Shown here piece after piece: positions 1 to 64,000 of a DNA stretch of 64,000 nt (the first letter of the stretch is position 1; the number at the start of each line of letters is the position of its first letter). Origin of the DNA: Planotetraspora sp. A-T 1434. GTDB taxonomy: Bacteria; Actinomycetota; Actinomycetes; Streptosporangiales; Streptosporangiaceae. The DNA is taken from contig NZ_JAOEGB010000017.1 in the NCBI RefSeq assembly GCF_025420585.1, forward strand, positions 1-64,000, in the 5' to 3' direction. The position numbers and the translations under genes are program-made. The notes beneath the pieces are model-generated. The model did not search any database. It was not told the DNA's origin and saw nothing but the letters and a program-made list of their open reading frames with translations.

Positions 1-8
1 CGCGCGAG

Positions 9-515
9 CTAATCAGTTGGCCAGTTGTCCGGCGGTGAGACGTAGGTGCCGCGATAGGGAACGGTGAATACCCATCCCTGCGCGCGAAGAAACGCGACGG
101 CCTGGCGAGCGGTGACCTTGGCCACGCCGTACTGCTGCATCAGGGCCTTCTCGCTGGGGATGGGGCGATTGGGCTTGAACTCCCTGCGCCGGATGCGTTC
201 CGCTATCTCCTCGGCGATCTGCTGGTACAGGGCGATCTTGCGGCGGGCGCGTGGCGCGGAATCGTCGCCGACGAATGTGCCCTCTCCCTGAACTGTGTAG
301 ACGAGGCCCTGCTCGCGCAGCTCACGTGCGACGCGGCGAGCGGTCGTCCTGGCGATGCCGTACTCCGCCTCCAGTTCGGCCTCGCTGGGCATGGGGTTGC
401 CCGGCGGCAGCTCGCCGTTGTCGATGCGATCGCGGATGATGTCGGCGATCTGCTTGTAGACCGGTATTGGCCCGTCTCGGTCAAGCACAGTCGAACGATA
501 GACCAAAGCGTACAT
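9..515 (-). CDS. Tandem GntR-type winged-helix protein (two HTH domains, no effector domain)
   Basis: Probable DNA-binding transcriptional regulator of 168 aa. The protein holds two consecutive GntR winged-helix domains, roughly residues 12-85 and 92-162. Each has the family pattern of 'Y.QIA..I..RI', then a 'PSE..L...YG.A..TAR' recognition helix, then a wing ending in 'GTFV' or 'GTYV'. No UTRA, FCD or aminotransferase-like effector domain follows, so no ligand can be proposed. The start used is the ATG at 515. I see no clear Shine-Dalgarno before it; an in-frame GTG ten codons in is an alternative. The gene lies downstream of radC on the same strand and ends close to the window edge. Family membership is clear; target genes are unknown. 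Confidence 0.85.
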   Translation of the reverse strand: MYALVYRSTVLDRDGPIPVYKQIADIIRDRIDNGELPPGNPMPSEAELEAEYGIARTTARRVARELREQGLVYTVQGEGTFVGDDSAPRARRKIALYQQIAEEIAERIRRREFKPNRPIPSEKALMQQYGVAKVTARQAVAFLRAQGWVFTVPYRGTYVSPPDNWPTD

Positions 516-590
516 GTTTGCACAAAGCAGACACTCATTAACACCTAGTCATACGGGTTGATAGACCAGTAGTATCGAGAGCACCTACAG

Positions 591-1262
591 TCAACTCTGC
601 CGTTGTTCATATGGAATCCGGCGCCAGGCGGTGTCGGTGACGATCACGTGGTCGAGGAAGCGGAGGCCCACGGTGTCTGCGGCCTCGTGGAGGCGGGCGG
701 TGACTTCGAGGTCGGCGGTGCTGGGGTCGAGGGATCCGCTGGGGTGGTTGTGGGCGAGGCCGAAGGCGGCCCCGCCGGAGACGAGGACGGTGGTGACGAT
801 GTCGCGGACGGGCGCGGGAGTGTGGTCGCTTCCGCCTTCGCTGACGACCGTGCGGCGGATCACGGCCCCGCGGGGGTCGCAGATCACCACCACCAGCCGC
901 TCCCGCGGGTATCCGTGGAGGAGGGGCGCCGCCGCCGACGCGATGTCGGCCGAGCAGGTGATGCGGCTGCGCTCCGGCTCGGCCTGCGCTCGCCGTACGA
1001 GATGGAAGGCCGCGGCGACGCGGGCCGCCTTGGCGGGCCCGACACCCGGCACGGCGAGCAGGCGGTGCGCCTCGGACCGGGAGAGCTCGCCCAGATCACC
1101 GCAGTGGGCGATGACCTGGGACGCGAGCTCGACGGCGCTGACGCCCCTGCTGCCCGAGCCGAGCAGCAGGGCGAGCAGCTCCCGGTCGGCCAGCGCCGAC
1201 GCCCCCGATGTCAGGAGCCGCTCACGGGGCTGGTCGGTCGGGGGCAGGTCCTTGACGCGCAT
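591..1262 (-). CDS. radC: RadC/JAB-domain protein
   Basis: RadC-family protein of 223 aa. An N-terminal helix-hairpin-helix region ('LAVPGVGPAKAARV') precedes a JAB/MPN metalloprotease-like domain with the metal motif 'HNHPSGSLDPSTADLE' near the C-terminus. Start: the frame stays open to 1358, but the family-typical N-terminus 'MRVKDLPPTDQPRERL' begins at 1262, so the upstream 32 codons are dropped. The role is unsettled: the family was historically linked to DNA repair, but the enzymatic substrate is not established. It lies 52 bp downstream of the GntR/UTRA gene on the same strand, so cotranscription is plausible. Confidence 0.9.
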   Translation of the reverse strand: MRVKDLPPTDQPRERLLTSGASALADRELLALLLGSGSRGVSAVELASQVIAHCGDLGELSRSEAHRLLAVPGVGPAKAARVAAAFHLVRRAQAEPERSRITCSADIASAAAPLLHGYPRERLVVVICDPRGAVIRRTVVSEGGSDHTPAPVRDIVTTVLVSGGAAFGLAHNHPSGSLDPSTADLEVTARLHEAADTVGLRFLDHVIVTDTAWRRIPYEQRQS

Positions 1263-1314
1263 CGGCACCTCCGGATGGGGAATCCGGGATGGTTGTACCA
1301 GTGGACACCGACAG

Positions 1315-2055
1315 TCAGAGGTGGACGGGAATCCCGTAGACGAGCCGGAACCTGTCACCCGGGATCACGATGTCACTGGTCTCCACCGGGCGCTCTCCGG
1401 CCCAGTAGGTGCGCTCGACATGCAGGACCTGAACGCCGGCGGGGAGCTCCAGCAGGTCGCTCTCGGTCGGCTGGGGCACCCGCACGTGGACCGTCTCGCC
1501 GATCTCGGTGACGGGGGTGCCGTTGGCCGCCATCCGGGACACCGCGCTCCGGCGCTCGTTCGTCCCCTCCTCCGGGGCCTGGCTCTGGCCGAACTCGACC
1601 AGCTCGTACGACGTGGCGAGCTGCATCGGCTTGCCGTCGCCGCGGAAGACGGAGCGGATCCTGATCACCGGGCTCCACTCGCTGAGCTGCAGACGCTGGG
1701 CGATCTCCGGGGGCGCCTCGGAGAGCTCGCTCCGCCAGGTCCACGTGGGATGCCGGTTGCCAGCCTGCATGTCCATCGCGAACGGCGTGTGGGGCTCGGG
1801 GACGCGGCTCCGGTAGAGGGGGAGCAGCGTCGGTTTCTCGCGCACCCGGTGTCCGGATCCGACGCGGCCGACGATCAGGCCCTCCTGGGCGAGGACGCGG
1901 AGCGCGTGGCGGGCGGCGGTCTCGCCGACGCTGTACTTCCTGGTGATCTGGTGCCGGGAGGGGATCGGCGCCCCCGGTGGGAGCGTGCCATCGACGATCT
2001 GACGGCGGAGGTCCTCGACTACGCGTAGGTAAACCGGATCAGAGTTGGCCATCAA
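1315..2055 (-). CDS. GntR-family regulator with UTRA ligand domain
   Basis: HutC-subfamily GntR repressor/activator of 246 aa. The winged HTH occupies about residues 6-75 ('PVYLRVVEDLRRQIVDG ... PSRHQITRKYSVGETAARHAL'). A UTRA effector domain fills residues ~95-245, ending 'VERTYWAGERPVETSDIVI', a typical UTRA C-terminal strand pattern. UTRA domains usually bind small ligands such as sugar phosphates or histidine-pathway intermediates; nothing here identifies the ligand. The ATG at 2055 is preceded by a GAGGGATGGATTG region that serves as the Shine-Dalgarno. A second ATG lies directly next to it at 2052. The downstream neighbour on the same strand is radC. Confidence 0.9.
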   Translation of the reverse strand: MMANSDPVYLRVVEDLRRQIVDGTLPPGAPIPSRHQITRKYSVGETAARHALRVLAQEGLIVGRVGSGHRVREKPTLLPLYRSRVPEPHTPFAMDMQAGNRHPTWTWRSELSEAPPEIAQRLQLSEWSPVIRIRSVFRGDGKPMQLATSYELVEFGQSQAPEEGTNERRSAVSRMAANGTPVTEIGETVHVRVPQPTESDLLELPAGVQVLHVERTYWAGERPVETSDIVIPGDRFRLVYGIPVHL

Positions 2056-2163
2056 TCCATCCCTCGGGGGCTGGGCGGATTCCCAATGGTGGCGTATTCG
2101 ACAAGCAACCCAGAGTAATGGCCCCTGCCTGTGATTCCAACTTTGCCAGCCGAAAGGCTACTA

Positions 2164-2541
2164 ATGGGCGCATCTGGTACTCCGGCGTCAGGTCCGGCAA
2201 GTCCTGGAGTTTCCCCTGATCGACGGCGGACTCCTCGCGCCGCGTCGTCCCCGGCGAACGTGCTCCCGTCGTACCACGGGATCCATGTCGCACCGCTTCA
2301 GGCGGACCACGAGCGGATCAACTGGATGGTGCCGACGCACCGGAGCGACCGCATCCGGGTCCGCAGGCACACGTGCGACTGCAAGGCGACGATCTATGAG
2401 TTGTGCCACGCCGGCGGTGTGCTGTTCATCCGCCGGACAATCCGCAGGGACGAGGGCAACCGCGTGCATGAGACGGAGCGACTCATCACCGTGCGGATGG
2501 AAGACCTCTGGACCAGGCTGATCCTGGGGCAGGCACGGTGA
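2164..2541 (+). CDS. Small uncharacterised protein with Cys-rich centre
   Basis: Unrecognised protein of about 125 aa. The second half (from the internal ATG at 2326) has strongly GC-rich third positions and reads like a genuine globular protein: 'RVRRHTCDCKATIYELCHAG', then an 'FIRRTIRRDEGNRVHETERL' stretch, ending 'DLWTRLILGQAR'. Three cysteines (CDC plus C) could bind metal, but this is only a possibility. The start is uncertain. ATG 2164 has a good GAAAGG Shine-Dalgarno seven bases upstream, but the N-terminal ~40 residues are Pro/Ser/Ala-rich with less biased codons; GTG 2260 or ATG 2326 are alternatives. It is divergent from the GntR/UTRA gene. A strong hairpin terminator follows 80 bp after its stop. 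Confidence 0.55.
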   Translation: MGASGTPASGPASPGVSPDRRRTPRAASSPANVLPSYHGIHVAPLQADHERINWMVPTHRSDRIRVRRHTCDCKATIYELCHAGGVLFIRRTIRRDEGNRVHETERLITVRMEDLWTRLILGQAR

Positions 2542-2622
2542 CCGTAGGGGTGCATACGGCAGATCCGAAAAAATTTCACCAGGAGCGTGTAACGCGACCG
2601 TAAGACGCGGCGATTCTCCGGT

Positions 2623-2670
2623 AGAGGCCGCTGATGTGTGTACCCCCGAGCACATATCGGCGGCCTCTTT
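2623..2670 (+). terminator. Rho-independent terminator-like hairpin upstream of dapA
   Basis: AGAGGCCGC at 2623-2631 pairs perfectly with GCGGCCTCT at 2660-2668. The next nine bases on each side (TGATGTGTG / CACATATCG) pair with two mismatches, giving about an 18-bp stem and a ten-base loop, followed by TTT. It lies between the small unknown gene and dapA, so it probably ends the former. It could alternatively act as a leader structure for dapA. Confidence 0.65.
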
Positions 2671-2783
2671 CGCTGCCCCAGGCCCCGCGCTGCCATCCCG
2701 GAAGCCGCGACGCCGCTGGTGACTTGGGCATAACGGGGTGGCGGGGTCCACGGGCCTCCCCGGATCCAGGTAGCGTTCGCTCT

Positions 2784-3701
2784 ATGGCATCGCCAACTGG
2801 AACCTCCGACGCCCCCTTCGGCCGCATGCTGACCGCGATGGTCACGCCGTTCACCTCCGACGGCGCGGTCGACTACGAGGGTGTCCAGCGCATCGCCACC
2901 TATCTTGTGGACGAGCAGCGCAACGACGGCCTGGTCGTCAGCGGCACGACAGGGGAGTCCCCCACCACGACCGACGAGGAGAAGGACCGCATCCTGCGGG
3001 CCGTCCTCGAGGCCGTGGGCGACCGGGCCACCGTCATCGCCGGGGCCGGGAGCAACGACACCCACCACAGTGTCGAGCTGGCCCGCGCCGCCGAGCGCGC
3101 GGGGGCGCACGCCCTGTTGGTCGTCACGCCGTACTACAACAAACCGCCGCAGGAAGGTCTCTACCGCCACTTCACCGCTGTCGCGGACGCGGCCGACCTT
3201 CCGGTGATGCTCTATGACATCCCCGGCCGCTCCGGCGTGCCGATCCTGACCGAGACGCTGATACGGCTCGGACGGCACCCGCGCATCGTCGCGGTCAAGG
3301 ACGCGAAGGCCGACCTTTTCGCGGGTTCCCAGGTCATGGCGGCCACCGACCTGGTCTTCTACTCCGGCGACGACACGCTCAACCTGCCGTGGCTGTCGGT
3401 CGGCGCGGCCGGGCTCGTGAGCGTCGTCGGCCACGTGGCGGGCGCGGAGCTCGCCTCCATGATCGATCGCTATCGCTCCGGCGACGTGGCGGGCGCCGTC
3501 GCGCTGCACCGCCAGTTGTTGCCGGTGGTCACGGGCATCATGACCCGCACGCAGGGCGCGATCATGTCGAAGGCGGCGCTGAAGCTGGTCGGGCAGGACG
3601 GCGGTTCCGTACGGCTTCCGCTCGTCGACGCCACGGAGGAGCAGGTCGCGTCGCTGCGCGAGGACCTCATCGCGGGCGGTCTCAAACTTGTCGATAGCTA
3701 A
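2784..3701 (+). CDS. dapA: 4-hydroxy-tetrahydrodipicolinate synthase
   Basis: Condenses pyruvate with L-aspartate semialdehyde in the first committed step of lysine/meso-diaminopimelate synthesis (cytoplasmic TIM barrel, 305 aa, normal length). Family landmarks are all visible: 'GTTGESPTT' near residue 55, 'TPYYNKPPQEG' near 120, the catalytic Tyr in 'MLYDIPGRSG' and the Schiff-base Lys in 'IVAVKDAK'. The frame is open from 2634, but ATG 2784 ('MASPTGTSDAPFGRMLTAMV') gives the expected N-terminus, and the upstream part overlaps the hairpin terminator. It is followed by the RNase J gene 152 bp downstream, the common actinobacterial dapA-rnj order. It is distinct from the DapA-fold kdgD gene at 13485-14390. 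Confidence 0.96.
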   Translation: MASPTGTSDAPFGRMLTAMVTPFTSDGAVDYEGVQRIATYLVDEQRNDGLVVSGTTGESPTTTDEEKDRILRAVLEAVGDRATVIAGAGSNDTHHSVELARAAERAGAHALLVVTPYYNKPPQEGLYRHFTAVADAADLPVMLYDIPGRSGVPILTETLIRLGRHPRIVAVKDAKADLFAGSQVMAATDLVFYSGDDTLNLPWLSVGAAGLVSVVGHVAGAELASMIDRYRSGDVAGAVALHRQLLPVVTGIMTRTQGAIMSKAALKLVGQDGGSVRLPLVDATEEQVASLREDLIAGGLKLVDS

Positions 3702-3852
3702 CAACCAAATGGAGCCGAATGAGCGAGCGAAATACCGGAAGCCGTAGCCGTCACACCGGGTGCGGAGGAGCTCGCAGGAGCGAGCGTAGCGAGCCAGTCA
3801 ATCAACGCGGCGCCTGGCGAATGCCACTCCGAGCCGAAGGCGAGGAGTCGGC
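3702..3852 (+). repeat. Intergenic spacer with GAGCGAGC-type repeats and hairpin
   Basis: The dapA-rnj spacer contains iterated GAGCGAGCG/GCGTAGCGAG strings at 3730-3740 and 3780-3794. GCTCGC at 3770-3775 can pair with GCGAGC at 3789-3794. Short GAGC-rich palindromes of this kind are often scattered in actinomycete intergenic DNA; whether this one terminates dapA transcription or is simply repetitive cannot be told. No ORF of note lies in it. Confidence 0.4.
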
Positions 3853-5538
3853 ATGAGCCACCCGCATCCCGAGCTGGGGCCGCCCCCGCCGCTGGCGGAC
3901 AACGGCCTGCGCATCGTCGCCCTCGGCGGCCTGGGGGAGATCGGCCGCAATATGGCGGTCTTCGAGTACGACGGCCGCCTTCTCGTCGTCGACTGCGGCG
4001 TGCTGTTCCCCGAGCCGGACCAGCCCGGCGTGGACCTGATCCTGCCGGACTTCGACTACATTCGCGGCCGCCTGGACGACATCGAGGCGGTCGTCCTCAC
4101 GCACGCGCACGAGGACCACATCGGCGCCGTGCCGTACCTGCTGCGCGAGCGGACGGCCATCCCGCTGGTCGGTTCGCGGCTCACGCTCGGGCTGATCGAG
4201 AGCAAGCTGTCCGAGCACCGGATCCAGCCGGTGAAGGTCGAGGTCATCGAGGGGGAGCGGCGCAGGTTCGGGCCGTTCGAGTGCGAGTTCCTCGCGGTCA
4301 ACCACTCCATCCCGGACGCGCTGGCCGTGGCCATCAGGACGCCGGCCGGCATCGTGCTGCACACCGGCGACTTCAAGATGGATCAGCTCCCGCTCGACGG
4401 GCGGCTGACCGACCTCGGCGGTTTCGCCCGGCTGGGGGCGGAGGGCGTCGACCTGCTGATGTCGGACTCCACGAACTCCGAGGTGCCCGGCTTCGTCACG
4501 AGCGAGCGGGACATCGCGCCGGTCATCGACGACGTGTTCCGCGCGGCCGACAAGCGGATCATCGTCGCCAGCTTCGCCTCGCACATCCACCGGGTGCAGC
4601 AGATCATGGACGCCGCGGACAAGCACGGCCGCAAGGTCGCGCTGATCGGCCGGTCCATGGTCCGCAACATGGGCGTCGCCCGTGATCTCGGTTACCTGAA
4701 GGTGCCGGCGGGCCTGCTCGTCGACTCCCGTGAGATCGAGGAGTGGCCGCCGGAGGACGTGGTGCTGATCTGCACCGGATCCCAGGGCGAGCCGATGGCG
4801 GCGCTGTCCCGCATGGCCAACCGCGACCACCCGATCCGGATCGCGGCGGGCGACACGGTCCTGCTGGCGTCCTCGCTGGTGCCGGGCAACGAGACGGCGG
4901 TCAACAAGGTCATCAACGGCCTCACCCGCTGGGGCGCGCGGGTCGTCCACAAGGGCAACGCCCGGGTGCACGTCTCGGGTCACGCGGCCGCCGGGGAGCT
5001 GCTGTACGTCCTGAACCTGACCAAGCCGTCCAACTTCATGCCGGTCCACGGCGAGTGGCGGCATCTGCGGGCGCATGCTCGTCTCGCCGCCCTCACGGGC
5101 GTGCCGGAGGAGAACATCGTGATCGCCGAGGACGGCGTCGTCGTGGACCTGGTCGACGGCCATGCCGGGATCGTCGGCGCGGTGCCGTGCGGCTACGTCT
5201 TCGTGGATGGCACTTCGGTCGGCGACGTCACGGACGTGGCGCTCAAGGACCGGCGAATCCTGGGCGACGAGGGCTTCATCTCGATCGTCGTGGTGGTCGA
5301 CTCCACCACCGGCAAGCTGACCGGCGGCCCGGAGATCACCGCGCGTGGCTCCGGCATCGACCCGGAGGCGTTCGACGCGGTCATCCCGCAGATCGAGATC
5401 GCGCTCCAGGAGGTCGCCGCCGCGGGGGTCGCCGACGTCCTGCAGATCCGCCGCACCCTCCGCCGTACGGTCGGACGCTGGGTCAGCGACACCTACCGCC
5501 GACGCCCGATGATCATCCCGGTGGTCGTCGAGGTCTGA
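3853..5538 (+). CDS. rnj: Ribonuclease J
   Basis: Metallo-beta-lactamase/beta-CASP ribonuclease with 5'-exo- and endonuclease activity in mRNA decay and rRNA maturation (561 aa, normal length). Visible motifs: the metal-binding 'LTHAHEDHIGAVPYLL' near residue 85, 'HTGDFKMD' near 173, the beta-CASP region with 'SGHAAAGELLYVLNLTKPS' and 'FMPVHGEWRHLRAHARLA', and a C-terminal RNase J oligomerisation region. The N-terminus 'LRIVALGGLGEIGRNMAVFEYD' is characteristic. Start ATG 3853 is preceded by 'aggcgaggagtcggc', a plausible Shine-Dalgarno. It lies downstream of dapA, and a GC-rich hairpin follows its stop. Confidence 0.95.
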   Translation: MSHPHPELGPPPPLADNGLRIVALGGLGEIGRNMAVFEYDGRLLVVDCGVLFPEPDQPGVDLILPDFDYIRGRLDDIEAVVLTHAHEDHIGAVPYLLRERTAIPLVGSRLTLGLIESKLSEHRIQPVKVEVIEGERRRFGPFECEFLAVNHSIPDALAVAIRTPAGIVLHTGDFKMDQLPLDGRLTDLGGFARLGAEGVDLLMSDSTNSEVPGFVTSERDIAPVIDDVFRAADKRIIVASFASHIHRVQQIMDAADKHGRKVALIGRSMVRNMGVARDLGYLKVPAGLLVDSREIEEWPPEDVVLICTGSQGEPMAALSRMANRDHPIRIAAGDTVLLASSLVPGNETAVNKVINGLTRWGARVVHKGNARVHVSGHAAAGELLYVLNLTKPSNFMPVHGEWRHLRAHARLAALTGVPEENIVIAEDGVVVDLVDGHAGIVGAVPCGYVFVDGTSVGDVTDVALKDRRILGDEGFISIVVVVDSTTGKLTGGPEITARGSGIDPEAFDAVIPQIEIALQEVAAAGVADVLQIRRTLRRTVGRWVSDTYRRRPMIIPVVVEV

Positions 5539-5558
5539 GGTCCGTACGAACACGCACC

Positions 5559-5583
5559 GAGGCCGGCCGTCGTCGCCGGCCTC
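5559..5583 (+). terminator. GC-rich hairpin after RNase J gene
   Basis: GAGGCCGGC (5559-5567) is perfectly complementary to GCCGGCCTC (5575-5583) around a seven-base loop, 21 bp after the rnj stop. There is no U-tract, as is common for actinobacterial terminators. Confidence 0.6.
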
Positions 5584-5634
5584 CGGTGAATATGCCGTTG
5601 CGTTCGGGGATGGGCCTGGCATAGCGTCCGGCCC

Positions 5635-6132
5635 GTGTCCGAGGTGAGGGTCGTTTACCGCAAATACGGCGGATCGTTGCACTGGAACCATCCCGGGAGG
5701 CTCCTGGGTGAGGACGAGCACGGCGCGTGGGTGGGCTGCGGCGCCGGCACCGTCGGCCGGAGGGGACATGAGCCCCCGGTCGTCTGGGAGATGCCGTTCG
5801 TCATGCTTTTCCCGCGCGACCAGTGGTGGACGGCCACGTTCAACGTGGACGGGCACGAGACGGCGATCTACTGCGACGTCACCACCGTGCCGGTGTGGCA
5901 CGGTGGCGAGGTGACCATGGTCGATCTGGATCTCGACGTGCTGAGGTTCAAGGACGGTCGCCTGCACCTGGACGACGAGGACGAGTTCGCCGAGCACCAG
6001 GTGCGCTACGCGTACCCCGACGAGGTGATCAGCCAGGCGGAGCGGTCGGCCGCCTGGCTGATGGACGCCGTGGGCCGGGCGTCCGGCCCGTTCGGCGGCG
6101 CGCACGGCCACTGGCTGTCGCTGGTCAGCTGA
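5635..6132 (+). CDS. DUF402-family protein
   Basis: Soluble protein of 165 aa with a DUF402-type core: 'FPRDQWWTATFNVDGHETAIYCDVTT', then 'VTMVDLDLDVLRFKDGRLHL', then an acidic 'DDEDEFAEHQVRYAYPDEVI' stretch. The clustered Asp/Glu residues are consistent with the divalent-metal-dependent nucleotide phosphatase activity reported for some DUF402 members (for example FomD-like), but substrate and role are unknown here. The start is GTG 5635; the frame reads directly into the conserved region. Its 3' end overlaps the convergent exporter gene by 8 bp. Confidence 0.8.
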   Translation: MSEVRVVYRKYGGSLHWNHPGRLLGEDEHGAWVGCGAGTVGRRGHEPPVVWEMPFVMLFPRDQWWTATFNVDGHETAIYCDVTTVPVWHGGEVTMVDLDLDVLRFKDGRLHLDDEDEFAEHQVRYAYPDEVISQAERSAAWLMDAVGRASGPFGGAHGHWLSLVS

Positions 6133-7687
6133 CCGCTGCGACGCCCTCGACGGGGTCCTCGGAGAGATCCTGCCCAGTGCTCTCGTCTTCCGGGATCACC
6201 TTGGGGACGCCGCGCAGCGCGAACAGGGCGGCGACGGCGAGGCAGAGGAGGATCGCCGCGCCGGTCAGAACGGTGGCGTGGAGCCCCTCGACGAACGCCT
6301 GCTTCGCCGCCTCCGTGACGGCCCCCGCCACGTCACGGGGCAGCGTGGCGGCGGCGCGCAGAGCGCCCCCGAGCGTGTCGCGGATCTGGGCCTCGGCCCC
6401 GGCGGGCAGCCCCGCTGGGAGGGCGAGACCGTTGCGGTAGGTGCTGTTCAGCACACTGCCGAGGACGGCGATGCCGAGCGCGCCGCCCATCTCGTGAGCG
6501 GTCTCGGAGATGGCCCCGGCCGCCCCCGCTCGCTCCTTCGGCGCGGTGGCGAGCAGCGTGTCATTCGTCACGGCGAAGGTGAACCCCATGCCGACGCCTT
6601 GGATGATCATGGCGACGAGCAGATAGGGGTAGCTGAGGTCGGTCCCGATCCGGCTGAACAGCGCGAACCCGGTCGCGGTCATGGCGAGGCCCAGCGCGAC
6701 GACCGGTCCCCGGCCCCACTTGTGGACCAGCGTGCCGGCGAGCGCCCCGCCCCCGCCGGCCGCGAAGCCCCCCGGCATCCCGGCGAGGCCCGCGATCAAC
6801 GGCGACCAGCCCAGGACGAGCTGGAAGTACTGGGCGAAGACCAGCGACATGGCCAGCATGGCGAACATCGCGACCAGCTCGGCGCCCACCGACGCGGCGA
6901 AGGCCCGGCGGCGGAACAGCCGGACGTCGATGAGCGGCTCGGCCAGCCGGGTCTGCCGCCAGACGAACACGACCAGCGCGGCCACTCCGATGAGGGCGGT
7001 GGCGATGACGGATCCCTGGGCGGCTCCGCCGCGAGCGGCCTCCTTGAGGGCGTAAATCAGCCCGAGCACGCCGACGACCGAGAGCGGGACGCTCGGCAGG
7101 TCGATCCGGCCGGGACGGGGATTGCGTGACTCGGGGAGCACGACGAAGCCTGCGACCAGGATGCCCGCGACCACCGGCAGGTTGATCAGGAAGACCGAGC
7201 CCCACCAGAAGTGGTCGAGCAGGGCGCCCCCGACGAGGGGGCCGAGGGCGAAGCCCACTGCCGAGACGCTGCTCCAGACGCCGACCGCGCTGGTCCGCTC
7301 CTTCGGATCGGTGAAGACATTGCGGACCAGCGAAAGCGTCGAGGGCATGATGACCGCGCCGGCGACGCCGAGCAGCGCGCGAGCGGCGATGAGGAGCTCG
7401 GGATTGGGGGCGTAGGCCGTTATCGCCGAGGCCGCGCCGAACGCGGCGGTGCCGATGAGCAGCAGCCGCTTGCGGCCGATCCGGTCGCCCACGTTGCCCA
7501 TCGTCACGAGCAGCCCGGCCAGCGCGAAGCCGTAGATGTCGGCGATCCAGAGGAACTGGGTGGCCGACGGGTTCAGGTCGGCGACCAGCTTGGGGCTGGC
7601 GAGGTGCAGGACGGTCAGGTCGATGGACAGCAGCAGCACAGCCAGGCACGCGATCACGAGCGTGCCCCACTTGCGGGAGTTCGTCAT
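6125..7687 (-). CDS. DHA2-family MFS drug exporter (14 TM)
   Basis: Proton-coupled multidrug efflux protein of 520 aa in the cytoplasmic membrane. Hydrophobic segments occur throughout, consistent with 14 TM helices. The MFS motif A is seen as 'GNVGDRIGRKRLLLIG' near residue 64, and 'GVAGAVIMPSTLSLVRNVF' plus 'GVWSSVSAVGFALGPLVGG' mark the DHA2/EmrB-type antiporter motif C region. The C-terminal tail is acidic. It lies 30 bp downstream of the AfsR-like regulator on the same strand, so it is probably cotranscribed with and controlled by it. Substrate unknown. Confidence 0.9.
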   Translation of the reverse strand: MTNSRKWGTLVIACLAVLLLSIDLTVLHLASPKLVADLNPSATQFLWIADIYGFALAGLLVTMGNVGDRIGRKRLLLIGTAAFGAASAITAYAPNPELLIAARALLGVAGAVIMPSTLSLVRNVFTDPKERTSAVGVWSSVSAVGFALGPLVGGALLDHFWWGSVFLINLPVVAGILVAGFVVLPESRNPRPGRIDLPSVPLSVVGVLGLIYALKEAARGGAAQGSVIATALIGVAALVVFVWRQTRLAEPLIDVRLFRRRAFAASVGAELVAMFAMLAMSLVFAQYFQLVLGWSPLIAGLAGMPGGFAAGGGGALAGTLVHKWGRGPVVALGLAMTATGFALFSRIGTDLSYPYLLVAMIIQGVGMGFTFAVTNDTLLATAPKERAGAAGAISETAHEMGGALGIAVLGSVLNSTYRNGLALPAGLPAGAEAQIRDTLGGALRAAATLPRDVAGAVTEAAKQAFVEGLHATVLTGAAILLCLAVAALFALRGVPKVIPEDESTGQDLSEDPVEGVAAVS

Positions 7688-7717
7688 GCACGCAGGGTCG
7701 GCGGTCGCGCTGACGAG

Positions 7718-10700
7718 TCACTCACCGAACGCTGACAGGTGCCCTTCCATGACGGTCAGCGCGGGCAGCGCGACGTGGTCCGGACCCCGCCTCGTGAGAG
7801 CCTGGCCCCGGGCGTACGCCCTGTCATAGGCCGCGTCACCGATGCGGGCGCGGCATCGCGCGCCGACCCGGGCGAGGTCGGCGTCTCCCATCGGGGACGT
7901 GCCGCGGAGGGCCGCGCCGACGCCCAGGAGCAGGGCCGCGCGCTCGGCGTCGCCTTCCAGCAGCGCCACTCCCGCGAGCCCCTCCGCGACCCTCGCCGTC
8001 ACGGACACGTCCCGGTCGCCGAGCCCCGTCGTCAGCGCGCGGCGATGCCAGGCCAGGGCCTCGGCGGCGTTTCCCTCGGCCTCCGCCGTCCACCCCAGCG
8101 CGAGGTACACCTGCGCCCGCGTCTCCTCGGCGGCGAACCAGTCGGCCGTGCACTCCGCGAGCGCCGCCTCGTAGAGCGACCGCGCCTCCCGGAGGTCGCC
8201 GCGCAGCCGCGCCATCTCGCCGAGGCCCAGGTGGGCGGCGCCGAGCAGCTCGGGAGCGCCCGCCTGGCGGGCCAGCTCGGCCGTGCGCTCGTAGTCGGCG
8301 CGGGCTCCCCCCTCGTCACCAGTACGGGCCCTGCCCCGCGCCCGGCGGCACAGCGTCTCGGCGACGTCGACCGTGGCGCCCAGCCGTTCGGCGAGCTGGA
8401 GCGCCTCGTTGGTGTGCGCCTCCACTCTGGCGTAATCACCCTGGAGGTCGGCGAGATCGGCCATCGCGGACAGCGCCATCGTCAGCGCCCAGCGGTCCCC
8501 GACCGCCCGCAGCGCCTCCACCGACGCGGTGATCTGCCGATCGGCCTCCGCGAGCCGTCCGTCGAAGAGCAGGAGATATCCCCTGCCGAAGTCGGTGAGC
8601 CCGTTCAGCCACGGGTCCCCGTCCAGAACCCCGGCCCTGCTCTCCAGCTCCTGGAAGGCACCCCTGTCCGGCGGGCCGCCGACCACGGCCCGGAGCACGA
8701 GGAGGTACGGCTGTCGCGGTGGTTCGCGCAGACCGTCGGCCACGCGGATCGCCGTGCTCAGGCTGGACTCCAGGCCGGGGCCGAGGCCGGAGGCGGCGCC
8801 GCCCGACACGGCTGTGAACACGCACAGCGCGTGCTCCTCGGCGAGCCCCGCTGGCGGCTCGGTTCCGGTCCTGGCGAGCAGTTCCCGGGCCAGACCGGCG
8901 GCCTCACTGCGCAGACCGCGCAGCAGCCAGTAGCCCGCCGAGGCCGACAGCAGCCGCAGCCCGTCCTCCGCGCCGGCGGCCCTCACAACATCCTGGGCGG
9001 CATCGTCGTCGGAATCATCGGCGGCCCTGTGGAGCGCGGCGTGCAGGTTGTCGCGCTCGGCGTCCAGACGCCGCAGCCACTCCAGCTGCTCCGGCCCCCG
9101 CAGGTGGGGGTCGGCGGTCTCGGCGAGATCCAGGTAGTACGCCAGGTGGGCCCGGTGGAGCCGTTCCTCCTCGCCCGCCTCGGCCAGCCGTTCCGCGCAG
9201 AAGGCGCGGATGGTCTCCAGCATCCGGTAGCGGTCGCCCACGGCATCGACCACCGCCTCGACCAGTGACTTCTCCACCAGGGAGGCCAGCACGCCGTCCG
9301 TGTCCGGCACCCCGCACACCCGCTCGGCCGCCTCCAGCGTCGCGCCGCCCGCGAAGACCGTGAGCCGTCTCGCCAGCGCGCGCTCGGTCTCGTCGAGCAG
9401 GTCCCAGCTCCACTCGACCACCGCGCGGAGCGTGCGGTGCCTCGGCTGTGCCGTACGGCTGCCGCGCGACAGCAGCGAGAAGCGGTCGGTGAGGCGGGCG
9501 GCGAGCTCGGCGGCCGTCAGCGACCGCATCCGGGCGGCTGCCAGCTCGATGGCCAGCGGCAGCCCGTCGAGCGCCCGGCAGATCCGCGCGATGTCCTCCG
9601 CGCCGGGCTCGACGTCGGGCCGTACGGCGGAGGCGCGCTCGGCGAACAGCCGCACCGCCGGATAGGCGAGTGCCTCCGCCGATGGCGTGCCGGGCGGCGG
9701 CAGGTCGAGGGGAGGAACGGGATAGAGCCGCTCGCCGGTGATGCCGAGCGCCTCCCTGCTGGTGGCCAGGACGCGCAGCGCCGGGCACGCGCTGAGCAGG
9801 CGGTCGGCGAGCCGGGCGGCGGCCTCCACGACGTGTTCGCAGTTGTCCAGCACGAGCAGCGCAGGCCGGTCGCCGAGGGCCGCGACCAGCCTCGCGACGG
9901 GATCCGGCGCCGGGCCCGAGCGAGCCGGCGCCGGGGTGGCCAGCAGCCCGGTCTCGCGGAGCCCGAGCGCGGCGAGCACCGCCTGCGGCACGTCGGTCCC
10001 GTCGCCGAGCGGCGCGAGCTCGACGAAGCAGACGGTGCCGGGCTCTCGGCCGGCGGCCTCCGTCGCGAGCCGCGTCTTGCCGGTGCCTCCGGGACCGGTG
10101 AGCGTCACCAGCCGGGCCTCGCCGAGCAGCGCGCCGATCCGCTCCAGGTCCTCCGCCCGGCCCACCAGGGTGGTGAGGTGGGCGGGCAGCGAATGCCGTA
10201 CGGCGGGGCCGGGGGAGAGGGACGGGTCGGAGCGGAGCACGGCCAGGTGGATCGCGGCCAGCTCGGCGGAGGGGTCGGCGCCCAGCTCGTCGGCGAGCCT
10301 CCGCCGGGCGTCCTCGAACGCCGTCAGAGCCTCGGCCTGGCGGCCGGCCGCGTAGAGCGCGCGCATGAGCTGGCCGAGGGTCCGCTCGCGCAGCGGGTGG
10401 GCCGCCGCCCGGTCCCGCAGCTCGGCGACGAGGTCCCCGTGCCCACCGTGGTGACCGTGCCCAACGTGGTAACCGTGCCCACCGTGGTGACCGTGCCCAA
10501 CGTGGTAACCATGCCCAACGTGGTGGCCGTGCTCGCCGAGCGCCAGCCTGGCCTCCGCGAGGTCCTCGGCCGCGGTGAGGCGCAGCTCCTCCAGCCGGGT
10601 CGCCTGCGCGGCCGCGAACGGCGCGTCGAGGACGTCGGCGAGCGCGGGCCCGCGCCAGAGATCGAGGGCCTGCCGCAGCGACGCGGCCGCCGCGCGGTGG

Positions 10701-11089
10701 TTTCCCGATGAGAGGGCCCGCCGCCCCTCGGCCGCGAGCCGCTCGAACCGGAACGCGTCCACGTCGTCAGGATCGACGGCGAGGCGATATCCGGCGGGGT
10801 GGCCCTCCACCAGGTCACCGAGATGCCGGCGCAGCCGCGAGACCTGGGCCTGAAGGGCGTTGACGGCGTTCGCGGGAGGGTCGGCGCCGTAGAGGCCGCC
10901 GATGAGGCGCTCGCCGCTGACCACCCGGCCCGCGCCGAGCAGCAGCAGCGCGAGCAGCGCCCGGAGCCCCGGCCCGCCGACGGCGACCGCGCCCTCATCC
11001 GGGCCCGCACCTGGCCCCGAACCTGGGTCCGCATTCGGGCGCTCATCGCCGAGCCGGGCCTCCGTGGGGCCGAGAATGCCGAACCGCAT
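7718..11089 (-). CDS. AfsR/SARP-type regulator (wHTH-BTAD-NB-ARC-TPR) with His/Gly repeat
   Basis: Large ATP-binding transcriptional regulator of 1123 aa. Order: an OmpR-like winged helix and bacterial transcriptional activation domain (about 1-290; 'ANAVNALQAQVSRLRRHLG' and 'FEDARRRLADELGADPSAEL' are typical), an NB-ARC-type NTPase (about 305-600, Walker A 'GPGGTGKTRL' near 330, Walker B 'ALLVLDNCEHV'), then TPR-like helices to the end. Two insertions are unusual. A Gly/Pro/Asp-rich stretch interrupts the winged helix at about 15-36. Five hexapeptides of the type GHHVGH/GYHVGH fill residues 188-217 inside the activation domain. SARP-type proteins generally activate secondary metabolite or export genes. 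Here the exporter gene lies immediately downstream. Confidence 0.9.
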   Translation of the reverse strand: MRFGILGPTEARLGDERPNADPGSGPGAGPDEGAVAVGGPGLRALLALLLLGAGRVVSGERLIGGLYGADPPANAVNALQAQVSRLRRHLGDLVEGHPAGYRLAVDPDDVDAFRFERLAAEGRRALSSGNHRAAAASLRQALDLWRGPALADVLDAPFAAAQATRLEELRLTAAEDLAEARLALGEHGHHVGHGYHVGHGHHGGHGYHVGHGHHGGHGDLVAELRDRAAAHPLRERTLGQLMRALYAAGRQAEALTAFEDARRRLADELGADPSAELAAIHLAVLRSDPSLSPGPAVRHSLPAHLTTLVGRAEDLERIGALLGEARLVTLTGPGGTGKTRLATEAAGREPGTVCFVELAPLGDGTDVPQAVLAALGLRETGLLATPAPARSGPAPDPVARLVAALGDRPALLVLDNCEHVVEAAARLADRLLSACPALRVLATSREALGITGERLYPVPPLDLPPPGTPSAEALAYPAVRLFAERASAVRPDVEPGAEDIARICRALDGLPLAIELAAARMRSLTAAELAARLTDRFSLLSRGSRTAQPRHRTLRAVVEWSWDLLDETERALARRLTVFAGGATLEAAERVCGVPDTDGVLASLVEKSLVEAVVDAVGDRYRMLETIRAFCAERLAEAGEEERLHRAHLAYYLDLAETADPHLRGPEQLEWLRRLDAERDNLHAALHRAADDSDDDAAQDVVRAAGAEDGLRLLSASAGYWLLRGLRSEAAGLARELLARTGTEPPAGLAEEHALCVFTAVSGGAASGLGPGLESSLSTAIRVADGLREPPRQPYLLVLRAVVGGPPDRGAFQELESRAGVLDGDPWLNGLTDFGRGYLLLFDGRLAEADRQITASVEALRAVGDRWALTMALSAMADLADLQGDYARVEAHTNEALQLAERLGATVDVAETLCRRARGRARTGDEGGARADYERTAELARQAGAPELLGAAHLGLGEMARLRGDLREARSLYEAALAECTADWFAAEETRAQVYLALGWTAEAEGNAAEALAWHRRALTTGLGDRDVSVTARVAEGLAGVALLEGDAERAALLLGVGAALRGTSPMGDADLARVGARCRARIGDAAYDRAYARGQALTRRGPDHVALPALTVMEGHLSAFGE
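10439..10528 (-). repeat. Five 18-bp tandem repeats inside the AfsR-like gene
   Basis: Five contiguous 18-bp units, with units 1 and 3 identical and units 2 and 4 identical (so also a 36-bp higher-order repeat) and unit 5 slightly diverged. On the coding strand each unit encodes G-[H/Y]-H-[V/G]-G-H, giving 13 histidines in 30 residues. The unit length keeps the reading frame, so copy number could vary without breaking the gene. Confidence 0.95.
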
Positions 11090-11104
11090 GCATGAGATTG
11101 TGGC

Positions 11105-12235
11105 TCACCGTCTGATCGCGCGAGCCATCGCTTCCAGGCGGGCGGCGGAGGCGAGGCCGCCGTGGTACCAGTGGATCTCCTGGGCGCCGGCGGCGGTGTA
11201 GGTTTCAGCCAGCCAGGCCAGGGCCTCTCCGTCCGCGGGACGCGGCGGTAGGGCGAGGAGGTAGGCCCCGACGCGCGGGCCGAGCCGCCCGAGCGCGCGC
11301 AGCCCGGCCTCGTCGACCTCGGGGGCGTTCCAGCAGTTGCCGATCAGGACGTCCACGTCCACACCGGCGGGCACGGTGGCGAAGGGGCCGGTCGCCCAGG
11401 GGTCGGCGTTCGCGTGCAGGCCGATCGGGATTCCGGGCCGCACCGAGCGGGCCTCCGCGAGCAGCAGCGCGCGGAGCTCGCCCGCGAGCCCCGTCCTCAG
11501 GTCGCGTACGGCTTCCGCCAGGTCGCCCAGCGCCGACTCGACGGACTCGACCGCCTCGGCCGGCTGGTCGACGGCGGCGCGCACCCGGGACCGCAGCTCG
11601 GCCACGTCGATCCCGGCCGACTCGTAGCGGGAGACGCATGCCGTGCAGAAACAGAGGGACAGCAGCGCGATCACCGCGGCGTTCCAGTCCGTGCCGTCGG
11701 TCTTCTCGTGGTGGCCGCCGTGGCGGAACCCGAGCGCGCCGCACGCCTCCAGGATCAGCGCGTCGGGGTCGCCCAGCTCGACGACCTCGTGGACCAGAGT
11801 CCGGCAGTATTCCCGCACGTCGGCGGAGGCGGGGCACAGCGCGTACGAGTACGGCTCGCCGAAGGCGTTCCTGACGACCAGGTCGGGGTTGGCGGAGCCG
11901 AGCAGCGTGTTGTGGGTGAGGACGGTCCAGGCGTGGACCGGCAGGCCCTCGGCTCGGAGGGCGTCGCGGGCCTCGCCGAACGGGTCGCCGGACGCGACCC
12001 ACGCCGGCGCGCCGGGGACCAGGCGGCTTCCCTTCCACGCCTCCTCCCGGAGCGGGACGTAACACGCGGCGTGCCGGGCGTCGACGAGCCGGTGCTCCGG
12101 ATGGAGCGGGGTGGCGGCGCGGGTCGTGTGGTAGGACGCGGCCAGCGCGACGGCGTCTCCGCCGAGAGCCTTCAGGCGTCCCGCGGCGGCCGGGTCCCCG
12201 ACGACGTCCCAGGGGTAGGCGTAGATGACGTTCAC
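11105..12235 (-). CDS. Uncharacterised TIM-barrel-like protein of the uronate locus
   Basis: Unrecognised 376-aa soluble protein. The pattern 'VNVIYAYPWDVVGDP', 'HAWTVLTHNTLLG', 'YALCPASADVREYCRTLVHE', 'ILEACGALGFRHGGHHEKTD' and 'IHWYHGGLAS' resembles proteins of the putative glycoside-hydrolase-like/alanine-rich family (alternating strands and helices, conserved 'CP...VREY'). A Cys cluster 'CFCTACVSRYE' near residue 210 is unusual. Start: GTG at 12235 overlaps the stop of the glucarate-dehydratase-like gene in a GTGA arrangement, so the two are translationally coupled; the open frame upstream of it is that gene's shadow. The context points to an uronate/aldarate function. The aldarolactone-opening step has no other candidate here, but that assignment is only inference. 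Confidence 0.65.
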   Translation of the reverse strand: MNVIYAYPWDVVGDPAAAGRLKALGGDAVALAASYHTTRAATPLHPEHRLVDARHAACYVPLREEAWKGSRLVPGAPAWVASGDPFGEARDALRAEGLPVHAWTVLTHNTLLGSANPDLVVRNAFGEPYSYALCPASADVREYCRTLVHEVVELGDPDALILEACGALGFRHGGHHEKTDGTDWNAAVIALLSLCFCTACVSRYESAGIDVAELRSRVRAAVDQPAEAVESVESALGDLAEAVRDLRTGLAGELRALLLAEARSVRPGIPIGLHANADPWATGPFATVPAGVDVDVLIGNCWNAPEVDEAGLRALGRLGPRVGAYLLALPPRPADGEALAWLAETYTAAGAQEIHWYHGGLASAARLEAMARAIRR

Positions 12236-13491
12236 CAGCGTGGCCTCCGGGCCGAGAAGGACGGGTCGAAGCTCTGCATGTACGTCGTGTCGTCGCGGGA
12301 GCGGACGCCACATTTCTCATACTGCTCGTTCATGACGGCGAGGGCGTCGCGGTCGAGCTCCACGCCGAGACCGGGGCCGTCGGGCACCGGCACCGCGCCG
12401 TCCACGAACCGCAGCGCGCCCGGCGCGACCACGTCCTGCCCGTCCTGCCACGGCGTGTGGGTGTCGCAGTCGTGGGTGATGGCGGGCGTGGCGGCCGCCA
12501 GGTGCGTCATCGCGGCGAGGCTGATCCCGAGGTGGGAGTTGCTGTGCATGGACAGCTCGATGCCGAAGGTCGAGCACAGCGTCGCGATGTGGGAGGACTT
12601 CAGCAGCCCGCCCCAGTAGTGGTGGTCGAGGAGCAGCACGCCGATCGCGCCCTGTTGGATGGCCGTGGGGAGGTGCTCGGGCGTGACCACGCACATGTTG
12701 GTCGCCAGCGGCATCGGGACCAGCGGTGCGACGCTCGCCATGTTCTCGATGCCCGGCGCCGGGTCCTCCAGGTATTCCAGGACGCCGTCGAGCGCGCGGC
12801 CGACCTCGATCGAGGTGTCCACGCTCCACGCGGCGTTGGGGTCGAGCCGCAGCGGGTGCTCGGGGAACGCCTCCCGCAGCGCGAGGATCGCCTCGATCTC
12901 CTCGACCGGCGGGTACACCCCACCCTTGAGCTTGATCGAGCGGAAGCCGTACTTGCCGATGAACATGCGAGCCTGCTCGACGAGCCCGGCGGGGTCGAGC
13001 GCGGCACCGAAGGAGTCCTCAGGCTCGCCCGGATGCCCGGCCCACTTGTAGAACAGATAGGCGCTGTACGGCACGGCGTCCCTGACCTTGCCGCCAAGGA
13101 GGTCGACGACGGGCCGCCCGGCCGCCTTGCCCTTGATGTCAAGGCATGCCACCTCGAACGGCGAGAACACCCGGTCGACGGTCTTCTCGTGCGTGGCCGC
13201 GCCGGTCAGCCCGTGCCTGTCCACGACGACGTCGGCCCCCACGGAGGCGATCACCGCCGCGTAGATCGCGTTGTGGTGGTAGACGTCGAGCCCGATCAGC
13301 GAGCGCGCCGCGTCGCGGACCTTGCCGAGGTGGTCGAGGTCGCCGTAGGTCTCGCCGAGCCCGGTGAGCCCCTCGTCGGTCACCACCTCGACGATCGTGC
13401 GCAGCGCCCATGGCTCGTGTACGCCGGCCGCGTTGAGCAGCGGCGGGTCCCGGAAGGCGACCGGGGTGACGTGGACATCCCGGATCAGCAC
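12232..13491 (-). CDS. gudD: Glucarate dehydratase-like enolase-superfamily enzyme
   Basis: Dehydrates D-glucarate (or a related aldarate) to 5-dehydro-4-deoxyglucarate; 419 aa, mandelate-racemase/enolase superfamily. Visible: the N-terminal capping domain with 'LTGLGETYGDLDHLGKVRDAA', barrel residues in 'SIKLKGGVYPP' (KxK-like base), metal ligands in 'LRLDPNAAWSVD', 'LEYLEDPAPGIENM' and 'NMCVV', and the His-containing 'LSMHSNSHLGISLAAM', matching the GlucD subgroup. Start: GTG 13491 overlaps the kdgD stop by 7 bp; the frame stays open to 14262, but that part is the shadow of kdgD. It acts between uronate dehydrogenase and KdgD in the oxidative uronate route. Substrate (glucarate or galactarate) is not resolved. 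Confidence 0.9.
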   Translation of the reverse strand: MLIRDVHVTPVAFRDPPLLNAAGVHEPWALRTIVEVVTDEGLTGLGETYGDLDHLGKVRDAARSLIGLDVYHHNAIYAAVIASVGADVVVDRHGLTGAATHEKTVDRVFSPFEVACLDIKGKAAGRPVVDLLGGKVRDAVPYSAYLFYKWAGHPGEPEDSFGAALDPAGLVEQARMFIGKYGFRSIKLKGGVYPPVEEIEAILALREAFPEHPLRLDPNAAWSVDTSIEVGRALDGVLEYLEDPAPGIENMASVAPLVPMPLATNMCVVTPEHLPTAIQQGAIGVLLLDHHYWGGLLKSSHIATLCSTFGIELSMHSNSHLGISLAAMTHLAAATPAITHDCDTHTPWQDGQDVVAPGALRFVDGAVPVPDGPGLGVELDRDALAVMNEQYEKCGVRSRDDTTYMQSFDPSFSARRPRW

Positions 13492-14390
13492 CCGACGATC
13501 TCCAATCCCCGCGCGATGAGCCTTTCGAGCTGTGCGACGTGCTCCGGCGCGGCGTCGATCAGCGGCGGGCGGACCACGCCGGCATTCAGCCCCCGCAGCG
13601 TCACACCCGCCTTGACCAGGGAGACGGCGTAGCCCGGAACGAGGTCGCGGAGCTCGACCAGCGGGCGGTAGAACTCGGCGAGCAGCCGCCTGGCCAGGTC
13701 GTCGTCGCCTGCGGTGACCGCCTTGTAGAAGCCGAGGGCCACCTCGGGCGCGAAGCAGAAGACGGCCGACGAGTACAGGTTCACACCGATGCCCCGGTAG
13801 GCCATGACGGTCATCTCGGCGGTGGGCAGCCCGTTGAAGAAGGCGAACTCGCGGTCGGTGGCGTCCCGCACGGCCAGGACGATGCGCTGGAGCTGGTCGA
13901 GATCGCCGAGCCCGTCCTTGAACCCCATGATGTTCGGCAGCCCGGCGAGCTCGACGACGGCGTCCGGCGTGAACCGGGCGTTGCCGCGCTGGTAGACGAT
14001 CGACGGCAGGTCCGTCGCGGAGCTCACGTGGCGGATGTACCGCACGAGCCCGCTCACCGGAGCGGTGACCAGGTAGGGCGGCAGGAGCAGCAGGCCGTCG
14101 GCTCCGGCCCGCGCGGCGGTCTCCGCGCAGGACCGGGCGAACGGCAGGGCGCCGCCCGCGCCGGAGAGCACGGGAACCCGCCCGGCCACCGTCTCCACGG
14201 AGATCCGCACCACCCGCTCGTACTCGTCGAGACCCAGGGCGTTGTACTCGCCGGTTCCGCACGCGGCGAACACTCCGCCGGCACCCGCCCTCACGCCCTC
14301 ATCGATGTGTCGCCGGAGAGCCTCCTCGTCGAGCCGGCCGTCCGCGGTGAACGGGGTGACCGGAAAGAACAGAATGCCGTCGAGATGCAT
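13485..14390 (-). CDS. kdgD: 5-dehydro-4-deoxyglucarate dehydratase (DapA family)
   Basis: Dehydrates and decarboxylates 5-dehydro-4-deoxy-D-glucarate to 2,5-dioxopentanoate (alpha-ketoglutarate semialdehyde); 301 aa. DapA-fold features: 'LFFPVTPFTADGRLDEEALR' at the N-terminus, 'AACGTGEYNAL' near 44, 'IVYQRGNARF' with the family Tyr, and the Schiff-base Lys in 'NIMGFKDGLGDLDQLQRI'. The VYQR and GFKDG signatures separate KdgD from true DapA. ATG 14390 has an AAGGG Shine-Dalgarno, and a perfect 16-bp palindrome lies just upstream at 14409-14424. It is the first gene of a three-gene overlapping operon (kdgD, gudD-like, unknown). Confidence 0.92.
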   Translation of the reverse strand: MHLDGILFFPVTPFTADGRLDEEALRRHIDEGVRAGAGGVFAACGTGEYNALGLDEYERVVRISVETVAGRVPVLSGAGGALPFARSCAETAARAGADGLLLLPPYLVTAPVSGLVRYIRHVSSATDLPSIVYQRGNARFTPDAVVELAGLPNIMGFKDGLGDLDQLQRIVLAVRDATDREFAFFNGLPTAEMTVMAYRGIGVNLYSSAVFCFAPEVALGFYKAVTAGDDDLARRLLAEFYRPLVELRDLVPGYAVSLVKAGVTLRGLNAGVVRPPLIDAAPEHVAQLERLIARGLEIVGC

Positions 14391-14408
14391 GTATCAACCC
14401 TTCACCTC

Positions 14409-14424
14409 GTCCACATATGTGGAC
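14409..14424. promoter_or_regulatory. Perfect palindrome, probable IclR operator before kdgD
   Basis: GTCCACATATGTGGAC is a perfect 16-bp palindrome that ends 19 bp before the kdgD start, directly upstream of its Shine-Dalgarno. Related GTTCACAT-type half-sites lie before the IclR gene at 15283 and in the 18437-18620 divergent promoter, so one or both local IclR regulators probably bind here. Confidence 0.65.
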
Positions 14425-14521
14425 GGCGTCCTTCATCCTGGGCGGTATCCAGAAGCTAACTGGGCATTCTCGTAGAAGTCAACACGCCCCGGGATGACCT
14501 AGAGGGAAGGGGACGCCGAGG

Positions 14522-15283
14522 TCAGCGGATTCCCTCGCGCCGCAGGGTCGCGGCGAGCTTGCGGGTGTGCCGGACGAGGGCATCGGTGATCTTCTCGACC
14601 TGGTCGTCCGGGAGCCCGGCGGGCATCGAGCAGCTGATGGCGTCCGTGGCCGGAATGCGGTAGTCGACCGCGCATGCCACGCAGGCGACTCCGGTGGTGC
14701 CCTGCTCACGCTCGTACGCCCAGCCCCGCATGCGCACCCGGTCCAGCTCGGAGATGAGCGCGGCCCGGTCGGTGTAGCTGTGCGGGGTGATGCCCTCGAG
14801 TCGTTCCGGCAGCGTGGCCGTTACCTCATAGTCGGTCAGCTCGGCCAGCAAGGCCTGGCCGAGCGCGGTCACATGCGCGGGCAGCCGCCGCCCGACCCGG
14901 GAGATGACCCGGAGCTCCTCGCGGGACTCCCGGCTAGCCAGGTAGAGCACGTGCGCGTCATCGCGGCGGGCGTAGTGCACGGTGTGCCCGACCTCGGCGC
15001 GCAGGTCTTCCAGGGTCTCGTAGGCCAGCGGCAGCGCCGGGTCCTTGTCCAGGTAGGCGGTGCCCGTGAGCAGGGCGTGCGGGCCGATGCCGTACGCCAG
15101 GCGCGTCTCGTCGGACTCGATCCACTTCAGCTCGGCGAGAGTGCGGAGCAGGGCGTGCAGGCTGCTGCGCGGGTATCCCACGCGCTGCTGGAGTTCGGAC
15201 AGGCTGAGCTTCTGCGGCGAGGCCGCCAATGCCTCCAGAATGCGGACGGTCCGCTCCGCGGACTTGACCAGAGAGGGCTCCAC
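14522..15283 (-). CDS. IclR-family regulator A of the uronate locus
   Basis: Transcriptional regulator of 253 aa with an N-terminal winged HTH ('VKSAERTVRILEALAASPQK ... YPRSSLHALLRTL') and a C-terminal IclR effector domain of about residues 75-250 ('YLASRESREELRVISRVG', 'TALGQALLAEL', 'EREQGTTGVACVACAV'). It is a close paralogue of the regulator at 18621-19385; the two share long stretches such as 'YLASRES', 'SRVGRR.PA' and 'YEREQ/SEREQ'. It sits between the ABC transporter genes and kdgD, all on the same strand. The likely role is sugar-acid-responsive control of this locus through the GTTCACAT-type sites. Confidence 0.9.
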   Translation of the reverse strand: MEPSLVKSAERTVRILEALAASPQKLSLSELQQRVGYPRSSLHALLRTLAELKWIESDETRLAYGIGPHALLTGTAYLDKDPALPLAYETLEDLRAEVGHTVHYARRDDAHVLYLASRESREELRVISRVGRRLPAHVTALGQALLAELTDYEVTATLPERLEGITPHSYTDRAALISELDRVRMRGWAYEREQGTTGVACVACAVDYRIPATDAISCSMPAGLPDDQVEKITDALVRHTRKLAATLRREGIR

Positions 15284-15335
15284 GGCTGTCCCATCTGCCG
15301 AGAGTGGTGCAATGGTTGTCAGAGTATCGTCCGCC

Positions 15336-15351
15336 GTTCATATATGTGACA
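15336..15351. promoter_or_regulatory. Degenerate IclR operator between permease and iclR A
   Basis: GTTCATATATGTGACA matches 11 of 16 positions of the perfect palindrome at 14409-14424, with the central ATAT kept. It lies 53 bp upstream of the IclR A start, which would fit autoregulation. Confidence 0.45.
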
Positions 15352-15354
15352 CGG

Positions 15355-16212
15355 CTATCCCTTTACGGCGCCGCTGGTCAGGCCCCGCATGAACTGGCGC
15401 TGGAAGGCCAGGAACGCGATGACCGACGGCAGGAGGGCCAGCAGCGAGGCCGCGAGCAGCACGCCGATGCCGACCTCCTCGTCCGACCTCAGCGTCCGGA
15501 GCGCGATCGGCAGGGTCCACTGGTCCGAGTCCGTGGCCACGATGAGCGGGAGCAGGTACTGGTCCCAGATCATGGTGAAGCCGAACACGCCGATGACACC
15601 GAGCGCGGGGCGGCAGAGCGGCAGGATGATGGTGAAGAACGTGCGGAGCTCGCCCGCGCCGTCGATCCGCGCGGCCTCCTCGATCTCGACCGGGACCTCC
15701 TTCATGAACTCGGTCATGACCAGGATCGAGAAGCCCCAGGCGCCGACCGGCAGGATCATGCCCGCGTACGACCCGAGCAGGTTGGTGTGGAGCACAGGCA
15801 GATCGCCGAGCACGACCGAGAGCGGGATCGCGATGATCTCCTCGGGGATCATCATCGTGGTCAGCATGAGCAGCAGCACGACCGCCATGCCGCGGAATTT
15901 CTTCCGGGCGAGCGCGTAGGCGGCGAACACGCTGACCACCATCTGCAGCAGCAGCCCGAACCCGACCACGACGAAGGAGTTGACCAGGTAGAGGTAGACT
16001 TTCCGCTCGCCCGCCTTGGTGAAGTTCTCCAGCGTGAGCTGTTCCGGCAGCGAGAAGTGGGTCGGATCGACCACGTGATTGAACGCGCTGACCAGCAGCC
16101 CCACCAGCGGTCCGGTGAAGATGATCACGATGCCCGCGTAGAGCACGAACTTGAGCACGGTGGCGACCGGGCCCTTGTGGGATTCGAGCCCCAGCGTGGT
16201 GTCGAATCTCAT
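15355..16212 (-). CDS. Carbohydrate ABC transporter permease (MalG type)
   Basis: Inner-membrane permease of 285 aa with six predicted hydrophobic segments. The EAA loop reads 'EIEEAARIDGAGELRTFFTI' before 'ILPLCRP', the MalG-type ATPase contact. ATG 16212 overlaps the stop of the upstream permease gene by 4 bp (ATGA), giving translational coupling. Together with the next two genes it forms a CUT1-type sugar importer. No ATPase gene is present, so a shared MsiK-like ATPase elsewhere in the genome is likely, as is usual in actinomycetes. The uronate context suggests import of uronates or oligo-uronides; this is inference. Confidence 0.92.
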   Translation of the reverse strand: MRFDTTLGLESHKGPVATVLKFVLYAGIVIIFTGPLVGLLVSAFNHVVDPTHFSLPEQLTLENFTKAGERKVYLYLVNSFVVVGFGLLLQMVVSVFAAYALARKKFRGMAVVLLLMLTTMMIPEEIIAIPLSVVLGDLPVLHTNLLGSYAGMILPVGAWGFSILVMTEFMKEVPVEIEEAARIDGAGELRTFFTIILPLCRPALGVIGVFGFTMIWDQYLLPLIVATDSDQWTLPIALRTLRSDEEVGIGVLLAASLLALLPSVIAFLAFQRQFMRGLTSGAVKG

Positions 16213-17132
16213 GACGACCTCCTTCGCACCAGTTGCACCACGACGGTCAGGAACAACGTGGCCAGGAACAGCACGAGCGACCCCGCGGACGCCAGGCCCA
16301 GGTCGTTGTTCTGCAGGCCCTCCTTGTAGATGAGGGTCATCAGCACCTCGGAGGACCCGTTGGGCCCGCCGTTCGTCATCACGTAGACCTCGACGAAGAT
16401 TCGCAGCCCGCGGATCGCCGCCAGCGTGAACAGGATCCAGAACACCGGCCGCAGCGCGGGCAGCGTGACCTTGATGAACCGCTGCCACAGGGTGGCGCCG
16501 TCCACGGCCGCCGCCTCGTAGAGCGTGCGGTCCACGCCGACCAGGCCGGCCACGAAGATCATCATGTCGTACGGCGCGGCCCGCCAGATCCCCATGCCCA
16601 TGATCGACAGAAGGGAGGAGTGCTCGCTCGCCAGGAAGGGCTCCGGCCCGAGCCCGACCCAGCCGATGATGGAGTTGAGCAGGCCGTCGGCAGCGGGGTG
16701 GTACATGATGCGCCAGACCTCGGCGACCGCCGCGATCGTGGTCACCACCGGGAGGAACGCCGCGGTCCTGACGAACCAGAGGTATCTGGCCGGTCCCTCC
16801 ACGAGAAGGGCGAGTAGCAGGCCCAGCAGGATGGACCCCGCCGTGGTGCCCGCCGCCAGCAGCACGGTGTGCCACATGGCCGAGGTGAAGGCGCTGTCGG
16901 TCAGGATCGTGCGGTAGTTGTCGAGGCCGACCCACCGGTCACCCAGGTAGGGGCGGACCTCGTAGAAGCTCATCCGCAGGCCCTCGAACATGGGGATGAA
17001 CTTGAAGTAGAGGAACAGCAGCAGCGCGGGGGTCAGATACAACCACGCGACCAGCGGCCCGCGCCGCCACCTCGACTTGGGGCGGCGGCGCGGGGTCACC
17101 TGGTCCCTGGGGGGTGACAGAGTGACGGTCAT
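16209..17132 (-). CDS. Carbohydrate ABC transporter permease (MalF type)
   Basis: Membrane permease of 307 aa. A short basic N-terminus ('RRRPKSRWRRG') is followed by six hydrophobic segments; the EAA loop is 'TLYEAAAVDGATLWQRFIKV' followed by 'TLPALRP'. Start ATG 17132 overlaps the binding-protein stop by 4 bp, and its own stop overlaps the next permease start by 4 bp. The tight ATGA overlaps across three genes mark one transcript: binding protein, MalF-type, MalG-type. Confidence 0.92.
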   Translation of the reverse strand: MTVTLSPPRDQVTPRRRPKSRWRRGPLVAWLYLTPALLLFLYFKFIPMFEGLRMSFYEVRPYLGDRWVGLDNYRTILTDSAFTSAMWHTVLLAAGTTAGSILLGLLLALLVEGPARYLWFVRTAAFLPVVTTIAAVAEVWRIMYHPAADGLLNSIIGWVGLGPEPFLASEHSSLLSIMGMGIWRAAPYDMMIFVAGLVGVDRTLYEAAAVDGATLWQRFIKVTLPALRPVFWILFTLAAIRGLRIFVEVYVMTNGGPNGSSEVLMTLIYKEGLQNNDLGLASAGSLVLFLATLFLTVVVQLVRRRSS

Positions 17133-18436
17133 GATGCTTTCTGGGTCGTCAGTTCCTGGGTGAAGGTGTTGGCCAGAGTGTCCATCGACGCCTTGACGTC
17201 GGTCGAGCAGTCGGCCCACGCCGCGTTGATCGCGTCGGCCGACTTCTGCCGGAACGGCGTCCAGTCAGGCACCGGCGGGGCGTAGACGGCGTACTGGTAG
17301 GAGTCCTGGAACACCTTCCAGCGCGGGTCCTGGCGCTCGGCGGAGAGATCCACCGTCTTGTTGACCGGGAGGCGGACGATCGGGCCTTCATTGTCGCCGT
17401 TCATGCCGACCTTCTGGCCTTCGGCGGAGATGGCGTACTCGGCGAACTTCTGCTGCTCGGCCTCGTGCTTGGAGCCCGCCATCTCGTACACGTTCTCGCC
17501 CTCGCCGAGCGTGCCGGGACCGCCGGACGGGCCCTTGGGCACCGGCACGACCTCGATCTTGTCGGTGCCGATGCTCTTCACGAACCGGGCGAGCACGTAG
17601 GGGCCGACCAGGTAGATGCCGCCCTGGCCCTTCTCGAACACGGTGTGCGTGACGGTGGTGTCGTTGCTCACCGCGCCCGGGTTGACCGTCTTCGCGGTGC
17701 AGAACTGGTCCTGCAGCCACTTAACGGCCTCGACGGTCTTGGGGTCGTTGACCGCGGGGGCGAAGTGGCCCGGTGAGGTGGCCTTGAGGAAGTCGCCGCC
17801 GTTCGCGAAGATCAGCGAGGAGGCGTACCACGACGCGTAGCCGCGCTTGGTGCCCGCCGGGGCGACGAACCCGGCTGTGTCGTTGGCTCCGTTGCCGTCG
17901 GGGTCCTTGTCGGTGAACGCCTTGGCCAGCTTGGCCAGGTCGTCCCAGGTCTGCGGGGGCTGCAGGCCGACCTTCTCGCGCCAGTCCTTACGGATGATCA
18001 GCGCGAACGACTGGGCCGAGAACGGCGCTCCGTAGTACTTGCCGTCACCGGCCTGGGCCGCCTTCCAGGCGATCTCGGAGAGCTGGTCGGCACCCTTGAG
18101 CTTGGCCTTGTCGATCTCGCGCAGCCATCCCTGGTGCTCCATGTTGCCGAGCCGGGCCGTGTCGTTGATGACGATGTCCGGCAGGTCCTTGGCCGCGGCC
18201 TGCTGCTGCAGCTTGGTCTCGAAGTCGTCGAACAGCGCGACGAGCTTCGTCTTGACACCGGTGGCCTTCTCGAACGCCGCCACGAACTTCTGGGCGGTTT
18301 TGTGCGAGGGCGAGTTGGGCACCTGACGTATCCAGATCTCCAGCGCGTCGTCGGAGCTGGATCCTCCGGAGCCGCAGGCTGAGAGCGGTACGGCCAGGAC
18401 CAGTGCAACTGCGACCCCGAGCAGACGACGTGGCAT
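17129..18436 (-). CDS. Extracellular sugar-binding lipoprotein
   Basis: Family-1 type solute-binding lipoprotein of 435 aa that delivers substrate to the adjacent permeases. The N-terminal signal 'MPRRLLGVAVALVLAVP' ends in a lipobox 'LSAC' (Cys21). The mature protein has the usual 'GVKTKLVALFDDFETKLQQQ' and 'DLPDIVINDTARLGNM' patterns of this family. It is the first gene of the ABC operon, divergent from IclR B, with several GTTCACA half-sites in the shared 184-bp promoter. Substrate unproven; uronate or oligogalacturonide is suggested by context. Confidence 0.92.
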   Translation of the reverse strand: MPRRLLGVAVALVLAVPLSACGSGGSSSDDALEIWIRQVPNSPSHKTAQKFVAAFEKATGVKTKLVALFDDFETKLQQQAAAKDLPDIVINDTARLGNMEHQGWLREIDKAKLKGADQLSEIAWKAAQAGDGKYYGAPFSAQSFALIIRKDWREKVGLQPPQTWDDLAKLAKAFTDKDPDGNGANDTAGFVAPAGTKRGYASWYASSLIFANGGDFLKATSPGHFAPAVNDPKTVEAVKWLQDQFCTAKTVNPGAVSNDTTVTHTVFEKGQGGIYLVGPYVLARFVKSIGTDKIEVVPVPKGPSGGPGTLGEGENVYEMAGSKHEAEQQKFAEYAISAEGQKVGMNGDNEGPIVRLPVNKTVDLSAERQDPRWKVFQDSYQYAVYAPPVPDWTPFRQKSADAINAAWADCSTDVKASMDTLANTFTQELTTQKAS

Positions 18437-18620
18437 CAGACCGCCTCCTGTTCACATACTTGGATTGATTCGCAAATGTGGCGCTTGTCCACGTGAACGT
18501 AACGGGGCCCTGTAGCACAGTCAACGGTTTAGCGCCGAGTCATACATGTGAACTTTGATCGGTATTGTGAACGCCGGAGGGGCGCTGCGACACTTGCGGC
18601 GTCCAACGAAAGGACTTCGG
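18437..18620. promoter_or_regulatory. Divergent promoter with several IclR-type half-sites
   Basis: The region between the binding-protein gene (leftward) and IclR B (rightward) carries GTTCACATACTTGGAT at 18450-18465, TTCGCAAATGTGG at 18469-18481, GTCCACGTGAAC at 18487-18498, GTCATACATGTGAAC at 18539-18553 and a lone TTGTGAAC near 18565. All are variants of the GTYCACAT...ATGTGRAC palindrome found intact before kdgD. The placement fits joint control of the transporter and the regulator gene. Confidence 0.55.
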
Positions 18621-19385
18621 ATGGAAATGCGGGCTCCGGTCAAATCGGCTGACCGGACCGTGGAGCTGCTGGAGGCGCTGGCCCGCGCCCAGCGCAGGCT
18701 CACACTCGCGGAGCTTCAGACCGAGCTCGGCTACCCCAAGTCGAGCCTGTACATGCTGCTGCAGACCCTGCTCGGCCGCGGCTGGGTGGAGGCCGACCCC
18801 AGTGGCCTCGCATATGGCATCGGCGTGCGCGCCCTGCTGGTCGGCACGTCCTACCTCGACCGCGACCCGGTGGTCCGCGCCGCGGCGGTGGTCCTCGAAC
18901 ACGTCCGGGCGGAGACCAACGAGACCGTCCACCTCGCCAGGCTTGACGGGACGGACATGGTCTACCTCGCCAGCCGCGAGTCGGAGCACCACCTGCGCTT
19001 CACGTCGCGGGTCGGCCGCCGCCAGCCGGCGTACGCCACCGCGCTCGGCCGGGCGATCCTGGCCACCCGCCCTCCCCACGAGGTGGAGTCGCTGCTCCCC
19101 GAGGCGCTCGTGGCGCTCACGCCGTACACGATCATCGACAGGGACGCCCTGCGTGACGAGCTCGACCGCGCGAGGCTCAACGGCTACGCCAGCGAGCGCG
19201 AGCAGAACGTCCCCGGTCTCGGCTGCTTCGCCGTCGCCCTGCCGTACGGCATGCCGGTGACGGACGCGCTCAGCGTCTCGATCCCTCTGGCCCGTCTGGA
19301 CGAGACCCATCAGAAGCACATCGTCGACACCCTCTTCGACGCCGCCCGGCGCATCACCGACCTACTGCGTACGGGCGCGATTTGA
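18621..19385 (+). CDS. IclR-family regulator B of the uronate locus
   Basis: Transcriptional regulator of 254 aa with an N-terminal winged HTH ('LTLAELQTELGYPKSSLYML') and an IclR effector domain ('YLASRESEHHLRFTSRVGRR', 'ATALGRAILAT', 'EREQNVPGLGCFAVALPYGM'). ATG 18621 has an AAAGGA Shine-Dalgarno seven bases upstream; the frame remains open to 18555, but no better start lies there. It is a paralogue of IclR A (14522-15283). It is divergent from the ABC operon and 35 bp upstream of uronate dehydrogenase, so probably cotranscribed with the latter. Confidence 0.9.
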   Translation: MEMRAPVKSADRTVELLEALARAQRRLTLAELQTELGYPKSSLYMLLQTLLGRGWVEADPSGLAYGIGVRALLVGTSYLDRDPVVRAAAVVLEHVRAETNETVHLARLDGTDMVYLASRESEHHLRFTSRVGRRQPAYATALGRAILATRPPHEVESLLPEALVALTPYTIIDRDALRDELDRARLNGYASEREQNVPGLGCFAVALPYGMPVTDALSVSIPLARLDETHQKHIVDTLFDAARRITDLLRTGAI

Positions 19386-19420
19386 CCGGCGCACAGGCCG
19401 CGCCAATCCAAAGGAGGCAC

Positions 19421-20215
19421 ATGCGAATTCTCATGACGGGCGCCGCGGGCGGCGTCGGCACCCACCTCCGGCCCCGCCTGGCCCAGGAGGGGCGGGTGCT
19501 GCGCCTGCTCGACATCGTCCCTGTCGAACCGGGCCCCGGGGAGGAGGCGATGACGGCCGACGTCACGGACCCGGACGCGATGACCAAGGCGATGGACGGT
19601 GTCGACGCGGTCCTCCACCTCGGCGGCCACAGCCTGGAACAGCCCTGGGCGGACATCCTCCAGATCAACATCAACGGCACCTACGTGCTGCTGGAGGCGG
19701 CCAGGAAGGCCGGAGTGCGACACGTCGTGATGGCGAGCAGCAACCACGCCGTGGGCTTCCACCCCCGGATGGCGGAGGCGCCCGACTACCTGTTCCCGCG
19801 GCCGGACACCTTTTATGGCGTCAGCAAGGTCACGCTGGAGGCGCTCGGCTCGCTCTACCACGACCGGTACGGCCTGGCCGTGACGTGCCTGCGCATCGGC
19901 TCCTGCTTCGAGCGGCCGAAGGACACCCGGATGCTGTCGACCTGGCTGTCCCCAGACGACTGCGCCCGGCTCGTCGAGGCGGCGCTGGTGGCGGACGGGT
20001 TCCACATCGTCTGGGGGATCTCCGCCAACACCCGCCGCTGGTGGTCCCTCGACGAGGCGCGGGCCATCGGCTACGAGCCCAAGGACGACTCCGAGGTCTA
20101 CGCGGAGGAGGTCATCGCCCGGCACGGCGAGCTCGACCCCGGCGACATCGCGTACTCCCTGCTGGGCGGCGCCTTCTGCCGTCCCGAGCTCCACGTCGAC
20201 AAGCTGGGACGGTGA
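19421..20215 (+). CDS. udh: NAD-dependent uronate dehydrogenase
   Basis: Oxidises D-glucuronate or D-galacturonate to the aldaro-lactone with NAD+, the entry step of the oxidative uronate pathway; 264 aa, extended SDR. The N-terminal Rossmann motif is 'ILMTGAAGGVGTHLRP', followed by 'LHLGGHSLEQPWADILQINI' (a Udh-like stretch), 'VMASSNHAVGFHP' and the catalytic 'FYGVSKVTLEALG' (YxxxK). The strong AAAGGAGG Shine-Dalgarno before ATG 19421 fixes the start. It follows IclR B and is two bases upstream of the aldehyde dehydrogenase start. Confidence 0.9.
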   Translation: MRILMTGAAGGVGTHLRPRLAQEGRVLRLLDIVPVEPGPGEEAMTADVTDPDAMTKAMDGVDAVLHLGGHSLEQPWADILQININGTYVLLEAARKAGVRHVVMASSNHAVGFHPRMAEAPDYLFPRPDTFYGVSKVTLEALGSLYHDRYGLAVTCLRIGSCFERPKDTRMLSTWLSPDDCARLVEAALVADGFHIVWGISANTRRWWSLDEARAIGYEPKDDSEVYAEEVIARHGELDPGDIAYSLLGGAFCRPELHVDKLGR

Positions 20216-20217
20216 TC

Positions 20218-21669
20218 ATGACTTCGAGTGTGAATCCCGCCGTGACAGACGCGGTGGAACGGGCCGCGGCGGCGGGCGCGAGGTGGCGCGCCACTCCGGC
20301 CGAGGAGCGCGCCCAGGTGCTGGAGGCCGTGGCCGACGTGCTGCTGAAGCACGCCGACGAGCTGTGGCCGGTGGCCCACGCGGAGACGCACCTCGGGGAG
20401 GTGCGGCTGCGCGGCGAGATCGCCCGCACGGCGTCGCAGTTCCGGCTGTTCGCCGACGTGATCCGTGACGGCGGCCACGTGGAGGCGGTGATCGACCATC
20501 CCGATCCCGGGGCGACCCCGCCGCGGCCGGACGTGCGCCGGATGTACCACCCGATCGGGGTCGTCGCGGTCTTCTCCGCCAGCAACTTCCCGTTCGCGTT
20601 CTCCGTGGCGGGAGGCGACACGGTCTCGGCCCTCGCCGCGGGCTGCCCGGTCGTGGTCAAGGCCCACGAGGGCCACCCCGAGACCTCTGACCTGACCGCC
20701 TCGGTCGTACGGCAGGCCCTGCCGGACCCGGACCTGCTCGGTCTCGTGCACGGCTTCGAGGCGGGCGCGCCGCTGGTCCAGCACCCGCTGGTGACGGCGG
20801 TGGGCTTCACCGGGTCGCTGGCGGGCGGCAAGGCCATCCAGGGCCTGATCGACGAGCGGCCCGACCCCATCCCGTTCTACGGGGAGCTGGGCAGCGTCAA
20901 CCCGGTCGTCGTGCTCCCCTCCGCCGACCCGTCGGCGGTCGCGTCCGGCTTCGCGGCGTCGCTGACGCTGGGCGTCGGCCAGTTCTGCACCAATCCCGGC
21001 CTGGTCTTCGTGCCGGACGGATTCGAGGAGCCCATCCGGGAAGCGGTCGCGGCGACCAGCGGCGGCCTGATGCTCACCGCCAAGATCCGCGACGGCTACC
21101 TGCGATCGGTCGGACGGCTGGCCGAGCGGGCCGAGTCCGGCGGCGGGCTGTCCGTCCTGGCCACGGGGAGCGCGGCGACGGGCGGTCCGGAGATCGGGGC
21201 GGGTGCGGTGACGCCCCAGGTCTTCACGGCCGACCTGGAGGTCTTCGCCGACGGACTTCCGGAGCTGGGAGAGGAGTGTTTCGGTCCCGCCGCAATCATC
21301 GTGAAATATCGAGATTCATCCGATCTCCCGGCGGTGCTGCGACGGCTCCCGGGATCGCTGACGGCGACCCTTCACTCGACCGACCCGCGGGAGGCCCACG
21401 ACCTCACGCCGGTGCTGGAGCGGATCGCCGGACGCCTCATCTGGAACGGCTGGCCGACCGGTGTCGCGGTCTGCTGGGCCATGCACCACGGTGGGCCGTG
21501 GCCGGCGACGACCAACGCCGCTCACACCTCGGTCGGCGCCGCCTCGATCAAGCGGTGGCTCACCCCGGTGGCCTACCAGGACTGGCCCGCGGGGCTGCTT
21601 CCGGCGGAGGTGCGGGACGACAACCCGCTCGGAGTGCCCCAGCGGGTGGACGGCCGCCTGCGCCCCTAA
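20218..21669 (+). CDS. Alpha-ketoglutarate semialdehyde (2,5-dioxovalerate) dehydrogenase
   Basis: Oxidises the semialdehyde produced by KdgD to 2-oxoglutarate, closing the oxidative uronate route into the TCA cycle; 483 aa, ALDH superfamily of the KGSADH-type subgroup. Visible: 'VFSASNFPFAFSVAGGDTVS', 'PVVVKAHEGHPETS', 'AVGFTGSLAGGKAI', the Glu in 'FYGELGSVNPVVVLP', and the catalytic Cys in 'GVGQFCTNPGLVF'. Start ATG 20218 directly follows the udh stop; GTG 20212 is an in-frame alternative. The long frame upstream of 20218 is a shadow of udh. Confidence 0.9.
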   Translation: MTSSVNPAVTDAVERAAAAGARWRATPAEERAQVLEAVADVLLKHADELWPVAHAETHLGEVRLRGEIARTASQFRLFADVIRDGGHVEAVIDHPDPGATPPRPDVRRMYHPIGVVAVFSASNFPFAFSVAGGDTVSALAAGCPVVVKAHEGHPETSDLTASVVRQALPDPDLLGLVHGFEAGAPLVQHPLVTAVGFTGSLAGGKAIQGLIDERPDPIPFYGELGSVNPVVVLPSADPSAVASGFAASLTLGVGQFCTNPGLVFVPDGFEEPIREAVAATSGGLMLTAKIRDGYLRSVGRLAERAESGGGLSVLATGSAATGGPEIGAGAVTPQVFTADLEVFADGLPELGEECFGPAAIIVKYRDSSDLPAVLRRLPGSLTATLHSTDPREAHDLTPVLERIAGRLIWNGWPTGVAVCWAMHHGGPWPATTNAAHTSVGAASIKRWLTPVAYQDWPAGLLPAEVRDDNPLGVPQRVDGRLRP

Positions 21670-22102
21670 CCTTGCCGCCAACCCCGGGGCAAACGTCGGC
21701 GTGAGCCTCGGGGTAAACGCCGGGCGTGAGCCTTGGCACCACCCTCGGGCGTGAGCCTTGGCACCACCCTCGGGCGTGAGGCTTGGCACCACCCTCGGGC
21801 GTGATCATGCACACATTCCCCGGGATGGCCCTGAGCTGACTGTTTGCGTATAGCGATCATGCGCTGCGCTCTCCTTGCATGATCACGCCTGAGGGTGGCG
21901 CTGGTCGCGGGCTTGTCTGGGAGCCTATGCATGATCACGCTCGGCGTCGGCGCCGCCCAAAGGCTTATCCGGGAGTCTGTGCGTGATCACGCCGGGGATT
22001 CCTCTTTCGCTTCGTCCTTCCGCTCCTCTTGGGGTTTCGCTTCCTCGCTAGTGCCGTCCTTGACCTCCGGCGGCCATTGAGTGTTCGATGTAGCAGCAGA
22101 TT
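21670..22102. other. Gene-free repeat-rich intergenic region with large inverted repeats
   Basis: No credible gene is seen between the aldehyde dehydrogenase stop and the kduI operator. A long inverted repeat pairs 21785-21811 (contains GGCGTGATCATGCA) with 21876-21901 (contains TGCATGATCACGCC), a 26-27-bp near-perfect stem around a 64-base loop. Two more copies of the right arm core occur, TGCATGATCACGC at 21928-21940 and TGCGTGATCACGC at 21979-21991. Base composition and palindromy differ from the flanking genes. It may be a remnant mobile or interspersed repeat, or a strong bidirectional terminator. Confidence 0.7.
21721..21795. repeat. Three 25-bp direct repeats after the aldehyde dehydrogenase gene
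   Basis: Three contiguous 25-bp units (21721-21745, 21746-21770, 21771-21795), each reading CGGGCGTGAG then SCTTGGCACCACCCT, with a single substitution in the third. A fourth unit begins at 21796 but diverges after CGGGCGTGA. Degenerate related units precede it from about 21680. No spacers separate the units, so this is a tandem array and not a CRISPR. Confidence 0.95.
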
Positions 22103-22119
22103 GTTTCATGTAGCGAAAC
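22103..22119. promoter_or_regulatory. KdgR-like operator before kduI
   Basis: GTTTCATGTAGCGAAAC is an inverted repeat (GTTTC-N7-GAAAC) ending 15 bp before the kduI start. Its reverse complement matches the site at 27512-27528 at 15 of 17 positions, and its forward form matches the one at 30193-30209 at 13 of 17. A weaker half-copy with the same ATGTAGC core lies 20 bp upstream at 22083. Confidence 0.65.
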
Positions 22120-22134
22120 CAAATGGAGGGCGCG

Positions 22135-22944
22135 ATGGAGGTACGGCACGCGACGGCGCCGGACCAGGTCCCCGGGATGACGACCGAACGGCTTCGCGAG
22201 CGGTTCGCCGTGCCAGGGCTGTTCGGCTCCGGCGAGGTGCGGCTCGTCTACTCCATGGAGGACCGAATCGTCCTCGGCGGGGTGCGGGCGAGTGGCCCGG
22301 TCGCGCTGCCCTCCCCCGACCCGCTCCGGTCGGAGTACTTCCTGGAGCGCCGTGAGCTCGGCGTCGTCAACATCGGCCCCCCGGGCACCGTGACCGTCGA
22401 CGGACGGTCGTACGAGCTGGGGAACAAGGAGTGCCTCTACGTGGGGCGGGGCTCTCGCGACGTGGTCTTCGAGGGGGGGACCTACTACCTGGTCTCCACC
22501 CCGGCCCACGCCGAACACCCGACTGTGAAGGCAGGTCTCGACGACGCCGAGCCGACCCACCTGGGCTCCCAGGAGGGGTCGAACGAGCGGACCATCTACA
22601 AGTACATCCACGCGAAAGGCATCCAGAGCTGCCAGCTCGTGCTCGGGGTCACGGTCCTCCAGCCGGGCAGCATGTGGAACACCATGCCGTGCCACACCCA
22701 CGAGCGCCGGACCGAGGTCTACCTCTACTTCGACCTTCCCGAGGACCACCGGGTGTTCCACCTGATGGGGCGGCCGGACGAGACCCGCAACCTGGTGCTC
22801 GCCAACGAGCAGGCCGTCATCTCGCCCTGCTGGTCGGTGCACTGCGGGTTCGGCACCCGGAGCTACTCCTTCATCTGGGCCATGGGCGGGGAGAACCAGG
22901 CCTTCGACGACATGGAGCACGTGGCGATCGAGGCCATGCGGTGA
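22135..22944 (+). CDS. kduI: 5-dehydro-4-deoxy-D-glucuronate isomerase
   Basis: Isomerises 4-deoxy-L-threo-5-hexosulose uronate (from pectin or other uronan lyases) to 2,5-diketo-3-deoxygluconate; 269 aa, double cupin. The C-terminal metal site is seen in 'TMPCHTHERRTEVYLYFDL' (HxH and Glu) and the later His in 'WSVHCGFGTRSYSFIWAMGG'. The 'EYFLERRELGVVNIGPPGTV' segment is also family-typical. Start: ATG 22135 is chosen over ATG 22123 because GGAGGG sits at the right distance before it. It overlaps kduD by one base (TGATG). Confidence 0.94.
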   Translation: MEVRHATAPDQVPGMTTERLRERFAVPGLFGSGEVRLVYSMEDRIVLGGVRASGPVALPSPDPLRSEYFLERRELGVVNIGPPGTVTVDGRSYELGNKECLYVGRGSRDVVFEGGTYYLVSTPAHAEHPTVKAGLDDAEPTHLGSQEGSNERTIYKYIHAKGIQSCQLVLGVTVLQPGSMWNTMPCHTHERRTEVYLYFDLPEDHRVFHLMGRPDETRNLVLANEQAVISPCWSVHCGFGTRSYSFIWAMGGENQAFDDMEHVAIEAMR

Positions 22945-23690
22945 TGTTCTCCCTGGAAGGCAAGACGGCGCTCGTCACCGGATCCCGCACGGGGATCGGC
23001 CGGGCGCTCGCGGTCGGCCTCGCCCGCGCGGGCGCCGACCTCATCCTCCACGGCCACCGCGACGACCTGGAGGACACCGAGGCCGAGGTCAAGGCGGCGG
23101 GCGGCAAGGCGCACCGCTGGGTGCTCGACCTGTCCGACCCGTCCCACGTCCCCGGCGCCGCGGCGGAGCTGCTCGACGCCCACCAGATCGACGTGCTCGT
23201 CAACAACGCCGGGATCATCCGGCGTGGTCCCGCGCTCGACCAGTCCTACGACGACTGGCGGGCGGTGATGGACGTGAACCTGGACTCGGTGTTCCAGCTC
23301 ACCCGTGTCGTCGGCGCCCCCATGGTGGAGCGCGGCTCCGGCAAGGTCATCATGATCGCCTCGCTGCTGTCGTTCCAGGGCGGGCTCAACGTGGCCGGGT
23401 ACACGGCGGCCAAGCACGCGGTCGCGGGACTCACCCGCTCGCTCGCGGTCGAATGGGCCCCGAGCGGGGTGCAGGTCAACGCGATCGCCCCCGGCTACAT
23501 CGAGACCAACAACACGTCAGCGCTGCGCGACGACCCCGAGAGAGAGCCGGCGATCCGTACCCGCATACCGGCGGGACGGTGGGGGACGCCCGAGGACATC
23601 GTGGGCGCGGCCGTGTTCCTGGCCTCTCCCGCCTCGGACTACGTCAACGGCCACCTGCTCGCGGTCGACGGCGGCTGGCTGGCCCGCTAG
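22944..23690 (+). CDS. kduD: 2-deoxy-D-gluconate 3-dehydrogenase / 2-keto-3-deoxygluconate oxidoreductase
   Basis: Reduces 2,5-diketo-3-deoxygluconate to 2-keto-3-deoxygluconate with NAD(P)H; 248 aa, classical SDR. Visible: 'ALVTGSRTGIGRALAVGLA' (cofactor loop), 'DVLVNNAGIIRRGP' (NNAG), the Ser in 'VIMIASLLSFQGG', the catalytic 'YTAAKHAVAGLTR' (YxxxK) and 'VNAIAPGYIETNN'. ATG 22944 overlaps the kduI stop, so it is translationally coupled. It is followed by the IclR-type regulator 12 bp downstream. Confidence 0.93.
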   Translation: MFSLEGKTALVTGSRTGIGRALAVGLARAGADLILHGHRDDLEDTEAEVKAAGGKAHRWVLDLSDPSHVPGAAAELLDAHQIDVLVNNAGIIRRGPALDQSYDDWRAVMDVNLDSVFQLTRVVGAPMVERGSGKVIMIASLLSFQGGLNVAGYTAAKHAVAGLTRSLAVEWAPSGVQVNAIAPGYIETNNTSALRDDPEREPAIRTRIPAGRWGTPEDIVGAAVFLASPASDYVNGHLLAVDGGWLAR

Positions 23691-23702
23691 TAGGCTCCAT
23701 AC

Positions 23703-24467
23703 GTGGTCCGCGAAGGAAGTTCCATTGACAAGGCACTCGCGGTGCTGGAGGCGATCGCCGACCACCACCGCGTCACGGACATCGCGGCGGCGACCGGGGT
23801 GTCCAAGTCCACCGTTCACCGGATCCTGCAGTCCCTGGTGGAGTGGGGCTTCGTGCGGGCCGACGGCAGCGGTGGTTACGAGCCCGGCCCGCGCATCCTC
23901 ACCCTCGCGGGGCGGGTGATGACCAGGTTCGACCCCGCCAGACAGGCGGGGGAGGCGCTGCGCTCCCTCCACGAGCGCACGGGCTACACCACGCACTTCG
24001 CCATCCGCAACGGCGACGAGGCCGTCTACGTCGAGAAGCTGGAGGGCCGCAGGCCGTACCAGATGCCCTCGCGGGTCGGGATGAGCCTGCGCCTCCACAG
24101 CACCGCGATCGGCAAGGCGATCCTGGCCGAGCTGCCGGACGCGGAGGTCCGCGAGATCGCCGGGCACACCGGGCTGGTACGGCTCACGCCGAACACGCTC
24201 ACCGACGTGGAGGCGCTGGTGGCGCACCTGGCCGAGGTCCGGGCGGTGGGCTACGCCATCGACGACGAGGAGAACGTGCCGGGCCTGCGATGCGTCGCCG
24301 CGCCCGTGTTCGACCACACGGGCCGGGTGCTCGGCGGGATCTCGATCTCGGCCCTGGTGATGGACATGGACCGCGACGACCTGGAGGGCTTCGCCGCCGA
24401 GGTCGTCGCCGCGGCCCGGGAGGTCTCGGTGGCCCTCGGCGCGTCGAGTCCCCTCGTTCGGGGGTGA
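23703..24467 (+). CDS. IclR-family KdgR-like regulator of the pectin/uronate locus
   Basis: Transcriptional regulator of 254 aa. N-terminal winged HTH 'VTDIAAATGVSKSTVHRILQ', followed by an IclR effector domain ('FAIRNGDEAVYVEKLEGRRP', 'MPSRVGMSLRLHSTAIGKAI', 'DEENVPGLRCVAAPVFDHTG'). It groups by eye with the KdgR-type IclR proteins and not with the two paralogues upstream. It starts at GTG 23703, 12 bp after kduD, so it is probably in the kduID operon. It is the best candidate to bind the GTTTC-N7-GAAAC sites at 22103, 27512 and 30193, probably relieved by 2-keto-3-deoxygluconate as in enterobacterial KdgR (inference). Confidence 0.88.
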   Translation: MVREGSSIDKALAVLEAIADHHRVTDIAAATGVSKSTVHRILQSLVEWGFVRADGSGGYEPGPRILTLAGRVMTRFDPARQAGEALRSLHERTGYTTHFAIRNGDEAVYVEKLEGRRPYQMPSRVGMSLRLHSTAIGKAILAELPDAEVREIAGHTGLVRLTPNTLTDVEALVAHLAEVRAVGYAIDDEENVPGLRCVAAPVFDHTGRVLGGISISALVMDMDRDDLEGFAAEVVAAAREVSVALGASSPLVRG

Positions 24468-24603
24468 TCGGGCCGCCGGCGCGGCCACGCGTGTCGCCCG
24501 TGTTACGGGCTTCGCACCTGGGAGAAACTGCCCATTTTGGGCGTGCCTGAGGCCTTTTCCGGGCGGCCGTAGCAGCGGATAGTGGAAGCCGGGAGGCCCG
24601 CCG

Positions 24604-25056
24604 ATGACTGAACGGCTCGACGATCGCGCCATGCTCGAAATCGCCCTTGAGGAGGCGAGGAAGGGATACGCCGAGGGCGGCATACCGATCGGGGCGGCGC
24701 TGTTCGGCGCCGACGGGCGGTTGCTCGGGCGGGGTCACAACCGGCGGGTCCAGGACGGCGACCCCTCCGTCCACGGCGAGACGGCGGCCTTCAGGAACGC
24801 GGGCCGCCAGCGGAGCTACCGCGGCACGACCATGGTCACGACGCTGTCGCCGTGCTGGTACTGCAGCGGCCTGATCCGCCAGTTCAGCATCTCCCGCCTG
24901 GTCGTCGGCGAGTGCCGCACGTTCATGGGCCGGCACGAGTGGCTGGCCGACGCCGGCGTCGAGGTCCACGTCCTCGACTCCGGCGAGTGCGCCGAGCTGA
25001 TGACCGAGTTCATCGCGGCCCGTCCCGAGCTGTGGAACGAGGACATCGGGTCATAG
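24604..25056 (+). CDS. Cytosine deaminase, yeast Fcy1-like
   Basis: Zinc deaminase of 150 aa, CDA superfamily. Zn and catalytic residues are in 'VHGETAAF' (His and Glu) and 'TLSPCWYCSGLIRQF' (two Cys). The C-terminus 'FIAARPELWNEDIGS' closely resembles the ending of yeast cytosine deaminase, pointing to cytosine to uracil deamination and away from a cytidine or tRNA substrate. It is the first gene of a three-gene nucleobase cluster with a dioxygenase and an NCS1 permease. The 136-bp upstream spacer holds small GC palindromes but no recognised riboswitch. Confidence 0.85.
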   Translation: MTERLDDRAMLEIALEEARKGYAEGGIPIGAALFGADGRLLGRGHNRRVQDGDPSVHGETAAFRNAGRQRSYRGTTMVTTLSPCWYCSGLIRQFSISRLVVGECRTFMGRHEWLADAGVEVHVLDSGECAELMTEFIAARPELWNEDIGS

Positions 25057-25077
25057 GCACCACCCAGGGAGCGAGTA

Positions 25078-26073
25078 ATGAGCCCACCCAGCCCATCGAG
25101 CCCAGCCACCCCGTCGAGCCCGCCATCCGGCAGTGTTCCCACCATCGATCTGACGCCCTGGTTCCATGGCGACGACACGGACAGGCGAAGGGTCGCGCAG
25201 CAGGTGGACGCCGCGCTCAGCGCCGTCGGGTTCCTGCTCGTGACCGGCCATGGCGTCCCGGCCGACTTGCGCGCCGACGTCCGGGCCGCCGCGAAGCGGT
25301 TCTTCGCCCTGCCGTACCAGACGAAGGAGCGGTACGCCGCCACGGTGGGCGAGCGGGGATGGCTGCCGCCGGGGGTGGAGGCCAACGGCTACGCCGAGGG
25401 GACGCCCACGCCGCCCGACCTCAAGGAGACCTTCGCCGTCGGGGCCGACCAGCCGCTCGGGGTCCCGTCCCTGGACGACGTCTGGTTCCTGAGCAACGTC
25501 TACCCGGCCGAGGTGCCCGAGCTCGAACCGCTGCTGGTCGGCTACCTGGAGCGGATGCGGACGCTCGCGGACGAGCTGCTGGTGATCTGCGCCGCCGCGC
25601 TCGGCCTGGCCGACGACTTCTTCACCTCTCGGGCGGGGCACCCGTCGTACACCATGAACATCAACTGGTATCCGCCGCTGTCGCACGTCGGCGAGCCGGA
25701 GCCGGGGCAGTTCCGGATCGGCCCGCACACCGACTTCGGCACGGTGACGATCCTCGACCGCCAGCCCGGCGTCGGCGGCCTGCAGGTCTACGTGGACGGC
25801 GAATGGGTGAACGCGCCCTACGCGGAGGACTCGTTCACCATCAACATCGGCGACCTGCTGGCCCGATGGACCGGCGACCGCTGGTGCTCCAACCGGCACC
25901 GCGTTCTGCCGCCTGACGCCGGCGCCCCGGACGAGGAGCTCGTGTCGCTCATCTTCTTCTACGAGTGCGACCCGGACGCGAGCGTGGAGTCGCTTCCGGT
26001 CGGCACCGCGACCTACCCGCCCGTGCGGGCGTCCGACTATCTGCTCGAGAAGCTGAGGGCGATCACCGTATGA
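25078..26073 (+). CDS. 2-oxoglutarate/Fe(II) dioxygenase, IPNS-like
   Basis: Soluble oxygenase of 331 aa, isopenicillin-N-synthase-like fold. An N-terminal DIOX_N-type region ('VGFLLVTGHGVPADLRADVR') precedes the jelly roll with iron ligands His217, Asp219 ('GPHTDFGTVTIL') and His274 ('SNRHRVLPP'). It is sandwiched between a cytosine deaminase and an NCS1 nucleobase permease, with the permease start overlapping its stop by 4 bp. The natural hypothesis is oxidation of a pyrimidine or purine base, by analogy with fungal thymine-7-hydroxylase, which belongs to the same fold family. Substrate not proven. Confidence 0.85.
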   Translation: MSPPSPSSPATPSSPPSGSVPTIDLTPWFHGDDTDRRRVAQQVDAALSAVGFLLVTGHGVPADLRADVRAAAKRFFALPYQTKERYAATVGERGWLPPGVEANGYAEGTPTPPDLKETFAVGADQPLGVPSLDDVWFLSNVYPAEVPELEPLLVGYLERMRTLADELLVICAAALGLADDFFTSRAGHPSYTMNINWYPPLSHVGEPEPGQFRIGPHTDFGTVTILDRQPGVGGLQVYVDGEWVNAPYAEDSFTINIGDLLARWTGDRWCSNRHRVLPPDAGAPDEELVSLIFFYECDPDASVESLPVGTATYPPVRASDYLLEKLRAITV

Positions 26074-27467
26074 CCATCACGGATCGAGCCGTACGGGAGG
26101 GCGAGTACGGCGACAGGGTGGCCGCGGTCGAGCCCGGCGGCGTGGAGTTCATCCCCCTCTCGGAGCGGCACGGCAGGCCGCTCCAACTGCTGTGGACCTG
26201 GATGTCGCCCAACCTGGAGTTCGCCACGGTCTTCCTGGGCGTGCTCGCGGTGGCGGCATTCGGGCTGAGCTTCTGGCAGGCCGTCCTGGCCGTCGTGGCC
26301 GGGACGGGCCTGGGCGCGGTCGCCCACGGCCTGCTCTCCGCCCGGGGGCCGTCCGCCGGCGTCCCGCAGATGGTGCTCGGGCGGGCGCCCTTCGGCTACT
26401 GGGGCAACGTGCTGCCGTCCGCGTTCAACTCGGTGGCGGCGGGCATCGGCTGGTTCGCGGTGAACAGCGTGAGTGGCGCGCTGGCCCTCAACACGCTGAC
26501 CGGGATGCCGACCTGGCTGTGCCTTGTCATCGTGGTCGCCGCCATGGTGGCGCTCGGGTTCTTCGGGCACAACCTGGTCCAGGCGTTCGAGCGATACGCG
26601 TTCCCGGTCCTCGCCGTGATCTTCGCGGTGGCCTCGGTCGTCATCCTGTCGAAGGCGCACCCGGGCCACCCGGGCCACCCCGGCAATGGGGGAGCGCTCG
26701 GCGGCTTCCTGCTGGCCGTCGGGGCCTCGTTCGGGTACGCGGCCGGCTGGAACCCCTACGCCGCCGACTACACCCGCTACCTTCCGGCGGACTCCAGCAA
26801 GCGGGCGGTCGGCCTGTCGGCGGGGCTGGGGGTGTTCGTCTCCTGCACGGTCCTGGAGGTCGTGGGGGCAGCGTCCGCGACCATCGGCGGTGACGCCCTC
26901 GGGCAGCCCACCACGGCCTTCACCGGGCACCTGCCCGGCCTGGTGGCGAACCTGACCCTGCTCGCCATCGCCCTCGGCGCCATCTCGGCCAACGCGCTCA
27001 ACGTCTACTCGGGGGCGATGTCCCTGCTCGCCCTCGGCGTACGGCTGCCGCTCCGGATGCGCCGGGCGCTCGTCGCGCTCGCCTGCGGCGTGGCCGGATT
27101 CCTCGTGGCGCTGTCGGGTCTGGAGGACGCCGGGCACAAGTATGAGGCGTTCCTGCTGGTCATCGCGTACTGGATCGGCCCGTGGCTGGGGGTCGTGCTC
27201 ACGGACTGGTACCTGCGCCGGAACGAGGACGTCCAGCCGCTCCTGTTCGACCGGCGGCACACCAACTGGGCCGGCCCCATCGCGATGATCGCCGGAGTGG
27301 TGCTGTCGGTGTGGCTGTTCTCCAACCAGGAGCGGTACGTCGGCCTGGTGCCCGACCGGGTTCCCGAGGTCGGCGACATCGCGTTCGAGGTCGGGTTCCT
27401 CGTCTCCGCCGTCGTCTACATGGTGCTGAGGCCGAGGAGGGCGCACATCTCGCCGATCTCGTTGTGA
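26070..27467 (+). CDS. NCS1-family nucleobase permease
   Basis: Nucleobase:cation symporter-1 transporter of 465 aa with about 12 TM segments. Family features: 'LWTWMSPNLEFATVFLGVLA' (TM1), 'GRAPFGYWGNVLPSAFNSVA' (TM3 region), 'GWNPYAADYTRYLP' (the hallmark of NCS1), and 'GAISANALNVYSGAMSLLAL'. ATG 26070 overlaps the dioxygenase stop (ATGA); the frame open from 25965 is upstream shadow. It probably imports cytosine or a related base for the two upstream enzymes. Confidence 0.9.
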   Translation: MTITDRAVREGEYGDRVAAVEPGGVEFIPLSERHGRPLQLLWTWMSPNLEFATVFLGVLAVAAFGLSFWQAVLAVVAGTGLGAVAHGLLSARGPSAGVPQMVLGRAPFGYWGNVLPSAFNSVAAGIGWFAVNSVSGALALNTLTGMPTWLCLVIVVAAMVALGFFGHNLVQAFERYAFPVLAVIFAVASVVILSKAHPGHPGHPGNGGALGGFLLAVGASFGYAAGWNPYAADYTRYLPADSSKRAVGLSAGLGVFVSCTVLEVVGAASATIGGDALGQPTTAFTGHLPGLVANLTLLAIALGAISANALNVYSGAMSLLALGVRLPLRMRRALVALACGVAGFLVALSGLEDAGHKYEAFLLVIAYWIGPWLGVVLTDWYLRRNEDVQPLLFDRRHTNWAGPIAMIAGVVLSVWLFSNQERYVGLVPDRVPEVGDIAFEVGFLVSAVVYMVLRPRRAHISPISL

Positions 27468-27511
27468 AGAGGGCCTTGACGAGATCACGGGCCCGAAATA
27501 GCGTCTGCGGT

Positions 27512-27528
27512 GTTTCTCTACATGGAAC
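27512..27528. promoter_or_regulatory. KdgR-like operator before the beta-helix enzyme
   Basis: GTTTCTCTACATGGAAC lies 33 bp before the start of the Tat-exported beta-helix gene. It differs from the inverted form of the kduI site (GTTTCGCTACATGAAAC) at only two positions. Confidence 0.65.
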
Positions 27529-27561
27529 AACATTCGGCCTTATGAAATGGAGAAGCCGCTC

Positions 27562-29232
27562 ATGGCCGCAGACTCCTTCGATCGCCGCAGTTTCCTCCGG
27601 GCCGCCGCCATCGGCGCCGCCTCCGTCCCGTTCGTCGGAGGCTTCCCCGGCAGGGCCTACGCGAGCACGGACACGTCCCCGCTCTGGGCGGAGTTCCTCC
27701 GGACGCCCTTCACTCATCCGCAGATCCCCAACGTCGCCTGGGCGGGCTACCGCGGGGGAGAGAAGCATCCGCACCCGCCGGTCCGGGCGAACGTTCTCCA
27801 CTACGGAGCGGCCAACGACGGCTCGGCGGACGCCGCCCCGGCCATCAACCGGGCCATCGAGGACGTCGGCCGCCGTGGCGGGGGCACCGTCCTCCTGCCG
27901 GCCGGCGTCTACCGCACCGACGACGTGATCCTCGTCGGGTACGACGGCGTCGTCCTGCGCGGTGACGGAAGCGCGGAGACGATCATTCAGCCGACCTGGC
28001 ACCTCGAGGACGTGATCGGCGTCCACCGCAGCCGGTTCGGCCCGATCACCCGTGACGACTCCGCCTGGAGCTGGACCGGCGGCCTGGTCTGGGTCAGTCA
28101 CCGGGACCGCTACCACGCGCTCGTGGACGAGATCCGGGCGACGATGCGCGCTCCCGAGATCTGGACCGGGGACGAGACCCTCGCGACGGTCACCACCACC
28201 GCCTCACGCGGCGACTTCACCGTGACGGTGGACGACCCGGGCCATCTCGAACCCGGAATGCGGGTCCTGCTGAAGATCGACGACGACGACCAGTACGGCC
28301 TGCTCAAGCACATGTGCGGTGACATCCCCGGAACGGCGAGCTACGTCTGGACCGACAAGACCAAACTGGTCTCCTACCGGCCCTACGTCTGGCCCGTGCT
28401 CATCACCGGCATCGACGGCAACAGGATCGAGCTCGAACAGCCACTGCCGCTGGACATCCGGGCCGGCTGGCGGACCCGGCTCACCACGACCGGACCGGTG
28501 ATCTACGAGGCCGGCGTCGCGGGGATCACCATCCGGCTGCCGCTCGTCCCCCAGCAGAAACACCTCAAGGACAAGGGGTTCAACGGCCTGCTGTTCCAGT
28601 GCGCGTGGAACTGCTGGGCCGACGACGTGGTCGTGGAGAACAGCGACAACGGGATCATCCTCACGTGCGCCAAGAACACGACCGTGCGCGGCACACGGGT
28701 CGGCGGGCGGATGCGCCATCATTCCCACGCCTGCCGGGAGCAGTCTCATGACAACCTCTTCGAGGACTTCGCCCTCGACGAGGCCACCGTGCCCCTCGCC
28801 CCGGGCGCCAATCACCACGGCATCAACGTCGAGGGCCTGTCCAGCGGAAACGTCTGGTCGAACGGCCGCATGGACAACGGGACGTTCGACTCCCACCGCG
28901 GCCTGCCGTTCGGCAACGTGCGTACGCAGGTCGTCATCGACAACGACGGGGCCCACGGCGGCAGCGCCGACGCGGGACCGTTGTACGGCGCCCGGTTCGC
29001 GCACTGGAACGTCACCGTGGTCAACCAGCGGGCCGGATGCGTGAAGATCGACGGGGTCGCGCCGTGCTCGGCGACCGTCGGCATCTCCGAGGTCCGCGAC
29101 TTCGGCCAGATCGACAAGCCGGACTTCGCCGGACCGCTCAACAGCCGGCTGGAGAGCTACGGCGACACCTCCGTGGTGCCGCCCAACCTCTACGACGCCC
29201 AGCGCAAGGCCCGCCGGAAGGGCTGGCGCTGA
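27562..29232 (+). CDS. Tat-exported right-handed beta-helix enzyme (pectate-lyase-superfamily type)
   Basis: Secreted protein of 556 aa. The N-terminus has a twin-arginine signal ('DRRSFLRAAAIGAASVP', then 'GRAYAS' at a likely cleavage site), implying folding or cofactor loading before export. A Pectate_lyase_3-like domain follows: 'NVLHYGAANDGSADAAPAIN', 'GGTVLLPAGVYRTDDVIL', 'LRGDGSAETII', then repetitive beta-helix coils ('FNGLLFQCAWNCWADDVVVE', 'NSDNGIILTCAKNTTVRGT', 'HGINVEGLSSGNVWSNGRMD'). Start: ATG 27562 has GGAGAAG six bases upstream and is preferred to ATG 27547. The kdu operator before it suggests it releases uronate products from a polysaccharide. Lyase or hydrolase cannot be decided. 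Confidence 0.8.
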   Translation: MAADSFDRRSFLRAAAIGAASVPFVGGFPGRAYASTDTSPLWAEFLRTPFTHPQIPNVAWAGYRGGEKHPHPPVRANVLHYGAANDGSADAAPAINRAIEDVGRRGGGTVLLPAGVYRTDDVILVGYDGVVLRGDGSAETIIQPTWHLEDVIGVHRSRFGPITRDDSAWSWTGGLVWVSHRDRYHALVDEIRATMRAPEIWTGDETLATVTTTASRGDFTVTVDDPGHLEPGMRVLLKIDDDDQYGLLKHMCGDIPGTASYVWTDKTKLVSYRPYVWPVLITGIDGNRIELEQPLPLDIRAGWRTRLTTTGPVIYEAGVAGITIRLPLVPQQKHLKDKGFNGLLFQCAWNCWADDVVVENSDNGIILTCAKNTTVRGTRVGGRMRHHSHACREQSHDNLFEDFALDEATVPLAPGANHHGINVEGLSSGNVWSNGRMDNGTFDSHRGLPFGNVRTQVVIDNDGAHGGSADAGPLYGARFAHWNVTVVNQRAGCVKIDGVAPCSATVGISEVRDFGQIDKPDFAGPLNSRLESYGDTSVVPPNLYDAQRKARRKGWR

Positions 29233-29238
29233 TCGCGA

Positions 29239-30165
29239 CTATATGGCGCTGAGACCGAGGTGGGCGCAGATCTCCGCCGGGGTGGCGACGCGGCCCGTCC
29301 CGCCCCGGCCCTGAAGGGAGATCGAGGCGGCGGCCGTGCCGGCCCGGACGGCCTGGAGCAGGTCCCCGTCGCGGGCCAGCCATCCGGCGAGCGTGCCGGC
29401 GAAGGCGTCCCCTGCTCCGGTCTGGTCGACGATGTCCTTGGCCGGGATCGCGGGGACCGGTTGGGGCGTGCTGTCCCCCGTTGCGAGCAGCACGCCCTCC
29501 GGTCCCCGCGTCACCGCGACCGCCCGCGCCCCCAGATCCAGGCAGGCGCGGATGACCTGCTCGGGATCGTCGGTGCCGAACAGGGGTCCGCTGTCCCCGG
29601 GGCACGAGGGAACGATCAGGGCCGCGTGCGGCGCCACCGCCTCCAGGACGGCGCGCGCGGCCTCGGGAGTGGTCAGCCGGGAGCGGAAGTTCGGGTCGTA
29701 GACGACCTTCCCGGTGGCCGCCTTCGCCGCGTGCCGTACGGCTTCCGCGCACGACTCGGAGAGGGCGGCCGTGATGCCGGACAGCAGGACGACGCCGGCC
29801 TCGGAGATGGGGGAGCGGTCGACGTCGGCCGGGCCCATGCGGGAGGCGGCGCTTCCCGCGCGCATGTAGGCGAACGCCCGCTGGCCCGAGGGATCGGCGC
29901 CCACGGCGTAGGCCCCGGTGGACCCCTCGCCTCTGGTCATCCAGCCGGTCCGCACGCCGCGGGCGGCGGCGAACCGGATCAGGCGCTCCCCGAACTCGTC
30001 GGCCCCCACGCGGGTCACCAGGGCGACGCGGGCGCCCGCCGCGGCGGCGGCGACGGACGCGTTGAGCGCGTCGCCGGAGAACGAGAGGTCGAAGACGTCC
30101 GCCACGTCGAGGGCCGCCGCCGCTGAGAACTCCACCAGAGGCTCACCCATCACCACGACGTCCAC
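29239..30165 (-). CDS. kdgK: 2-keto-3-deoxygluconate kinase (PfkB/ribokinase family)
   Basis: Phosphorylates KDG to KDPG for aldolase cleavage; 308 aa. PfkB features: 'GEPLVEFSAAAALDVADVFD' at the N-terminus, 'SFSGDALNASVAAAAAGARV', 'KVVYDPNFRSRL' and the catalytic 'VDQTGAGDAFAGTLAGW' (GAGD). Start: GTG 30165 is chosen because AAGGAG sits six bases before it. ATG 30186 lacks a Shine-Dalgarno and would leave the operator at 30193-30209 almost touching the start codon. It is convergent with the beta-helix gene, 6 bp apart. It completes the kduI-kduD route. Confidence 0.88.
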   Translation of the reverse strand: MDVVVMGEPLVEFSAAAALDVADVFDLSFSGDALNASVAAAAAGARVALVTRVGADEFGERLIRFAAARGVRTGWMTRGEGSTGAYAVGADPSGQRAFAYMRAGSAASRMGPADVDRSPISEAGVVLLSGITAALSESCAEAVRHAAKAATGKVVYDPNFRSRLTTPEAARAVLEAVAPHAALIVPSCPGDSGPLFGTDDPEQVIRACLDLGARAVAVTRGPEGVLLATGDSTPQPVPAIPAKDIVDQTGAGDAFAGTLAGWLARDGDLLQAVRAGTAAASISLQGRGGTGRVATPAEICAHLGLSAI

Positions 30166-30192
30166 GACCCGCTCCTTGCTCTTCATGTAGGC

Positions 30193-30209
30193 GTTCCATG
30201 TAATGAAAT
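30193..30209. promoter_or_regulatory. KdgR-like operator before kdgK
   Basis: GTTCCATGTAATGAAAT, about 28 bp upstream of the GTG start of the kinase gene (leftward). It matches 13 of 17 positions of the kduI site, including ATGTA and both half-site cores. Confidence 0.55.
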
Positions 30210-30300
30210 ATCGTCACGCTGTATGCAACAACGAGTGTAGAGGCACCGGCTTCGGCGAGTCTTCCCGATATCTCCCGGCCTCCCAGGTACCTTCGGCATC

Positions 30301-32814
30301 ATGGCCACCCGTACGTCCGGACCCGGTTCAGGGAAGCGCCCGACTCCAGGGAAGCGCCCGGCGCCGCGCACCACCAAGCGCCCCGCGGCCCGAGGCAGGG
30401 GCGCCACCCGGCCGGCGCCGAAGCGGCCGGTGGCGACCGGCCAGGACCCGATCAGCTGGGTCTTCCTGATGATCGGCAAGCTCGTCATCGGCCTGTGGTT
30501 GCTGCTCGCCCACGGTATGGGAGCGGCGGCCCGGGCCCTCGGGCAGGGGGCCCGCGACCTCGACCCGGTGCACCGTCGTGACGGAGCGGGCCTCGCCGTG
30601 CTGGCGGGCGCGATCGTGCTGGCGACGATGACCTGGCGGGACACCAAGACCGGCGTCGCGCAGGTGGTCGACGCGGTCGTGCGCGGCACGGTCGGGTCGC
30701 TGACCTGGTGCGTTCCCGTCCTGCTCGCGCTGCTCGCCTGGAGGCTCCTGCGCCACCCGGACCAGAACGCCGAGACCGGCCGGATGGGGATCGGCTGGAC
30801 GGCGCTGCTCGTCGGCATCCTCGGCATCGTCCACGTGGCGCACGGCACGCCTTACCCGTCGGGCGGGGCGAACGACGGCATGGACAAGGTGTCGGCGGCC
30901 GGCGGCATGCTCGGCTTCATCGTGTCGGCTCCGCCGTCGAGCATCCTGCCCGCCTTCATCACGATCCCCTTGCTGCTCCTGCTCTCCGGGTTCGGCGTGC
31001 TGGTGATCACGGCGACCCCGGTCCATCGGATCCCGGAGCGGCTGGCCGAGATCCAGCACATGCTGTTCCACCAGGAGGGCGGCGAGCCGAAGCCGGCGGG
31101 CACGCCGAAGAAGCGGTCGAAGAAGCCGGCGGGAGACGGCAAGCGCGAGGTCGGCGACCACGTCAAGCCCTACGACACTCCGGTGCTCAAGGAGCACTCG
31201 CCCGAGATCGTCCCCGGCCTGTCCGACGACGACCCCCTGCCGGACTCGCCGGACCTGCCGGAGCCGGAGGAGGCGAAGGCCCCGCCCCAGCCGCCGCTGC
31301 CGACCCCCGCGCCGCGCAAGGTCGAGCAGCTCGTGCTGTCCCCGCAGGCCGGGCCGTACACGCTGCCGGACGCGAAGCTGCTGCGGGCCGGCACGGCGCC
31401 CAAGCCGCAGACCAAGGCCAACACGGTCGTCGTGAACGCGCTGACCAGCGTGCTGGAGCAGTTCGGCATCGACGCCCAGGTGATCGGCTTCACCCGTGGC
31501 CCCACGGTCACCCGTTACGAGATCGAACTGGGCCCGGCGGTCAAGGTGGAGAAGGTCACGGCTCTCACCAAGAACATCGCTTATGCCGTTAAATCCGCTG
31601 ACGTCCGGATCTTGTCGCCAATTCCCGGTAAGTCGGCGATCGGGGTGGAGATCCCGAACACGGACAAGGACCTCGTCTCGCTGGGCGACGTGCTGCGCTC
31701 CCAGGTGGCGCAGGCCGACCACCACCCGATGATCGTGGGCCTGGGCAAGGACGTCGAGGGCCGCACCATCGTGGCCAACCTCGCCAAGATGCCGCACATC
31801 CTCATCGCGGGCGCGACCGGCGCGGGCAAGTCGACCTGCATCAACGGGCTGATCTCGTCGATTCTCATGCGGGCCACGCCCGACGAGGTCCGGATGGTGC
31901 TCGTCGACCCCAAGCGGGTCGAGCTCAACACCTACGAGGGCATCCCCCACCTCATCACGCCGATCATCACCAATCCTAAGAAGGCCGCCGAGGCCCTCGA
32001 ATGGGTCGTGGGCGAGATGGACCGGCGGTACGACGACCTGGCGGCCAGCGGCTTCCGCCACGTGGACGACTTCAACAAGGCCGTCCGGGCGGGCAAGCTC
32101 GTGCCACCGCCGGGCAGCGAGCGGGTCTACCAGCCCTACCCCTATCTGCTCGTGATCGTCGACGAGCTGGCCGACCTCATGATGGTCGCCCCCCGCGACG
32201 TCGAGGACTCGATCGTCCGCATCACCCAGCTCGCCCGCGCCGCCGGCATCCACCTGGTGATCGCGACGCAGCGGCCGTCCGTCGACGTCGTCACCGGCCT
32301 GATCAAGGCCAACGTGCCGTCCCGGCTGGCCTTCGCCACCTCGTCCCTGGCCGACTCCCGGGTCATCCTCGACCAGCCGGGGGCGGAGAAACTGGTCGGC
32401 CAGGGTGACGCGCTGTTCCTGCCGATGGGCGCGAGCAAGCCGATGCGCCTGCAGAACGCGTTCGTCTCGGAGAAGGAGATCGCCGACGTCGTCGCCCACT
32501 GCAAGGCGCAGATGCAGGTGGAGTACCGCGACGACGTGGCCGCCCCGGCCGCCGCGAAGAGGGAGATCGACGAGGAGATCGGGGACGACCTCGACCTGCT
32601 GGTGCAGGCGGCCGAGCTGATCGTGTCGACGCAGTTCGGCTCGACCTCGATGCTCCAGCGCAAGCTCCGGGTCGGCTTCGCCAAGGCAGGGCGGCTGATG
32701 GACCTGCTGGAGAGCCGGAACGTCGTGGGGCCGAGCGAGGGCTCCAAGGCGCGCGAGGTGCTGGTCAAGCCCGACGATCTCCCAGGGCTATTGGCGGATT
32801 TGCGCGGTCAGTAG
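30301..32814 (+). CDS. ftsK: DNA translocase FtsK/SpoIIIE
   Basis: Septal dsDNA pump for chromosome segregation; 837 aa. A basic Pro/Arg-rich N-terminus (about 1-45) precedes four hydrophobic TM segments (about 50-245: 'WVFLMIGKLVIGLWLLLAHG', 'LAVLAGAIVLATMTW', 'GWTALLVGILGIVHV', 'FITIPLLLLLSGFGVLVI'). A Pro/Glu-rich linker leads to the motor domain with Walker A 'GATGAGKSTCING' near residue 505, Walker B 'LLVIVDELADLMM', and the C-terminal gamma winged helix ('VSTQFGSTSMLQRKLRVG'). Start ATG 30301. The following RodZ-like, rimO, pgsA, cinA and clgR genes are in the usual actinobacterial order. Confidence 0.96.
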   Translation: MATRTSGPGSGKRPTPGKRPAPRTTKRPAARGRGATRPAPKRPVATGQDPISWVFLMIGKLVIGLWLLLAHGMGAAARALGQGARDLDPVHRRDGAGLAVLAGAIVLATMTWRDTKTGVAQVVDAVVRGTVGSLTWCVPVLLALLAWRLLRHPDQNAETGRMGIGWTALLVGILGIVHVAHGTPYPSGGANDGMDKVSAAGGMLGFIVSAPPSSILPAFITIPLLLLLSGFGVLVITATPVHRIPERLAEIQHMLFHQEGGEPKPAGTPKKRSKKPAGDGKREVGDHVKPYDTPVLKEHSPEIVPGLSDDDPLPDSPDLPEPEEAKAPPQPPLPTPAPRKVEQLVLSPQAGPYTLPDAKLLRAGTAPKPQTKANTVVVNALTSVLEQFGIDAQVIGFTRGPTVTRYEIELGPAVKVEKVTALTKNIAYAVKSADVRILSPIPGKSAIGVEIPNTDKDLVSLGDVLRSQVAQADHHPMIVGLGKDVEGRTIVANLAKMPHILIAGATGAGKSTCINGLISSILMRATPDEVRMVLVDPKRVELNTYEGIPHLITPIITNPKKAAEALEWVVGEMDRRYDDLAASGFRHVDDFNKAVRAGKLVPPPGSERVYQPYPYLLVIVDELADLMMVAPRDVEDSIVRITQLARAAGIHLVIATQRPSVDVVTGLIKANVPSRLAFATSSLADSRVILDQPGAEKLVGQGDALFLPMGASKPMRLQNAFVSEKEIADVVAHCKAQMQVEYRDDVAAPAAAKREIDEEIGDDLDLLVQAAELIVSTQFGSTSMLQRKLRVGFAKAGRLMDLLESRNVVGPSEGSKAREVLVKPDDLPGLLADLRGQ

Positions 32815-32829
32815 ACCCCCAAGGCACGG

Positions 32830-32868
32830 TGCGTAGTCAACTACTGATTGAATGTGACTAACTACGCA
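32830..32868. repeat. Nested inverted repeats between ftsK and the RodZ-like gene
   Basis: TGCGTAGT (32830-32837) pairs with ACTACGCA (32861-32868). Inside it GTAGTCAACTAC is a near-palindrome and GTCAACTA/TGACTAAC form another partial pair. It is the only AT-rich patch in this gap and lies 41 bp before the RodZ-like start. It could be an operator or a weak terminator. Confidence 0.5.
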
Positions 32869-32909
32869 ACGTGGGACGAGCGCAGGCTCGGGCAGGGGGG
32901 CGTGACCAT

Positions 32910-33638
32910 ATGAGCGTTGGCGCTGCTTTGTCGGAAGCGCGGCAGCAGGCGAGGCTGACGGTCAGTCAGCTGAGCAGCCGCACGCACATCCGTGAAGCGA
33001 TCATCGACGGGATCGAGCGCGACGACTTCTCCGCCTGCGGCGGCGACTTCTACGCGCGCGGCCACATCCGTGCCATCGCGTCCTACCTCGGGCTGGAGCC
33101 CGAGGACATCATCCGGGAGTACGACGAGGTCCACGGCGGTGCTCCACCGCCGGTGAGGGCGGCCACCGTGTTCAAGGTGGACGACGCCCACCGGGGCAAC
33201 CACATGCGCCGCGTTCCGGGCTGGACGGTGGCCGTGGCGGTCGCGCTGGCCGTCATCGTGGTCTTCGTGCTCGTCCGGCTCCTCAGCGGGTCAGGCGGGA
33301 AGGGCCAGGCTGCCGAGCTGCGGATCTCCGCGCCGGAGGCGGCGGCGCAGCACGCCAGGGCGCCGGCCCCGGCCGCCCGGGAGCGCGTCGTGCTCAAGGT
33401 CTTCGCGGTCAAGCCGACCTGGATCAACGTCAAGGACGCCAAGGGCCACCGGCTCTTCCAGGGCGCTCTGCAGCAGGGGAAGAGCTCCACATGGTCGGCC
33501 GAGGACCGGCTGCGGGTCACCATCGGCGACGCGGGAGCGGTGCGGCTGGAGGTCAACGGGAAGGACGTCGGAACTCTGGGCAAAGACGGCCAAACGGTGA
33601 AGCGCTCGTTCGGGGCGGGCATCCCGAGTGCCCGATAG
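32910..33638 (+). CDS. RodZ-like membrane protein with HTH and DUF4115 domains
   Basis: Membrane protein of 242 aa. The N-terminal HTH_25/XRE-like domain ('[20 protein letters not shown] ... [20 protein letters not shown]') is followed by one TM helix near residue 100-120 ('[20 protein letters not shown]'). A periplasmic DUF4115 domain ('[20 protein letters not shown]', '[19 protein letters not shown]') ends the protein. In rod-shaped bacteria RodZ organises MreB; the actinobacterial role is less clear. ATG 32910 follows an AGGGGGG string; the frame open from 32871 gives no better start. Confidence 0.85.
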
Positions 33639-33667
33639 TGGCCGACTCCCGATACCGTAGTTTCATC

Positions 33668-35071
33668 ATGTCATCTCGCCGAACCGTATCGCTGGTCACA
33701 TTGGGCTGCGCCCGCAACGAGGTCGACTCCGAGGAGCTGGCCGCCCGGCTGGAGGCCGCCGGCTGGCGCATGGGCGACGACGACCCGGACGTCGTCGTCG
33801 TCAACACGTGCGGCTTCATCGACTCGGCGAAGAAGGACTCCATCGACACGCTGCTCGCTGCGGCCGACTCCGGCGCCAAGGTCGTCGCGGCGGGCTGCAT
33901 GGCCGAGCGGTACGGCGAACAGCTCGCCGACGCGCTGCCCGAGGCCGCCGTGATCTCCTTCGACGACTACACGGACATCGGGGCGCGGCTCGACGACGTG
34001 CTGGCCGGCAAGACGCTGACGCCACACTCGCCGCGTGACCGCCGGACGCTGCTGCCCATCACCCCGGTGAACCGTTCGGCCGCGCAGGCGCACATCCCCG
34101 GCCACGGCGCTCTGCCGGACGGCGTCGCGCCCGCCAGCGGCCCGAGGACGCTCAGGAAGCGGCTCTCCGGGGGGCCGGTGGCCTCGCTGAAGCTCGCGTC
34201 CGGCTGCGACCGCCGCTGCACCTTCTGCGCGATCCCGGCGTTCCGCGGGTCGTACGTGTCCAGGAGCCCCGAGGACCTGCTCGCCGAGGCCCGCTGGCTC
34301 GCGGGGGAGGGCGTCAAGGAGCTCGTGCTCGTCAGCGAGAACTCGACCTCCTACGGCAAGGACCTGGGCGACCTGAGGGCCCTGGAGAAGCTGCTGCCCC
34401 AGCTCGCCGGGACCGACGGCATCGAGCGGGTCCGGGTCAGCTACCTCCAGCCGGCCGAGCTCCGCCCCGGCCTGCTCGACGTCATCGCCTCCACCGAGGG
34501 CGTCGCGCCGTACTTCGACCTGTCCTTCCAGCACGCGAGCGGTCCGGTGCTGCGCCGCATGCGGCGCTTCGGCGACCCGCGGCGCTTCCTGGACCTGCTG
34601 GAGCAGATCCGCGAGAAGGCCCCGGAGGCGGGCGTGCGGTCCAACTTCATCGTCGGCTTCCCCGGCGAGACCCAGGACCACTTCGACGAGCTGGTGGGCT
34701 TCCTGGAGGAGGCCAGGCTCGACGTCATCGGAGTCTTCGGTTACTCCGATGAGGACGGCACCGAGGCGTTCTCCTTCGACGGCAAGCTCGACCAGGAGAC
34801 CATCGACGAGCGGGTCGCCGTCCTCACCGAGCTCGCCGAGGAGCTCACGACCCAGCGGGCCGAGGAGCGCATCGGCGCCGACCTGGAGGTGCTCATCGAG
34901 GAGGATCTGGGCGACGGCGGCTACGAGGGGCGTGCGGCGCACCAGGGCCCCGAGGTGGACGGCGCGGTCACCGTGCAGGGCATCGGCCTGGTCTCCGGCC
35001 AGATCGTCCAGGCGGTCGCCGTCGACTCCGAGGGGGTTGACCTGATCGCCCGCATCAAGGCAGGCGCATGA
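33668..35071 (+). CDS. rimO: Ribosomal protein S12 methylthiotransferase
   Basis: Radical-SAM enzyme that methylthiolates the conserved Asp of ribosomal protein S12; 467 aa. The N-terminal UPF0004 domain carries three cluster cysteines ('LGCARNE', 'NTCGF', '[10 protein letters not shown]'). The radical-SAM triad is '[13 protein letters not shown]' (CxxxCxxC). A C-terminal TRAM domain begins near residue 400. A ~40-residue Pro/Ala-rich insertion between UPF0004 and the radical-SAM domain is typical of actinobacterial RimO. ATG 33668 gives the expected N-terminus. Its stop overlaps the pgsA start by 4 bp. Confidence 0.95.
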
Positions 35072-35814
35072 CGGAGCGCATCGAGCCACCGGTCGGCGCG
35101 CCGCCGAGCACCCCGGAGATGGTGCCGGGACCGTCCGCGTCCCCGGTCGCCGATGCGCGAGCCGATGCGCCGGCGGACGTCCGGGTCGCCGCGTTGGCCG
35201 ACGCCCTGGACGAGGCCGGGTGCGACGCGCCCGCCGATGTCGCGCTCGCCGGGCAGGTGCGGCGGGTGAGCACCTGGAACATCGCGAACGCGCTGACCAT
35301 CGCGCGGCTGGCCATCGTGCCGGTCTTCACGGTGTTCCTCTTCTTCGAGGGGCCGGGCTGGCGGATCGCCGCCTTGGGGGTCTTCCTCCTCGCGTCCCTC
35401 ACCGACCAGCTCGACGGCTGGCTCGCCCGCAAGTACGCCCTGATCACCGACTTCGGGAAGATCGCCGACCCGATCGCGGACAAGGCGCTGATCGGCGCGG
35501 CGCTGGTCAGCCTGTCGATCCTCGGTGAGATCCCGTGGTGGGTCACCATCGTGATCATCGCCAGGGAGGCGGGGGTGACCCTGCTGCGCTTCATGGTGAT
35601 CCGGCACGGCGTCATCCCGGCGAGCTACGGCGGCAAGGTCAAGACCGTGCTGCAGATCCTGGCCATCGCGCTCTACATCGTGCCGGGGATCCCGGGGCTG
35701 GTGCGGTGGGCCGCCATGGGCCTGGCGCTGGCCGTGACCGTGGGCACTGGCGCCGACTACGTGGTCCGGGCGATCCGGCTCAGGCAGGTGGCGAGGAGCG
35801 CGAGAGCCGAATGA
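35068..35814 (+). CDS. pgsA: CDP-diacylglycerol-glycerol-3-phosphate 3-phosphatidyltransferase
   Basis: Integral membrane enzyme making phosphatidylglycerol phosphate; 248 aa. An unusually long hydrophilic Pro/Ala-rich N-terminal extension of about 65 residues precedes the CDP-alcohol phosphotransferase domain. The catalytic motif is intact as '[20 protein letters not shown]' plus the following Asp. Hydrophobic segments '[13 protein letters not shown]', '[14 protein letters not shown]' and '[17 protein letters not shown]' are visible. ATG 35068 overlaps the rimO stop (ATGA), so the long N-terminus appears genuine, though an internal start near '[15 protein letters not shown]' is possible. Confidence 0.92.
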
Positions 35815-35817
35815 CGA

Positions 35818-35877
35818 GCAGCCGAGTGGTGGGCAGCCGAGTGGTGAGCGGCCCAATGGTGAGCGGCCGATGATGGG
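35818..35877 (+). repeat. 15-bp tandem repeat leading into cinA
   Basis: Four consecutive 15-bp units (GCAGCCGAGTGGTGG, GCAGCCGAGTGGTGA, GCGGCCCAATGGTGA, GCGGCCGATGATGGG) fill the pgsA-cinA gap. The start codon(s) of the downstream gene lie in the last unit, so repeat expansion may have shaped its leader. Confidence 0.85.
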
Positions 35878-36364
35878 CACCGCGGCGCAGATCCTCTCCC
35901 TGCTGGTCCGGCAGGGAGCCACGGTGTCCGTGGCCGAGTCGCTGACCGGCGGGCTGATCGGCGCGACGCTGACCGGGCCCATGGGGGCCTCGGCGGCCTT
36001 CCGCGGCGGCGTCGTCGCGTACGCGACCGAGCTGAAGTCGTCCCTGCTCGATGTGCCCTGTGACCTGCTGGACAAGGAGGGCGCGGTGCATCCCGACGTG
36101 GCCGAGGCGATGGCCGGGGGAGTGCGCAATCTCACAAAGTCCGACTACGGCCTCGCGGTGACCGGGGTCGCCGGTCCCGACACGCAGGACGGCAAGCCGG
36201 TGGGCACGGTCCACATCGCCCTGTGGGGCCCGGACGGCCGTGTCTGGCACCGGGACGTACGCCTCAACGGGGACCGCGACGCGATCAGAAAGACGACATG
36301 TATGGAGGCTTTGGACCTGCTTAGAGGTGTGCTGGAGGCAAATTTGGGGGAACATTCCGGGTGA
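35870..36364 (+). CDS. CinA C-terminal domain protein (NMN amidohydrolase, PncC-like)
   Basis: Stand-alone CinA C-terminal domain of 164 aa, probably deamidating nicotinamide mononucleotide in NAD recycling. Motifs: '[20 protein letters not shown]', '[19 protein letters not shown]', '[18 protein letters not shown]' and '[20 protein letters not shown]'. The N-terminal molybdopterin-like domain of full CinA is absent, as in other actinobacteria. Start ATG 35870 or ATG 35873; both lie in the 15-bp repeat and neither has a strong Shine-Dalgarno. Confidence 0.9.
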
Positions 36365-36617
36365 TTACCGCGTTACGTCCCCAGCGAACATGCTCACCAC
36401 GGTCTGCCGCGGTGTTGCTCTCTACAGGTACGGTGGAGCTGTGAGTGAGGTCCGTGAGCCATCGGCGAGGAGCAAGTCAGGCGCACGCCCGGCGAAGGGG
36501 CCGAGCGAACCAATGATGACGGCGAGGAGTATGTACGAAGGGCGTTCGAAGAACGGGCGAAATGAGCCCACCGCGCGAGGCGTCGTGAAGGCGCCCCCGC
36601 TGGGGAGGGAGCGACAG

Positions 36618-36974
36618 ATGATCCTGCTGCGTCAGCTGCTCGGTGACGTGCTGCGGCGGCTGAGGGTGCGGCAGAATCGCACCCTTCGCGAGGTGTCGAC
36701 TCTGGCCCGTGTCTCACTCGGCTACCTGTCCGAGGTGGAGCGCGGTCAGAAGGAGGCGTCCTCGGAGCTGCTCGCCTCGATCTGTGGCGCGCTCGGCGTG
36801 CCGCTTTCCCAGGTGCTGCGTGAGGTTTCCGACCAGTTCGCGCTCGCCGAGCTTCAGGCTGCCCCGGTTCTGGCCGATGTGCCGGAGCACGAGCGGCTGC
36901 CCATTCCGGAGACCGTCCCGGCCGGTCCGGACTTCGGTGGTTTCCCCGAGGTCAAGGACATGGTCGCCGCTTGA
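36618..36974 (+). CDS. clgR: ClgR-like XRE regulator of Clp proteolysis
   Basis: Helix-turn-helix activator of 118 aa. The diagnostic stretch '[20 protein letters not shown]' followed by '[20 protein letters not shown]' is the ClgR/PopR signature. In other actinobacteria this protein activates clp protease and stress genes. The frame is open upstream to 36240, but ATG 36618 ('[20 protein letters not shown]') gives the family-typical N-terminus with GGAGGG before it. Its stop is one base from the convergent nei stop. The 253 bp between cinA and this start contain only low-complexity upstream reading frame and presumably its promoter. Confidence 0.88.
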
Positions 36975-37760
36975 TCAGCCTGGCTGGCACGCCGGGCACC
37001 AGTAGATCAGCCGTTCGTACGGCTGTGCGCCCATCTCTCCGCGACTGACCGGATTACCGCAACGACGGCAAGGGCGGCGCGCCCTGCCGTACACGAACAG
37101 TGAGCGCCCCGGTCGAAGGTCGCCCGTCGTGACGGGCAGCGGAGCGTCCTTGCTCGTGTCCATGAGTTCGTGCGCGAGCGTCACCAGCGACTCCAGATCA
37201 CCGGGTGGGATCGACCCCACCGTGCGCCACGGCGACAGACGGGCCCCGAACAGCGTCTCGGCCCGCCAGATCGTGCCGATCCCCGCCAGGACGCTCTGGT
37301 CCAGGAGCGCCTCCCCGATCGTGCGGCCGGGGTCTTCCAGCAGGTTCCGTACGGCTGCCGCGGCGTCCCAGTCCGGCCCGAGCAGATCGGGCCCGAGATG
37401 GCCGACGACCCGGTCCTCCCGGTCCGTGGGGACCAGGTCCACCATTCCGAGCTTGATCCCCATGGCCTGCCATTGGGCGTTGGCCAGGATCAGCCGGACG
37501 ACATCGCCCCTGGGCGCCGGGCGTCCGGCCGGGGAGACCCGCCAGCTTCCGTCCATCCGCAGATGCGTGTGGACCGTCAGGCCGCCCTCCACGCGTGTGA
37601 GGATGTGCTTTCCGCGCGGGACGGTCGTGAGGACGGCTCGGCCGCGCAGGTCGGCGGTGGCGTGCCGGGGCACCCGGAAGTCGGACCGGGTCAGCGTCCG
37701 GCCGTCGAGCGCCTCCCTCAGCCGTTTCGCCGTCCGGTAGACGGCGTCACCTTCGGGCAT
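36975..37760 (-). CDS. Fpg/Nei-family DNA glycosylase (endonuclease VIII-like)
   Basis: Base-excision repair glycosylase/AP lyase for oxidised bases; 261 aa. It starts with the catalytic 'MPEGDAVYRTAKRL' (Pro after Met, Glu), has an H2TH region ('TIGEALLDQSVLAGIGTIWR') and ends in a zinc finger ('PCRRCGNPVSRGEM' and 'YWCPACQPG'). The D after MPEG places it with the Nei-type proteins of actinobacteria and away from Fpg (MPELPE). Convergent with clgR; 18 bp upstream of it an Rrf2 gene ends on the same strand. Confidence 0.93.
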   Translation of the reverse strand: MPEGDAVYRTAKRLREALDGRTLTRSDFRVPRHATADLRGRAVLTTVPRGKHILTRVEGGLTVHTHLRMDGSWRVSPAGRPAPRGDVVRLILANAQWQAMGIKLGMVDLVPTDREDRVVGHLGPDLLGPDWDAAAAVRNLLEDPGRTIGEALLDQSVLAGIGTIWRAETLFGARLSPWRTVGSIPPGDLESLVTLAHELMDTSKDAPLPVTTGDLRPGRSLFVYGRARRPCRRCGNPVSRGEMGAQPYERLIYWCPACQPG

Positions 37761-37778
37761 GCGTCACCTTCGGGCATG

Positions 37779-38243
37779 TCAGACCGGCGTGTGCGAGTCC
37801 CACGCGGAGGGGTCGGACGACAGCTCGGTCACCCGCGGCGGCAGCTCGCCCTTGGCGATCTGCTCCAGCGTGACCGCTTCGAGGATGGCCCGCTCACTGG
37901 CCCGCAGCGCGATCCACACCTGCTGGAGGGCCTGGGCGGCGCCCAGATAACCGACGTGCTCGGGACGCTCTCCGCGGACGTTGGCCAGTGGGCCGTCCAC
38001 CGCGCGGATCACGTCGGCCAGGGAGATCTGGCCGGCCGGACGGGCCAGGACGTAGCCCCCCTCTGGACCCCGCTGGCCACGGACAAGGCCGGCGCGGCGC
38101 ATCTGGAGCAGGATGTTCTCCAGGTATTTGGGGGGCATCTCCTGCCCCTTGGCCAGCTCGCCCACCGTGGTGGGTCCCTCGCCCGCGGCGGCGAGCTCGG
38201 CGGCGGCACGGAGTGCGTAGTCGACACGGGCAGAAAGTCGCAT
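37779..38243 (-). CDS. Rrf2-family regulator lacking cluster cysteines
   Basis: Winged-helix regulator of 154 aa: 'MRLSARVDYALRAAAELAAA' start, 'KYLENILLQMRRAGLVRGQR' and 'GPEGGYVLARPAGQISLADV' (Rrf2 wing). I find no cysteine in the protein, so unlike IscR, NsrR or RsrR it cannot hold an Fe-S cluster by the normal ligands. Start ATG 38243; the frame open to 38315 overlaps the divergent photolyase promoter. It is divergent from the photolyase gene, 95 bp apart, which makes that gene a candidate target. Confidence 0.88.
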   Translation of the reverse strand: MRLSARVDYALRAAAELAAAGEGPTTVGELAKGQEMPPKYLENILLQMRRAGLVRGQRGPEGGYVLARPAGQISLADVIRAVDGPLANVRGERPEHVGYLGAAQALQQVWIALRASERAILEAVTLEQIAKGELPPRVTELSSDPSAWDSHTPV

Positions 38244-38338
38244 GTAGTCGATTATCCCGCCTGGTTGGCACTGGTTAGACGGCAACCTGACAAGTGGCCC
38301 CATCAATGTCGTCAACCGGCACGGTCGTAGCCTGAAGC

Positions 38339-39820
38339 ATGGGGAAAGCGACCAGACGATGGCTGTTCGCCGACCAGCTCGGGGACCACTTCCTGGACTC
38401 TCCCGACCAGCCGGTGCTGCTGGTCGAGGCCCGGTCGGTGCTGCGGAGAAGGCGCTTCCACCGGCAGAAGGCCCATCTGGTGCTCTCCGCCCTCCGCCAC
38501 CGCGCCGCCGAGCTCGGCGACCAGGCGGTCTTCGCCAGAACCCGCACGTACGGTGAGGCGCTCGACCGGGTCAAGGGCGAGCTGAGCGTCTGCCAGCCGA
38601 CCAGCCACGCGGCGCTCGCCTTCGTCTCCGGCCTGGAGGGGGTGGCCGTACTGCCCGCGCGGGGCTTCACCACATCCCAGGAGGACTTCGCCGCCTGGGC
38701 GGCCGGGCGCGGCCGCCACAGGCTGCTCATGGAGGACTTCTACCGCGAGGCCCGGCGGCGGCTCGACGTGCTGATGGAGGGCGACGAACCCGTGGGAGGC
38801 CGGTGGAACTTCGACGCCGACAACCGGGAGCCTCCGCCGCCGCGCGGTCTCGGCATCCCCGCGCCGTGGTGCCCGGAGGAGGACGAGATCGACGCGGAGG
38901 TGCGCCGCGACCTCGACCGCTGGGAACGCGACGGTGAGGTGTCCTTCGTCGGCAGGGACGCGCCGCGCGCCTTCCCCGCCACCCGGGGCGAGGCGGCCGA
39001 GGCGCTGGCGCACTTCGTCGCCCACCGGCTGCCGGCCTTCGGGCCCCACCAGGACGCCATGCTCTCCGGCGACCGGGTGATGGCGCACAGCATGCTGTCG
39101 CCCGCGCTCAATCTGGGCCTGCTCGACCCGATGGAGTGCGTCCGGGCGGCGGAGACGGCCTACAGGCGGGGCAGGGCGCCGCTGGCCGGAGTCGAGGGCT
39201 ATGTGCGGCAGCTCATCGGCTGGCGTGACTACATCTGGCACCTCTACTGGCACCTCGGGCCGGACTACCGTGACGAGAACCTGCTGGCCGCCCACACCCC
39301 GCTGCCCCGGTGGTTCGCGGAGCTCGACGCCGACGCGGTGGAGGCACGCTGCCTGTCGTGGGCGCTCGCGCAGGTCCGCGACCACGGGTTCACCCACCAC
39401 ATCGTCCGCCTGATGGTGCTGGGCAACTACGCGCTCCAGCGTGGGTTCGACCCGCGTCAGCTCAGCGACTGGTTCCACCGCTGTTTCGTTGACGGCTACG
39501 ACTGGGTGATGACGCCCAACGTCGTCGGCATGTCCCAGCACGCCGACGGCGGCGTGCTCGCCACCAAGCCGTACGCCGCGAGCGGCGCCTACATCAACCG
39601 GATGAGCGACTTCTGCGGGGAGTGCCGCTACCGCCCCAACCGGCGGACCGGAGACGACGCCTGCCCGTACACCACGGGCTACTGGTCGTTCATCGCGCGC
39701 AACGCGGACCGGATGGCGGCCAACCCGCGCATGGCCCGCAGTGTGTACGGCATGCGCAAGCTGGCCGACATCGACGAGGTGCGCGAGCACGAGGCCGCCC
39801 GGGGGGACGCGCCGCCCTGA
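38339..39820 (+). CDS. FeS bacterial cryptochrome/(6-4) photolyase-like protein
   Basis: Flavoprotein of the FeS-BCP/PhrB class (Pfam DPRP type), 493 aa. Four Fe-S cysteines are Cys338, Cys426, Cys429 and Cys442 ('ARCLSW', 'DFCGECRY', 'DDACPYTT'); their spacing of 88, 3 and 13 is the same as I recall for Agrobacterium PhrB. The N-terminal antenna domain starts 'RWLFADQLGDHFLD', and the FAD region includes 'YVRQLIGWRDYIWHLYW' and 'YDWVMTPNVVGMSQHADGG'. It probably repairs (6-4) photoproducts in light. Start ATG 38339. Convergent with the membrane EEP gene. Confidence 0.92.
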   Translation: MGKATRRWLFADQLGDHFLDSPDQPVLLVEARSVLRRRRFHRQKAHLVLSALRHRAAELGDQAVFARTRTYGEALDRVKGELSVCQPTSHAALAFVSGLEGVAVLPARGFTTSQEDFAAWAAGRGRHRLLMEDFYREARRRLDVLMEGDEPVGGRWNFDADNREPPPPRGLGIPAPWCPEEDEIDAEVRRDLDRWERDGEVSFVGRDAPRAFPATRGEAAEALAHFVAHRLPAFGPHQDAMLSGDRVMAHSMLSPALNLGLLDPMECVRAAETAYRRGRAPLAGVEGYVRQLIGWRDYIWHLYWHLGPDYRDENLLAAHTPLPRWFAELDADAVEARCLSWALAQVRDHGFTHHIVRLMVLGNYALQRGFDPRQLSDWFHRCFVDGYDWVMTPNVVGMSQHADGGVLATKPYAASGAYINRMSDFCGECRYRPNRRTGDDACPYTTGYWSFIARNADRMAANPRMARSVYGMRKLADIDEVREHEAARGDAPP

Positions 39821-39822
39821 CC

Positions 39823-41655
39823 TCAGGTGAGGCGCAGCCTCACGACGACGGGGAGATGATCGGAGAACGGCACCCGCGGCGCGTCGGCCTCGATCGCCTC
39901 CAGACCCCGGCCGATCAGCACGTGGTCGATCCGCTTCACCGGGCGGTCGGCGGGCGAGGTGAGGGGATCGCCGAGCGCGATCAGGGGGTCGGACAGCCCC
40001 GCGGCCTCCAGTACGCGCATCTCGGGGTCCGACGGGGTGGTGTTGAGGTCGCCCGCCAGGATCACGGGGCGGGGCTCGGCGAACCCCATCCCACGGGGCA
40101 GGGCGCCCGCCGCCAGCCGCCTGACGATGGCGGCGACCTCGGGAGCCTGTCCCGGAGGAGCCTGGAGGTGCGTGTTGACGATCCCGACCTGGCGCCCGCC
40201 GACGCTCAGCACAATGGACTGCGCCTGCGCGCCCGTCGGGTGGCCGTGCCGCCCGAGCGGGACCGACGTCACCTCCCGGACCGGCAGGTTGGTGAGCACC
40301 GCGTCCCCCCACAGATGACCGGCGGCGGGGGCGAAGCGGTAGCGCATGCCGAGGCCCCTGGCGATCCGCGCGAGGTCGTCGTGTCCGCCGTTGAGCAGCC
40401 AGCCCCGGTCGACCTCGCTGAGCAGCACGACGTCGGGGTGCCTGGTCCGGGCCCAGGCCGCGATCCGGTCGAGGTCCAGGGTCCCCCTGAGGCCGAAGCC
40501 CATCCGGATGTTGTAGGCGACGAGCGTGAGCTCCGCCTTTCCGGTCTCCCGCCCGGCCGGAAGGGTCTGCCAGGTCGTCAGCCCGGCGAGCAGGCCCAGC
40601 GACACCGATACGTGGATCCACTTTTTCGGCGCCCGCCGCACCGGTTCGGCCCCATGCCGCCGGGCCGTCCGCGCGGCGATCACGGTGACCAGTACGGCCA
40701 CCGCCACGGGCACCGGCCAGTTGGGAAAGCCCAGATCGGCGTCATAGGCGGCGTAATAGAGAAAGGCGGCCACGAGGAACACCGCCATCCCGCCCAGGAG
40801 CGCCGCGCCGTTCCTCCGCCCCGGCGTCGTGCCGAGCCCGGCGAGGCCCACGCAGGCGCCGAGGGCGGCCGCCGCCACCAGGGTGGGCACGCCGGTCACG
40901 CCGCCTTCGGCGAGCGCCACCCCGAGGACCAGGAAGAGCCCGGCCCACCAGCCCCACCGGGTCGTCCACGCGTAGACGACGGCCGCGCAGAGTGCCACGA
41001 CCCGCAGCGCGACGGACAGGGCGGTGAACGGCGCCGAGTGCGACTCCGTCTGGTCGACCAGGAAGCCCGTGCCGCCGAAGCACATGCCGGTGAGCAGGAG
41101 CGCCGGGCCGAACACGAACCAGACGGCGGCGGGCGCGAGATCGCCGGACGGGGGCGAAAGCCGTACCGACCAGAGGAAGAGCGCGCAGATCATGACTACG
41201 GCGAGCCAGGGGAGCGGGCCGTCGCGCCAGACCAAATCGACCTGGTCGAGCGTCATATGCAGGATCATCGAGGCGGCGAGCCCGGCCATCAGCGCGGTGG
41301 GGACGACGTCGCGTTCCGTCGTGCGGGCGGAGCCGTACAGGAAGACGAGACCCGCGGACACGCCCGCGGATGCCAGGTAGAGCTGGGGCGGGCCGCCGCC
41401 GGTCGCCTGCAGGCCCAGGCGGGCCGCCACGAGCAGGGCCGCGCCGCCTATCTGGATCCAGCGTGGCGTCACCAGGCGGGACAGGGGGATCGCGGCGAAC
41501 GGGATCGCGAACCAGGCCGCCGCGAACAGGCCCATCCGCTCCGGTGGCGTATCGCCCGCTCTGCCGTACAAAGTGATGAGAGAGGGTAGGAAAACTCTTA
41601 ACAGATCGAAGAGCAGCGGCACGCCTAAAACCAGGGCCCAGTGCTTCTTCCACAT
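39823..41655 (-). CDS. Membrane protein with C-terminal endonuclease/exonuclease/phosphatase domain
   Basis: Protein of 610 aa. The first ~360 residues are a chain of roughly 11-12 hydrophobic segments. The last ~250 residues are an EEP-fold hydrolase: 'LVAYNIRMGFGLRGTLDLDR', 'VVLLSEVDRGWLLNGGHDD' (catalytic Glu), 'VNTHLQAPPG', 'PVILAGDLNTTPSD' (DxN) and 'PFSDHLPVVVRL' (SDH). The catalytic set is complete. Substrate is unknown; a membrane-linked phosphodiesterase acting on lipid or glycan is plausible. Start: ATG 41655 ('MWKKHWALVLGV') has a GAGGAA Shine-Dalgarno; the frame continues 19 codons upstream. Confidence 0.82.
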   Translation of the reverse strand: MWKKHWALVLGVPLLFDLLRVFLPSLITLYGRAGDTPPERMGLFAAAWFAIPFAAIPLSRLVTPRWIQIGGAALLVAARLGLQATGGGPPQLYLASAGVSAGLVFLYGSARTTERDVVPTALMAGLAASMILHMTLDQVDLVWRDGPLPWLAVVMICALFLWSVRLSPPSGDLAPAAVWFVFGPALLLTGMCFGGTGFLVDQTESHSAPFTALSVALRVVALCAAVVYAWTTRWGWWAGLFLVLGVALAEGGVTGVPTLVAAAALGACVGLAGLGTTPGRRNGAALLGGMAVFLVAAFLYYAAYDADLGFPNWPVPVAVAVLVTVIAARTARRHGAEPVRRAPKKWIHVSVSLGLLAGLTTWQTLPAGRETGKAELTLVAYNIRMGFGLRGTLDLDRIAAWARTRHPDVVLLSEVDRGWLLNGGHDDLARIARGLGMRYRFAPAAGHLWGDAVLTNLPVREVTSVPLGRHGHPTGAQAQSIVLSVGGRQVGIVNTHLQAPPGQAPEVAAIVRRLAAGALPRGMGFAEPRPVILAGDLNTTPSDPEMRVLEAAGLSDPLIALGDPLTSPADRPVKRIDHVLIGRGLEAIEADAPRVPFSDHLPVVVRLRLT

Positions 41656-41734
41656 GAGTCTTCCTCGTGTCTGGTCAGAGAGGTATGAGAGCCGGTCCAC
41701 AGCGTTCCACATGCTTGTTCGCTCGCTAAGCTTG

Positions 41735-41750
41735 CAGGAAACTTTGTTGA
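41735..41750. promoter_or_regulatory. ROK-type operator before the first ROK gene
   Basis: CAGGAAACTTTGTTGA, 59 bp upstream of the ROK start. It shares GAAACTTT and flanking bases with the site at 47866-47881. Motifs of the GGAAACTTTCC type are known for actinomycete ROK regulators. Confidence 0.5.
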
Positions 41751-41808
41751 CGATTTGCCAGCGCAGATTGTTGGAGCGCGACGGGGGCCCACCATAGAAA
41801 GCAGGAGC

Positions 41809-42987
41809 ATGGAGCGACGACCTGGGGTGCCCAGGCTGCTCCGGGAGATCAACGACCGGGCCGCCCTGGAGCTGCTGCTGGCCTCGGGACCGCTGACGCG
41901 GGGCCAGATCGGCGAGCTGACAGGGCTGTCCAAGGTCACCGCCTCCCAGACGCTGGCCCGCCTCGAAGAGCGCGGCCTGGTCGAGGTCGTCGGTGAACAG
42001 GCCGGGAACCGCGGGCCCAACGCCGCTCTCTACGGCGTCATCCCGTCATGCGCGTACGTCGCCGGGCTGGACGTGGGCCCCGACTCGGTCACCGCGGCGA
42101 TCGCCGACATCAACGGCGACGTGGTCGCCGAGGTCACGGCCTCGCCGAACGGCCACGACGACCCGGTGTCCATCGTCCACAACGCGGTCGTGAAGGCCTG
42201 CCGGTCGGCCAAGGTCGCGCTGTCGCGGCTGCGCGGTGTCGTGATCGGCACGCCCGGCGTCGTGGACCCCCGCACCGGAGACGTGCGGTTCTCCTTCGAC
42301 CTGCCGCACTGGCACGAGGGCATCCACGAGGCGCTCGCCAGGGATCTGCGCCGCGACGTGACGATCGAGAACGACGTGAACCTGGTCGCGATCGCCGAGC
42401 GGGCCAAGGGCGCCGCCCAGGAGGTCGACGACTTCGTCCTCCTGTGGGTCGGCCGGGGCATCGGCCTGGCGGTCGTGCTCGGCGGGCGGCTGCACCGGGG
42501 CCGCTCCGGCAGCGCGGGTGAGATCGGCTATCTGCCGGTTCCCGGCGTCCCATTGGCTGAGGACGTCAAGGCGACGCCTGGGCGGATGCCGTCGCTCGCC
42601 GGCGGCCTCCAGTCCCTCATCAGCGCCGAGGCCGTGACCGAGCTCGCCGGGGAGTACGGCTTCGCCGAGGGCGGCGCGGCCGACCGGGTGACCGCGGCCG
42701 TGTCCGCGGGGACGGACGGCGACCGGATGCTGGACGAGATCGCCTCCCGGCTCGCCCTCGGCGTCGCGTCGGTGTGCGTGGTGCTCGACCCGGGCCTCGT
42801 GGTGCTGGCCGGCGAGATCGGCCTCGCGGGAGGCGCGAGCCTGACCACCCGAGTGGAGGAGGCGGTCGCCCGGATCTGCCCCATCCGCCCCCAGGTGGTC
42901 ACGAGCGAGGTGGACGGCAGCCCCGTGCTCCGGGGCGCCGTCCTCGCCGCGCTCGAACAGGCCCGTGAGGAGATCTTCGCGTCGTAG
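41809..42987 (+). CDS. ROK-family transcriptional regulator 1
   Basis: Sugar-responsive repressor of 392 aa. An N-terminal winged HTH ('GPLTRGQIGELTGLSKVTAS') is followed by a ROK/actin-fold sugar-binding domain ('DVGPDSVTAAIADINGDVVA', 'GVVIGTPGVVDPRTGDV', 'ENDVNLVAIAERAKGAA', 'GSAGEIGYLPV'). The CxCGxxGC zinc motif of classical ROK kinases is missing. Start ATG 41809 matches the paralogue's N-terminus ('RPGxPRLLRxINDRAALELL'), although its Shine-Dalgarno is close-spaced. It is clearly paralogous with the ROK gene at 47926-49089, which flanks the other side of the hydrolase/ABC operon. Confidence 0.9.
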   Translation: MERRPGVPRLLREINDRAALELLLASGPLTRGQIGELTGLSKVTASQTLARLEERGLVEVVGEQAGNRGPNAALYGVIPSCAYVAGLDVGPDSVTAAIADINGDVVAEVTASPNGHDDPVSIVHNAVVKACRSAKVALSRLRGVVIGTPGVVDPRTGDVRFSFDLPHWHEGIHEALARDLRRDVTIENDVNLVAIAERAKGAAQEVDDFVLLWVGRGIGLAVVLGGRLHRGRSGSAGEIGYLPVPGVPLAEDVKATPGRMPSLAGGLQSLISAEAVTELAGEYGFAEGGAADRVTAAVSAGTDGDRMLDEIASRLALGVASVCVVLDPGLVVLAGEIGLAGGASLTTRVEEAVARICPIRPQVVTSEVDGSPVLRGAVLAALEQAREEIFAS

Positions 42988-43011
42988 CCGTAAACGCTGG
43001 GCCGTCAACGC

Positions 43012-44460
43012 TTAGGCCGTCAGCAGCTCGACGGCCGCCTGGGTGTTGGCGCGGGCCGCGCCGTACGTCGCGATGTAGGCGGCGGCCTCGGGGCGCCAGA
43101 TCGGCAGGCCCATCTCGACCAGGATCGCGTCGGAGCGGGCCGCGAGCAGTGCGGAGACGAACCCCTGGCTCTGCGGGTACCGATGGGCGTCCTTGACGAC
43201 GATGATCAGCGAGCGGCCGGTCGCGCGCTCCAGCAGCGCTGCGGGGTCGGCCTCGTCAGGCTTGACCCGGACGATCTCGGCCTCGGGCAGCCACGGCGCG
43301 ACACCCCAGGGCACGTCGCCGACGGCGATGGTCGGCGGCGTGTCGACCTCGATCACGAAGGGGTCGACCAGGGGTGACGCCGAGCCCGAGAGCGAGACGG
43401 CGCGGCGGGCCGCGTCGAGGCCGATGACGTTGTTCTCGGCCGCGTCGGGGCGGGGTGAGGCGAACCACTCCCGAAGGCTCGCCACCCGCTCGTTGGCCTC
43501 CTCCAGCCGGGACAACGGCAGCCAGCCGGAGGTGACGGCCTCGACGATCTCGGCCAGCATCCGCTCGATCTCGTCCGGTGTGGGAAGCGGCCCGAGGCAG
43601 AGGAGGTCGGATCCCGCGGCGAGGGAGCGTACGCCGCCGCCGCCGAGGCCGACGCTCTTGGTGATCGCGTGCATGTCCAGGGCGTCGGTGACCACGACGC
43701 CGTCGTAGCCCATCTCCTGGCGCAGCAGGGTCGTCAGCGCCTCGCTGCTGAGCGTGGCGGGAGACGTTCCGGTCAGGTGCGGGACGGCCACGTGGGCCGT
43801 CATGATCGACTTGGTGCCCGCTTCTATGGCCGCGCGGAACGGGACCAGCTCCCGCTCCCACAGCAGCTCCCTCGACGCGTCCACGAGCGGGATCTCCAGG
43901 TGGGAGTCCTGCCGGGTGGCGCCGTGGCCGGGGAAGTGCTTGACGCAGGCGGCGACCCTGAGGGACTGCAGGCCGCGGATGGCGGCGACCGTGTGCCTGG
44001 CCACCAGCTCCGCGGTGGAGCCGAACGACCGGGTGCCGATGACCGGGTTGTCGTCGGCGGTGTTGACGTCGGCGACCGGGCCCATGTCGAGGTTCACGCC
44101 GCAGCGGGCCAGGTCGGAGCCGATGGAGTGATAGACCCGCTCGGTGAGGTCCACGTCGTCGACGGCTCCCAGCGCCGCGTTCCCCGGATAGGGGCTCCCG
44201 GTGTGGTAGGCCAGCCGGGTGACGTCGCCGCCCTCCTCGTCGAGGGAGATGACGGGGCGGCCCGCGCCGTTCAGCTCTCCGGTGAGGGCCGCGAGCTGAT
44301 CCGCGCCGCGCACGTTGAAGCCGAAGAGGGTGACGCCACCGAGGCCACCCTCCAGCCCTCGCAGAACCCAGTCGGGGGCGGTCGTGCCCTGGAAGGCCAC
44401 GAGCAGCGTGCCGGCCGCGAGACGATGCAGCTCACTGGGCACGCGGGAAGAGGCAGACAT
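43012..44460 (-). CDS. GH3-family beta-N-acetylhexosaminidase (NagZ-like)
   Basis: Glycoside hydrolase of 482 aa. The GH3 NagZ signature 'KHFPGHGATRQDSHLEIP' contains the catalytic His/Asp dyad loop, and 'VVVTDALDMHAI' holds the nucleophile Asp. 'LDEEGGDVTRLAYHTGSPYP' and 'LDMGPVADVNTADDNPVIGT' are also characteristic. No signal peptide is seen, so it acts in the cytoplasm on imported amino-sugar glycosides or muropeptides. It is the last gene of the ABC operon, 96 bp after the second permease. Confidence 0.92.
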   Translation of the reverse strand: MSASSRVPSELHRLAAGTLLVAFQGTTAPDWVLRGLEGGLGGVTLFGFNVRGADQLAALTGELNGAGRPVISLDEEGGDVTRLAYHTGSPYPGNAALGAVDDVDLTERVYHSIGSDLARCGVNLDMGPVADVNTADDNPVIGTRSFGSTAELVARHTVAAIRGLQSLRVAACVKHFPGHGATRQDSHLEIPLVDASRELLWERELVPFRAAIEAGTKSIMTAHVAVPHLTGTSPATLSSEALTTLLRQEMGYDGVVVTDALDMHAITKSVGLGGGGVRSLAAGSDLLCLGPLPTPDEIERMLAEIVEAVTSGWLPLSRLEEANERVASLREWFASPRPDAAENNVIGLDAARRAVSLSGSASPLVDPFVIEVDTPPTIAVGDVPWGVAPWLPEAEIVRVKPDEADPAALLERATGRSLIIVVKDAHRYPQSQGFVSALLAARSDAILVEMGLPIWRPEAAAYIATYGAARANTQAAVELLTA

Positions 44461-44556
44461 GCTGTCCTTACCTAGAGGTGTTGGTATGGGTCGCGGGCAC
44501 GTCCGGTACGGCGACGCCCTCGTGGGGCGGTAGCCGTACCGGTGCCCGGAGAGGGA

Positions 44557-45408
44557 TTATCCCTTGACTGCGCCCGCGACCAGGCCGGAGACCATGCGCC
44601 GCTGGACCAGCAGGAAGAAGATGAGGACCGGGATGGTCATCAGGGTCGAGGCGGCCATGATCCCGCCCCAGTCGGTCGACCGCTGGCCGACGAAGAACTG
44701 CAACGCGATCGGCATGGTGTACTTGCCCTGGTCGCCGATCAGCGTGAGGGCGAAGATGAACTCGTTCCACGCGGTGATGAACGAGAAGATGCTCGTGGCC
44801 ACCAGTCCGGGAGCGACCAGCGGGAACAGGACCTTCCAGAAGGTCGTGAACCGGCTGGCGCCGTCGATCCAGGACGCCTCCTCCAGCTCCTTCGGCACGG
44901 CGGCCACGAAGGTCCGCAGCATCCAGACGGAGAAGGGCAGGCTCAGGCCGACGTTGATCACGATCAGGCCGGGTAACTGGTCGTACAGGCCGAGCCGCTT
45001 GACCATGGTGAACAGCGGGATCAGCAGGGCCTCGGCAGGCACCATCTGCACGATCAGCAGCAGGATCAGGAACGTCGTCCGGAACCGGAACCGAAACCGG
45101 GCGACCGCGGTCGCCGCGAACAGGGCGAAGACGGCACCGATCGCGACCGCGCTGAGCGCCACGATGGCGCTGTTCCCCAGGTAGCGCCAGATGGAGTGGC
45201 CGGCGACGCCCTTCGTGAGGACGCGGGACACGTGGTCCATCGACGGCGGGCTCGGGAACGGGATGAAGCTCGTGGTGAAGATCTGGTCATCCGGCTTGAA
45301 GGCCGTGGCCACCATCCAGTAGACGGGGAAGACCGCGAACAGGAACACCGCGACGCCGGCCGCGTTGAGCGCGGCCCGATTGATCCTCTTGCGGACGAGA
45401 GGGTTCAT
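44557..45408 (-). CDS. Carbohydrate ABC transporter permease (MalG type)
   Basis: Membrane permease of 283 aa, about six TM segments. EAA loop 'ELEEASWIDGASRFTTFWKV' followed by 'LFPLVAPG'. ATG 45408 overlaps the preceding permease stop by 4 bp; the frame open further upstream is a shadow. Middle of the binding protein-permease-permease-GH3 operon. ATPase not encoded here. Confidence 0.92.
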   Translation of the reverse strand: MNPLVRKRINRAALNAAGVAVFLFAVFPVYWMVATAFKPDDQIFTTSFIPFPSPPSMDHVSRVLTKGVAGHSIWRYLGNSAIVALSAVAIGAVFALFAATAVARFRFRFRTTFLILLLIVQMVPAEALLIPLFTMVKRLGLYDQLPGLIVINVGLSLPFSVWMLRTFVAAVPKELEEASWIDGASRFTTFWKVLFPLVAPGLVATSIFSFITAWNEFIFALTLIGDQGKYTMPIALQFFVGQRSTDWGGIMAASTLMTIPVLIFFLLVQRRMVSGLVAGAVKG

Positions 45409-46421
45409 CGGACGTCCTCCGTCTTCACGATCTGCCGGACGTACACGAAGGTGATCACCATCAGGATGGCCGTCAGCACGACCGCGATGGCGGCGCCCAG
45501 GCCCATCTTCGGGGGATTGCTGAACGCCTCGGCGTAGCCCCACAGCGACAGGTTGAACGCGTCGCGGTTCACCGTGCCGCCGTTCAGCAGGTACAGCTCG
45601 GTGAAGACCTTGAAGTCCCAGATGATGGACAGCACCGTCAGGACCGAGAACACCGGCTTCAGCAGCGGGAAGGTGATCTTCCTGAACGTGGTGAATCCGG
45701 TCGAGCCGTCCATCGTCGCCGCCTCGTACAGCTCGGCGGAGATGCTCTTGAGCCCGGCGAGGACGGACACCGCGATGAAGGGGAACGACGCCCAGACCAC
45801 CGCGATGGTGAGCACGAGGTAGAGCGTGAAGGTGTCGTTGAACCAGGGGTACTCGCTCCAGTCCGCCCGGCCGAAGAGCAGCCTGGACAGCCCGTCGGGG
45901 AGGAGGTTCAGCGCCCAGTTCGCGACGCCCGAGGAGGGGTCGAACAGCCACTTCCAGATGATGGCCCGCGCGGTGGGCGGGGTGGCCCACGCGGCCATGA
46001 TGCCGATGATGACGAACGTCGACATCTTCTTGCCGAGCTTGTTGAGCAGAAGGCCGACAAGGGTCCCGAGGACGAGTGTCAGCGCCACGGTGACGACCGC
46101 GAAGACGACCGTGTTGCGCAGCGACGACCAGAACAGGTCGGAGCCGAGGACCGTGTCGTAGTTGTCCAGCCCCACGAACTCGGCGGGCGCGGGGTTGGTG
46201 GCCTTGATCTGCCGCAGTCCCACCTTGTGGAAGGACATGTCGACCATCTGGTACAGCGGGTAGAGCAGAAGGGCGCCGATGATCAGCAGGCCGGGCAGGA
46301 GGAGGACGTAGGGCACCGCCCCGTTGGGGAGGCCGGACCCGCGCGGCGGCCGTGTCGTGTGCCGCCGCGACGGGGCGGAGGGGTGGCCCCCGCCCCGTGC
46401 GATGGTTGACGTCTGGGTCAT
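45405..46421 (-). CDS. Carbohydrate ABC transporter permease (MalF type)
   Basis: Membrane permease of 338 aa. After a ~30-residue hydrophilic N-terminus come six hydrophobic segments; the EAA loop is 'ELYEAATMDGSTGFTTFRKI' followed by 'TFPLLKP'. Start ATG 46421, five bases after the binding-protein stop. It likely imports N-acetylglucosamine-containing sugars, judging from the GH3 and dipeptidase neighbours. Confidence 0.92.
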   Translation of the reverse strand: MTQTSTIARGGGHPSAPSRRHTTRPPRGSGLPNGAVPYVLLLPGLLIIGALLLYPLYQMVDMSFHKVGLRQIKATNPAPAEFVGLDNYDTVLGSDLFWSSLRNTVVFAVVTVALTLVLGTLVGLLLNKLGKKMSTFVIIGIMAAWATPPTARAIIWKWLFDPSSGVANWALNLLPDGLSRLLFGRADWSEYPWFNDTFTLYLVLTIAVVWASFPFIAVSVLAGLKSISAELYEAATMDGSTGFTTFRKITFPLLKPVFSVLTVLSIIWDFKVFTELYLLNGGTVNRDAFNLSLWGYAEAFSNPPKMGLGAAIAVVLTAILMVITFVYVRQIVKTEDVR

Positions 46422-46426
46422 GATCC

Positions 46427-47761
46427 CTACTGGTTGAGGATCGTCTCAAGCTCGGTGTTGGCGTCCGCCAGAGCCTGGTCGACGGTCTTCTTGCCGTCGA
46501 TCACCGCGCGGGCCGCGTTCTGCAGCACCGCCTTGGTGTCGTTGGCCTCGGCCCAGTTCGGGCTGGCCGGGAAGCCCTTGGCCACCTTGAAGGTGTCCGT
46601 GAACGGCTTCTGCGCCGGGTCGTTGCCCATCTCCTGGAGCGCGTCCGGGTAGAGCGGAAGCAGGCCGCCCTCCTTGGCGTACCGGACGCCGAACTCCTTG
46701 CCCGCGGCGAGCTTGAGGTACTCGGTGGCGAGCTCGAGGTTCTTGGTGTCCTTCCAGATGGCGATGTCGTTGCCGCCCTGGAAGGCCGGGGCCGGGCCAC
46801 TGCCGTCCTTGGCCGGGAGCGAGAAGAAGCCCATCTTCGACTCGTCGATCTTGCCCTTGCTCTGCTCCTTGATGGACGCGATGTCCCAGCCGCCCGTGAC
46901 GTACATGCCGACCTTGCCGGCGGCGAAGCGCTGGGCGATGTCCACGGAGTTCTGCGTCAGGCGGCCCTTGCCGGACACGCCGTCCTTGGCGACCAGGTCC
47001 GTGTAGAACTGGAAGCCCTCCTTGAAGGCCGGGTCGGTGAGCTTGCCGACCCACTTGCCGCCCTCGAAGGCGGCGAAGTCGCCACCGGCGGACCAGACGA
47101 ACGGCGACAGGGACATGTTCGCGTCGGAGCCGCCGTTGAAGGCGAAGCCGTCGACGTCCTTGCCCTCCTTCTCCACGATCTTCTTGCCTGCGGCGATGAG
47201 CTCGTCCCAGGTCTTGGGGACCGTGATGCCCAGCTTGTCGAACCAGTCCTTGCGGTAGAGGACGGCGCGGGTGCCGCCGCCCCAGGGAGCCGCGTAGACC
47301 TTGCCGTCGATCGTCTCGTAGCTCCACAGGTTCTGCGGGATCTGCTGGAGATCGGCGTCGTTCTTCGTCACGTCCGTGATGTCGGCCAGCGCGTCCTGCT
47401 GCACCCAGGCCGCGACCTGGTCGTTGCCGAACTCGGTGACGTCCGGGCCCTCACCGCCGGCGAGCGCGGCGGTCCACTTCTTCTGCGCGTCGGGCCAGGG
47501 GATCCACTGGACTTTGGCGTCGGCGCCCGTCTGCTCCTTGAACTTGGCGCCCAGGTCGTCCATGTACTTCTGGAAGACGTCGGTGGGGGCGCCGAGACGC
47601 CAGACGGTCAGAGTCTGGCCGGCGAACTTCGGACCGCTGGCCGCCGCCGACGCGGCAGCGGTCGGCTTGGTGTCGGTGGAGTCCCCGCTTCCACAAGCGG
47701 CGAGACCCAGGGCCAGGGCAGCGGTGGCAGTGGTCGCCGCCGCGATTTTCGTGATTTTCAC
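46427..47761 (-). CDS. Extracellular sugar-binding lipoprotein
   Basis: Solute-binding lipoprotein of 444 aa. Signal 'MKITKIAAATTATAALALG' with lipobox 'LAAC' (Cys23), then a Thr/Ala/Ser-rich linker before the binding domain ('GQTLTVWRLGAPTDVFQKYM'). The family-1 features 'NGGSDANMSLSPFVWSAGGD' and 'AAGKVGMYVTGGWDIASI' are visible. It is the first gene of the leftward operon, sharing its promoter with the ROK gene at 47926. Confidence 0.92.
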   Translation of the reverse strand: MKITKIAAATTATAALALGLAACGSGDSTDTKPTAAASAAASGPKFAGQTLTVWRLGAPTDVFQKYMDDLGAKFKEQTGADAKVQWIPWPDAQKKWTAALAGGEGPDVTEFGNDQVAAWVQQDALADITDVTKNDADLQQIPQNLWSYETIDGKVYAAPWGGGTRAVLYRKDWFDKLGITVPKTWDELIAAGKKIVEKEGKDVDGFAFNGGSDANMSLSPFVWSAGGDFAAFEGGKWVGKLTDPAFKEGFQFYTDLVAKDGVSGKGRLTQNSVDIAQRFAAGKVGMYVTGGWDIASIKEQSKGKIDESKMGFFSLPAKDGSGPAPAFQGGNDIAIWKDTKNLELATEYLKLAAGKEFGVRYAKEGGLLPLYPDALQEMGNDPAQKPFTDTFKVAKGFPASPNWAEANDTKAVLQNAARAVIDGKKTVDQALADANTELETILNQ

Positions 47762-47865
47762 GTTCGTTTCTCCCTTTTCGATCCAGGGATGCGCACATAT
47801 GGGGGAGTCGGCGGGCCGCTCACCTCTTGATCGCTTTGCCTCCGGAGTGGCTGCCGCTAAACTAA

Positions 47866-47881
47866 CAAGAAACTTTCTTAA
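47866..47881. promoter_or_regulatory. ROK-type operator between ABC operon and second ROK gene
   Basis: CAAGAAACTTTCTTAA has a 13-bp palindromic core (AAGAAA-C-TTTCTT) in the 164-bp divergent promoter. It sits at the centre of the only AT-rich patch there, 45 bp before the ROK start. Confidence 0.6.
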
Positions 47882-47925
47882 AAAAAACCTGCGTTAGCGG
47901 ATCGTGACGAGAGGGGAGCCAGCCA

Positions 47926-49089
47926 GTGCCTCTACGACCGGGTACACCTCGGCTGTTACGCCAGATCAACGACCGGGCGGCACTGGAACTGCTCCTCTCG
48001 AAGGGGCCCCTGACCAGGGCCGAGCTGGGAGAGCTCACCGGGCTTTCGAAGGTCACCTCCGGCCAGCTCCTGTCGAGGCTGGAGACCCGCGGCCTTGTGA
48101 CGGCGGCCGGGGAGCGGCCGGGAGGGCGCGGCCCCAACGCCGCCCTTTACGGAGTGAATCCGGCAAGCGCCTACGTCGCGGGCCTGGAGGTCCTGCCGGA
48201 CAGCGTCACCGCGGGCGTGGCCGACATCACCGGGACGATCGTCGCCGAGATCACGGTCGACCCCACCGACGCGGGCGACCCGGTGAAGATGGTGCACGGA
48301 GCCGTCCTCCGGGCGTGCGAGTCGGCCGGCGTCGAGCTCTCCCAGCTCCGCTGCCTCGTCATCGGCACCCGCGGCGTCGTGGACCCCGCGACCGGTGAGG
48401 TCCGCTACTCCTTCGACCTGCCCGCCTGGCACGTGGGGATCCTCGGCGGCCTGCGGGCCCTCCTCGGCAAGCCGGTGATCATAGAGAACGACGTCAACCT
48501 GGCCGCCCTCGCCGAGCAGGCGTACGGCGCGGCCGAGGACGTGGACGACTTCGCCATCCTCTGGGCTGGCGTCGGCCAGGGCCTCGGCGTCATGCTCGGC
48601 GGCCGCCTGCACCGTGGCATCACCGGCGGCGCGGGGGAGATCGGCTGGCTGCCCGTCCCCGGGGAGCCGCTCCCGACCGACGTGACCGCGCCGCAGTCCG
48701 GCTCCTTCCAGCGCCTCATCGGCGGAGAGGCGCTCGCCGGCCTCGCCGCGGCCCACGGCGTGAGCCGGGACGACGGTGTGGCCGCCCTGGTCCGTACGGC
48801 TCTCGCCACCGGCAACTGGGCCTTCATCGACGAGCTGGCCGGACGGCTCGCGGTCGGCGTCGCCGCGGTGTCCGTCGTGCTCGACCCGACCCTCGTCGTC
48901 CTCAGCGGCGACGTCGGCCGGGCCGGGGGGCACGAGCTCGCCGCCCGGGTCGAGGAGTGCGTCGCGCGGGTGTGCCCCAGCAGGCCGGCCGTCGCGTGCA
49001 CCCGGGTCGAGGGCAACCCGGTGCTCCGGGGTGCGATCGTCGCGGCGCTGGAGCGGGCCCGTGAGGAAGTCTTCTCGGACACCGTGTGA
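47926..49089 (+). CDS. ROK-family transcriptional regulator 2
   Basis: Sugar-responsive regulator of 387 aa, close paralogue of the one at 41809-42987 over its whole length: HTH 'GPLTRAELGELTGLSKVTSG', actin-fold 'VADITGTIVAEITV', 'IGTRGVVDPATGEVRYSFDL', 'ENDVNLAALAEQAYGAAEDV' and 'GGAGEIGWLPVPG'. The zinc Cys cluster is absent, as in its paralogue. The start is GTG 47926 behind a GAGAGGGGAG string. It is divergent from the ABC operon and 16 bp upstream of the dipeptidase gene, probably in one transcript. Confidence 0.9.
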   Translation: MPLRPGTPRLLRQINDRAALELLLSKGPLTRAELGELTGLSKVTSGQLLSRLETRGLVTAAGERPGGRGPNAALYGVNPASAYVAGLEVLPDSVTAGVADITGTIVAEITVDPTDAGDPVKMVHGAVLRACESAGVELSQLRCLVIGTRGVVDPATGEVRYSFDLPAWHVGILGGLRALLGKPVIIENDVNLAALAEQAYGAAEDVDDFAILWAGVGQGLGVMLGGRLHRGITGGAGEIGWLPVPGEPLPTDVTAPQSGSFQRLIGGEALAGLAAAHGVSRDDGVAALVRTALATGNWAFIDELAGRLAVGVAAVSVVLDPTLVVLSGDVGRAGGHELAARVEECVARVCPSRPAVACTRVEGNPVLRGAIVAALERAREEVFSDTV

Positions 49090-49105
49090 CGGTAGGTTGC
49101 TTACC

Positions 49106-49744
49106 ATGCCCATTCTGATCTCCGATCCCCGCGTGACCTCGATCCCCGTCGAGGAGTGCGGGGAGCCGCTGTGCGACGTCCGGGGGCGGCTCCGGCTCGA
49201 CAGACGGCTCGCCGACCCCGAAGGGGCCTACGCCCACCTGCGGGAAGGCGTGCTGGCCCGGCTGGAGGACGCGCAGAGCCGCCTTCCCGGCGGGTGCCAC
49301 ATCGTCGTGGTCGAGGGCTACCGGCCGATCTCGCTGCAGAGCCGGTACTTCGAGGAGTACAAGGCCGAGTTGGGCGCGCTGTATCCGGAAATGTCGGCCG
49401 GGGAGCTGCACAGCGCGGCCAGCCGGTACGTCTCTCCGGTCGAGGTGGCCCCCCACACGGCGGGCGCGGCCGTGGACCTCACCCTCTGCGACGACGACGG
49501 AACGGAGCTCGACATGGGCACGGCCGTCAACGACAACCCCGAGCAGAGCGACGGCGCCTGCTACACCGCCGCGCCCAACATCAGCGCGGACGCCCGGCAG
49601 AACCGCAAGGTCCTCGGCGTCGCACTGGAGGCCGCGGGCCTCGTCAACTACCCCACCGAGTGGTGGCACTGGTCCTACGGCGACCGCTACTGGGCCATGA
49701 CCCGACGGGCCCGCGCCGCCATCTACGGCCCCGTCACGCTCTGA
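49106..49744 (+). CDS. M15 D-Ala-D-Ala dipeptidase (VanX-like)
   Basis: Zinc D,D-dipeptidase of 212 aa. Zinc and catalytic residues: 'HTAGAAVDLTLCDDDGTELD' (His and Asp), and 'YPTEWWHWSYGDRYWA' with the catalytic Glu and third-ligand His. 'VVEGYRPISLQSRYF' carries the family Arg. No signal peptide, so cytoplasmic. Next to a ROK regulator, an ABC importer and a NagZ-like hexosaminidase it fits degradation of D-Ala-D-Ala from imported or recycled peptidoglycan fragments. No vanH or vanA gene is nearby, so glycopeptide resistance is not the likely job. Confidence 0.88.
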   Translation: MPILISDPRVTSIPVEECGEPLCDVRGRLRLDRRLADPEGAYAHLREGVLARLEDAQSRLPGGCHIVVVEGYRPISLQSRYFEEYKAELGALYPEMSAGELHSAASRYVSPVEVAPHTAGAAVDLTLCDDDGTELDMGTAVNDNPEQSDGACYTAAPNISADARQNRKVLGVALEAAGLVNYPTEWWHWSYGDRYWAMTRRARAAIYGPVTL

Positions 49745-49782
49745 CGCCGGTCATGGTCTGAGCGCGTCATGCCGCCGGCCCG

Positions 49783-51777
49783 TCAGCCTTTGACGGTCCG
49801 CCACCGCAGGGGCTGGCCGCCGCCCGCCGTCACCAGGCGGCCCGCGTGGGCGGCCAGGACGGCGGCGTCCGGCGCCTCGCCGAGGTCGGACCACTCTGCC
49901 GGTCCGTTGACCGGCAGACGGGTGCGGACGCGGTGGTCGTCCCCGAGAGCGTACAAACGTCCGTTGCTGCCGCTAAGACAGATGGCGCCGCCGGCGTCGC
50001 CGATGTCGCGCCACGGAGGCGGCGTCATCGTGGTCTCCGCCGCGACCGTGGTGCTCGCCGCCGTCTCGGTGAAGGTGGCGGCCCACAGGCGGCCGGTAGA
50101 GGTGGCGGCGAAGAAGGTGGAGTCGCTCACCCCCAGGGCCGTCGTTCCCGGCGGGACGCGCCCCACATCGATCCAGTCCGCCGGCTCCGGGCGCGCCTCG
50201 CGGTAGCGGAGCACGCCGTCGGTGGTCACACCGTACAGGCCGGTGCCGAGCCCGGCGGCGGCCTCGCGGGGGGCGTCGAGGCAGTGCACGCCGCCCGCCG
50301 AGCCGATCGGCAGCCACCTCAGGTTCTGCCCGCACAACTCACGGGTGAGCAGCGTGTCGCCGGCGCCCACGGCGTAGAGCGCCGAGCCGGAAGCGGCCAG
50401 CGCGCGGATGTCGGTGACCGGCCCGATCACCTCCCAGGCCGGTACGGCGGGCCGGGACAGCCGATCGACCACGTTTCTCGTGATCCGCTCCACTACCGGG
50501 TCGTGGAGGGTGTTGCCCCAGTTGATCGTGGCGGCGTTGAAGACCGTGCCGCGGCCGGAGGAGAAGACGCCCATCGTCGCCCAGCCGCCCTGGCCGCCGG
50601 AGCTCCAGTGCCGCAGGTCGGCCGTCGCCAGCACGACGAAAGACGGCGGCGTGCCGTCCCGGCAGGTGACCCGCGGCACGCCCAGGACCTCGGTGAACTC
50701 CGCGGCGTCGGTCTCGTAGCCGAGCGCGCCCTGACCGAACTTGTCGCCGTCGGTGAGCCCCGTGCCCTCGAACACCCAGTGCCCGGCGAACCTCGCGGTG
50801 TAGGCCTCCTCACGCATCAGCGCCATGTCCGGCCCCCACGTGCCCGCGCCGTTGCGGAAGCTCACGCCGGTCAGCGAGTTCTCCGGGCGGGAGACGGGCG
50901 CGCTCGACCACTCGACGGTCGTCAGACTCGGGTCCTCCACCGGGTCGGTCACGGGATCGCGGTGGCAGACCATGGTCCGGCCCTCGATCCGGATCTGCCA
51001 CCAGCAGGTGTTGCCGGCGAAGAACGCGATGTTCCCGCCGCGCCGGACGAACTCCTCGCACGCGTCCCGCATCTCGGCCGACCAGTACTCGTCGTGCCCG
51101 TTGACGATCAACAGCCGGTAGGCAGACAGGAGGCCGAGGTCGAGGTCGAGCCCGGAGCAGTATTCGGCCACGTAGCCGGCCGGGCCCAGCCAGCGGAGCA
51201 TGCCGTCCTCCCACCGCTCGGGCGGCGGGCCGCCACCGGGCCGGTCGAATGTCACCCGCGCCGCGCGGTCGGGCTGCTCGTTCCAGTAGACGCTCTCGCC
51301 GGGGATGCCCGCCCGGTTGTACGCCTGCCACGTGGCGAACGGGATGGACACCAGGATGGGGGAGGTCGCGCCGGGCGTGGCCTGCCGTACGACGAAATAG
51401 ACCTCGTTGTCGGGAGACGCGCCGGAACCGGGAAGGTCGCCCGACGCGCGGGAGACGAGCACGCCGGGCTCGGGCGGTCCGCTGACGAATCGCGCCCGGT
51501 AGAGCGAGCTCGGCCAGTCCGGCGGCACATCGAGGACCCACGACGGCCCGCGCACGGACGCCGTCAGCATCAGTGCGTCGTTCGTGGCGTCGTGTACGAC
51601 GACGCCCAGCGAGCCGTCCCCTTCCAGGCGGAACTCCAGCGCCTCGCCCTGCGCGCACGAGGTCGCGGTGGCGTAGGCGCGCACCTCGGTCATCTCACGG
51701 GTCATCTCACGGGCCACCTCAGGGGCCACCTCAGGGGCCACCTCAGCGGGCATCGCGGGGCTCATGTCAAGGCTCAT
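49783..51777 (-). CDS. N,N-dimethylformamidase-like hydrolase with C-terminal propeller-like domain
   Basis: Protein of 664 aa in the NRPS cluster. Residues ~50-430 resemble the C-terminal domain of the dimethylformamidase large subunit: 'ILVSIPFATWQAYNRAGIPG', 'YRLLIVNGHDEYWSAEMRDA', 'RRGGNIAFFAGNTCWWQIRI', 'WATMGVFSSGRGTVFNAATI' and 'NWGNTL'. Residues ~435-664 are repetitive units ('LYAVGAGDTLLTRELCGQNL', 'LYGVTTDGVLRYREARPEPA', 'LYALGDDHRVRTRLPVNGPA') suggesting a beta-propeller or lectin-like tail. The first 35 residues are 12-bp-repeat-encoded AEVAPEVA/REMTREMT sequence. ATG 51777 overlaps the C-domain stop. Probably an amidohydrolase or amide-forming tailoring enzyme; substrate unknown. 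Confidence 0.75.
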   Translation of the reverse strand: MSLDMSPAMPAEVAPEVAPEVAREMTREMTEVRAYATATSCAQGEALEFRLEGDGSLGVVVHDATNDALMLTASVRGPSWVLDVPPDWPSSLYRARFVSGPPEPGVLVSRASGDLPGSGASPDNEVYFVVRQATPGATSPILVSIPFATWQAYNRAGIPGESVYWNEQPDRAARVTFDRPGGGPPPERWEDGMLRWLGPAGYVAEYCSGLDLDLGLLSAYRLLIVNGHDEYWSAEMRDACEEFVRRGGNIAFFAGNTCWWQIRIEGRTMVCHRDPVTDPVEDPSLTTVEWSSAPVSRPENSLTGVSFRNGAGTWGPDMALMREEAYTARFAGHWVFEGTGLTDGDKFGQGALGYETDAAEFTEVLGVPRVTCRDGTPPSFVVLATADLRHWSSGGQGGWATMGVFSSGRGTVFNAATINWGNTLHDPVVERITRNVVDRLSRPAVPAWEVIGPVTDIRALAASGSALYAVGAGDTLLTRELCGQNLRWLPIGSAGGVHCLDAPREAAAGLGTGLYGVTTDGVLRYREARPEPADWIDVGRVPPGTTALGVSDSTFFAATSTGRLWAATFTETAASTTVAAETTMTPPPWRDIGDAGGAICLSGSNGRLYALGDDHRVRTRLPVNGPAEWSDLGEAPDAAVLAAHAGRLVTAGGGQPLRWRTVKG

Positions 51778-53048
51778 CTCAGGGCCGCCTCGACGATCAG
51801 CCTCTCCAGCCCGAACAGGAACCGCTCGATGTCCTGCCTGGACAGCCAGCGGGTGTCGGCGGTGAGCGAGACCTGCATCGCGCCCGACAGGTGCACGCAG
51901 AACCGGCAGTTGAGCTGCTCCTGGCTGAGCGGCCAGGTCAGCGACGACTCCGACAGCGCCTGCCGGATCAGCGCCTCGTCGCGGTCGACGGCCTGCTCGG
52001 TGAAGCGCATGTCGTTGAAGCAGCAGTAGGGATGGATCGGCGTGCCCCGGTCCCGGCTGGTCTCGGCGACGATCCGCTCCCGGTCGGCCGGATCGTGGTA
52101 GGCGCTCCGGTAGGCGCGCAGCACCGCCGGGTGGGCGGTGGCCAGCAGGTCGGCGAACCGGGACTTCTCCACGTCGAGGACGAACAGCCCCTCCTGCGAC
52201 AGCGTGGTTACGGCGGTGCGGGTGTCGGCGCGGAAGCGGTTGCTCACGATGGGCAGCACGGCCACGGTCTCGTGGCCGGTAACCTCCGCGACCAGCGCGC
52301 TCACCGCCGTGAGCAGCACCGTCGAGGTGCTCGTGCCGTGCCGTACGGCGAGGCGCTGGGCGGCCAGGTCGATCGCAGGCGAGTTCAGCGTGCCCCGCCA
52401 GATCGGCGGCAGCTCGGCCCCGCCCGACGGCACGTGGAACATCGTGGGCGGCATCCTGCGGTGCTCGCGCTCCCAGTAGGACGCGGCGCTCCACGCCTGC
52501 CGCCGTCCGGCCGGCGACTCCTGCCACAGGGCCAGGTCGAACGGCTGCGGGGGAGCGCCGCCCTGGAGCCTGCCACGCAGGAGCAGCAGCCTGAGGTCCC
52601 GGACGACCTCCTCCGCGCCCAGGCCGTCGGAGGCCATGTGGCAGAAGGCGAGCACCACGTGGGTGACCTCGTCGCCGCGCGTCACGAGCGCGACCCGGAG
52701 CGGCCACTCGGACGCGTAGGCGAAGGCGTTCGCGGTCAGCTCGGCCAGGATCTCGGCGGGGTCCGCGTCCGCGACGATCCGGACCGCCAGCTCGCCGCGG
52801 TCGCGCAGGTCCTGGCACGGTCCCGGCCCGACGAGCGTGCGCAGGGACTCGTGCCGCTCCAGCAGCAGGCCGATCCCGCGCGACACGTGGGCGACCGAGG
52901 CGGGCCGCGCGCCGCGCGGGACCTCCAGCACCCGGCCGAAATTGAAGTAGTGGTCGTCGGGCGCGGTCCGCTCGATGGTGTCCCAGATCGCTCGCTGTCC
53001 CCAGGTGAGCGGGGCCGTGCCGGACCGCGCGCCCGAGAAGGCGATCAC
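51774..53048 (-). CDS. Stand-alone NRPS condensation-domain protein
   Basis: Single condensation-like domain of 424 aa. N-terminal 'PLTWGQRAIWDTIE' corresponds to core C1. The active-site motif reads 'CHMASDG' (Cys136-His137...Asp141-Gly142): the catalytic second His and the Asp-Gly are kept, but the first His is Cys. The C-terminal half has the expected 'VAVLPIVSNRF' and 'TTLSQEGLFVLDVE' chloramphenicol-acetyltransferase-like strands. Start ATG 53048 overlaps the PCP stop by 4 bp. It may condense, esterify or release an acyl chain carried on the free PCP just upstream. Confidence 0.85.
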   Translation of the reverse strand: MIAFSGARSGTAPLTWGQRAIWDTIERTAPDDHYFNFGRVLEVPRGARPASVAHVSRGIGLLLERHESLRTLVGPGPCQDLRDRGELAVRIVADADPAEILAELTANAFAYASEWPLRVALVTRGDEVTHVVLAFCHMASDGLGAEEVVRDLRLLLLRGRLQGGAPPQPFDLALWQESPAGRRQAWSAASYWEREHRRMPPTMFHVPSGGAELPPIWRGTLNSPAIDLAAQRLAVRHGTSTSTVLLTAVSALVAEVTGHETVAVLPIVSNRFRADTRTAVTTLSQEGLFVLDVEKSRFADLLATAHPAVLRAYRSAYHDPADRERIVAETSRDRGTPIHPYCCFNDMRFTEQAVDRDEALIRQALSESSLTWPLSQEQLNCRFCVHLSGAMQVSLTADTRWLSRQDIERFLFGLERLIVEAALR

Positions 53049-53281
53049 CGGGCCGCCGACACCCAGGCGGCCAGCCCTTCGACGCTGTCGAGGAAGGAGA
53101 CGTCCCCGCCCAGGTCGATCTCCACGTCGTACTCCCGCTCGACCGCGTCGATCAGCCGCATCTGGGCCAGGGAGGTGACGCCGAGGTAGGACAGCGGGAC
53201 CGACGCCTCCAGGACCTCGGCCGCCGTGATCTGCCCGTCACACGACTCCGACACCAGCTCGGCCAGTCTTTCCTTGAGCAT
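53045..53281 (-). CDS. Free-standing peptidyl/acyl carrier protein
   Basis: Carrier protein of 78 aa. The phosphopantetheine site is 'LGVTSLAQMRLIDAVE' (Ser37), with Thr where Asp or His is more common before the Ser. ATG 53281 has a good AAAGG Shine-Dalgarno, so the start is firm. Consequently the gene overlaps the 3' end of the giant NRPS gene by 44 bp. Its neighbours downstream are the free C domain and the DMFase-like enzyme, with ATGA couplings. Confidence 0.85.
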   Translation of the reverse strand: MLKERLAELVSESCDGQITAAEVLEASVPLSYLGVTSLAQMRLIDAVEREYDVEIDLGGDVSFLDSVEGLAAWVSAAR

Positions 53282-56200
53282 CGTTTACCTTTCTGTGCTG
53301 GAGACCCACGAGGTCGTCGGGGGTCGCGTCCGGGACCTCGTCGTCGAACCGGGCCAGGACGGGGGCCGCCATCGCGCCGAGCGCGACGACGGCGATGAAG
53401 GCGGCGAACACGACGTACATCGCGCCGATGCCGCTGAGGAGGCGGACGCCGAGCGGGGCGATCACGCCGACTCCGAGCGGGATCGTTGACCAGGCCACCA
53501 TCTGGTTGAGCGCGAACACCCGGCCGTGGAACCGCTGGGGCACCTTCACCTGGATGATCGTCGCGTAGACGCCGTTGACGAGGGCCAGGCCGTACGACAC
53601 TCCGAAGGCGCCGATCCCGATGAGGAGCAGCGACGTGTCCAGGCCGACGACCAGGCAGGAGACGGCGATGAGGAGCGTGGCCAGGAGCAGGCCGCGCATC
53701 CGGCTGTGGCGGGGGCCGCCCCACACGGCCATCGTGAGGCCGCCGGCGACCGCGCCGACCCCGGCGACCAGCGCGATCGCGCCCGCGTCGGCGAGCGTGC
53801 CGAACGACAGGACCAGGGGCGAGTACATCATGAACACCGGCGACAGCCCCAGCGACAGCAGCGCGAAGAAGATCACCATGGCGCGGAAGCTCCGGTTGCC
53901 CACCGAGAGCCGGAAGCCTTCGGCGATCTCGCGTCCGACCGTCTCCCGTCGCCGGTGCGCCATGGTCGCAGGGAAGGCCACCAGCGCCAGGACGGTGAGG
54001 GTCACGACGTGCCCGGCGACGTCGAGCACGAGGATGCCCTTCAGCCCGGCGACCGAGAGCAGGCCCACGGCGACCAGCGGCGCGACGAACTGGGCGACGC
54101 CGAGCGTCATCTGCGCGACGCCGTTCGCATGCCCGAGGTAGCGCTTGGGCACGAGTTGCGGTACGGCCGACGTGAAGGCCAGCCGCTGGAACGTCAGGGC
54201 GACCGACAGCGCCGCCAGCAGGACGTACAACGGCCAGGCGGCGAGCTTCCCCGTCCACAGCAGGAGCGCGGCGGCCGCCTGGATCCCCAGCGCCGCCGAG
54301 TTGCCCGCGATCATCACCGCGCGCCGGCTCGACCGGTCCACGACCGCCCCGGCGAGCGGGGCCGCCAGGATCCCGGGGATCACCGCCAGCACCTGGAGCA
54401 CGGCGAGCTGGGCCATCGACCCGGTCCGCAGGTACATCCATACCGGGATCGCGAACTCCGTCAGCGTCGAGCCGACCAGGCACGCCATCTGGCCCGTCGC
54501 CACCGTCAGGAACCGGCGCAGCGTCGGCTCCGGCCCCCGAGGCTTCTCCTCGGCCAGCCCGTCGTGGGTGGTGGTGACGATGGCCGCCAGCTCTTCAGCC
54601 CGATATTTCAGGAAATAGTGGCCACCTTCGTCGAGAACGACGAGGGCCGTCGTGCCGGTGAGGAAGCCCCACTCTCGATAGCGCTCCTCGTAGTAGTCCG
54701 TCGCGGGGTCGTATTCGCCCACGACCGAGATGATCGGCGCCGACAGCTTCTCCACCCCGGCGTCGATCAGCCGGGTGAAGTAGTCCTCGGCCTCGCGGGC
54801 GTCGTGCCGCATGTTGCGGATGATGAACGCCTTCTGGTCCTCGGTCAGGCCCGACAGGTCGGCGCCGAGCGCGGTCAGCCAGTTGATCTGCGCGCGGTCG
54901 CTGCGCAGGCGATCCAGCCGGGTGACGGCGGCCCAGCGGCCCATCAGGCCCTTCGTCGGCCGGGCGAACGGGAAGATCCCGCCCATGTAGACGGCCTCGA
55001 CCGCTCGGCCCCTCGCCTCCAGCCGACGGGCGATCTCCACGATCAGCGCGCCGCCGACGCCGCAGTGGCCGTACAGCGCGACCGGGCCCGTCACCTTCTC
55101 CAGGATCTCCTGGACGCATCGCGCCGCGACCTCCTCCAGCGGCCGGGGCTCCTCCGCCAGCCCGAGGTCGTGGCCCGGCACGGCGACAGAGAACAGCGCG
55201 CAGGTCTCCGGCAGCGCGTCTGCCAGCGGCTGGTAGACCACCGCGCTGCCCCCGCCGTACGGCACGCAGACCAGGCTGAGCGTGGCCTCGCGACCTGGTG
55301 GCGTCAGCTCGTACAGCAGGCCGCGCGGGGCGCCGCCGGTTGTGGCGAGCTCCGCCAGTTGCCTGATAGTGGGCCGCTGGAAGAGGTCCATCAGGCTGAT
55401 CGGGTGGGCGGGAAGCTCGCGCCGCAGGCGGGCGACCACGCGGGCGGCCAGCAGCGAATGGCCGCCGAGGTCGAAGAAGTCGTCGAGCACACCCGCGTGG
55501 CGCAGGCCGAGCACGTCGCACCAGGCCGCGGCGATGATCTCCTCGATCTCGCCGGCCGGAGGCTCGAACGGCACGTCCTGGTCGGGCCGCTCGTCCTCAG
55601 GCTCGGGCAGGGCGGCGCGGTCGACCTTGCCGTGCCCCTTCAACGGCAGCTCGTCCAGCCAGACGTAGCGGGTGGGGATCATGTATTCGGGCAGCCGCGT
55701 GCCGAGCTCCCGTCGCAGCTCCGCGACGCTCGCCCGCTCGCCCACCAGGTAGGCGACGAGTTCCCCTCGGCGGGCCTCGGTCACCGCGTGGGCGACGCCC
55801 GGGCAGAGCCGCAGGGCCTCGTCCACCTCGCCGAGCTCGACCCGATAGCCGCGGATCTTGACCTGGTGGTCGCGGCGGCCGAGGAACTCCAGGTCGCCGC
55901 CCGGGAGCCAGCGCGCGAGGTCGCCGGTCCGGTAGATCCGGCCGTGCCCGGACTCGACGAAGGCCGCCTCGGTGAGATCGGGCCTGCCCAGGTAGCCGCG
56001 GGCCAGCCGGTCGCCGCCGATGTACAGCTCGCCGGCCACGCCGATCGGCACGGGCCGCAGGTGCGCGTCTAGCACGAGGACCCTGGCGTGGCCGAGGGGA
56101 CGGCCGATGGGGGTGGTCGGACCGGTCGGATCGACGTCGGCCCCGACCCGGTAGGTCGTGACGCCGATAGTCGCCTCGGTGGGGCCGTAGTGGTTGACCA

Positions 56201-58364
56201 CCTCTCCGAGAGCGGCGAGCTCGCGGGTCCACTCCCAGCTCGACCCCTCGCCGCCCAGGATCAGCAGCCGCCTCGGCATCAGCTCGCGCACGTCCACGTC
56301 GGCCGCGAGCGCGGCGAGATGGGACGGCGTCATCTTGAGGTAGTCGACCTCCGGCATGCGCGCGGCCAGCTCGGGGGCGGAGATCCGCGACGGCACCATG
56401 TGTACGGTGCCCCCGGTCATCAGCGACAGGTAGAACACCGTCATGCCGAAGTCGAACGTGAGCGACTGCGGCAGCGCGAAGCTCGCGCCCTCGGTGACGC
56501 CGAACCTGTCGCGCACGTCGGCCAGGTAGTTCATGACCTGCCGGTGCTGTACGGCGACGCCCTTGGGGCGCCCCGTCGATCCGGAGGTGTAGATCACGTA
56601 GGCCAGGTCGTCCGGCGCGGGCGGCGGCCAGGCGTCCATCGTCCCGATATCGTCGGGGCCGATGACCGGACCGGCGAAGACAGGGAGGTTCGCGGTTCCG
56701 ATGACCACAGCGACGCCGTCCAGCATGTGACTGAGCCGCTCGGCGGGCTGCTCGGGATCAAGGGGCACATACGCGCCGCCCGCCTTCAGCACCGCGACGA
56801 TGGCGACCGCCTGGTCGAGCGACTGCTCCAGGCAGATGCCGACCGGGACGTCGGCCCCCACGCCCAGCTCACGCAGCCGCGCGGCCAGCCCGCCCGCCCT
56901 CGCGTCCAACTCGGCGTAGGTCAGCGCGGCCTCGCCGTACCGGACGGCCACCGTCGCCGGAAAGCGGCGCGCGGTGGTCTCGACCAGCGCGGCCAGCGTG
57001 GGCGCGGGCGGCTCTGGTGTGGGAGAGCCGGCGCTCCATCCCGTCAGGACGGCCCGCTCCGCGGGGGCGAGCAGGTCCAGCTCGGAGACCGGCGCGCCGG
57101 GGTCGGCCACGATGGACCACAGGAGGGTCTCGAAGTTCGCGGCGAACCGTTCGACGGTCTCCCGCTCGAACAGGTCGGCGCTGTGGACGAAGAACGCGTC
57201 GAGCCCGCCGCCGGACGGGAGGACCTCCAGCGACAGGTCGAACTTCGACTGCTGGAAGCCGGGGTCGTACCGCTCGGCGGTGATCCCGGCCAGGGTCAGG
57301 CCCTCGTTGGTCTCGCTGCGCAGGCTGAACTGCGTCTGGAAGACCGGCGTCCGGCTGAGGTCGCGCTCGGCCCTCAGCTCGGTGACGAGCCGGTCGAACG
57401 GCGTGTCCTGGTGGACGAACGCGTCCACCACGGTCGCGCGAGTGCGGCGGAGCAGCTCCCGGAAGGAGGGATCGCCGGAGAGGTCGGCCCTGATGGCCAG
57501 CGTGTTGAGGAAGAGCCCGATGAGCCCTTCGGTGTCCTCGTCCTCGCGGGCGGCCACGGGGGAGCCCACGCAGAAGTCCGTCTGGCCCGAGTAGCGGCAG
57601 AGCTGGGTCTGGAAGGCCGCCATCAGCAGCATGTAGAGCGTCACCCGCTCGGACCTGGCCAGCCGCACGAGCTGGCCGGTCAGAGAGGACGGCAGCCGCC
57701 AGGTGACGCAGCCGCCGCGCGAGGTCCTGACGCGGGGACGAGGCCGGTCGGCGGGAAGCTCCAGGACCGGCGCCCCGGCCAGCAGCTCCCTCCAGTGGGC
57801 GAGCGACCCGTCATGGGTCTCGGCACGCTGGCGGATCGCGTGGTCGGCGTATCGCATCGGTAACTCGGGGACCGAGGGGGGCGTGCCGTCGCGGAAGGCC
57901 TCGTAGTGGGCTGCCAGCTCGCGCAGCAGGATCCCCAGCGACCACCCGTCGCCGGCGATGTGGTGCAGGACGATGACGAGGACGTGCTCCCTGGGGGCCA
58001 AGCCGATGAGGCGGGCCCTGATCACCGGGCCGCGGGCCAGATCGAACGGGCGGTTGGTGACCTCGGCGACCAGCGCGGCCGCCCGAGCCTCGTCCTCCGC
58101 GGCCACCCGCTCCAGCGTGAGCCCGGTGGCCTCGACCACCTGCACGGGACGGCCGTCCACCGCCGGGTAGCGGGTGCGCAGCACGTCATGCCGCTGGACG
58201 ATCGCGTCGAGGGCGCGCTCCAGCGCGTTCGCGTCGAGAGGCCCGTGGAGCCTCTCGGTTACGCAGATGTTGTATGACGCGTCGCTGGGGTTGAGCTCGT
58301 GCAGGAACCAGAGCCGTTCCTGTCCGAGGGAAAGCGGGATCTCCGAAATGGCAAGCATCTCCAC
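53238..58364 (-). CDS. NRPS C-A-PCP-TE fused to an MFS exporter
   Basis: One uninterrupted 1708-aa protein. Condensation domain ~1-430 with 'LHHIAGDGWS' (residues 134-140); adenylation domain ~450-930 ('YVIYTSGSTGRPKG', 'NHYGPTEATIG', 'YRTGDLARW', 'KGHGKVDR'); PCP with 'FFDLGGHSLLAARVV' (Ser ~970); thioesterase ~1030-1270 with 'LYGHCGVGG' (Cys ~1100 instead of Ser), 'GEYDPATD' and 'DEGGHYFL'; then a ~420-residue MFS permease with about 12 hydrophobic segments ('VVDRSSRRAVMIAG' loop). By-eye specificity residues DFTKIGHIGK approach known Asp codes. Start: GTG 58364 with a GGGGG ribosome site; ATG 58358 is possible, TTG 58403 unlikely. The ~25-residue tail overlaps the PCP gene. Confidence 0.9.
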   Translation of the reverse strand: MEMLAISEIPLSLGQERLWFLHELNPSDASYNICVTERLHGPLDANALERALDAIVQRHDVLRTRYPAVDGRPVQVVEATGLTLERVAAEDEARAAALVAEVTNRPFDLARGPVIRARLIGLAPREHVLVIVLHHIAGDGWSLGILLRELAAHYEAFRDGTPPSVPELPMRYADHAIRQRAETHDGSLAHWRELLAGAPVLELPADRPRPRVRTSRGGCVTWRLPSSLTGQLVRLARSERVTLYMLLMAAFQTQLCRYSGQTDFCVGSPVAAREDEDTEGLIGLFLNTLAIRADLSGDPSFRELLRRTRATVVDAFVHQDTPFDRLVTELRAERDLSRTPVFQTQFSLRSETNEGLTLAGITAERYDPGFQQSKFDLSLEVLPSGGGLDAFFVHSADLFERETVERFAANFETLLWSIVADPGAPVSELDLLAPAERAVLTGWSAGSPTPEPPAPTLAALVETTARRFPATVAVRYGEAALTYAELDARAGGLAARLRELGVGADVPVGICLEQSLDQAVAIVAVLKAGGAYVPLDPEQPAERLSHMLDGVAVVIGTANLPVFAGPVIGPDDIGTMDAWPPPAPDDLAYVIYTSGSTGRPKGVAVQHRQVMNYLADVRDRFGVTEGASFALPQSLTFDFGMTVFYLSLMTGGTVHMVPSRISAPELAARMPEVDYLKMTPSHLAALAADVDVRELMPRRLLILGGEGSSWEWTRELAALGEVVNHYGPTEATIGVTTYRVGADVDPTGPTTPIGRPLGHARVLVLDAHLRPVPIGVAGELYIGGDRLARGYLGRPDLTEAAFVESGHGRIYRTGDLARWLPGGDLEFLGRRDHQVKIRGYRVELGEVDEALRLCPGVAHAVTEARRGELVAYLVGERASVAELRRELGTRLPEYMIPTRYVWLDELPLKGHGKVDRAALPEPEDERPDQDVPFEPPAGEIEEIIAAAWCDVLGLRHAGVLDDFFDLGGHSLLAARVVARLRRELPAHPISLMDLFQRPTIRQLAELATTGGAPRGLLYELTPPGREATLSLVCVPYGGGSAVVYQPLADALPETCALFSVAVPGHDLGLAEEPRPLEEVAARCVQEILEKVTGPVALYGHCGVGGALIVEIARRLEARGRAVEAVYMGGIFPFARPTKGLMGRWAAVTRLDRLRSDRAQINWLTALGADLSGLTEDQKAFIIRNMRHDAREAEDYFTRLIDAGVEKLSAPIISVVGEYDPATDYYEERYREWGFLTGTTALVVLDEGGHYFLKYRAEELAAIVTTTHDGLAEEKPRGPEPTLRRFLTVATGQMACLVGSTLTEFAIPVWMYLRTGSMAQLAVLQVLAVIPGILAAPLAGAVVDRSSRRAVMIAGNSAALGIQAAAALLLWTGKLAAWPLYVLLAALSVALTFQRLAFTSAVPQLVPKRYLGHANGVAQMTLGVAQFVAPLVAVGLLSVAGLKGILVLDVAGHVVTLTVLALVAFPATMAHRRRETVGREIAEGFRLSVGNRSFRAMVIFFALLSLGLSPVFMMYSPLVLSFGTLADAGAIALVAGVGAVAGGLTMAVWGGPRHSRMRGLLLATLLIAVSCLVVGLDTSLLLIGIGAFGVSYGLALVNGVYATIIQVKVPQRFHGRVFALNQMVAWSTIPLGVGVIAPLGVRLLSGIGAMYVVFAAFIAVVALGAMAAPVLARFDDEVPDATPDDLVGLQHRKVNDAQGKTGRAGVGVV

Positions 58365-58430
58365 CGGCGTGAGCCCCCAAGTGGTCGGATGAATGCAGCC
58401 CAAATAGCCGAGGTAGGCGCCCCGGCAAGA

Positions 58431-58457
58431 CTAACTGGAAAGAATCTTTGCAATTAG
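58431..58457. promoter_or_regulatory. 27-bp palindromic operator, left copy, in the NRPS divergent promoter
   Basis: Left half CTAACTGGAAAG, centre AAT, right half CTTTGCAATTAG; the arms pair except for three positions. It ends 67 bp from the start of the leftward NRPS gene. Confidence 0.7.
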
Positions 58458-58583
58458 AGGTCGTCGCAAGTCTGGCACGCCTCGGGTCGACTCACAAGCC
58501 CTATCGATCAACGAGAGTCCCCGCCGCTGACTGACCCCAACCCCTTGTCCGGGGTCCGCCCGGCATGCCAGACTGGCCTCGAC

Positions 58584-58610
58584 CTAACTGGAAAGAATCT
58601 TTTCAGTAAG
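58584..58610. promoter_or_regulatory. 27-bp palindromic operator, right copy, in the NRPS divergent promoter
   Basis: Left half CTAACTGGAAAG, centre AAT, right half CTTTTCAGTAAG. The first 19 bases are identical to the left copy. It ends 53 bp before the rightward AMP-ligase start. Between the two copies lies about 126 bp of otherwise unremarkable DNA that presumably contains the promoters. Confidence 0.7.
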
Positions 58611-58663
58611 CCGGGTCCCGGCCCGCTGGCCGGGTGCAATTCATCCGATCTATCGGGGACATA

Positions 58664-60115
58664 ATGAGAACCGCGCTCGAGGTGCCGACGCTTCCCGACC
58701 TCCTGGCGGCCCGTGCCGCCGCCGAGACGGGTGGCGTCGCCATGATCGTGCACGGGTCCGGGGAGCTCACCTTCGGCGAGTGGGACGAGCGGTCGAACGC
58801 CGTCGCCAACGCGCTGCTCGCCCGCGGCGTCGGCCACGGCGACCGGGTGGGGCTGGTCTTCCCCGGCGCGGCCTGGATGGACTACGCCGTCGCGTTCCTC
58901 GGCGTGCTGAAGGCGGGCGCGGTGGCCGTGCCGCTCTCCGACCGGATGCCGCCCGCGGAGATCGGCCAGATCGCCTCGCACTGCTCGACGTCTCTCATCA
59001 TCACCGACCTGCACGAGCTTCCGAAGGGTTCGTCGGAGGCGCCCGGGGTGGCGCTCGGGCCGGGCGACGTGGCGCAGATCCTCTACACCTCCGGGACCAC
59101 CGGCAGGGCCAAGGGCGTCGCCGCCACGCACGCCAACCTGGCATTCGGCGCGCAGCGGCAGCCGCGGCGCAGGGCGTTCGCCCACTCCCGGCACCTGGTC
59201 CACGCCTTCCCGATCGGCACCAACGCCGGGCAGATGATGCTGTTCAACGCGCTGAACGCGCATCCGGCCGTGGTGACGTTGCCTCGCTTCACGCCCGGCC
59301 GTTTCGCCGGACTCATCGAGAAATATCAGGCTGGAACGGTCTTCGTCGTGCCGGCGATGGCCATTGAGCTGCTCGGCAACCGGGTGAGCTACGACCTGTC
59401 CAGCGTGCTGCTGCTCGGCTCGGCCGCCGCGCCGCTGCCGTCGGCGGTCGCGACGGGGCTCACCGAGATGTTCCCCAACGCGACGATCACGAATTACTAC
59501 ACCTCGACCGAGGCGGCCCCGGCGCAGACGATCATGATTTTCGACCCGGACCGTCCCGGATCCGTGGGCAGGGCCGCGGCGGGCGGCGGCGTCCGGATCT
59601 GGTCGTCCGAGCGCGAGGCCGTCCCTCCCGGTGAGATCGGCGAGGTCTGGATGCGCTCACCGGCCGCACCCCGCTCCTACTACAACGACTCCGGATCCGA
59701 CGTCTTCCGCGAGGGCTGGATCCGGATGGGCGACCTCGGCTACCTCGACGAGGACGGCTACCTCTACCTGGTCGACCGGGAGAGCGACGTCGTGAAGTCG
59801 GGCGCGTTCAAGGTCTCCACGCTGAAGGTCGAGGACGCCCTGCACCGGCATCCCGCCGTGATCGAGGCGGCGGCCTACGGCGTTCCGCATGCCGTGCTCG
59901 GCACGGCTGTCGCGGCGGCCGTCGTGCTGCGGGCCGAGGTGCCGAACGTGGAGCTGAGGGCCTTCCTGGGCGACCTGCTGGCCCAGCACGAGATCCCCGC
60001 CGAGATCGTCAGGATGGACGTCCTTCCGAGGAACCACAGCGGCAAAGTGGACAAGCGAGCGCTGCGGGCAGCGTCGCAAGCAGGGTCACAAGCAGTGTCG
60101 GGAGCGGGGTCATGA
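58664..60115 (+). CDS. Stand-alone AMP-dependent ligase / adenylation enzyme
   Basis: ANL-superfamily enzyme of 483 aa that would activate a carboxylic acid as the adenylate and load CoA or a carrier protein. Motifs: 'QILYTSGTTGRAKGVAATHA' (A3), 'NYYTSTEAAP' (A5), 'MGDLGYLDEDGYLYLVDRES' (A7/A8) and 'NHSGKVDKRAL' (A10 Lys). It looks more like an acyl/aryl-acid ligase than an amino-acid A domain, so the substrate is open. ATG 58664 has GGGGA five bases upstream. It is the first gene of the rightward arm; its stop overlaps the next start by 4 bp. Confidence 0.87.
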   Translation: MRTALEVPTLPDLLAARAAAETGGVAMIVHGSGELTFGEWDERSNAVANALLARGVGHGDRVGLVFPGAAWMDYAVAFLGVLKAGAVAVPLSDRMPPAEIGQIASHCSTSLIITDLHELPKGSSEAPGVALGPGDVAQILYTSGTTGRAKGVAATHANLAFGAQRQPRRRAFAHSRHLVHAFPIGTNAGQMMLFNALNAHPAVVTLPRFTPGRFAGLIEKYQAGTVFVVPAMAIELLGNRVSYDLSSVLLLGSAAAPLPSAVATGLTEMFPNATITNYYTSTEAAPAQTIMIFDPDRPGSVGRAAAGGGVRIWSSEREAVPPGEIGEVWMRSPAAPRSYYNDSGSDVFREGWIRMGDLGYLDEDGYLYLVDRESDVVKSGAFKVSTLKVEDALHRHPAVIEAAAYGVPHAVLGTAVAAAVVLRAEVPNVELRAFLGDLLAQHEIPAEIVRMDVLPRNHSGKVDKRALRAASQAGSQAVSGAGS

Positions 60116-61587
60116 GCGCCGGGACGGACGCCGCGCCGGCGCAGGTGTCGTTCGCCCAGGTGGGGATGTGGATCACCGAGCGGATGGGCCGCGCGGGCTC
60201 CGCGTACCACATGCCCCTGCTCATCACCCTCGACGGCCCGCTCGACCCCTGCGCGCTGATCCAGGCGTGCGAGGCGCTGATCCGGCGGCATCCCATCCTG
60301 TCGAGCGCGATCGAGGAGCGCGACGGCATCCTGGTCGAGGTCCCCGGCGCCCGCCCGCCGATCAGGGTGACGGTCGCCGGCGACCTCGACGAGCTGGTGC
60401 GCGAGGAGACCCTGCGGCCGTTCGACGTCGAGCGGGGACCGCTGGCGCGGATCACGCTGGCCCGCGTCTCGCCCACCCGCCACGTCCTGATCTTCGTGGC
60501 CCATCACCTCGTCTTCGACGGCGAGTCGAAGGACGTGCTGGTCCGGGACCTGGCCGCCTTCTACAACGGCGTTCCGCTCGTCCGCCTGCCCGTGTCGTAC
60601 GCCGCGCACGCCGAGGCGGAGCGCGACCGGGTGGCCGCCGACCTCGACGCGGCCCGTGACTACTGGCGCGAGCACTGGCGGGAGCCGGGCGAGGTCGCCC
60701 TGCCGGGACTGTCCGGCGCGCCCTCACGCGGAGCCGCCGAAGGGTTCGTGCACACCTTCCGGGCGGAGCTGCCCGACGTGCCCGGCGCCTCCCGTTTCGA
60801 GGTGTTCCTGGCGTGCGTCCACGCGCTCCTGTTCGCGTACGGCAACGCCGAGCCGGTCTGCGCGATCGATGTGTCCACCCGGACGCCCGAGGTCCGCGAC
60901 CACATCGGGCTGTTCGTCAACGAGCTTCCCGTGTCGTCCACGCCCTGTCCCGGTATGACGGTCGCCGCCCTCGCCGTCCGGCTCCATGGGGACCTGCGGG
61001 AGATGTACCGGTTCCGCCCGGTGCCGGTCGCCCGCGCCGTCCGGGGGCTCCGGCCCCGTACGGCACTGGCCCCCGTCTCGGTGAGTTACCGCAAGCGGCG
61101 GGCGGATCCACGGTTCGCCGAGCTGGATGCCGCCGTGGACTGGACGGTCTTCAACCACGCGGTCCGCAGTGCTCTGCACCTCCAGGCGGTCGACGGCCCC
61201 GACGGCCTCACCGTGATCATGCAGTACAGCTCAAGCGTCCTTGTGACCCAAATAGCGAAGGACCTCACCGCAATCATGAAAAATCCGGACACTGTCCTGG
61301 GGGAGATCGTGGCAGGCCGTACGGAACCGGCGAGCCTCGCGGACGAGATCAGGGCCATCTGGCAGGAGGTGCTCGGCATCGACGAGATCGGTGACGAGGA
61401 GGACCTCTTCGACCTGGGCGGTCACTCTCTGACCATCACGCAGATCATCGCCCGCATGCGCAAGCGCCTCGGCATCGAGGTGCCGCTCGACGTGTTCTTC
61501 GACACCCCCACGATCGCCGGGGTCCTCGAGTCGATCGGCGACTCGGTGGAGGCCGGACGGTCCGACGTGGCGGGCAGCCGCCGGTGA
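60112..61587 (+). CDS. NRPS condensation-PCP didomain protein
   Basis: Protein of 491 aa. Condensation domain ~10-410 with an intact 'HHLVFDG' (131-137), then a carrier domain with 'LFDLGGHSLTITQIIARMRK' (Ser439). There is no adenylation domain, so the PCP must be loaded in trans, most simply by the preceding ligase, or acylated by the E1/E2 set that follows. ATG 60112 overlaps the ligase stop; its own stop overlaps the E1 alpha start. Confidence 0.9.
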   Translation: MSAGTDAAPAQVSFAQVGMWITERMGRAGSAYHMPLLITLDGPLDPCALIQACEALIRRHPILSSAIEERDGILVEVPGARPPIRVTVAGDLDELVREETLRPFDVERGPLARITLARVSPTRHVLIFVAHHLVFDGESKDVLVRDLAAFYNGVPLVRLPVSYAAHAEAERDRVAADLDAARDYWREHWREPGEVALPGLSGAPSRGAAEGFVHTFRAELPDVPGASRFEVFLACVHALLFAYGNAEPVCAIDVSTRTPEVRDHIGLFVNELPVSSTPCPGMTVAALAVRLHGDLREMYRFRPVPVARAVRGLRPRTALAPVSVSYRKRRADPRFAELDAAVDWTVFNHAVRSALHLQAVDGPDGLTVIMQYSSSVLVTQIAKDLTAIMKNPDTVLGEIVAGRTEPASLADEIRAIWQEVLGIDEIGDEEDLFDLGGHSLTITQIIARMRKRLGIEVPLDVFFDTPTIAGVLESIGDSVEAGRSDVAGSRR

Positions 61588-62510
61588 CGGAGCCGGCCGC
61601 AACACTCGTCCGGCTCCCTCGGGCGGCCGACGAAGACCTCGACCTGCTGCTTCTGATCAGGCACTTCGAGCTCGCCCTGCTCGACCTCTTCGGCCGGGGC
61701 GAGCTCAACGGCACGACCCACACCTGCGTCGGCCAGGAGTACGTCCCCGTCGCGCTCCGGCGGCTGCTCGGGGAGACGGACTACGTGTTCAGCAACCACC
61801 GGGGGCACGGCCACTACCTCGCGAGGTTCGACGACCCGGAGGGGCTGCTCGCCGAGATCATGGGACGGGAGGGGGCCGTCTGCAACGGGGTGGGCGGCAG
61901 CCAGCACATCCTCCGGGACCGCTATGTGTCCACCGGCGTCCAGGGTGAGAGCCTCCCCGTGGCCACCGGAGCCGCGCTGCACCTGAAGCGCACCGCGCCC
62001 GGAGCCCTGGCCTGCGTCTACATCGGCGACGGCACCTGGGGGGAGGGCGCCGTCTACGAGGCGCTGAACCTGGCCTCGCTCTGGCGGCTGCCGCTGCTGA
62101 TCGTCGTCGAGCACAACGGGATCGCGCAGTCAACGCCCACGGCTCGCCAGATGGCCGGGACCGTGCGCTCCCGCGCCCAGGCGTTCGGCGTGCGCCACCA
62201 CGGCATCGAGACCTCCGATCTCAACGCGATCAGGCACGAACTCGCGCCGCTCGTGGCGGAGGTGCGGTTCGAAGGCCGGCCACTGGTCGTCGAGTTCGTC
62301 ACGCATCGGCTCGGCCCGCACAGCAAGGGCGACGACACCCGTCCCCCCGAGGTCGTCGAGCACGCGCGGGCCCGCGACTGGTACGGCCTCTACGCCGAGG
62401 CCCATCCCGAGCAGTTCGCCCGCGCGGACGAGGCCCAGCGCGCCCGAGTCGCGGCGATCGTCCAGGACGTCTCCGCCCGTCCGCTCTCGGGGTGGGATCC
62501 GTGCGCGTAG
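61584..62510 (+). CDS. 2-oxoacid dehydrogenase-type E1 alpha subunit (TPP)
   Basis: Thiamine-diphosphate enzyme subunit of 308 aa. TPP-binding motif 'YIGDGTWGEGAVYEALNLAS' (GDG...N). 'THTCVGQEYVPVALRRLL' and 'SNHRGHGHYLARFDDPEGLL' with 'GVGGSQHI' match E1 alpha of the acetoin/branched-chain/pyruvate dehydrogenase type. It would decarboxylate an alpha-keto acid (or take a ketol unit) and pass it to the lipoyl protein encoded downstream. Start GTG 61584 overlaps the C-PCP stop. Its presence in an NRPS operon suggests a biosynthetic acyl donor role and argues against central metabolism. Confidence 0.88.
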   Translation: MTEPAATLVRLPRAADEDLDLLLLIRHFELALLDLFGRGELNGTTHTCVGQEYVPVALRRLLGETDYVFSNHRGHGHYLARFDDPEGLLAEIMGREGAVCNGVGGSQHILRDRYVSTGVQGESLPVATGAALHLKRTAPGALACVYIGDGTWGEGAVYEALNLASLWRLPLLIVVEHNGIAQSTPTARQMAGTVRSRAQAFGVRHHGIETSDLNAIRHELAPLVAEVRFEGRPLVVEFVTHRLGPHSKGDDTRPPEVVEHARARDWYGLYAEAHPEQFARADEAQRARVAAIVQDVSARPLSGWDPCA

Positions 62511-63493
62511 CGGAGAACCTCAACGCCGCCCTGCACGGCCTGCTGGAGGCCGACCCTTCGGCGTACGTGATCGGCGAGGACATCCTCGACCCGTACGGCG
62601 GCGCCTTCAAGATCACCAAGGGGCTGTCCAGCCGGTTTCCCGATCGGGTGCTCGGCACGCCCATCAGCGAGTCCGGCATCACCGGCCTCGCCGCCGGGCT
62701 CGCCCTGTGCGGTGACGCGGCCATCGTCGAGATCATGTTCGGCGACTTCGTGGCGCTGGCCTTCGACCAGATCGTCAACTTCGCCGCCAAGTCGGTCTCG
62801 ATGTACGGCTCGCACGTCCCGATGCGGATGGTCGTCCGGTGCCCCACCGGGGGCGGCCGCGGCTACGGCCCGACCCACAGCCAGAGCATGCAGAAGCACT
62901 TCATCGGCGTGCCGGGGCTGTCGGTCTACGAGATGTCGCCGCTCCACGACAACCGGGCAGTGCTCGCCGCCATGCTGGCGTCGGGCGGGCCGTCCGTGTT
63001 CTTCGAGGACAAGGTCCTCTACACCCTGCGCATGCACGACGTCGGCGACCTGTTCCGGCACGACTTCGTGCCGGGGACCGACGTCGCCCGGGTCTTCCTC
63101 GACGACCCGTCGGCGGCCGACTGCGTGATCATCGCCCCCGGCGGGATGGTCGACCGGGCGGTCCGGGCCATGCGGACGCTCCTTCTGGAGCACGAGGTGA
63201 CGTGCTGCCTGCTCGTCCCCTCGCGGCTCTACCCATTCGACGCCGAGCCGCTGCTTCCCGCTCTCCGGGGGGCGAGAGCCGTACTGGTGGCGGAGGAGGG
63301 CACCGCGGGCGGGACCTGGGGGAGCGAGGTGGCCCAGCGGATCCACCGGCTCATGTGGAAGGATCTCCGGCGGCCGGTGACGCTCGTCCACTCCGCCGAC
63401 AGCGTGATCCCCACCGCCGCTCATCTGGAGCGGCGGGTGCTCGTGCAGGAGTCCACGATTCACGACGCGGTGCTGGAGGCCCTGCGTGACTGA
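62501..63493 (+). CDS. 2-oxoacid dehydrogenase-type E1 beta subunit
   Basis: Transketolase-like pyrimidine-binding subunit of 330 aa. 'VIGEDILDPYGGAFKITKGL', 'PISESGITGLAAGLALCGDA', 'EIMFGDFVALAFDQIVNFAA' and 'RCPTGGGRGYGPTHSQSMQK' are characteristic of E1 beta. Start GTG 62501 is chosen over GTG 62492 because GGTGGG sits at the right distance; it overlaps the E1 alpha stop by 10 bp. It pairs with E1 alpha to form the TPP active site. Confidence 0.9.
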   Translation: MRVAENLNAALHGLLEADPSAYVIGEDILDPYGGAFKITKGLSSRFPDRVLGTPISESGITGLAAGLALCGDAAIVEIMFGDFVALAFDQIVNFAAKSVSMYGSHVPMRMVVRCPTGGGRGYGPTHSQSMQKHFIGVPGLSVYEMSPLHDNRAVLAAMLASGGPSVFFEDKVLYTLRMHDVGDLFRHDFVPGTDVARVFLDDPSAADCVIIAPGGMVDRAVRAMRTLLLEHEVTCCLLVPSRLYPFDAEPLLPALRGARAVLVAEEGTAGGTWGSEVAQRIHRLMWKDLRRPVTLVHSADSVIPTAAHLERRVLVQESTIHDAVLEALRD

Positions 63494-64000
63494 TATCCGG
63501 GTGCCGAAGCTCAACAACAACGACACCTCCTACATCCTGATCGAATGGCTCGTCGAGGACGGCCAGCAGATCAAGGCCGGCGACCCCGTCGCGGTCCTGG
63601 AGACCTCCAAGGCGACGGAGGAGCTGGTCAGTGAGGAGGACGGCTTCCTCTGGCAGGCCCTCCCACTCAACGCCGACTGCCCGCCCGGCGCGCTCATCGC
63701 CCGGCTGACGAGCGAGGAGGTCCGGCCCGGCTCCGAAGCCGGGGCACGGGACGGCGGGGCGGGGCACGCCAGGTCGTGGGACGGCGGAGCTCGGGATGGC
63801 GCGGCGGGCGACGGCGCGGCGGGGAATGGCGCGTCCGGCGCCGAACCGCTGATCACCGCGCCCGCGCAGGCGTTGATCGACCAGCTGGGCATCGACCTGG
63901 CGGACGTGCGCGCCCTCGGCGTGTCCGTCGTCCGCCGCGCGGATATCGAACGGCTCGCCGCGACCCGTTCCGAGGCGAGCACGCGCCCGGAGGGCACCCC
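63486..64000 (+). CDS. Lipoyl-domain E2-like protein, truncated by window edge
   Basis: Partial protein (first ~171 aa). Begins with a lipoyl domain 'IRVPKLNNNDTSYILIEWLV', lipoylation Lys42 in 'LETSKATEEL'. A Gly/Ala/Asp-rich repetitive linker (about 85-115) follows, then a peripheral-subunit-binding domain 'LITAPAQALIDQLGIDLADV' ending 'VVRRADIERLAA'. The acyltransferase domain, if present, lies beyond 64000. Start GTG 63486 overlaps the E1 beta stop by 8 bp. It would carry the acyl unit from E1, possibly to a carrier protein in place of CoA. Confidence 0.85.
   Translation, partial: MTDIRVPKLNNNDTSYILIEWLVEDGQQIKAGDPVAVLETSKATEELVSEEDGFLWQALPLNADCPPGALIARLTSEEVRPGSEAGARDGGAGHARSWDGGARDGAAGDGAAGNGASGAEPLITAPAQALIDQLGIDLADVRALGVSVVRRADIERLAATRSEASTRPEGT

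Follow-up and report, generated by a model that had tools for sequence, protein, structure and literature searches.

A two-component transketolase trio predicted to load glycolyl units in a nonribosomal peptide synthetase gene cluster family of Streptosporangiaceae

The window analyzed here is the 64,000-base start of a contig of 176,879 bases, which belongs to an actinobacterial genome of 7.8 Mb. At its end, five plus-strand genes overlap end to start, and they belong to a cluster of about 15 kb (49783-64709) located between a VanX-like gene and a helicase gene. The features of the cluster are as follows.

49783-51777, minus strand: N,N-dimethylformamidase beta-like protein (DMFA2_C; Pfam, 2e-70), forming the cluster boundary; start codon assigned by hand
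51774-53048, minus strand: stand-alone condensation-like protein with the motif CHMASDG (Pfam Condensation, 4e-13)
53045-53281, minus strand: stand-alone ACP of 78 aa (Pfam PP-binding, 3e-6), with relatives in 32 other loci
53238-58403, minus strand: divergent C-A-PCP-TE NRPS fused to an MFS transporter (Pfam and TE motifs)
58634-60115, plus strand: stand-alone acyl/aryl-AMP ligase (ANL) of 493 aa, the first gene of the operon (Pfam AMP-binding, 2.2e-61)
60112-61587, plus strand: C-PCP didomain protein (Pfam Condensation, 2.5e-39; PP-binding, 3.1e-19)
61584-62510, plus strand: E1 alpha, 308 aa, the putative ThDP-binding half of a two-component transketolase of the SclQ2/QncN/NapB type (Pfam E1_dh, 8.6e-40; tree and clade-fixed residues)
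62492-63493, plus strand: E1 beta, 333 aa, the putative half with the pyrimidine-binding and transketolase-C domains, of the SclQ3 type (Pfam Transket_pyr, 9.2e-24; Transketolase_C, 3.8e-11; clade-fixed residues)
63486-64709, plus strand: lipoyl-E2 acyltransferase, 407 aa (Biotin_lipoyl, 6.2e-9; 2-oxoacid_dh acyltransferase, 1e-37)

When the first possible start codons are used, the ANL and C-PCP genes overlap by 4 bases, C-PCP (ending at 61587) and E1 alpha by 4 bases, E1 alpha and E1 beta by 19 bases, and E1 beta and lipoyl-E2 by 8 bases. The C motif of C-PCP is intact (HHLVFDG), and its PCP carries the motif GGHSL. The original prediction had described the E1 alpha, E1 beta, and lipoyl/E2 genes as overlapping the C-PCP gene and each other, and the open reading frames indeed lie at that place and on that strand. 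It had also pointed to the sequence beyond position 64000 as informative. The lipoyl-E2 gene runs 709 bases past the window end, and its acyltransferase domain is complete on the contig. The next gene (64713-65639, minus strand; gene calls beyond the window are heuristic) appears from its translation to encode a short-chain dehydrogenase. The operon thus stops after E2, with neither an E3 gene nor a catabolic gene set following the trio on the contig. A search of the whole genome for lipoamide dehydrogenase (E3) gave 29 matches, none of them on the contig of the trio; two, on contigs C1 and C72, scored above the NCBIfam cut-off.

Relatives of E1 alpha were collected by a single scan of genome contigs, from which the best 80 of 122 were taken. 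A quick maximum-likelihood tree was calculated from 90 rows, consisting of the window protein, the 80 relatives, and nine lower-scoring E1 alpha proteins as the outgroup (eight of them from family genomes, the ninth from the genome under study, with no acetoin-type E1 specifically identified among them). The window E1 alpha and all 80 relatives fell on one side of a branch with an SH-aLRT value of 100, opposite the nine ordinary E1s; the outgroup branches are long, which elicited a warning from the tool, and the rows had been picked by their similarity to the window protein. The tree covers E1 alpha alone, and three of the 12 control stretches (L159-L161) yielded no E1 alpha row. Located inside the clade were L145 (Umezawaea tangerina), L092 (Streptomyces griseus subsp. 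griseus NRRL WC-3645), and L135, in which E1 beta, the lipoyl domain, and E2 are fused and a NapC-like ACP was read between E1 alpha and E1 beta. The loci L092 and L145 also contain a KASIII gene. These three rows, identified by architecture and not by accession, served as the NapB/NapD-type references. A search of viral contigs with E1 alpha gave eight pattern matches and no relatives.

The E1 and E2 sequences exhibited signatures in accordance with this grouping. Twelve residues of E1 alpha (T44, T45, T47, Q107, Q120, G153, Y158, I180, Q182, P245, K248, and D251) are fixed in all 81 clade members, and ten residues of E1 beta (D33, Y35, S46, R123, Y125, T128, K135, H136, E147, and R222) are fixed in 78 of 78, the number of rows being smaller because the stretches of L091, L109, and L154 end before E1 beta. 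The columns are rare outside the clade and common to all three NapB/NapD-type rows. T44-T45 of E1 alpha align with the Phe-Cys pair of human PDH E1 alpha, directly before a histidine which we take to be the active-site histidine, and K135 and H136 of E1 beta are located six and seven residues after H129, which is presumably catalytic by homology. These positions suggest that the clade-fixed residues T44-T45 and K135/H136 may participate in the binding of a sugar phosphate. In E2, the window protein has DHRLINGR in place of the ordinary DHRxxDG, along with ETSKA as the lipoyl lysine motif. The DHRxxNG form of the catalytic motif was found in 76 of the 78 clade members (L149 has a glycine, and L105 shows no motif). 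Among the outgroup reading frames taken for E2 or E2-like proteins, four have aspartate and one has glutamine at this position; further DHR matches in L163, L164, and L165 were set aside because the reading frames or the places were judged not to be E2. The grouping of E1 alpha with the NapB-type rows, the fixed residues shared by the E1 proteins, and the Asp-to-Asn replacement in E2 support the earlier suggestion of a naphthyridinomycin-type TPP/lipoyl system. As for the outcomes named there as counterevidence, E1 alpha did not cluster with the ordinary dehydrogenases, and no catabolic set lies downstream.

Two-component-transketolase loading of glycolyl units is described for tetrahydroisoquinolines and scleric acid in the accessible portions of two reports (PMC7570522 and PMC6335953). 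The former credits homologues of NapB/NapD with producing a hydroxyethyl unit from xylulose-5-phosphate and handing it to an ACP. The latter states that QncN/QncL/QncM were demonstrated to form a glycolicacyl unit and to attach it, and that, upon deletion of sclQ1-4, residual product remained and glycolic acid restored the product. Among the closest known systems are SclQ1-Q4 of Streptomyces sclerotialus (an ACP of 76 aa followed by proteins of 305, 338, and 386 aa). In the part of PMC6335953 available to us, E1 alpha, E1 beta, and the lipoyl-acyltransferase are separate proteins there as in the window, follow in the same order, and have nearly the same lengths. As described there, the scleric acid cluster likewise includes a C-A-PCP NRPS and an MFS exporter, and its E1 alpha is immediately preceded by a carrier. 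The two clusters nevertheless differ, as far as that text goes, in that the carrier is a C-PCP didomain in the window and a 76-aa ACP in scl, that an ANL ligase takes the place of the ATP-grasp enzyme and benzoate genes of scl, and that the window NRPS has a TE and a fused MFS domain with an Asp-like code, whereas the scl code is for Pro. A PPTase and butenolide regulators, unlike in scl, were not noticed on a general reading of the window cluster. No full match to the three exact protein lengths of SclQ2-4 was found in the 80 loci or in 16 Streptomyces stretches (from 18 of 392 genomes); in 10 of these 16 stretches, E1 beta and E2 are in one frame, as in the NapD-type arrangement.

Judged from the members identified by architecture, NapB/C/D (naphthyridinomycin), DinU/T/S (dnacin), and QncN/M/L (quinocarcin) resemble the window proteins in the E1 alpha clade, the diagnostic residues, and DHRxxNG. 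In these systems, however, E1 beta, the lipoyl domain, and E2 form one protein, while they are separate proteins in the window. In addition, the nap/din layout given in the available part of PMC7570522 places the ACP between E1 alpha and the fused protein, together with KASIII, and the same position of the ACP in nap/din-like loci is unlike that in the window. Tetrahydroisoquinoline genes were not recognized in the window cluster. Taken together, these comparisons support well the assignment of the trio to the NapB/NapD-SclQ-type two-component transketolases, in the split, SclQ-like form. We consider it likely that the trio combines a two-component transketolase and a dedicated lipoyl-acyltransferase of the NapB/NapD, QncN/QncL, and SclQ2-4 type and transfers a glycolyl group to a carrier, most likely the PCP of C-PCP.

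The window has two candidate carriers, namely the PCP fused to the C domain directly upstream of E1 alpha and the separate ACP. In 37 of 81 loci, the window included, E1 alpha is preceded on its own strand by a carrier that ends no more than 500 bases away. In 11 of the 37, a stand-alone carrier lies directly upstream: eight are PCPs of the C-PCP type (76-79 aa), in loci of Streptosporangium, Planobispora, and Planomonospora, and the others are in L101, L103, and L107. The C reading frame was seen as separate in seven of the eight loci. Three of the 81 loci have a carrier between the two E1 genes, and eight have one downstream of E2. In many loci, such as those of the Microbispora group, no carrier gene adjoins the E1 operon, and six loci (L100, L105, L106, L120, L149, and L154, of which L105 and L154 are short contig pieces) showed no carrier in the fetched flank. 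No carrier was found in the 12 control stretches, mostly ordinary E1 loci, which span just 6-7.5 kb. Being encoded immediately before E1 alpha, the PCP of C-PCP holds the place of SclQ1, and this gene order indicates that it is probably the glycolyl acceptor. The stand-alone ACP might instead be loaded by E2, with the ligase or another enzyme loading the PCP of C-PCP. NapC/DinT and SclQ1, for which the acceptor role is known or proposed, are separate ACP proteins as far as the available parts of the reports tell, and the family of the ACP at 53045-53281 was marginally the best of the three carrier families in a profile comparison with NapC-type ACPs. The probabilities of 82.6, 75.7, and 70.9%, however, differ too little to decide, and an HMM of three NapC-type ACPs picked this ACP family in many loci only weakly (E about 0.03-0.4). 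Moreover, the ACP gene is on the opposite strand about 8 kb away, whereas the stand-alone carriers of other loci lie directly upstream of E1 alpha, a place that in eight loci is occupied by the stand-alone PCP of the C-PCP type. We thus regard loading of the stand-alone ACP by E2 as possible but doubtful; the ACP could also be the carrier for ANL. The proposal that the PCP of C-PCP is loaded, made at the outset, is supported by gene order; the carrier profiles do not separate the candidates.

Two other readings concern the chemistry of the trio itself. The best Pfam/NCBIfam names of its proteins are ordinary PDH-like ones, all under the NCBIfam cut-offs, and its best solved relatives belong to the PDH/BCKDH superfamily. 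These matches could be explained by decarboxylation of a 2-oxo acid (pyruvate or 2-oxobutyrate) and transfer of an acetyl or propionyl group to the carrier, as in the pepteridine pathway of Photorhabdus, in which, in the portion of the report at hand (PMC5384830), an NRPS carrier is proposed to be primed by PDH-like E1 together with E2 fused to T-C, with no dedicated E3 (Plu2796-2798). The pepteridine system also differs, in the same portion, by its 2-oxo acid donor and its pteridine genes. Against this reading, the window E2 is a separate protein of 407 aa with no T-C fusion. Furthermore, the window E1 alpha groups with the NapB-type rows and has the clade-specific basic and small polar residues (the pepteridine proteins are outside the tree), and such a 2-oxo acid route seems to us quite improbable. 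The same superfamily matches would also fit an ordinary catabolic or branched-chain 2-oxo acid dehydrogenase situated beside the NRPS cluster by chance. The absence of E3 from the contig and of catabolic genes, the overlap with C-PCP, the separate E1 alpha clade, the Asp-to-Asn replacement in the E2 motif, and the absence of the block in five relatives (see below) make this explanation very hard to believe.

In the preferred reading, that of glycolyl loading, the gene set, overlaps, domains, clade membership, and conserved signatures are direct observations, from which we infer the donor, the identity of the glycolyl group, the acceptor, and the order of assembly. E1 alpha/beta with ThDP would take a two-carbon unit from a ketose phosphate, the donor suggested by the enzyme family, and would transfer it to the E2 lipoyl arm, forming glycolyl-lipoamide. 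E2 would then hand the glycolyl unit to a carrier-bound phosphopantetheine, not to CoA, and the receiving carrier would most likely be the PCP of C-PCP, encoded directly upstream of E1 alpha. A housekeeping lipoamide dehydrogenase would re-oxidize the lipoyl arm. The C domain of C-PCP may acylate the hydroxyl of the glycolyl unit with the ligase-activated acyl group, for which the stand-alone ACP is perhaps the carrier, after which the divergent C-A-PCP-TE may add an amino acid, Asp according to its code.

The A domain of this NRPS reads DFTKIGHIGK (code positions placed by hand against GrsA numbering), which we take to be near the Asp specificity code, suggesting that the module adds Asp; DFTKxGHxGK is common to 32 of the 43 rows with an aligned TE, the window included. 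The TE of the window has a cysteine at the place of the nucleophile (YGHCGVGG). From the alignment and not from a structure, the triad positions show that 42 of the 43 rows have Cys in place of Ser, the exception being L102 with Ser, that the usual place of the Asp has none, and that an Asp occupies a second position in all 43 rows. In the accessible part of PMC11298585, the ObiF1 and SulM TEs, which close four-membered rings, have a Cys nucleophile and the same Asp position; this Asp position is also found in some type II TEs, so the likeness in ring closure is a lead only. The simplest product that uses the ligase, the glycolyl trio, C-PCP, and the NRPS would be a scleric-acid-like acyloxyacetyl-amino acid, and acyloxyacetyl-aspartate would be our guess. 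No step in this scheme falls to the separate C protein or to the DMFA2_C protein. A more elaborate scheme, which we think unlikely although slightly less so than the 2-oxo acid route, is that in this widespread cluster family of Streptosporangiaceae a sugar-phosphate-derived glycolyl group on the PCP of C-PCP is esterified there with the ligase-activated acyl group, and that in an extended form the intermediate goes to the Asp-specific module, a strained ring (a beta-lactone, a beta-lactam, or the like) is formed by the Cys-nucleophile TE, whose Asp is placed as in ObiF/SulM, and the fused MFS pump exports the product.

Clade E1 alpha was found in 83 of 250 family genomes (E 1e-100 or better), and E1 alpha matches were found in 18 of the 392 Streptomyces genomes (E 1e-70 or better). 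At minimum identities of 50% for ANL and 40% for C-PCP, both genes are present in 44 of the 80 fetched loci, and no fetched flank contains one without the other. Each of the 54 family genomes in which the stand-alone C protein has a match at 55% identity or more carries clade E1 alpha (the genome sets were read off by hand). Across whole genomes, the association with C-PCP is less strict: C-PCP-like matches are present in 87 family genomes, 79 with and 8 without clade E1 alpha, and are missing from 4 of the 83 genomes with it. No TE was found in the fetched flank of 11 of the 44 ANL/C-PCP loci, including L078, L082, and L137 (the L091 stretch is incomplete). L078 represents a minimal form: its sequence is complete between the ABC gene and the helicase gene and has no C-A-PCP-TE-MFS gene.

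In the five examined family genomes without clade E1 alpha, the cluster is absent between the VanX-like gene and the helicase gene. The two genes are separated by about 40 bases in G080, as measured by match ends, and by about 1.2 kb in G177; in G095 and G068, the intervening DNA has no strong match to the window genes, and in G076 it encodes a lone C domain with HRLVFDD as the catalytic motif and no PCP. Since the block is missing between its flanking genes in these relatives, 49783-64709 appears to be gained and lost as one unit. The VanX-like dipeptidase gene (49106-49744) was considered as a cluster member and rejected because it is matched also in genomes without clade E1 alpha: matches at E 1e-25 or better occur in 106 of the 250 family genomes, and the identity is 83% in G076, 82% in G095, 78% in G177, and 76% in G080. 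A role connected with N-glycolylmuramic acid was also considered, given that GH3, ABC, and ROK genes adjoin the cluster, and was dropped because the nearest SBP and ROK genes are kept in relatives without the cluster.

The cluster family is widespread across many genera of Streptosporangiaceae, and in the literature searched (titles and the beginnings of abstracts) we found no description of such a cluster, of its product, or of this machinery. The E2 motif DHRxxNG and the clade-fixed residues are simple candidate diagnostics for separating enzymes of the trio type from housekeeping dehydrogenases; with them, further members of the family should be simple to find and the product open to direct testing. 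The putative glycolyl-loading trio marks a gene-cluster family of many Streptosporangiaceae genera.

The large NRPS of the roughly 15-kb cluster and the genes adjoining the cluster lie in the window as follows:

41755-49089: a GH3 protein, a sugar ABC transporter and two ROK regulators
49106-49744: a VanX-like D-Ala-D-Ala dipeptidase (M15), adjoining the cluster
53238-58403: the NRPS, with its thioesterase (TE) fused to an MFS transporter

The place of the TE nucleophile is taken by cysteine (motif YGHCGVGG), as it is in 42 of the 43 rows, and the TE aspartate stands in the second position in all 43. The GH3, transporter and ROK genes, possibly a cell-wall or chitin sugar locus, adjoin the cluster in several genera. 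The VanX-like dipeptidase has a match in 106 of the 250 Streptosporangiaceae genomes, including ones that lack the cluster. In one genome without an E1 alpha of the window's clade, the site of the cluster is occupied by a decayed C-PCP gene:

L229, 14783-16066: C-PCP remnant, with C motif HRLVFDD and the PCP gone

The E1 alpha, E1 beta and lipoyl-E2 trio was also found in other settings, including two in Streptomyces:

L107, 9630-20866 (Streptomyces noursei): trio and ACP, adjoining a modular PKS
L131, 7464-14676 (Streptomyces): trio, ACP, ketosynthase and a NAD_binding_4 reductase-like protein

In three Nonomuraea loci (L100, L106, and L120), the trio is present and no carrier protein was found within the fetched 10-kb flanks. 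A basal member from Paractinoplanes (L149) carries the E2 motif DHRVLGGRD in place of DHRxxNG. The fetched flanks of L131 gave no match to the NRPS genes of the window, and a carrier in the position seen in L131 recurs in several Streptomyces loci. The position of the trio and ACP beside the modular PKS in L107 suggests that S. noursei uses the glycolyl unit in a polyketide.
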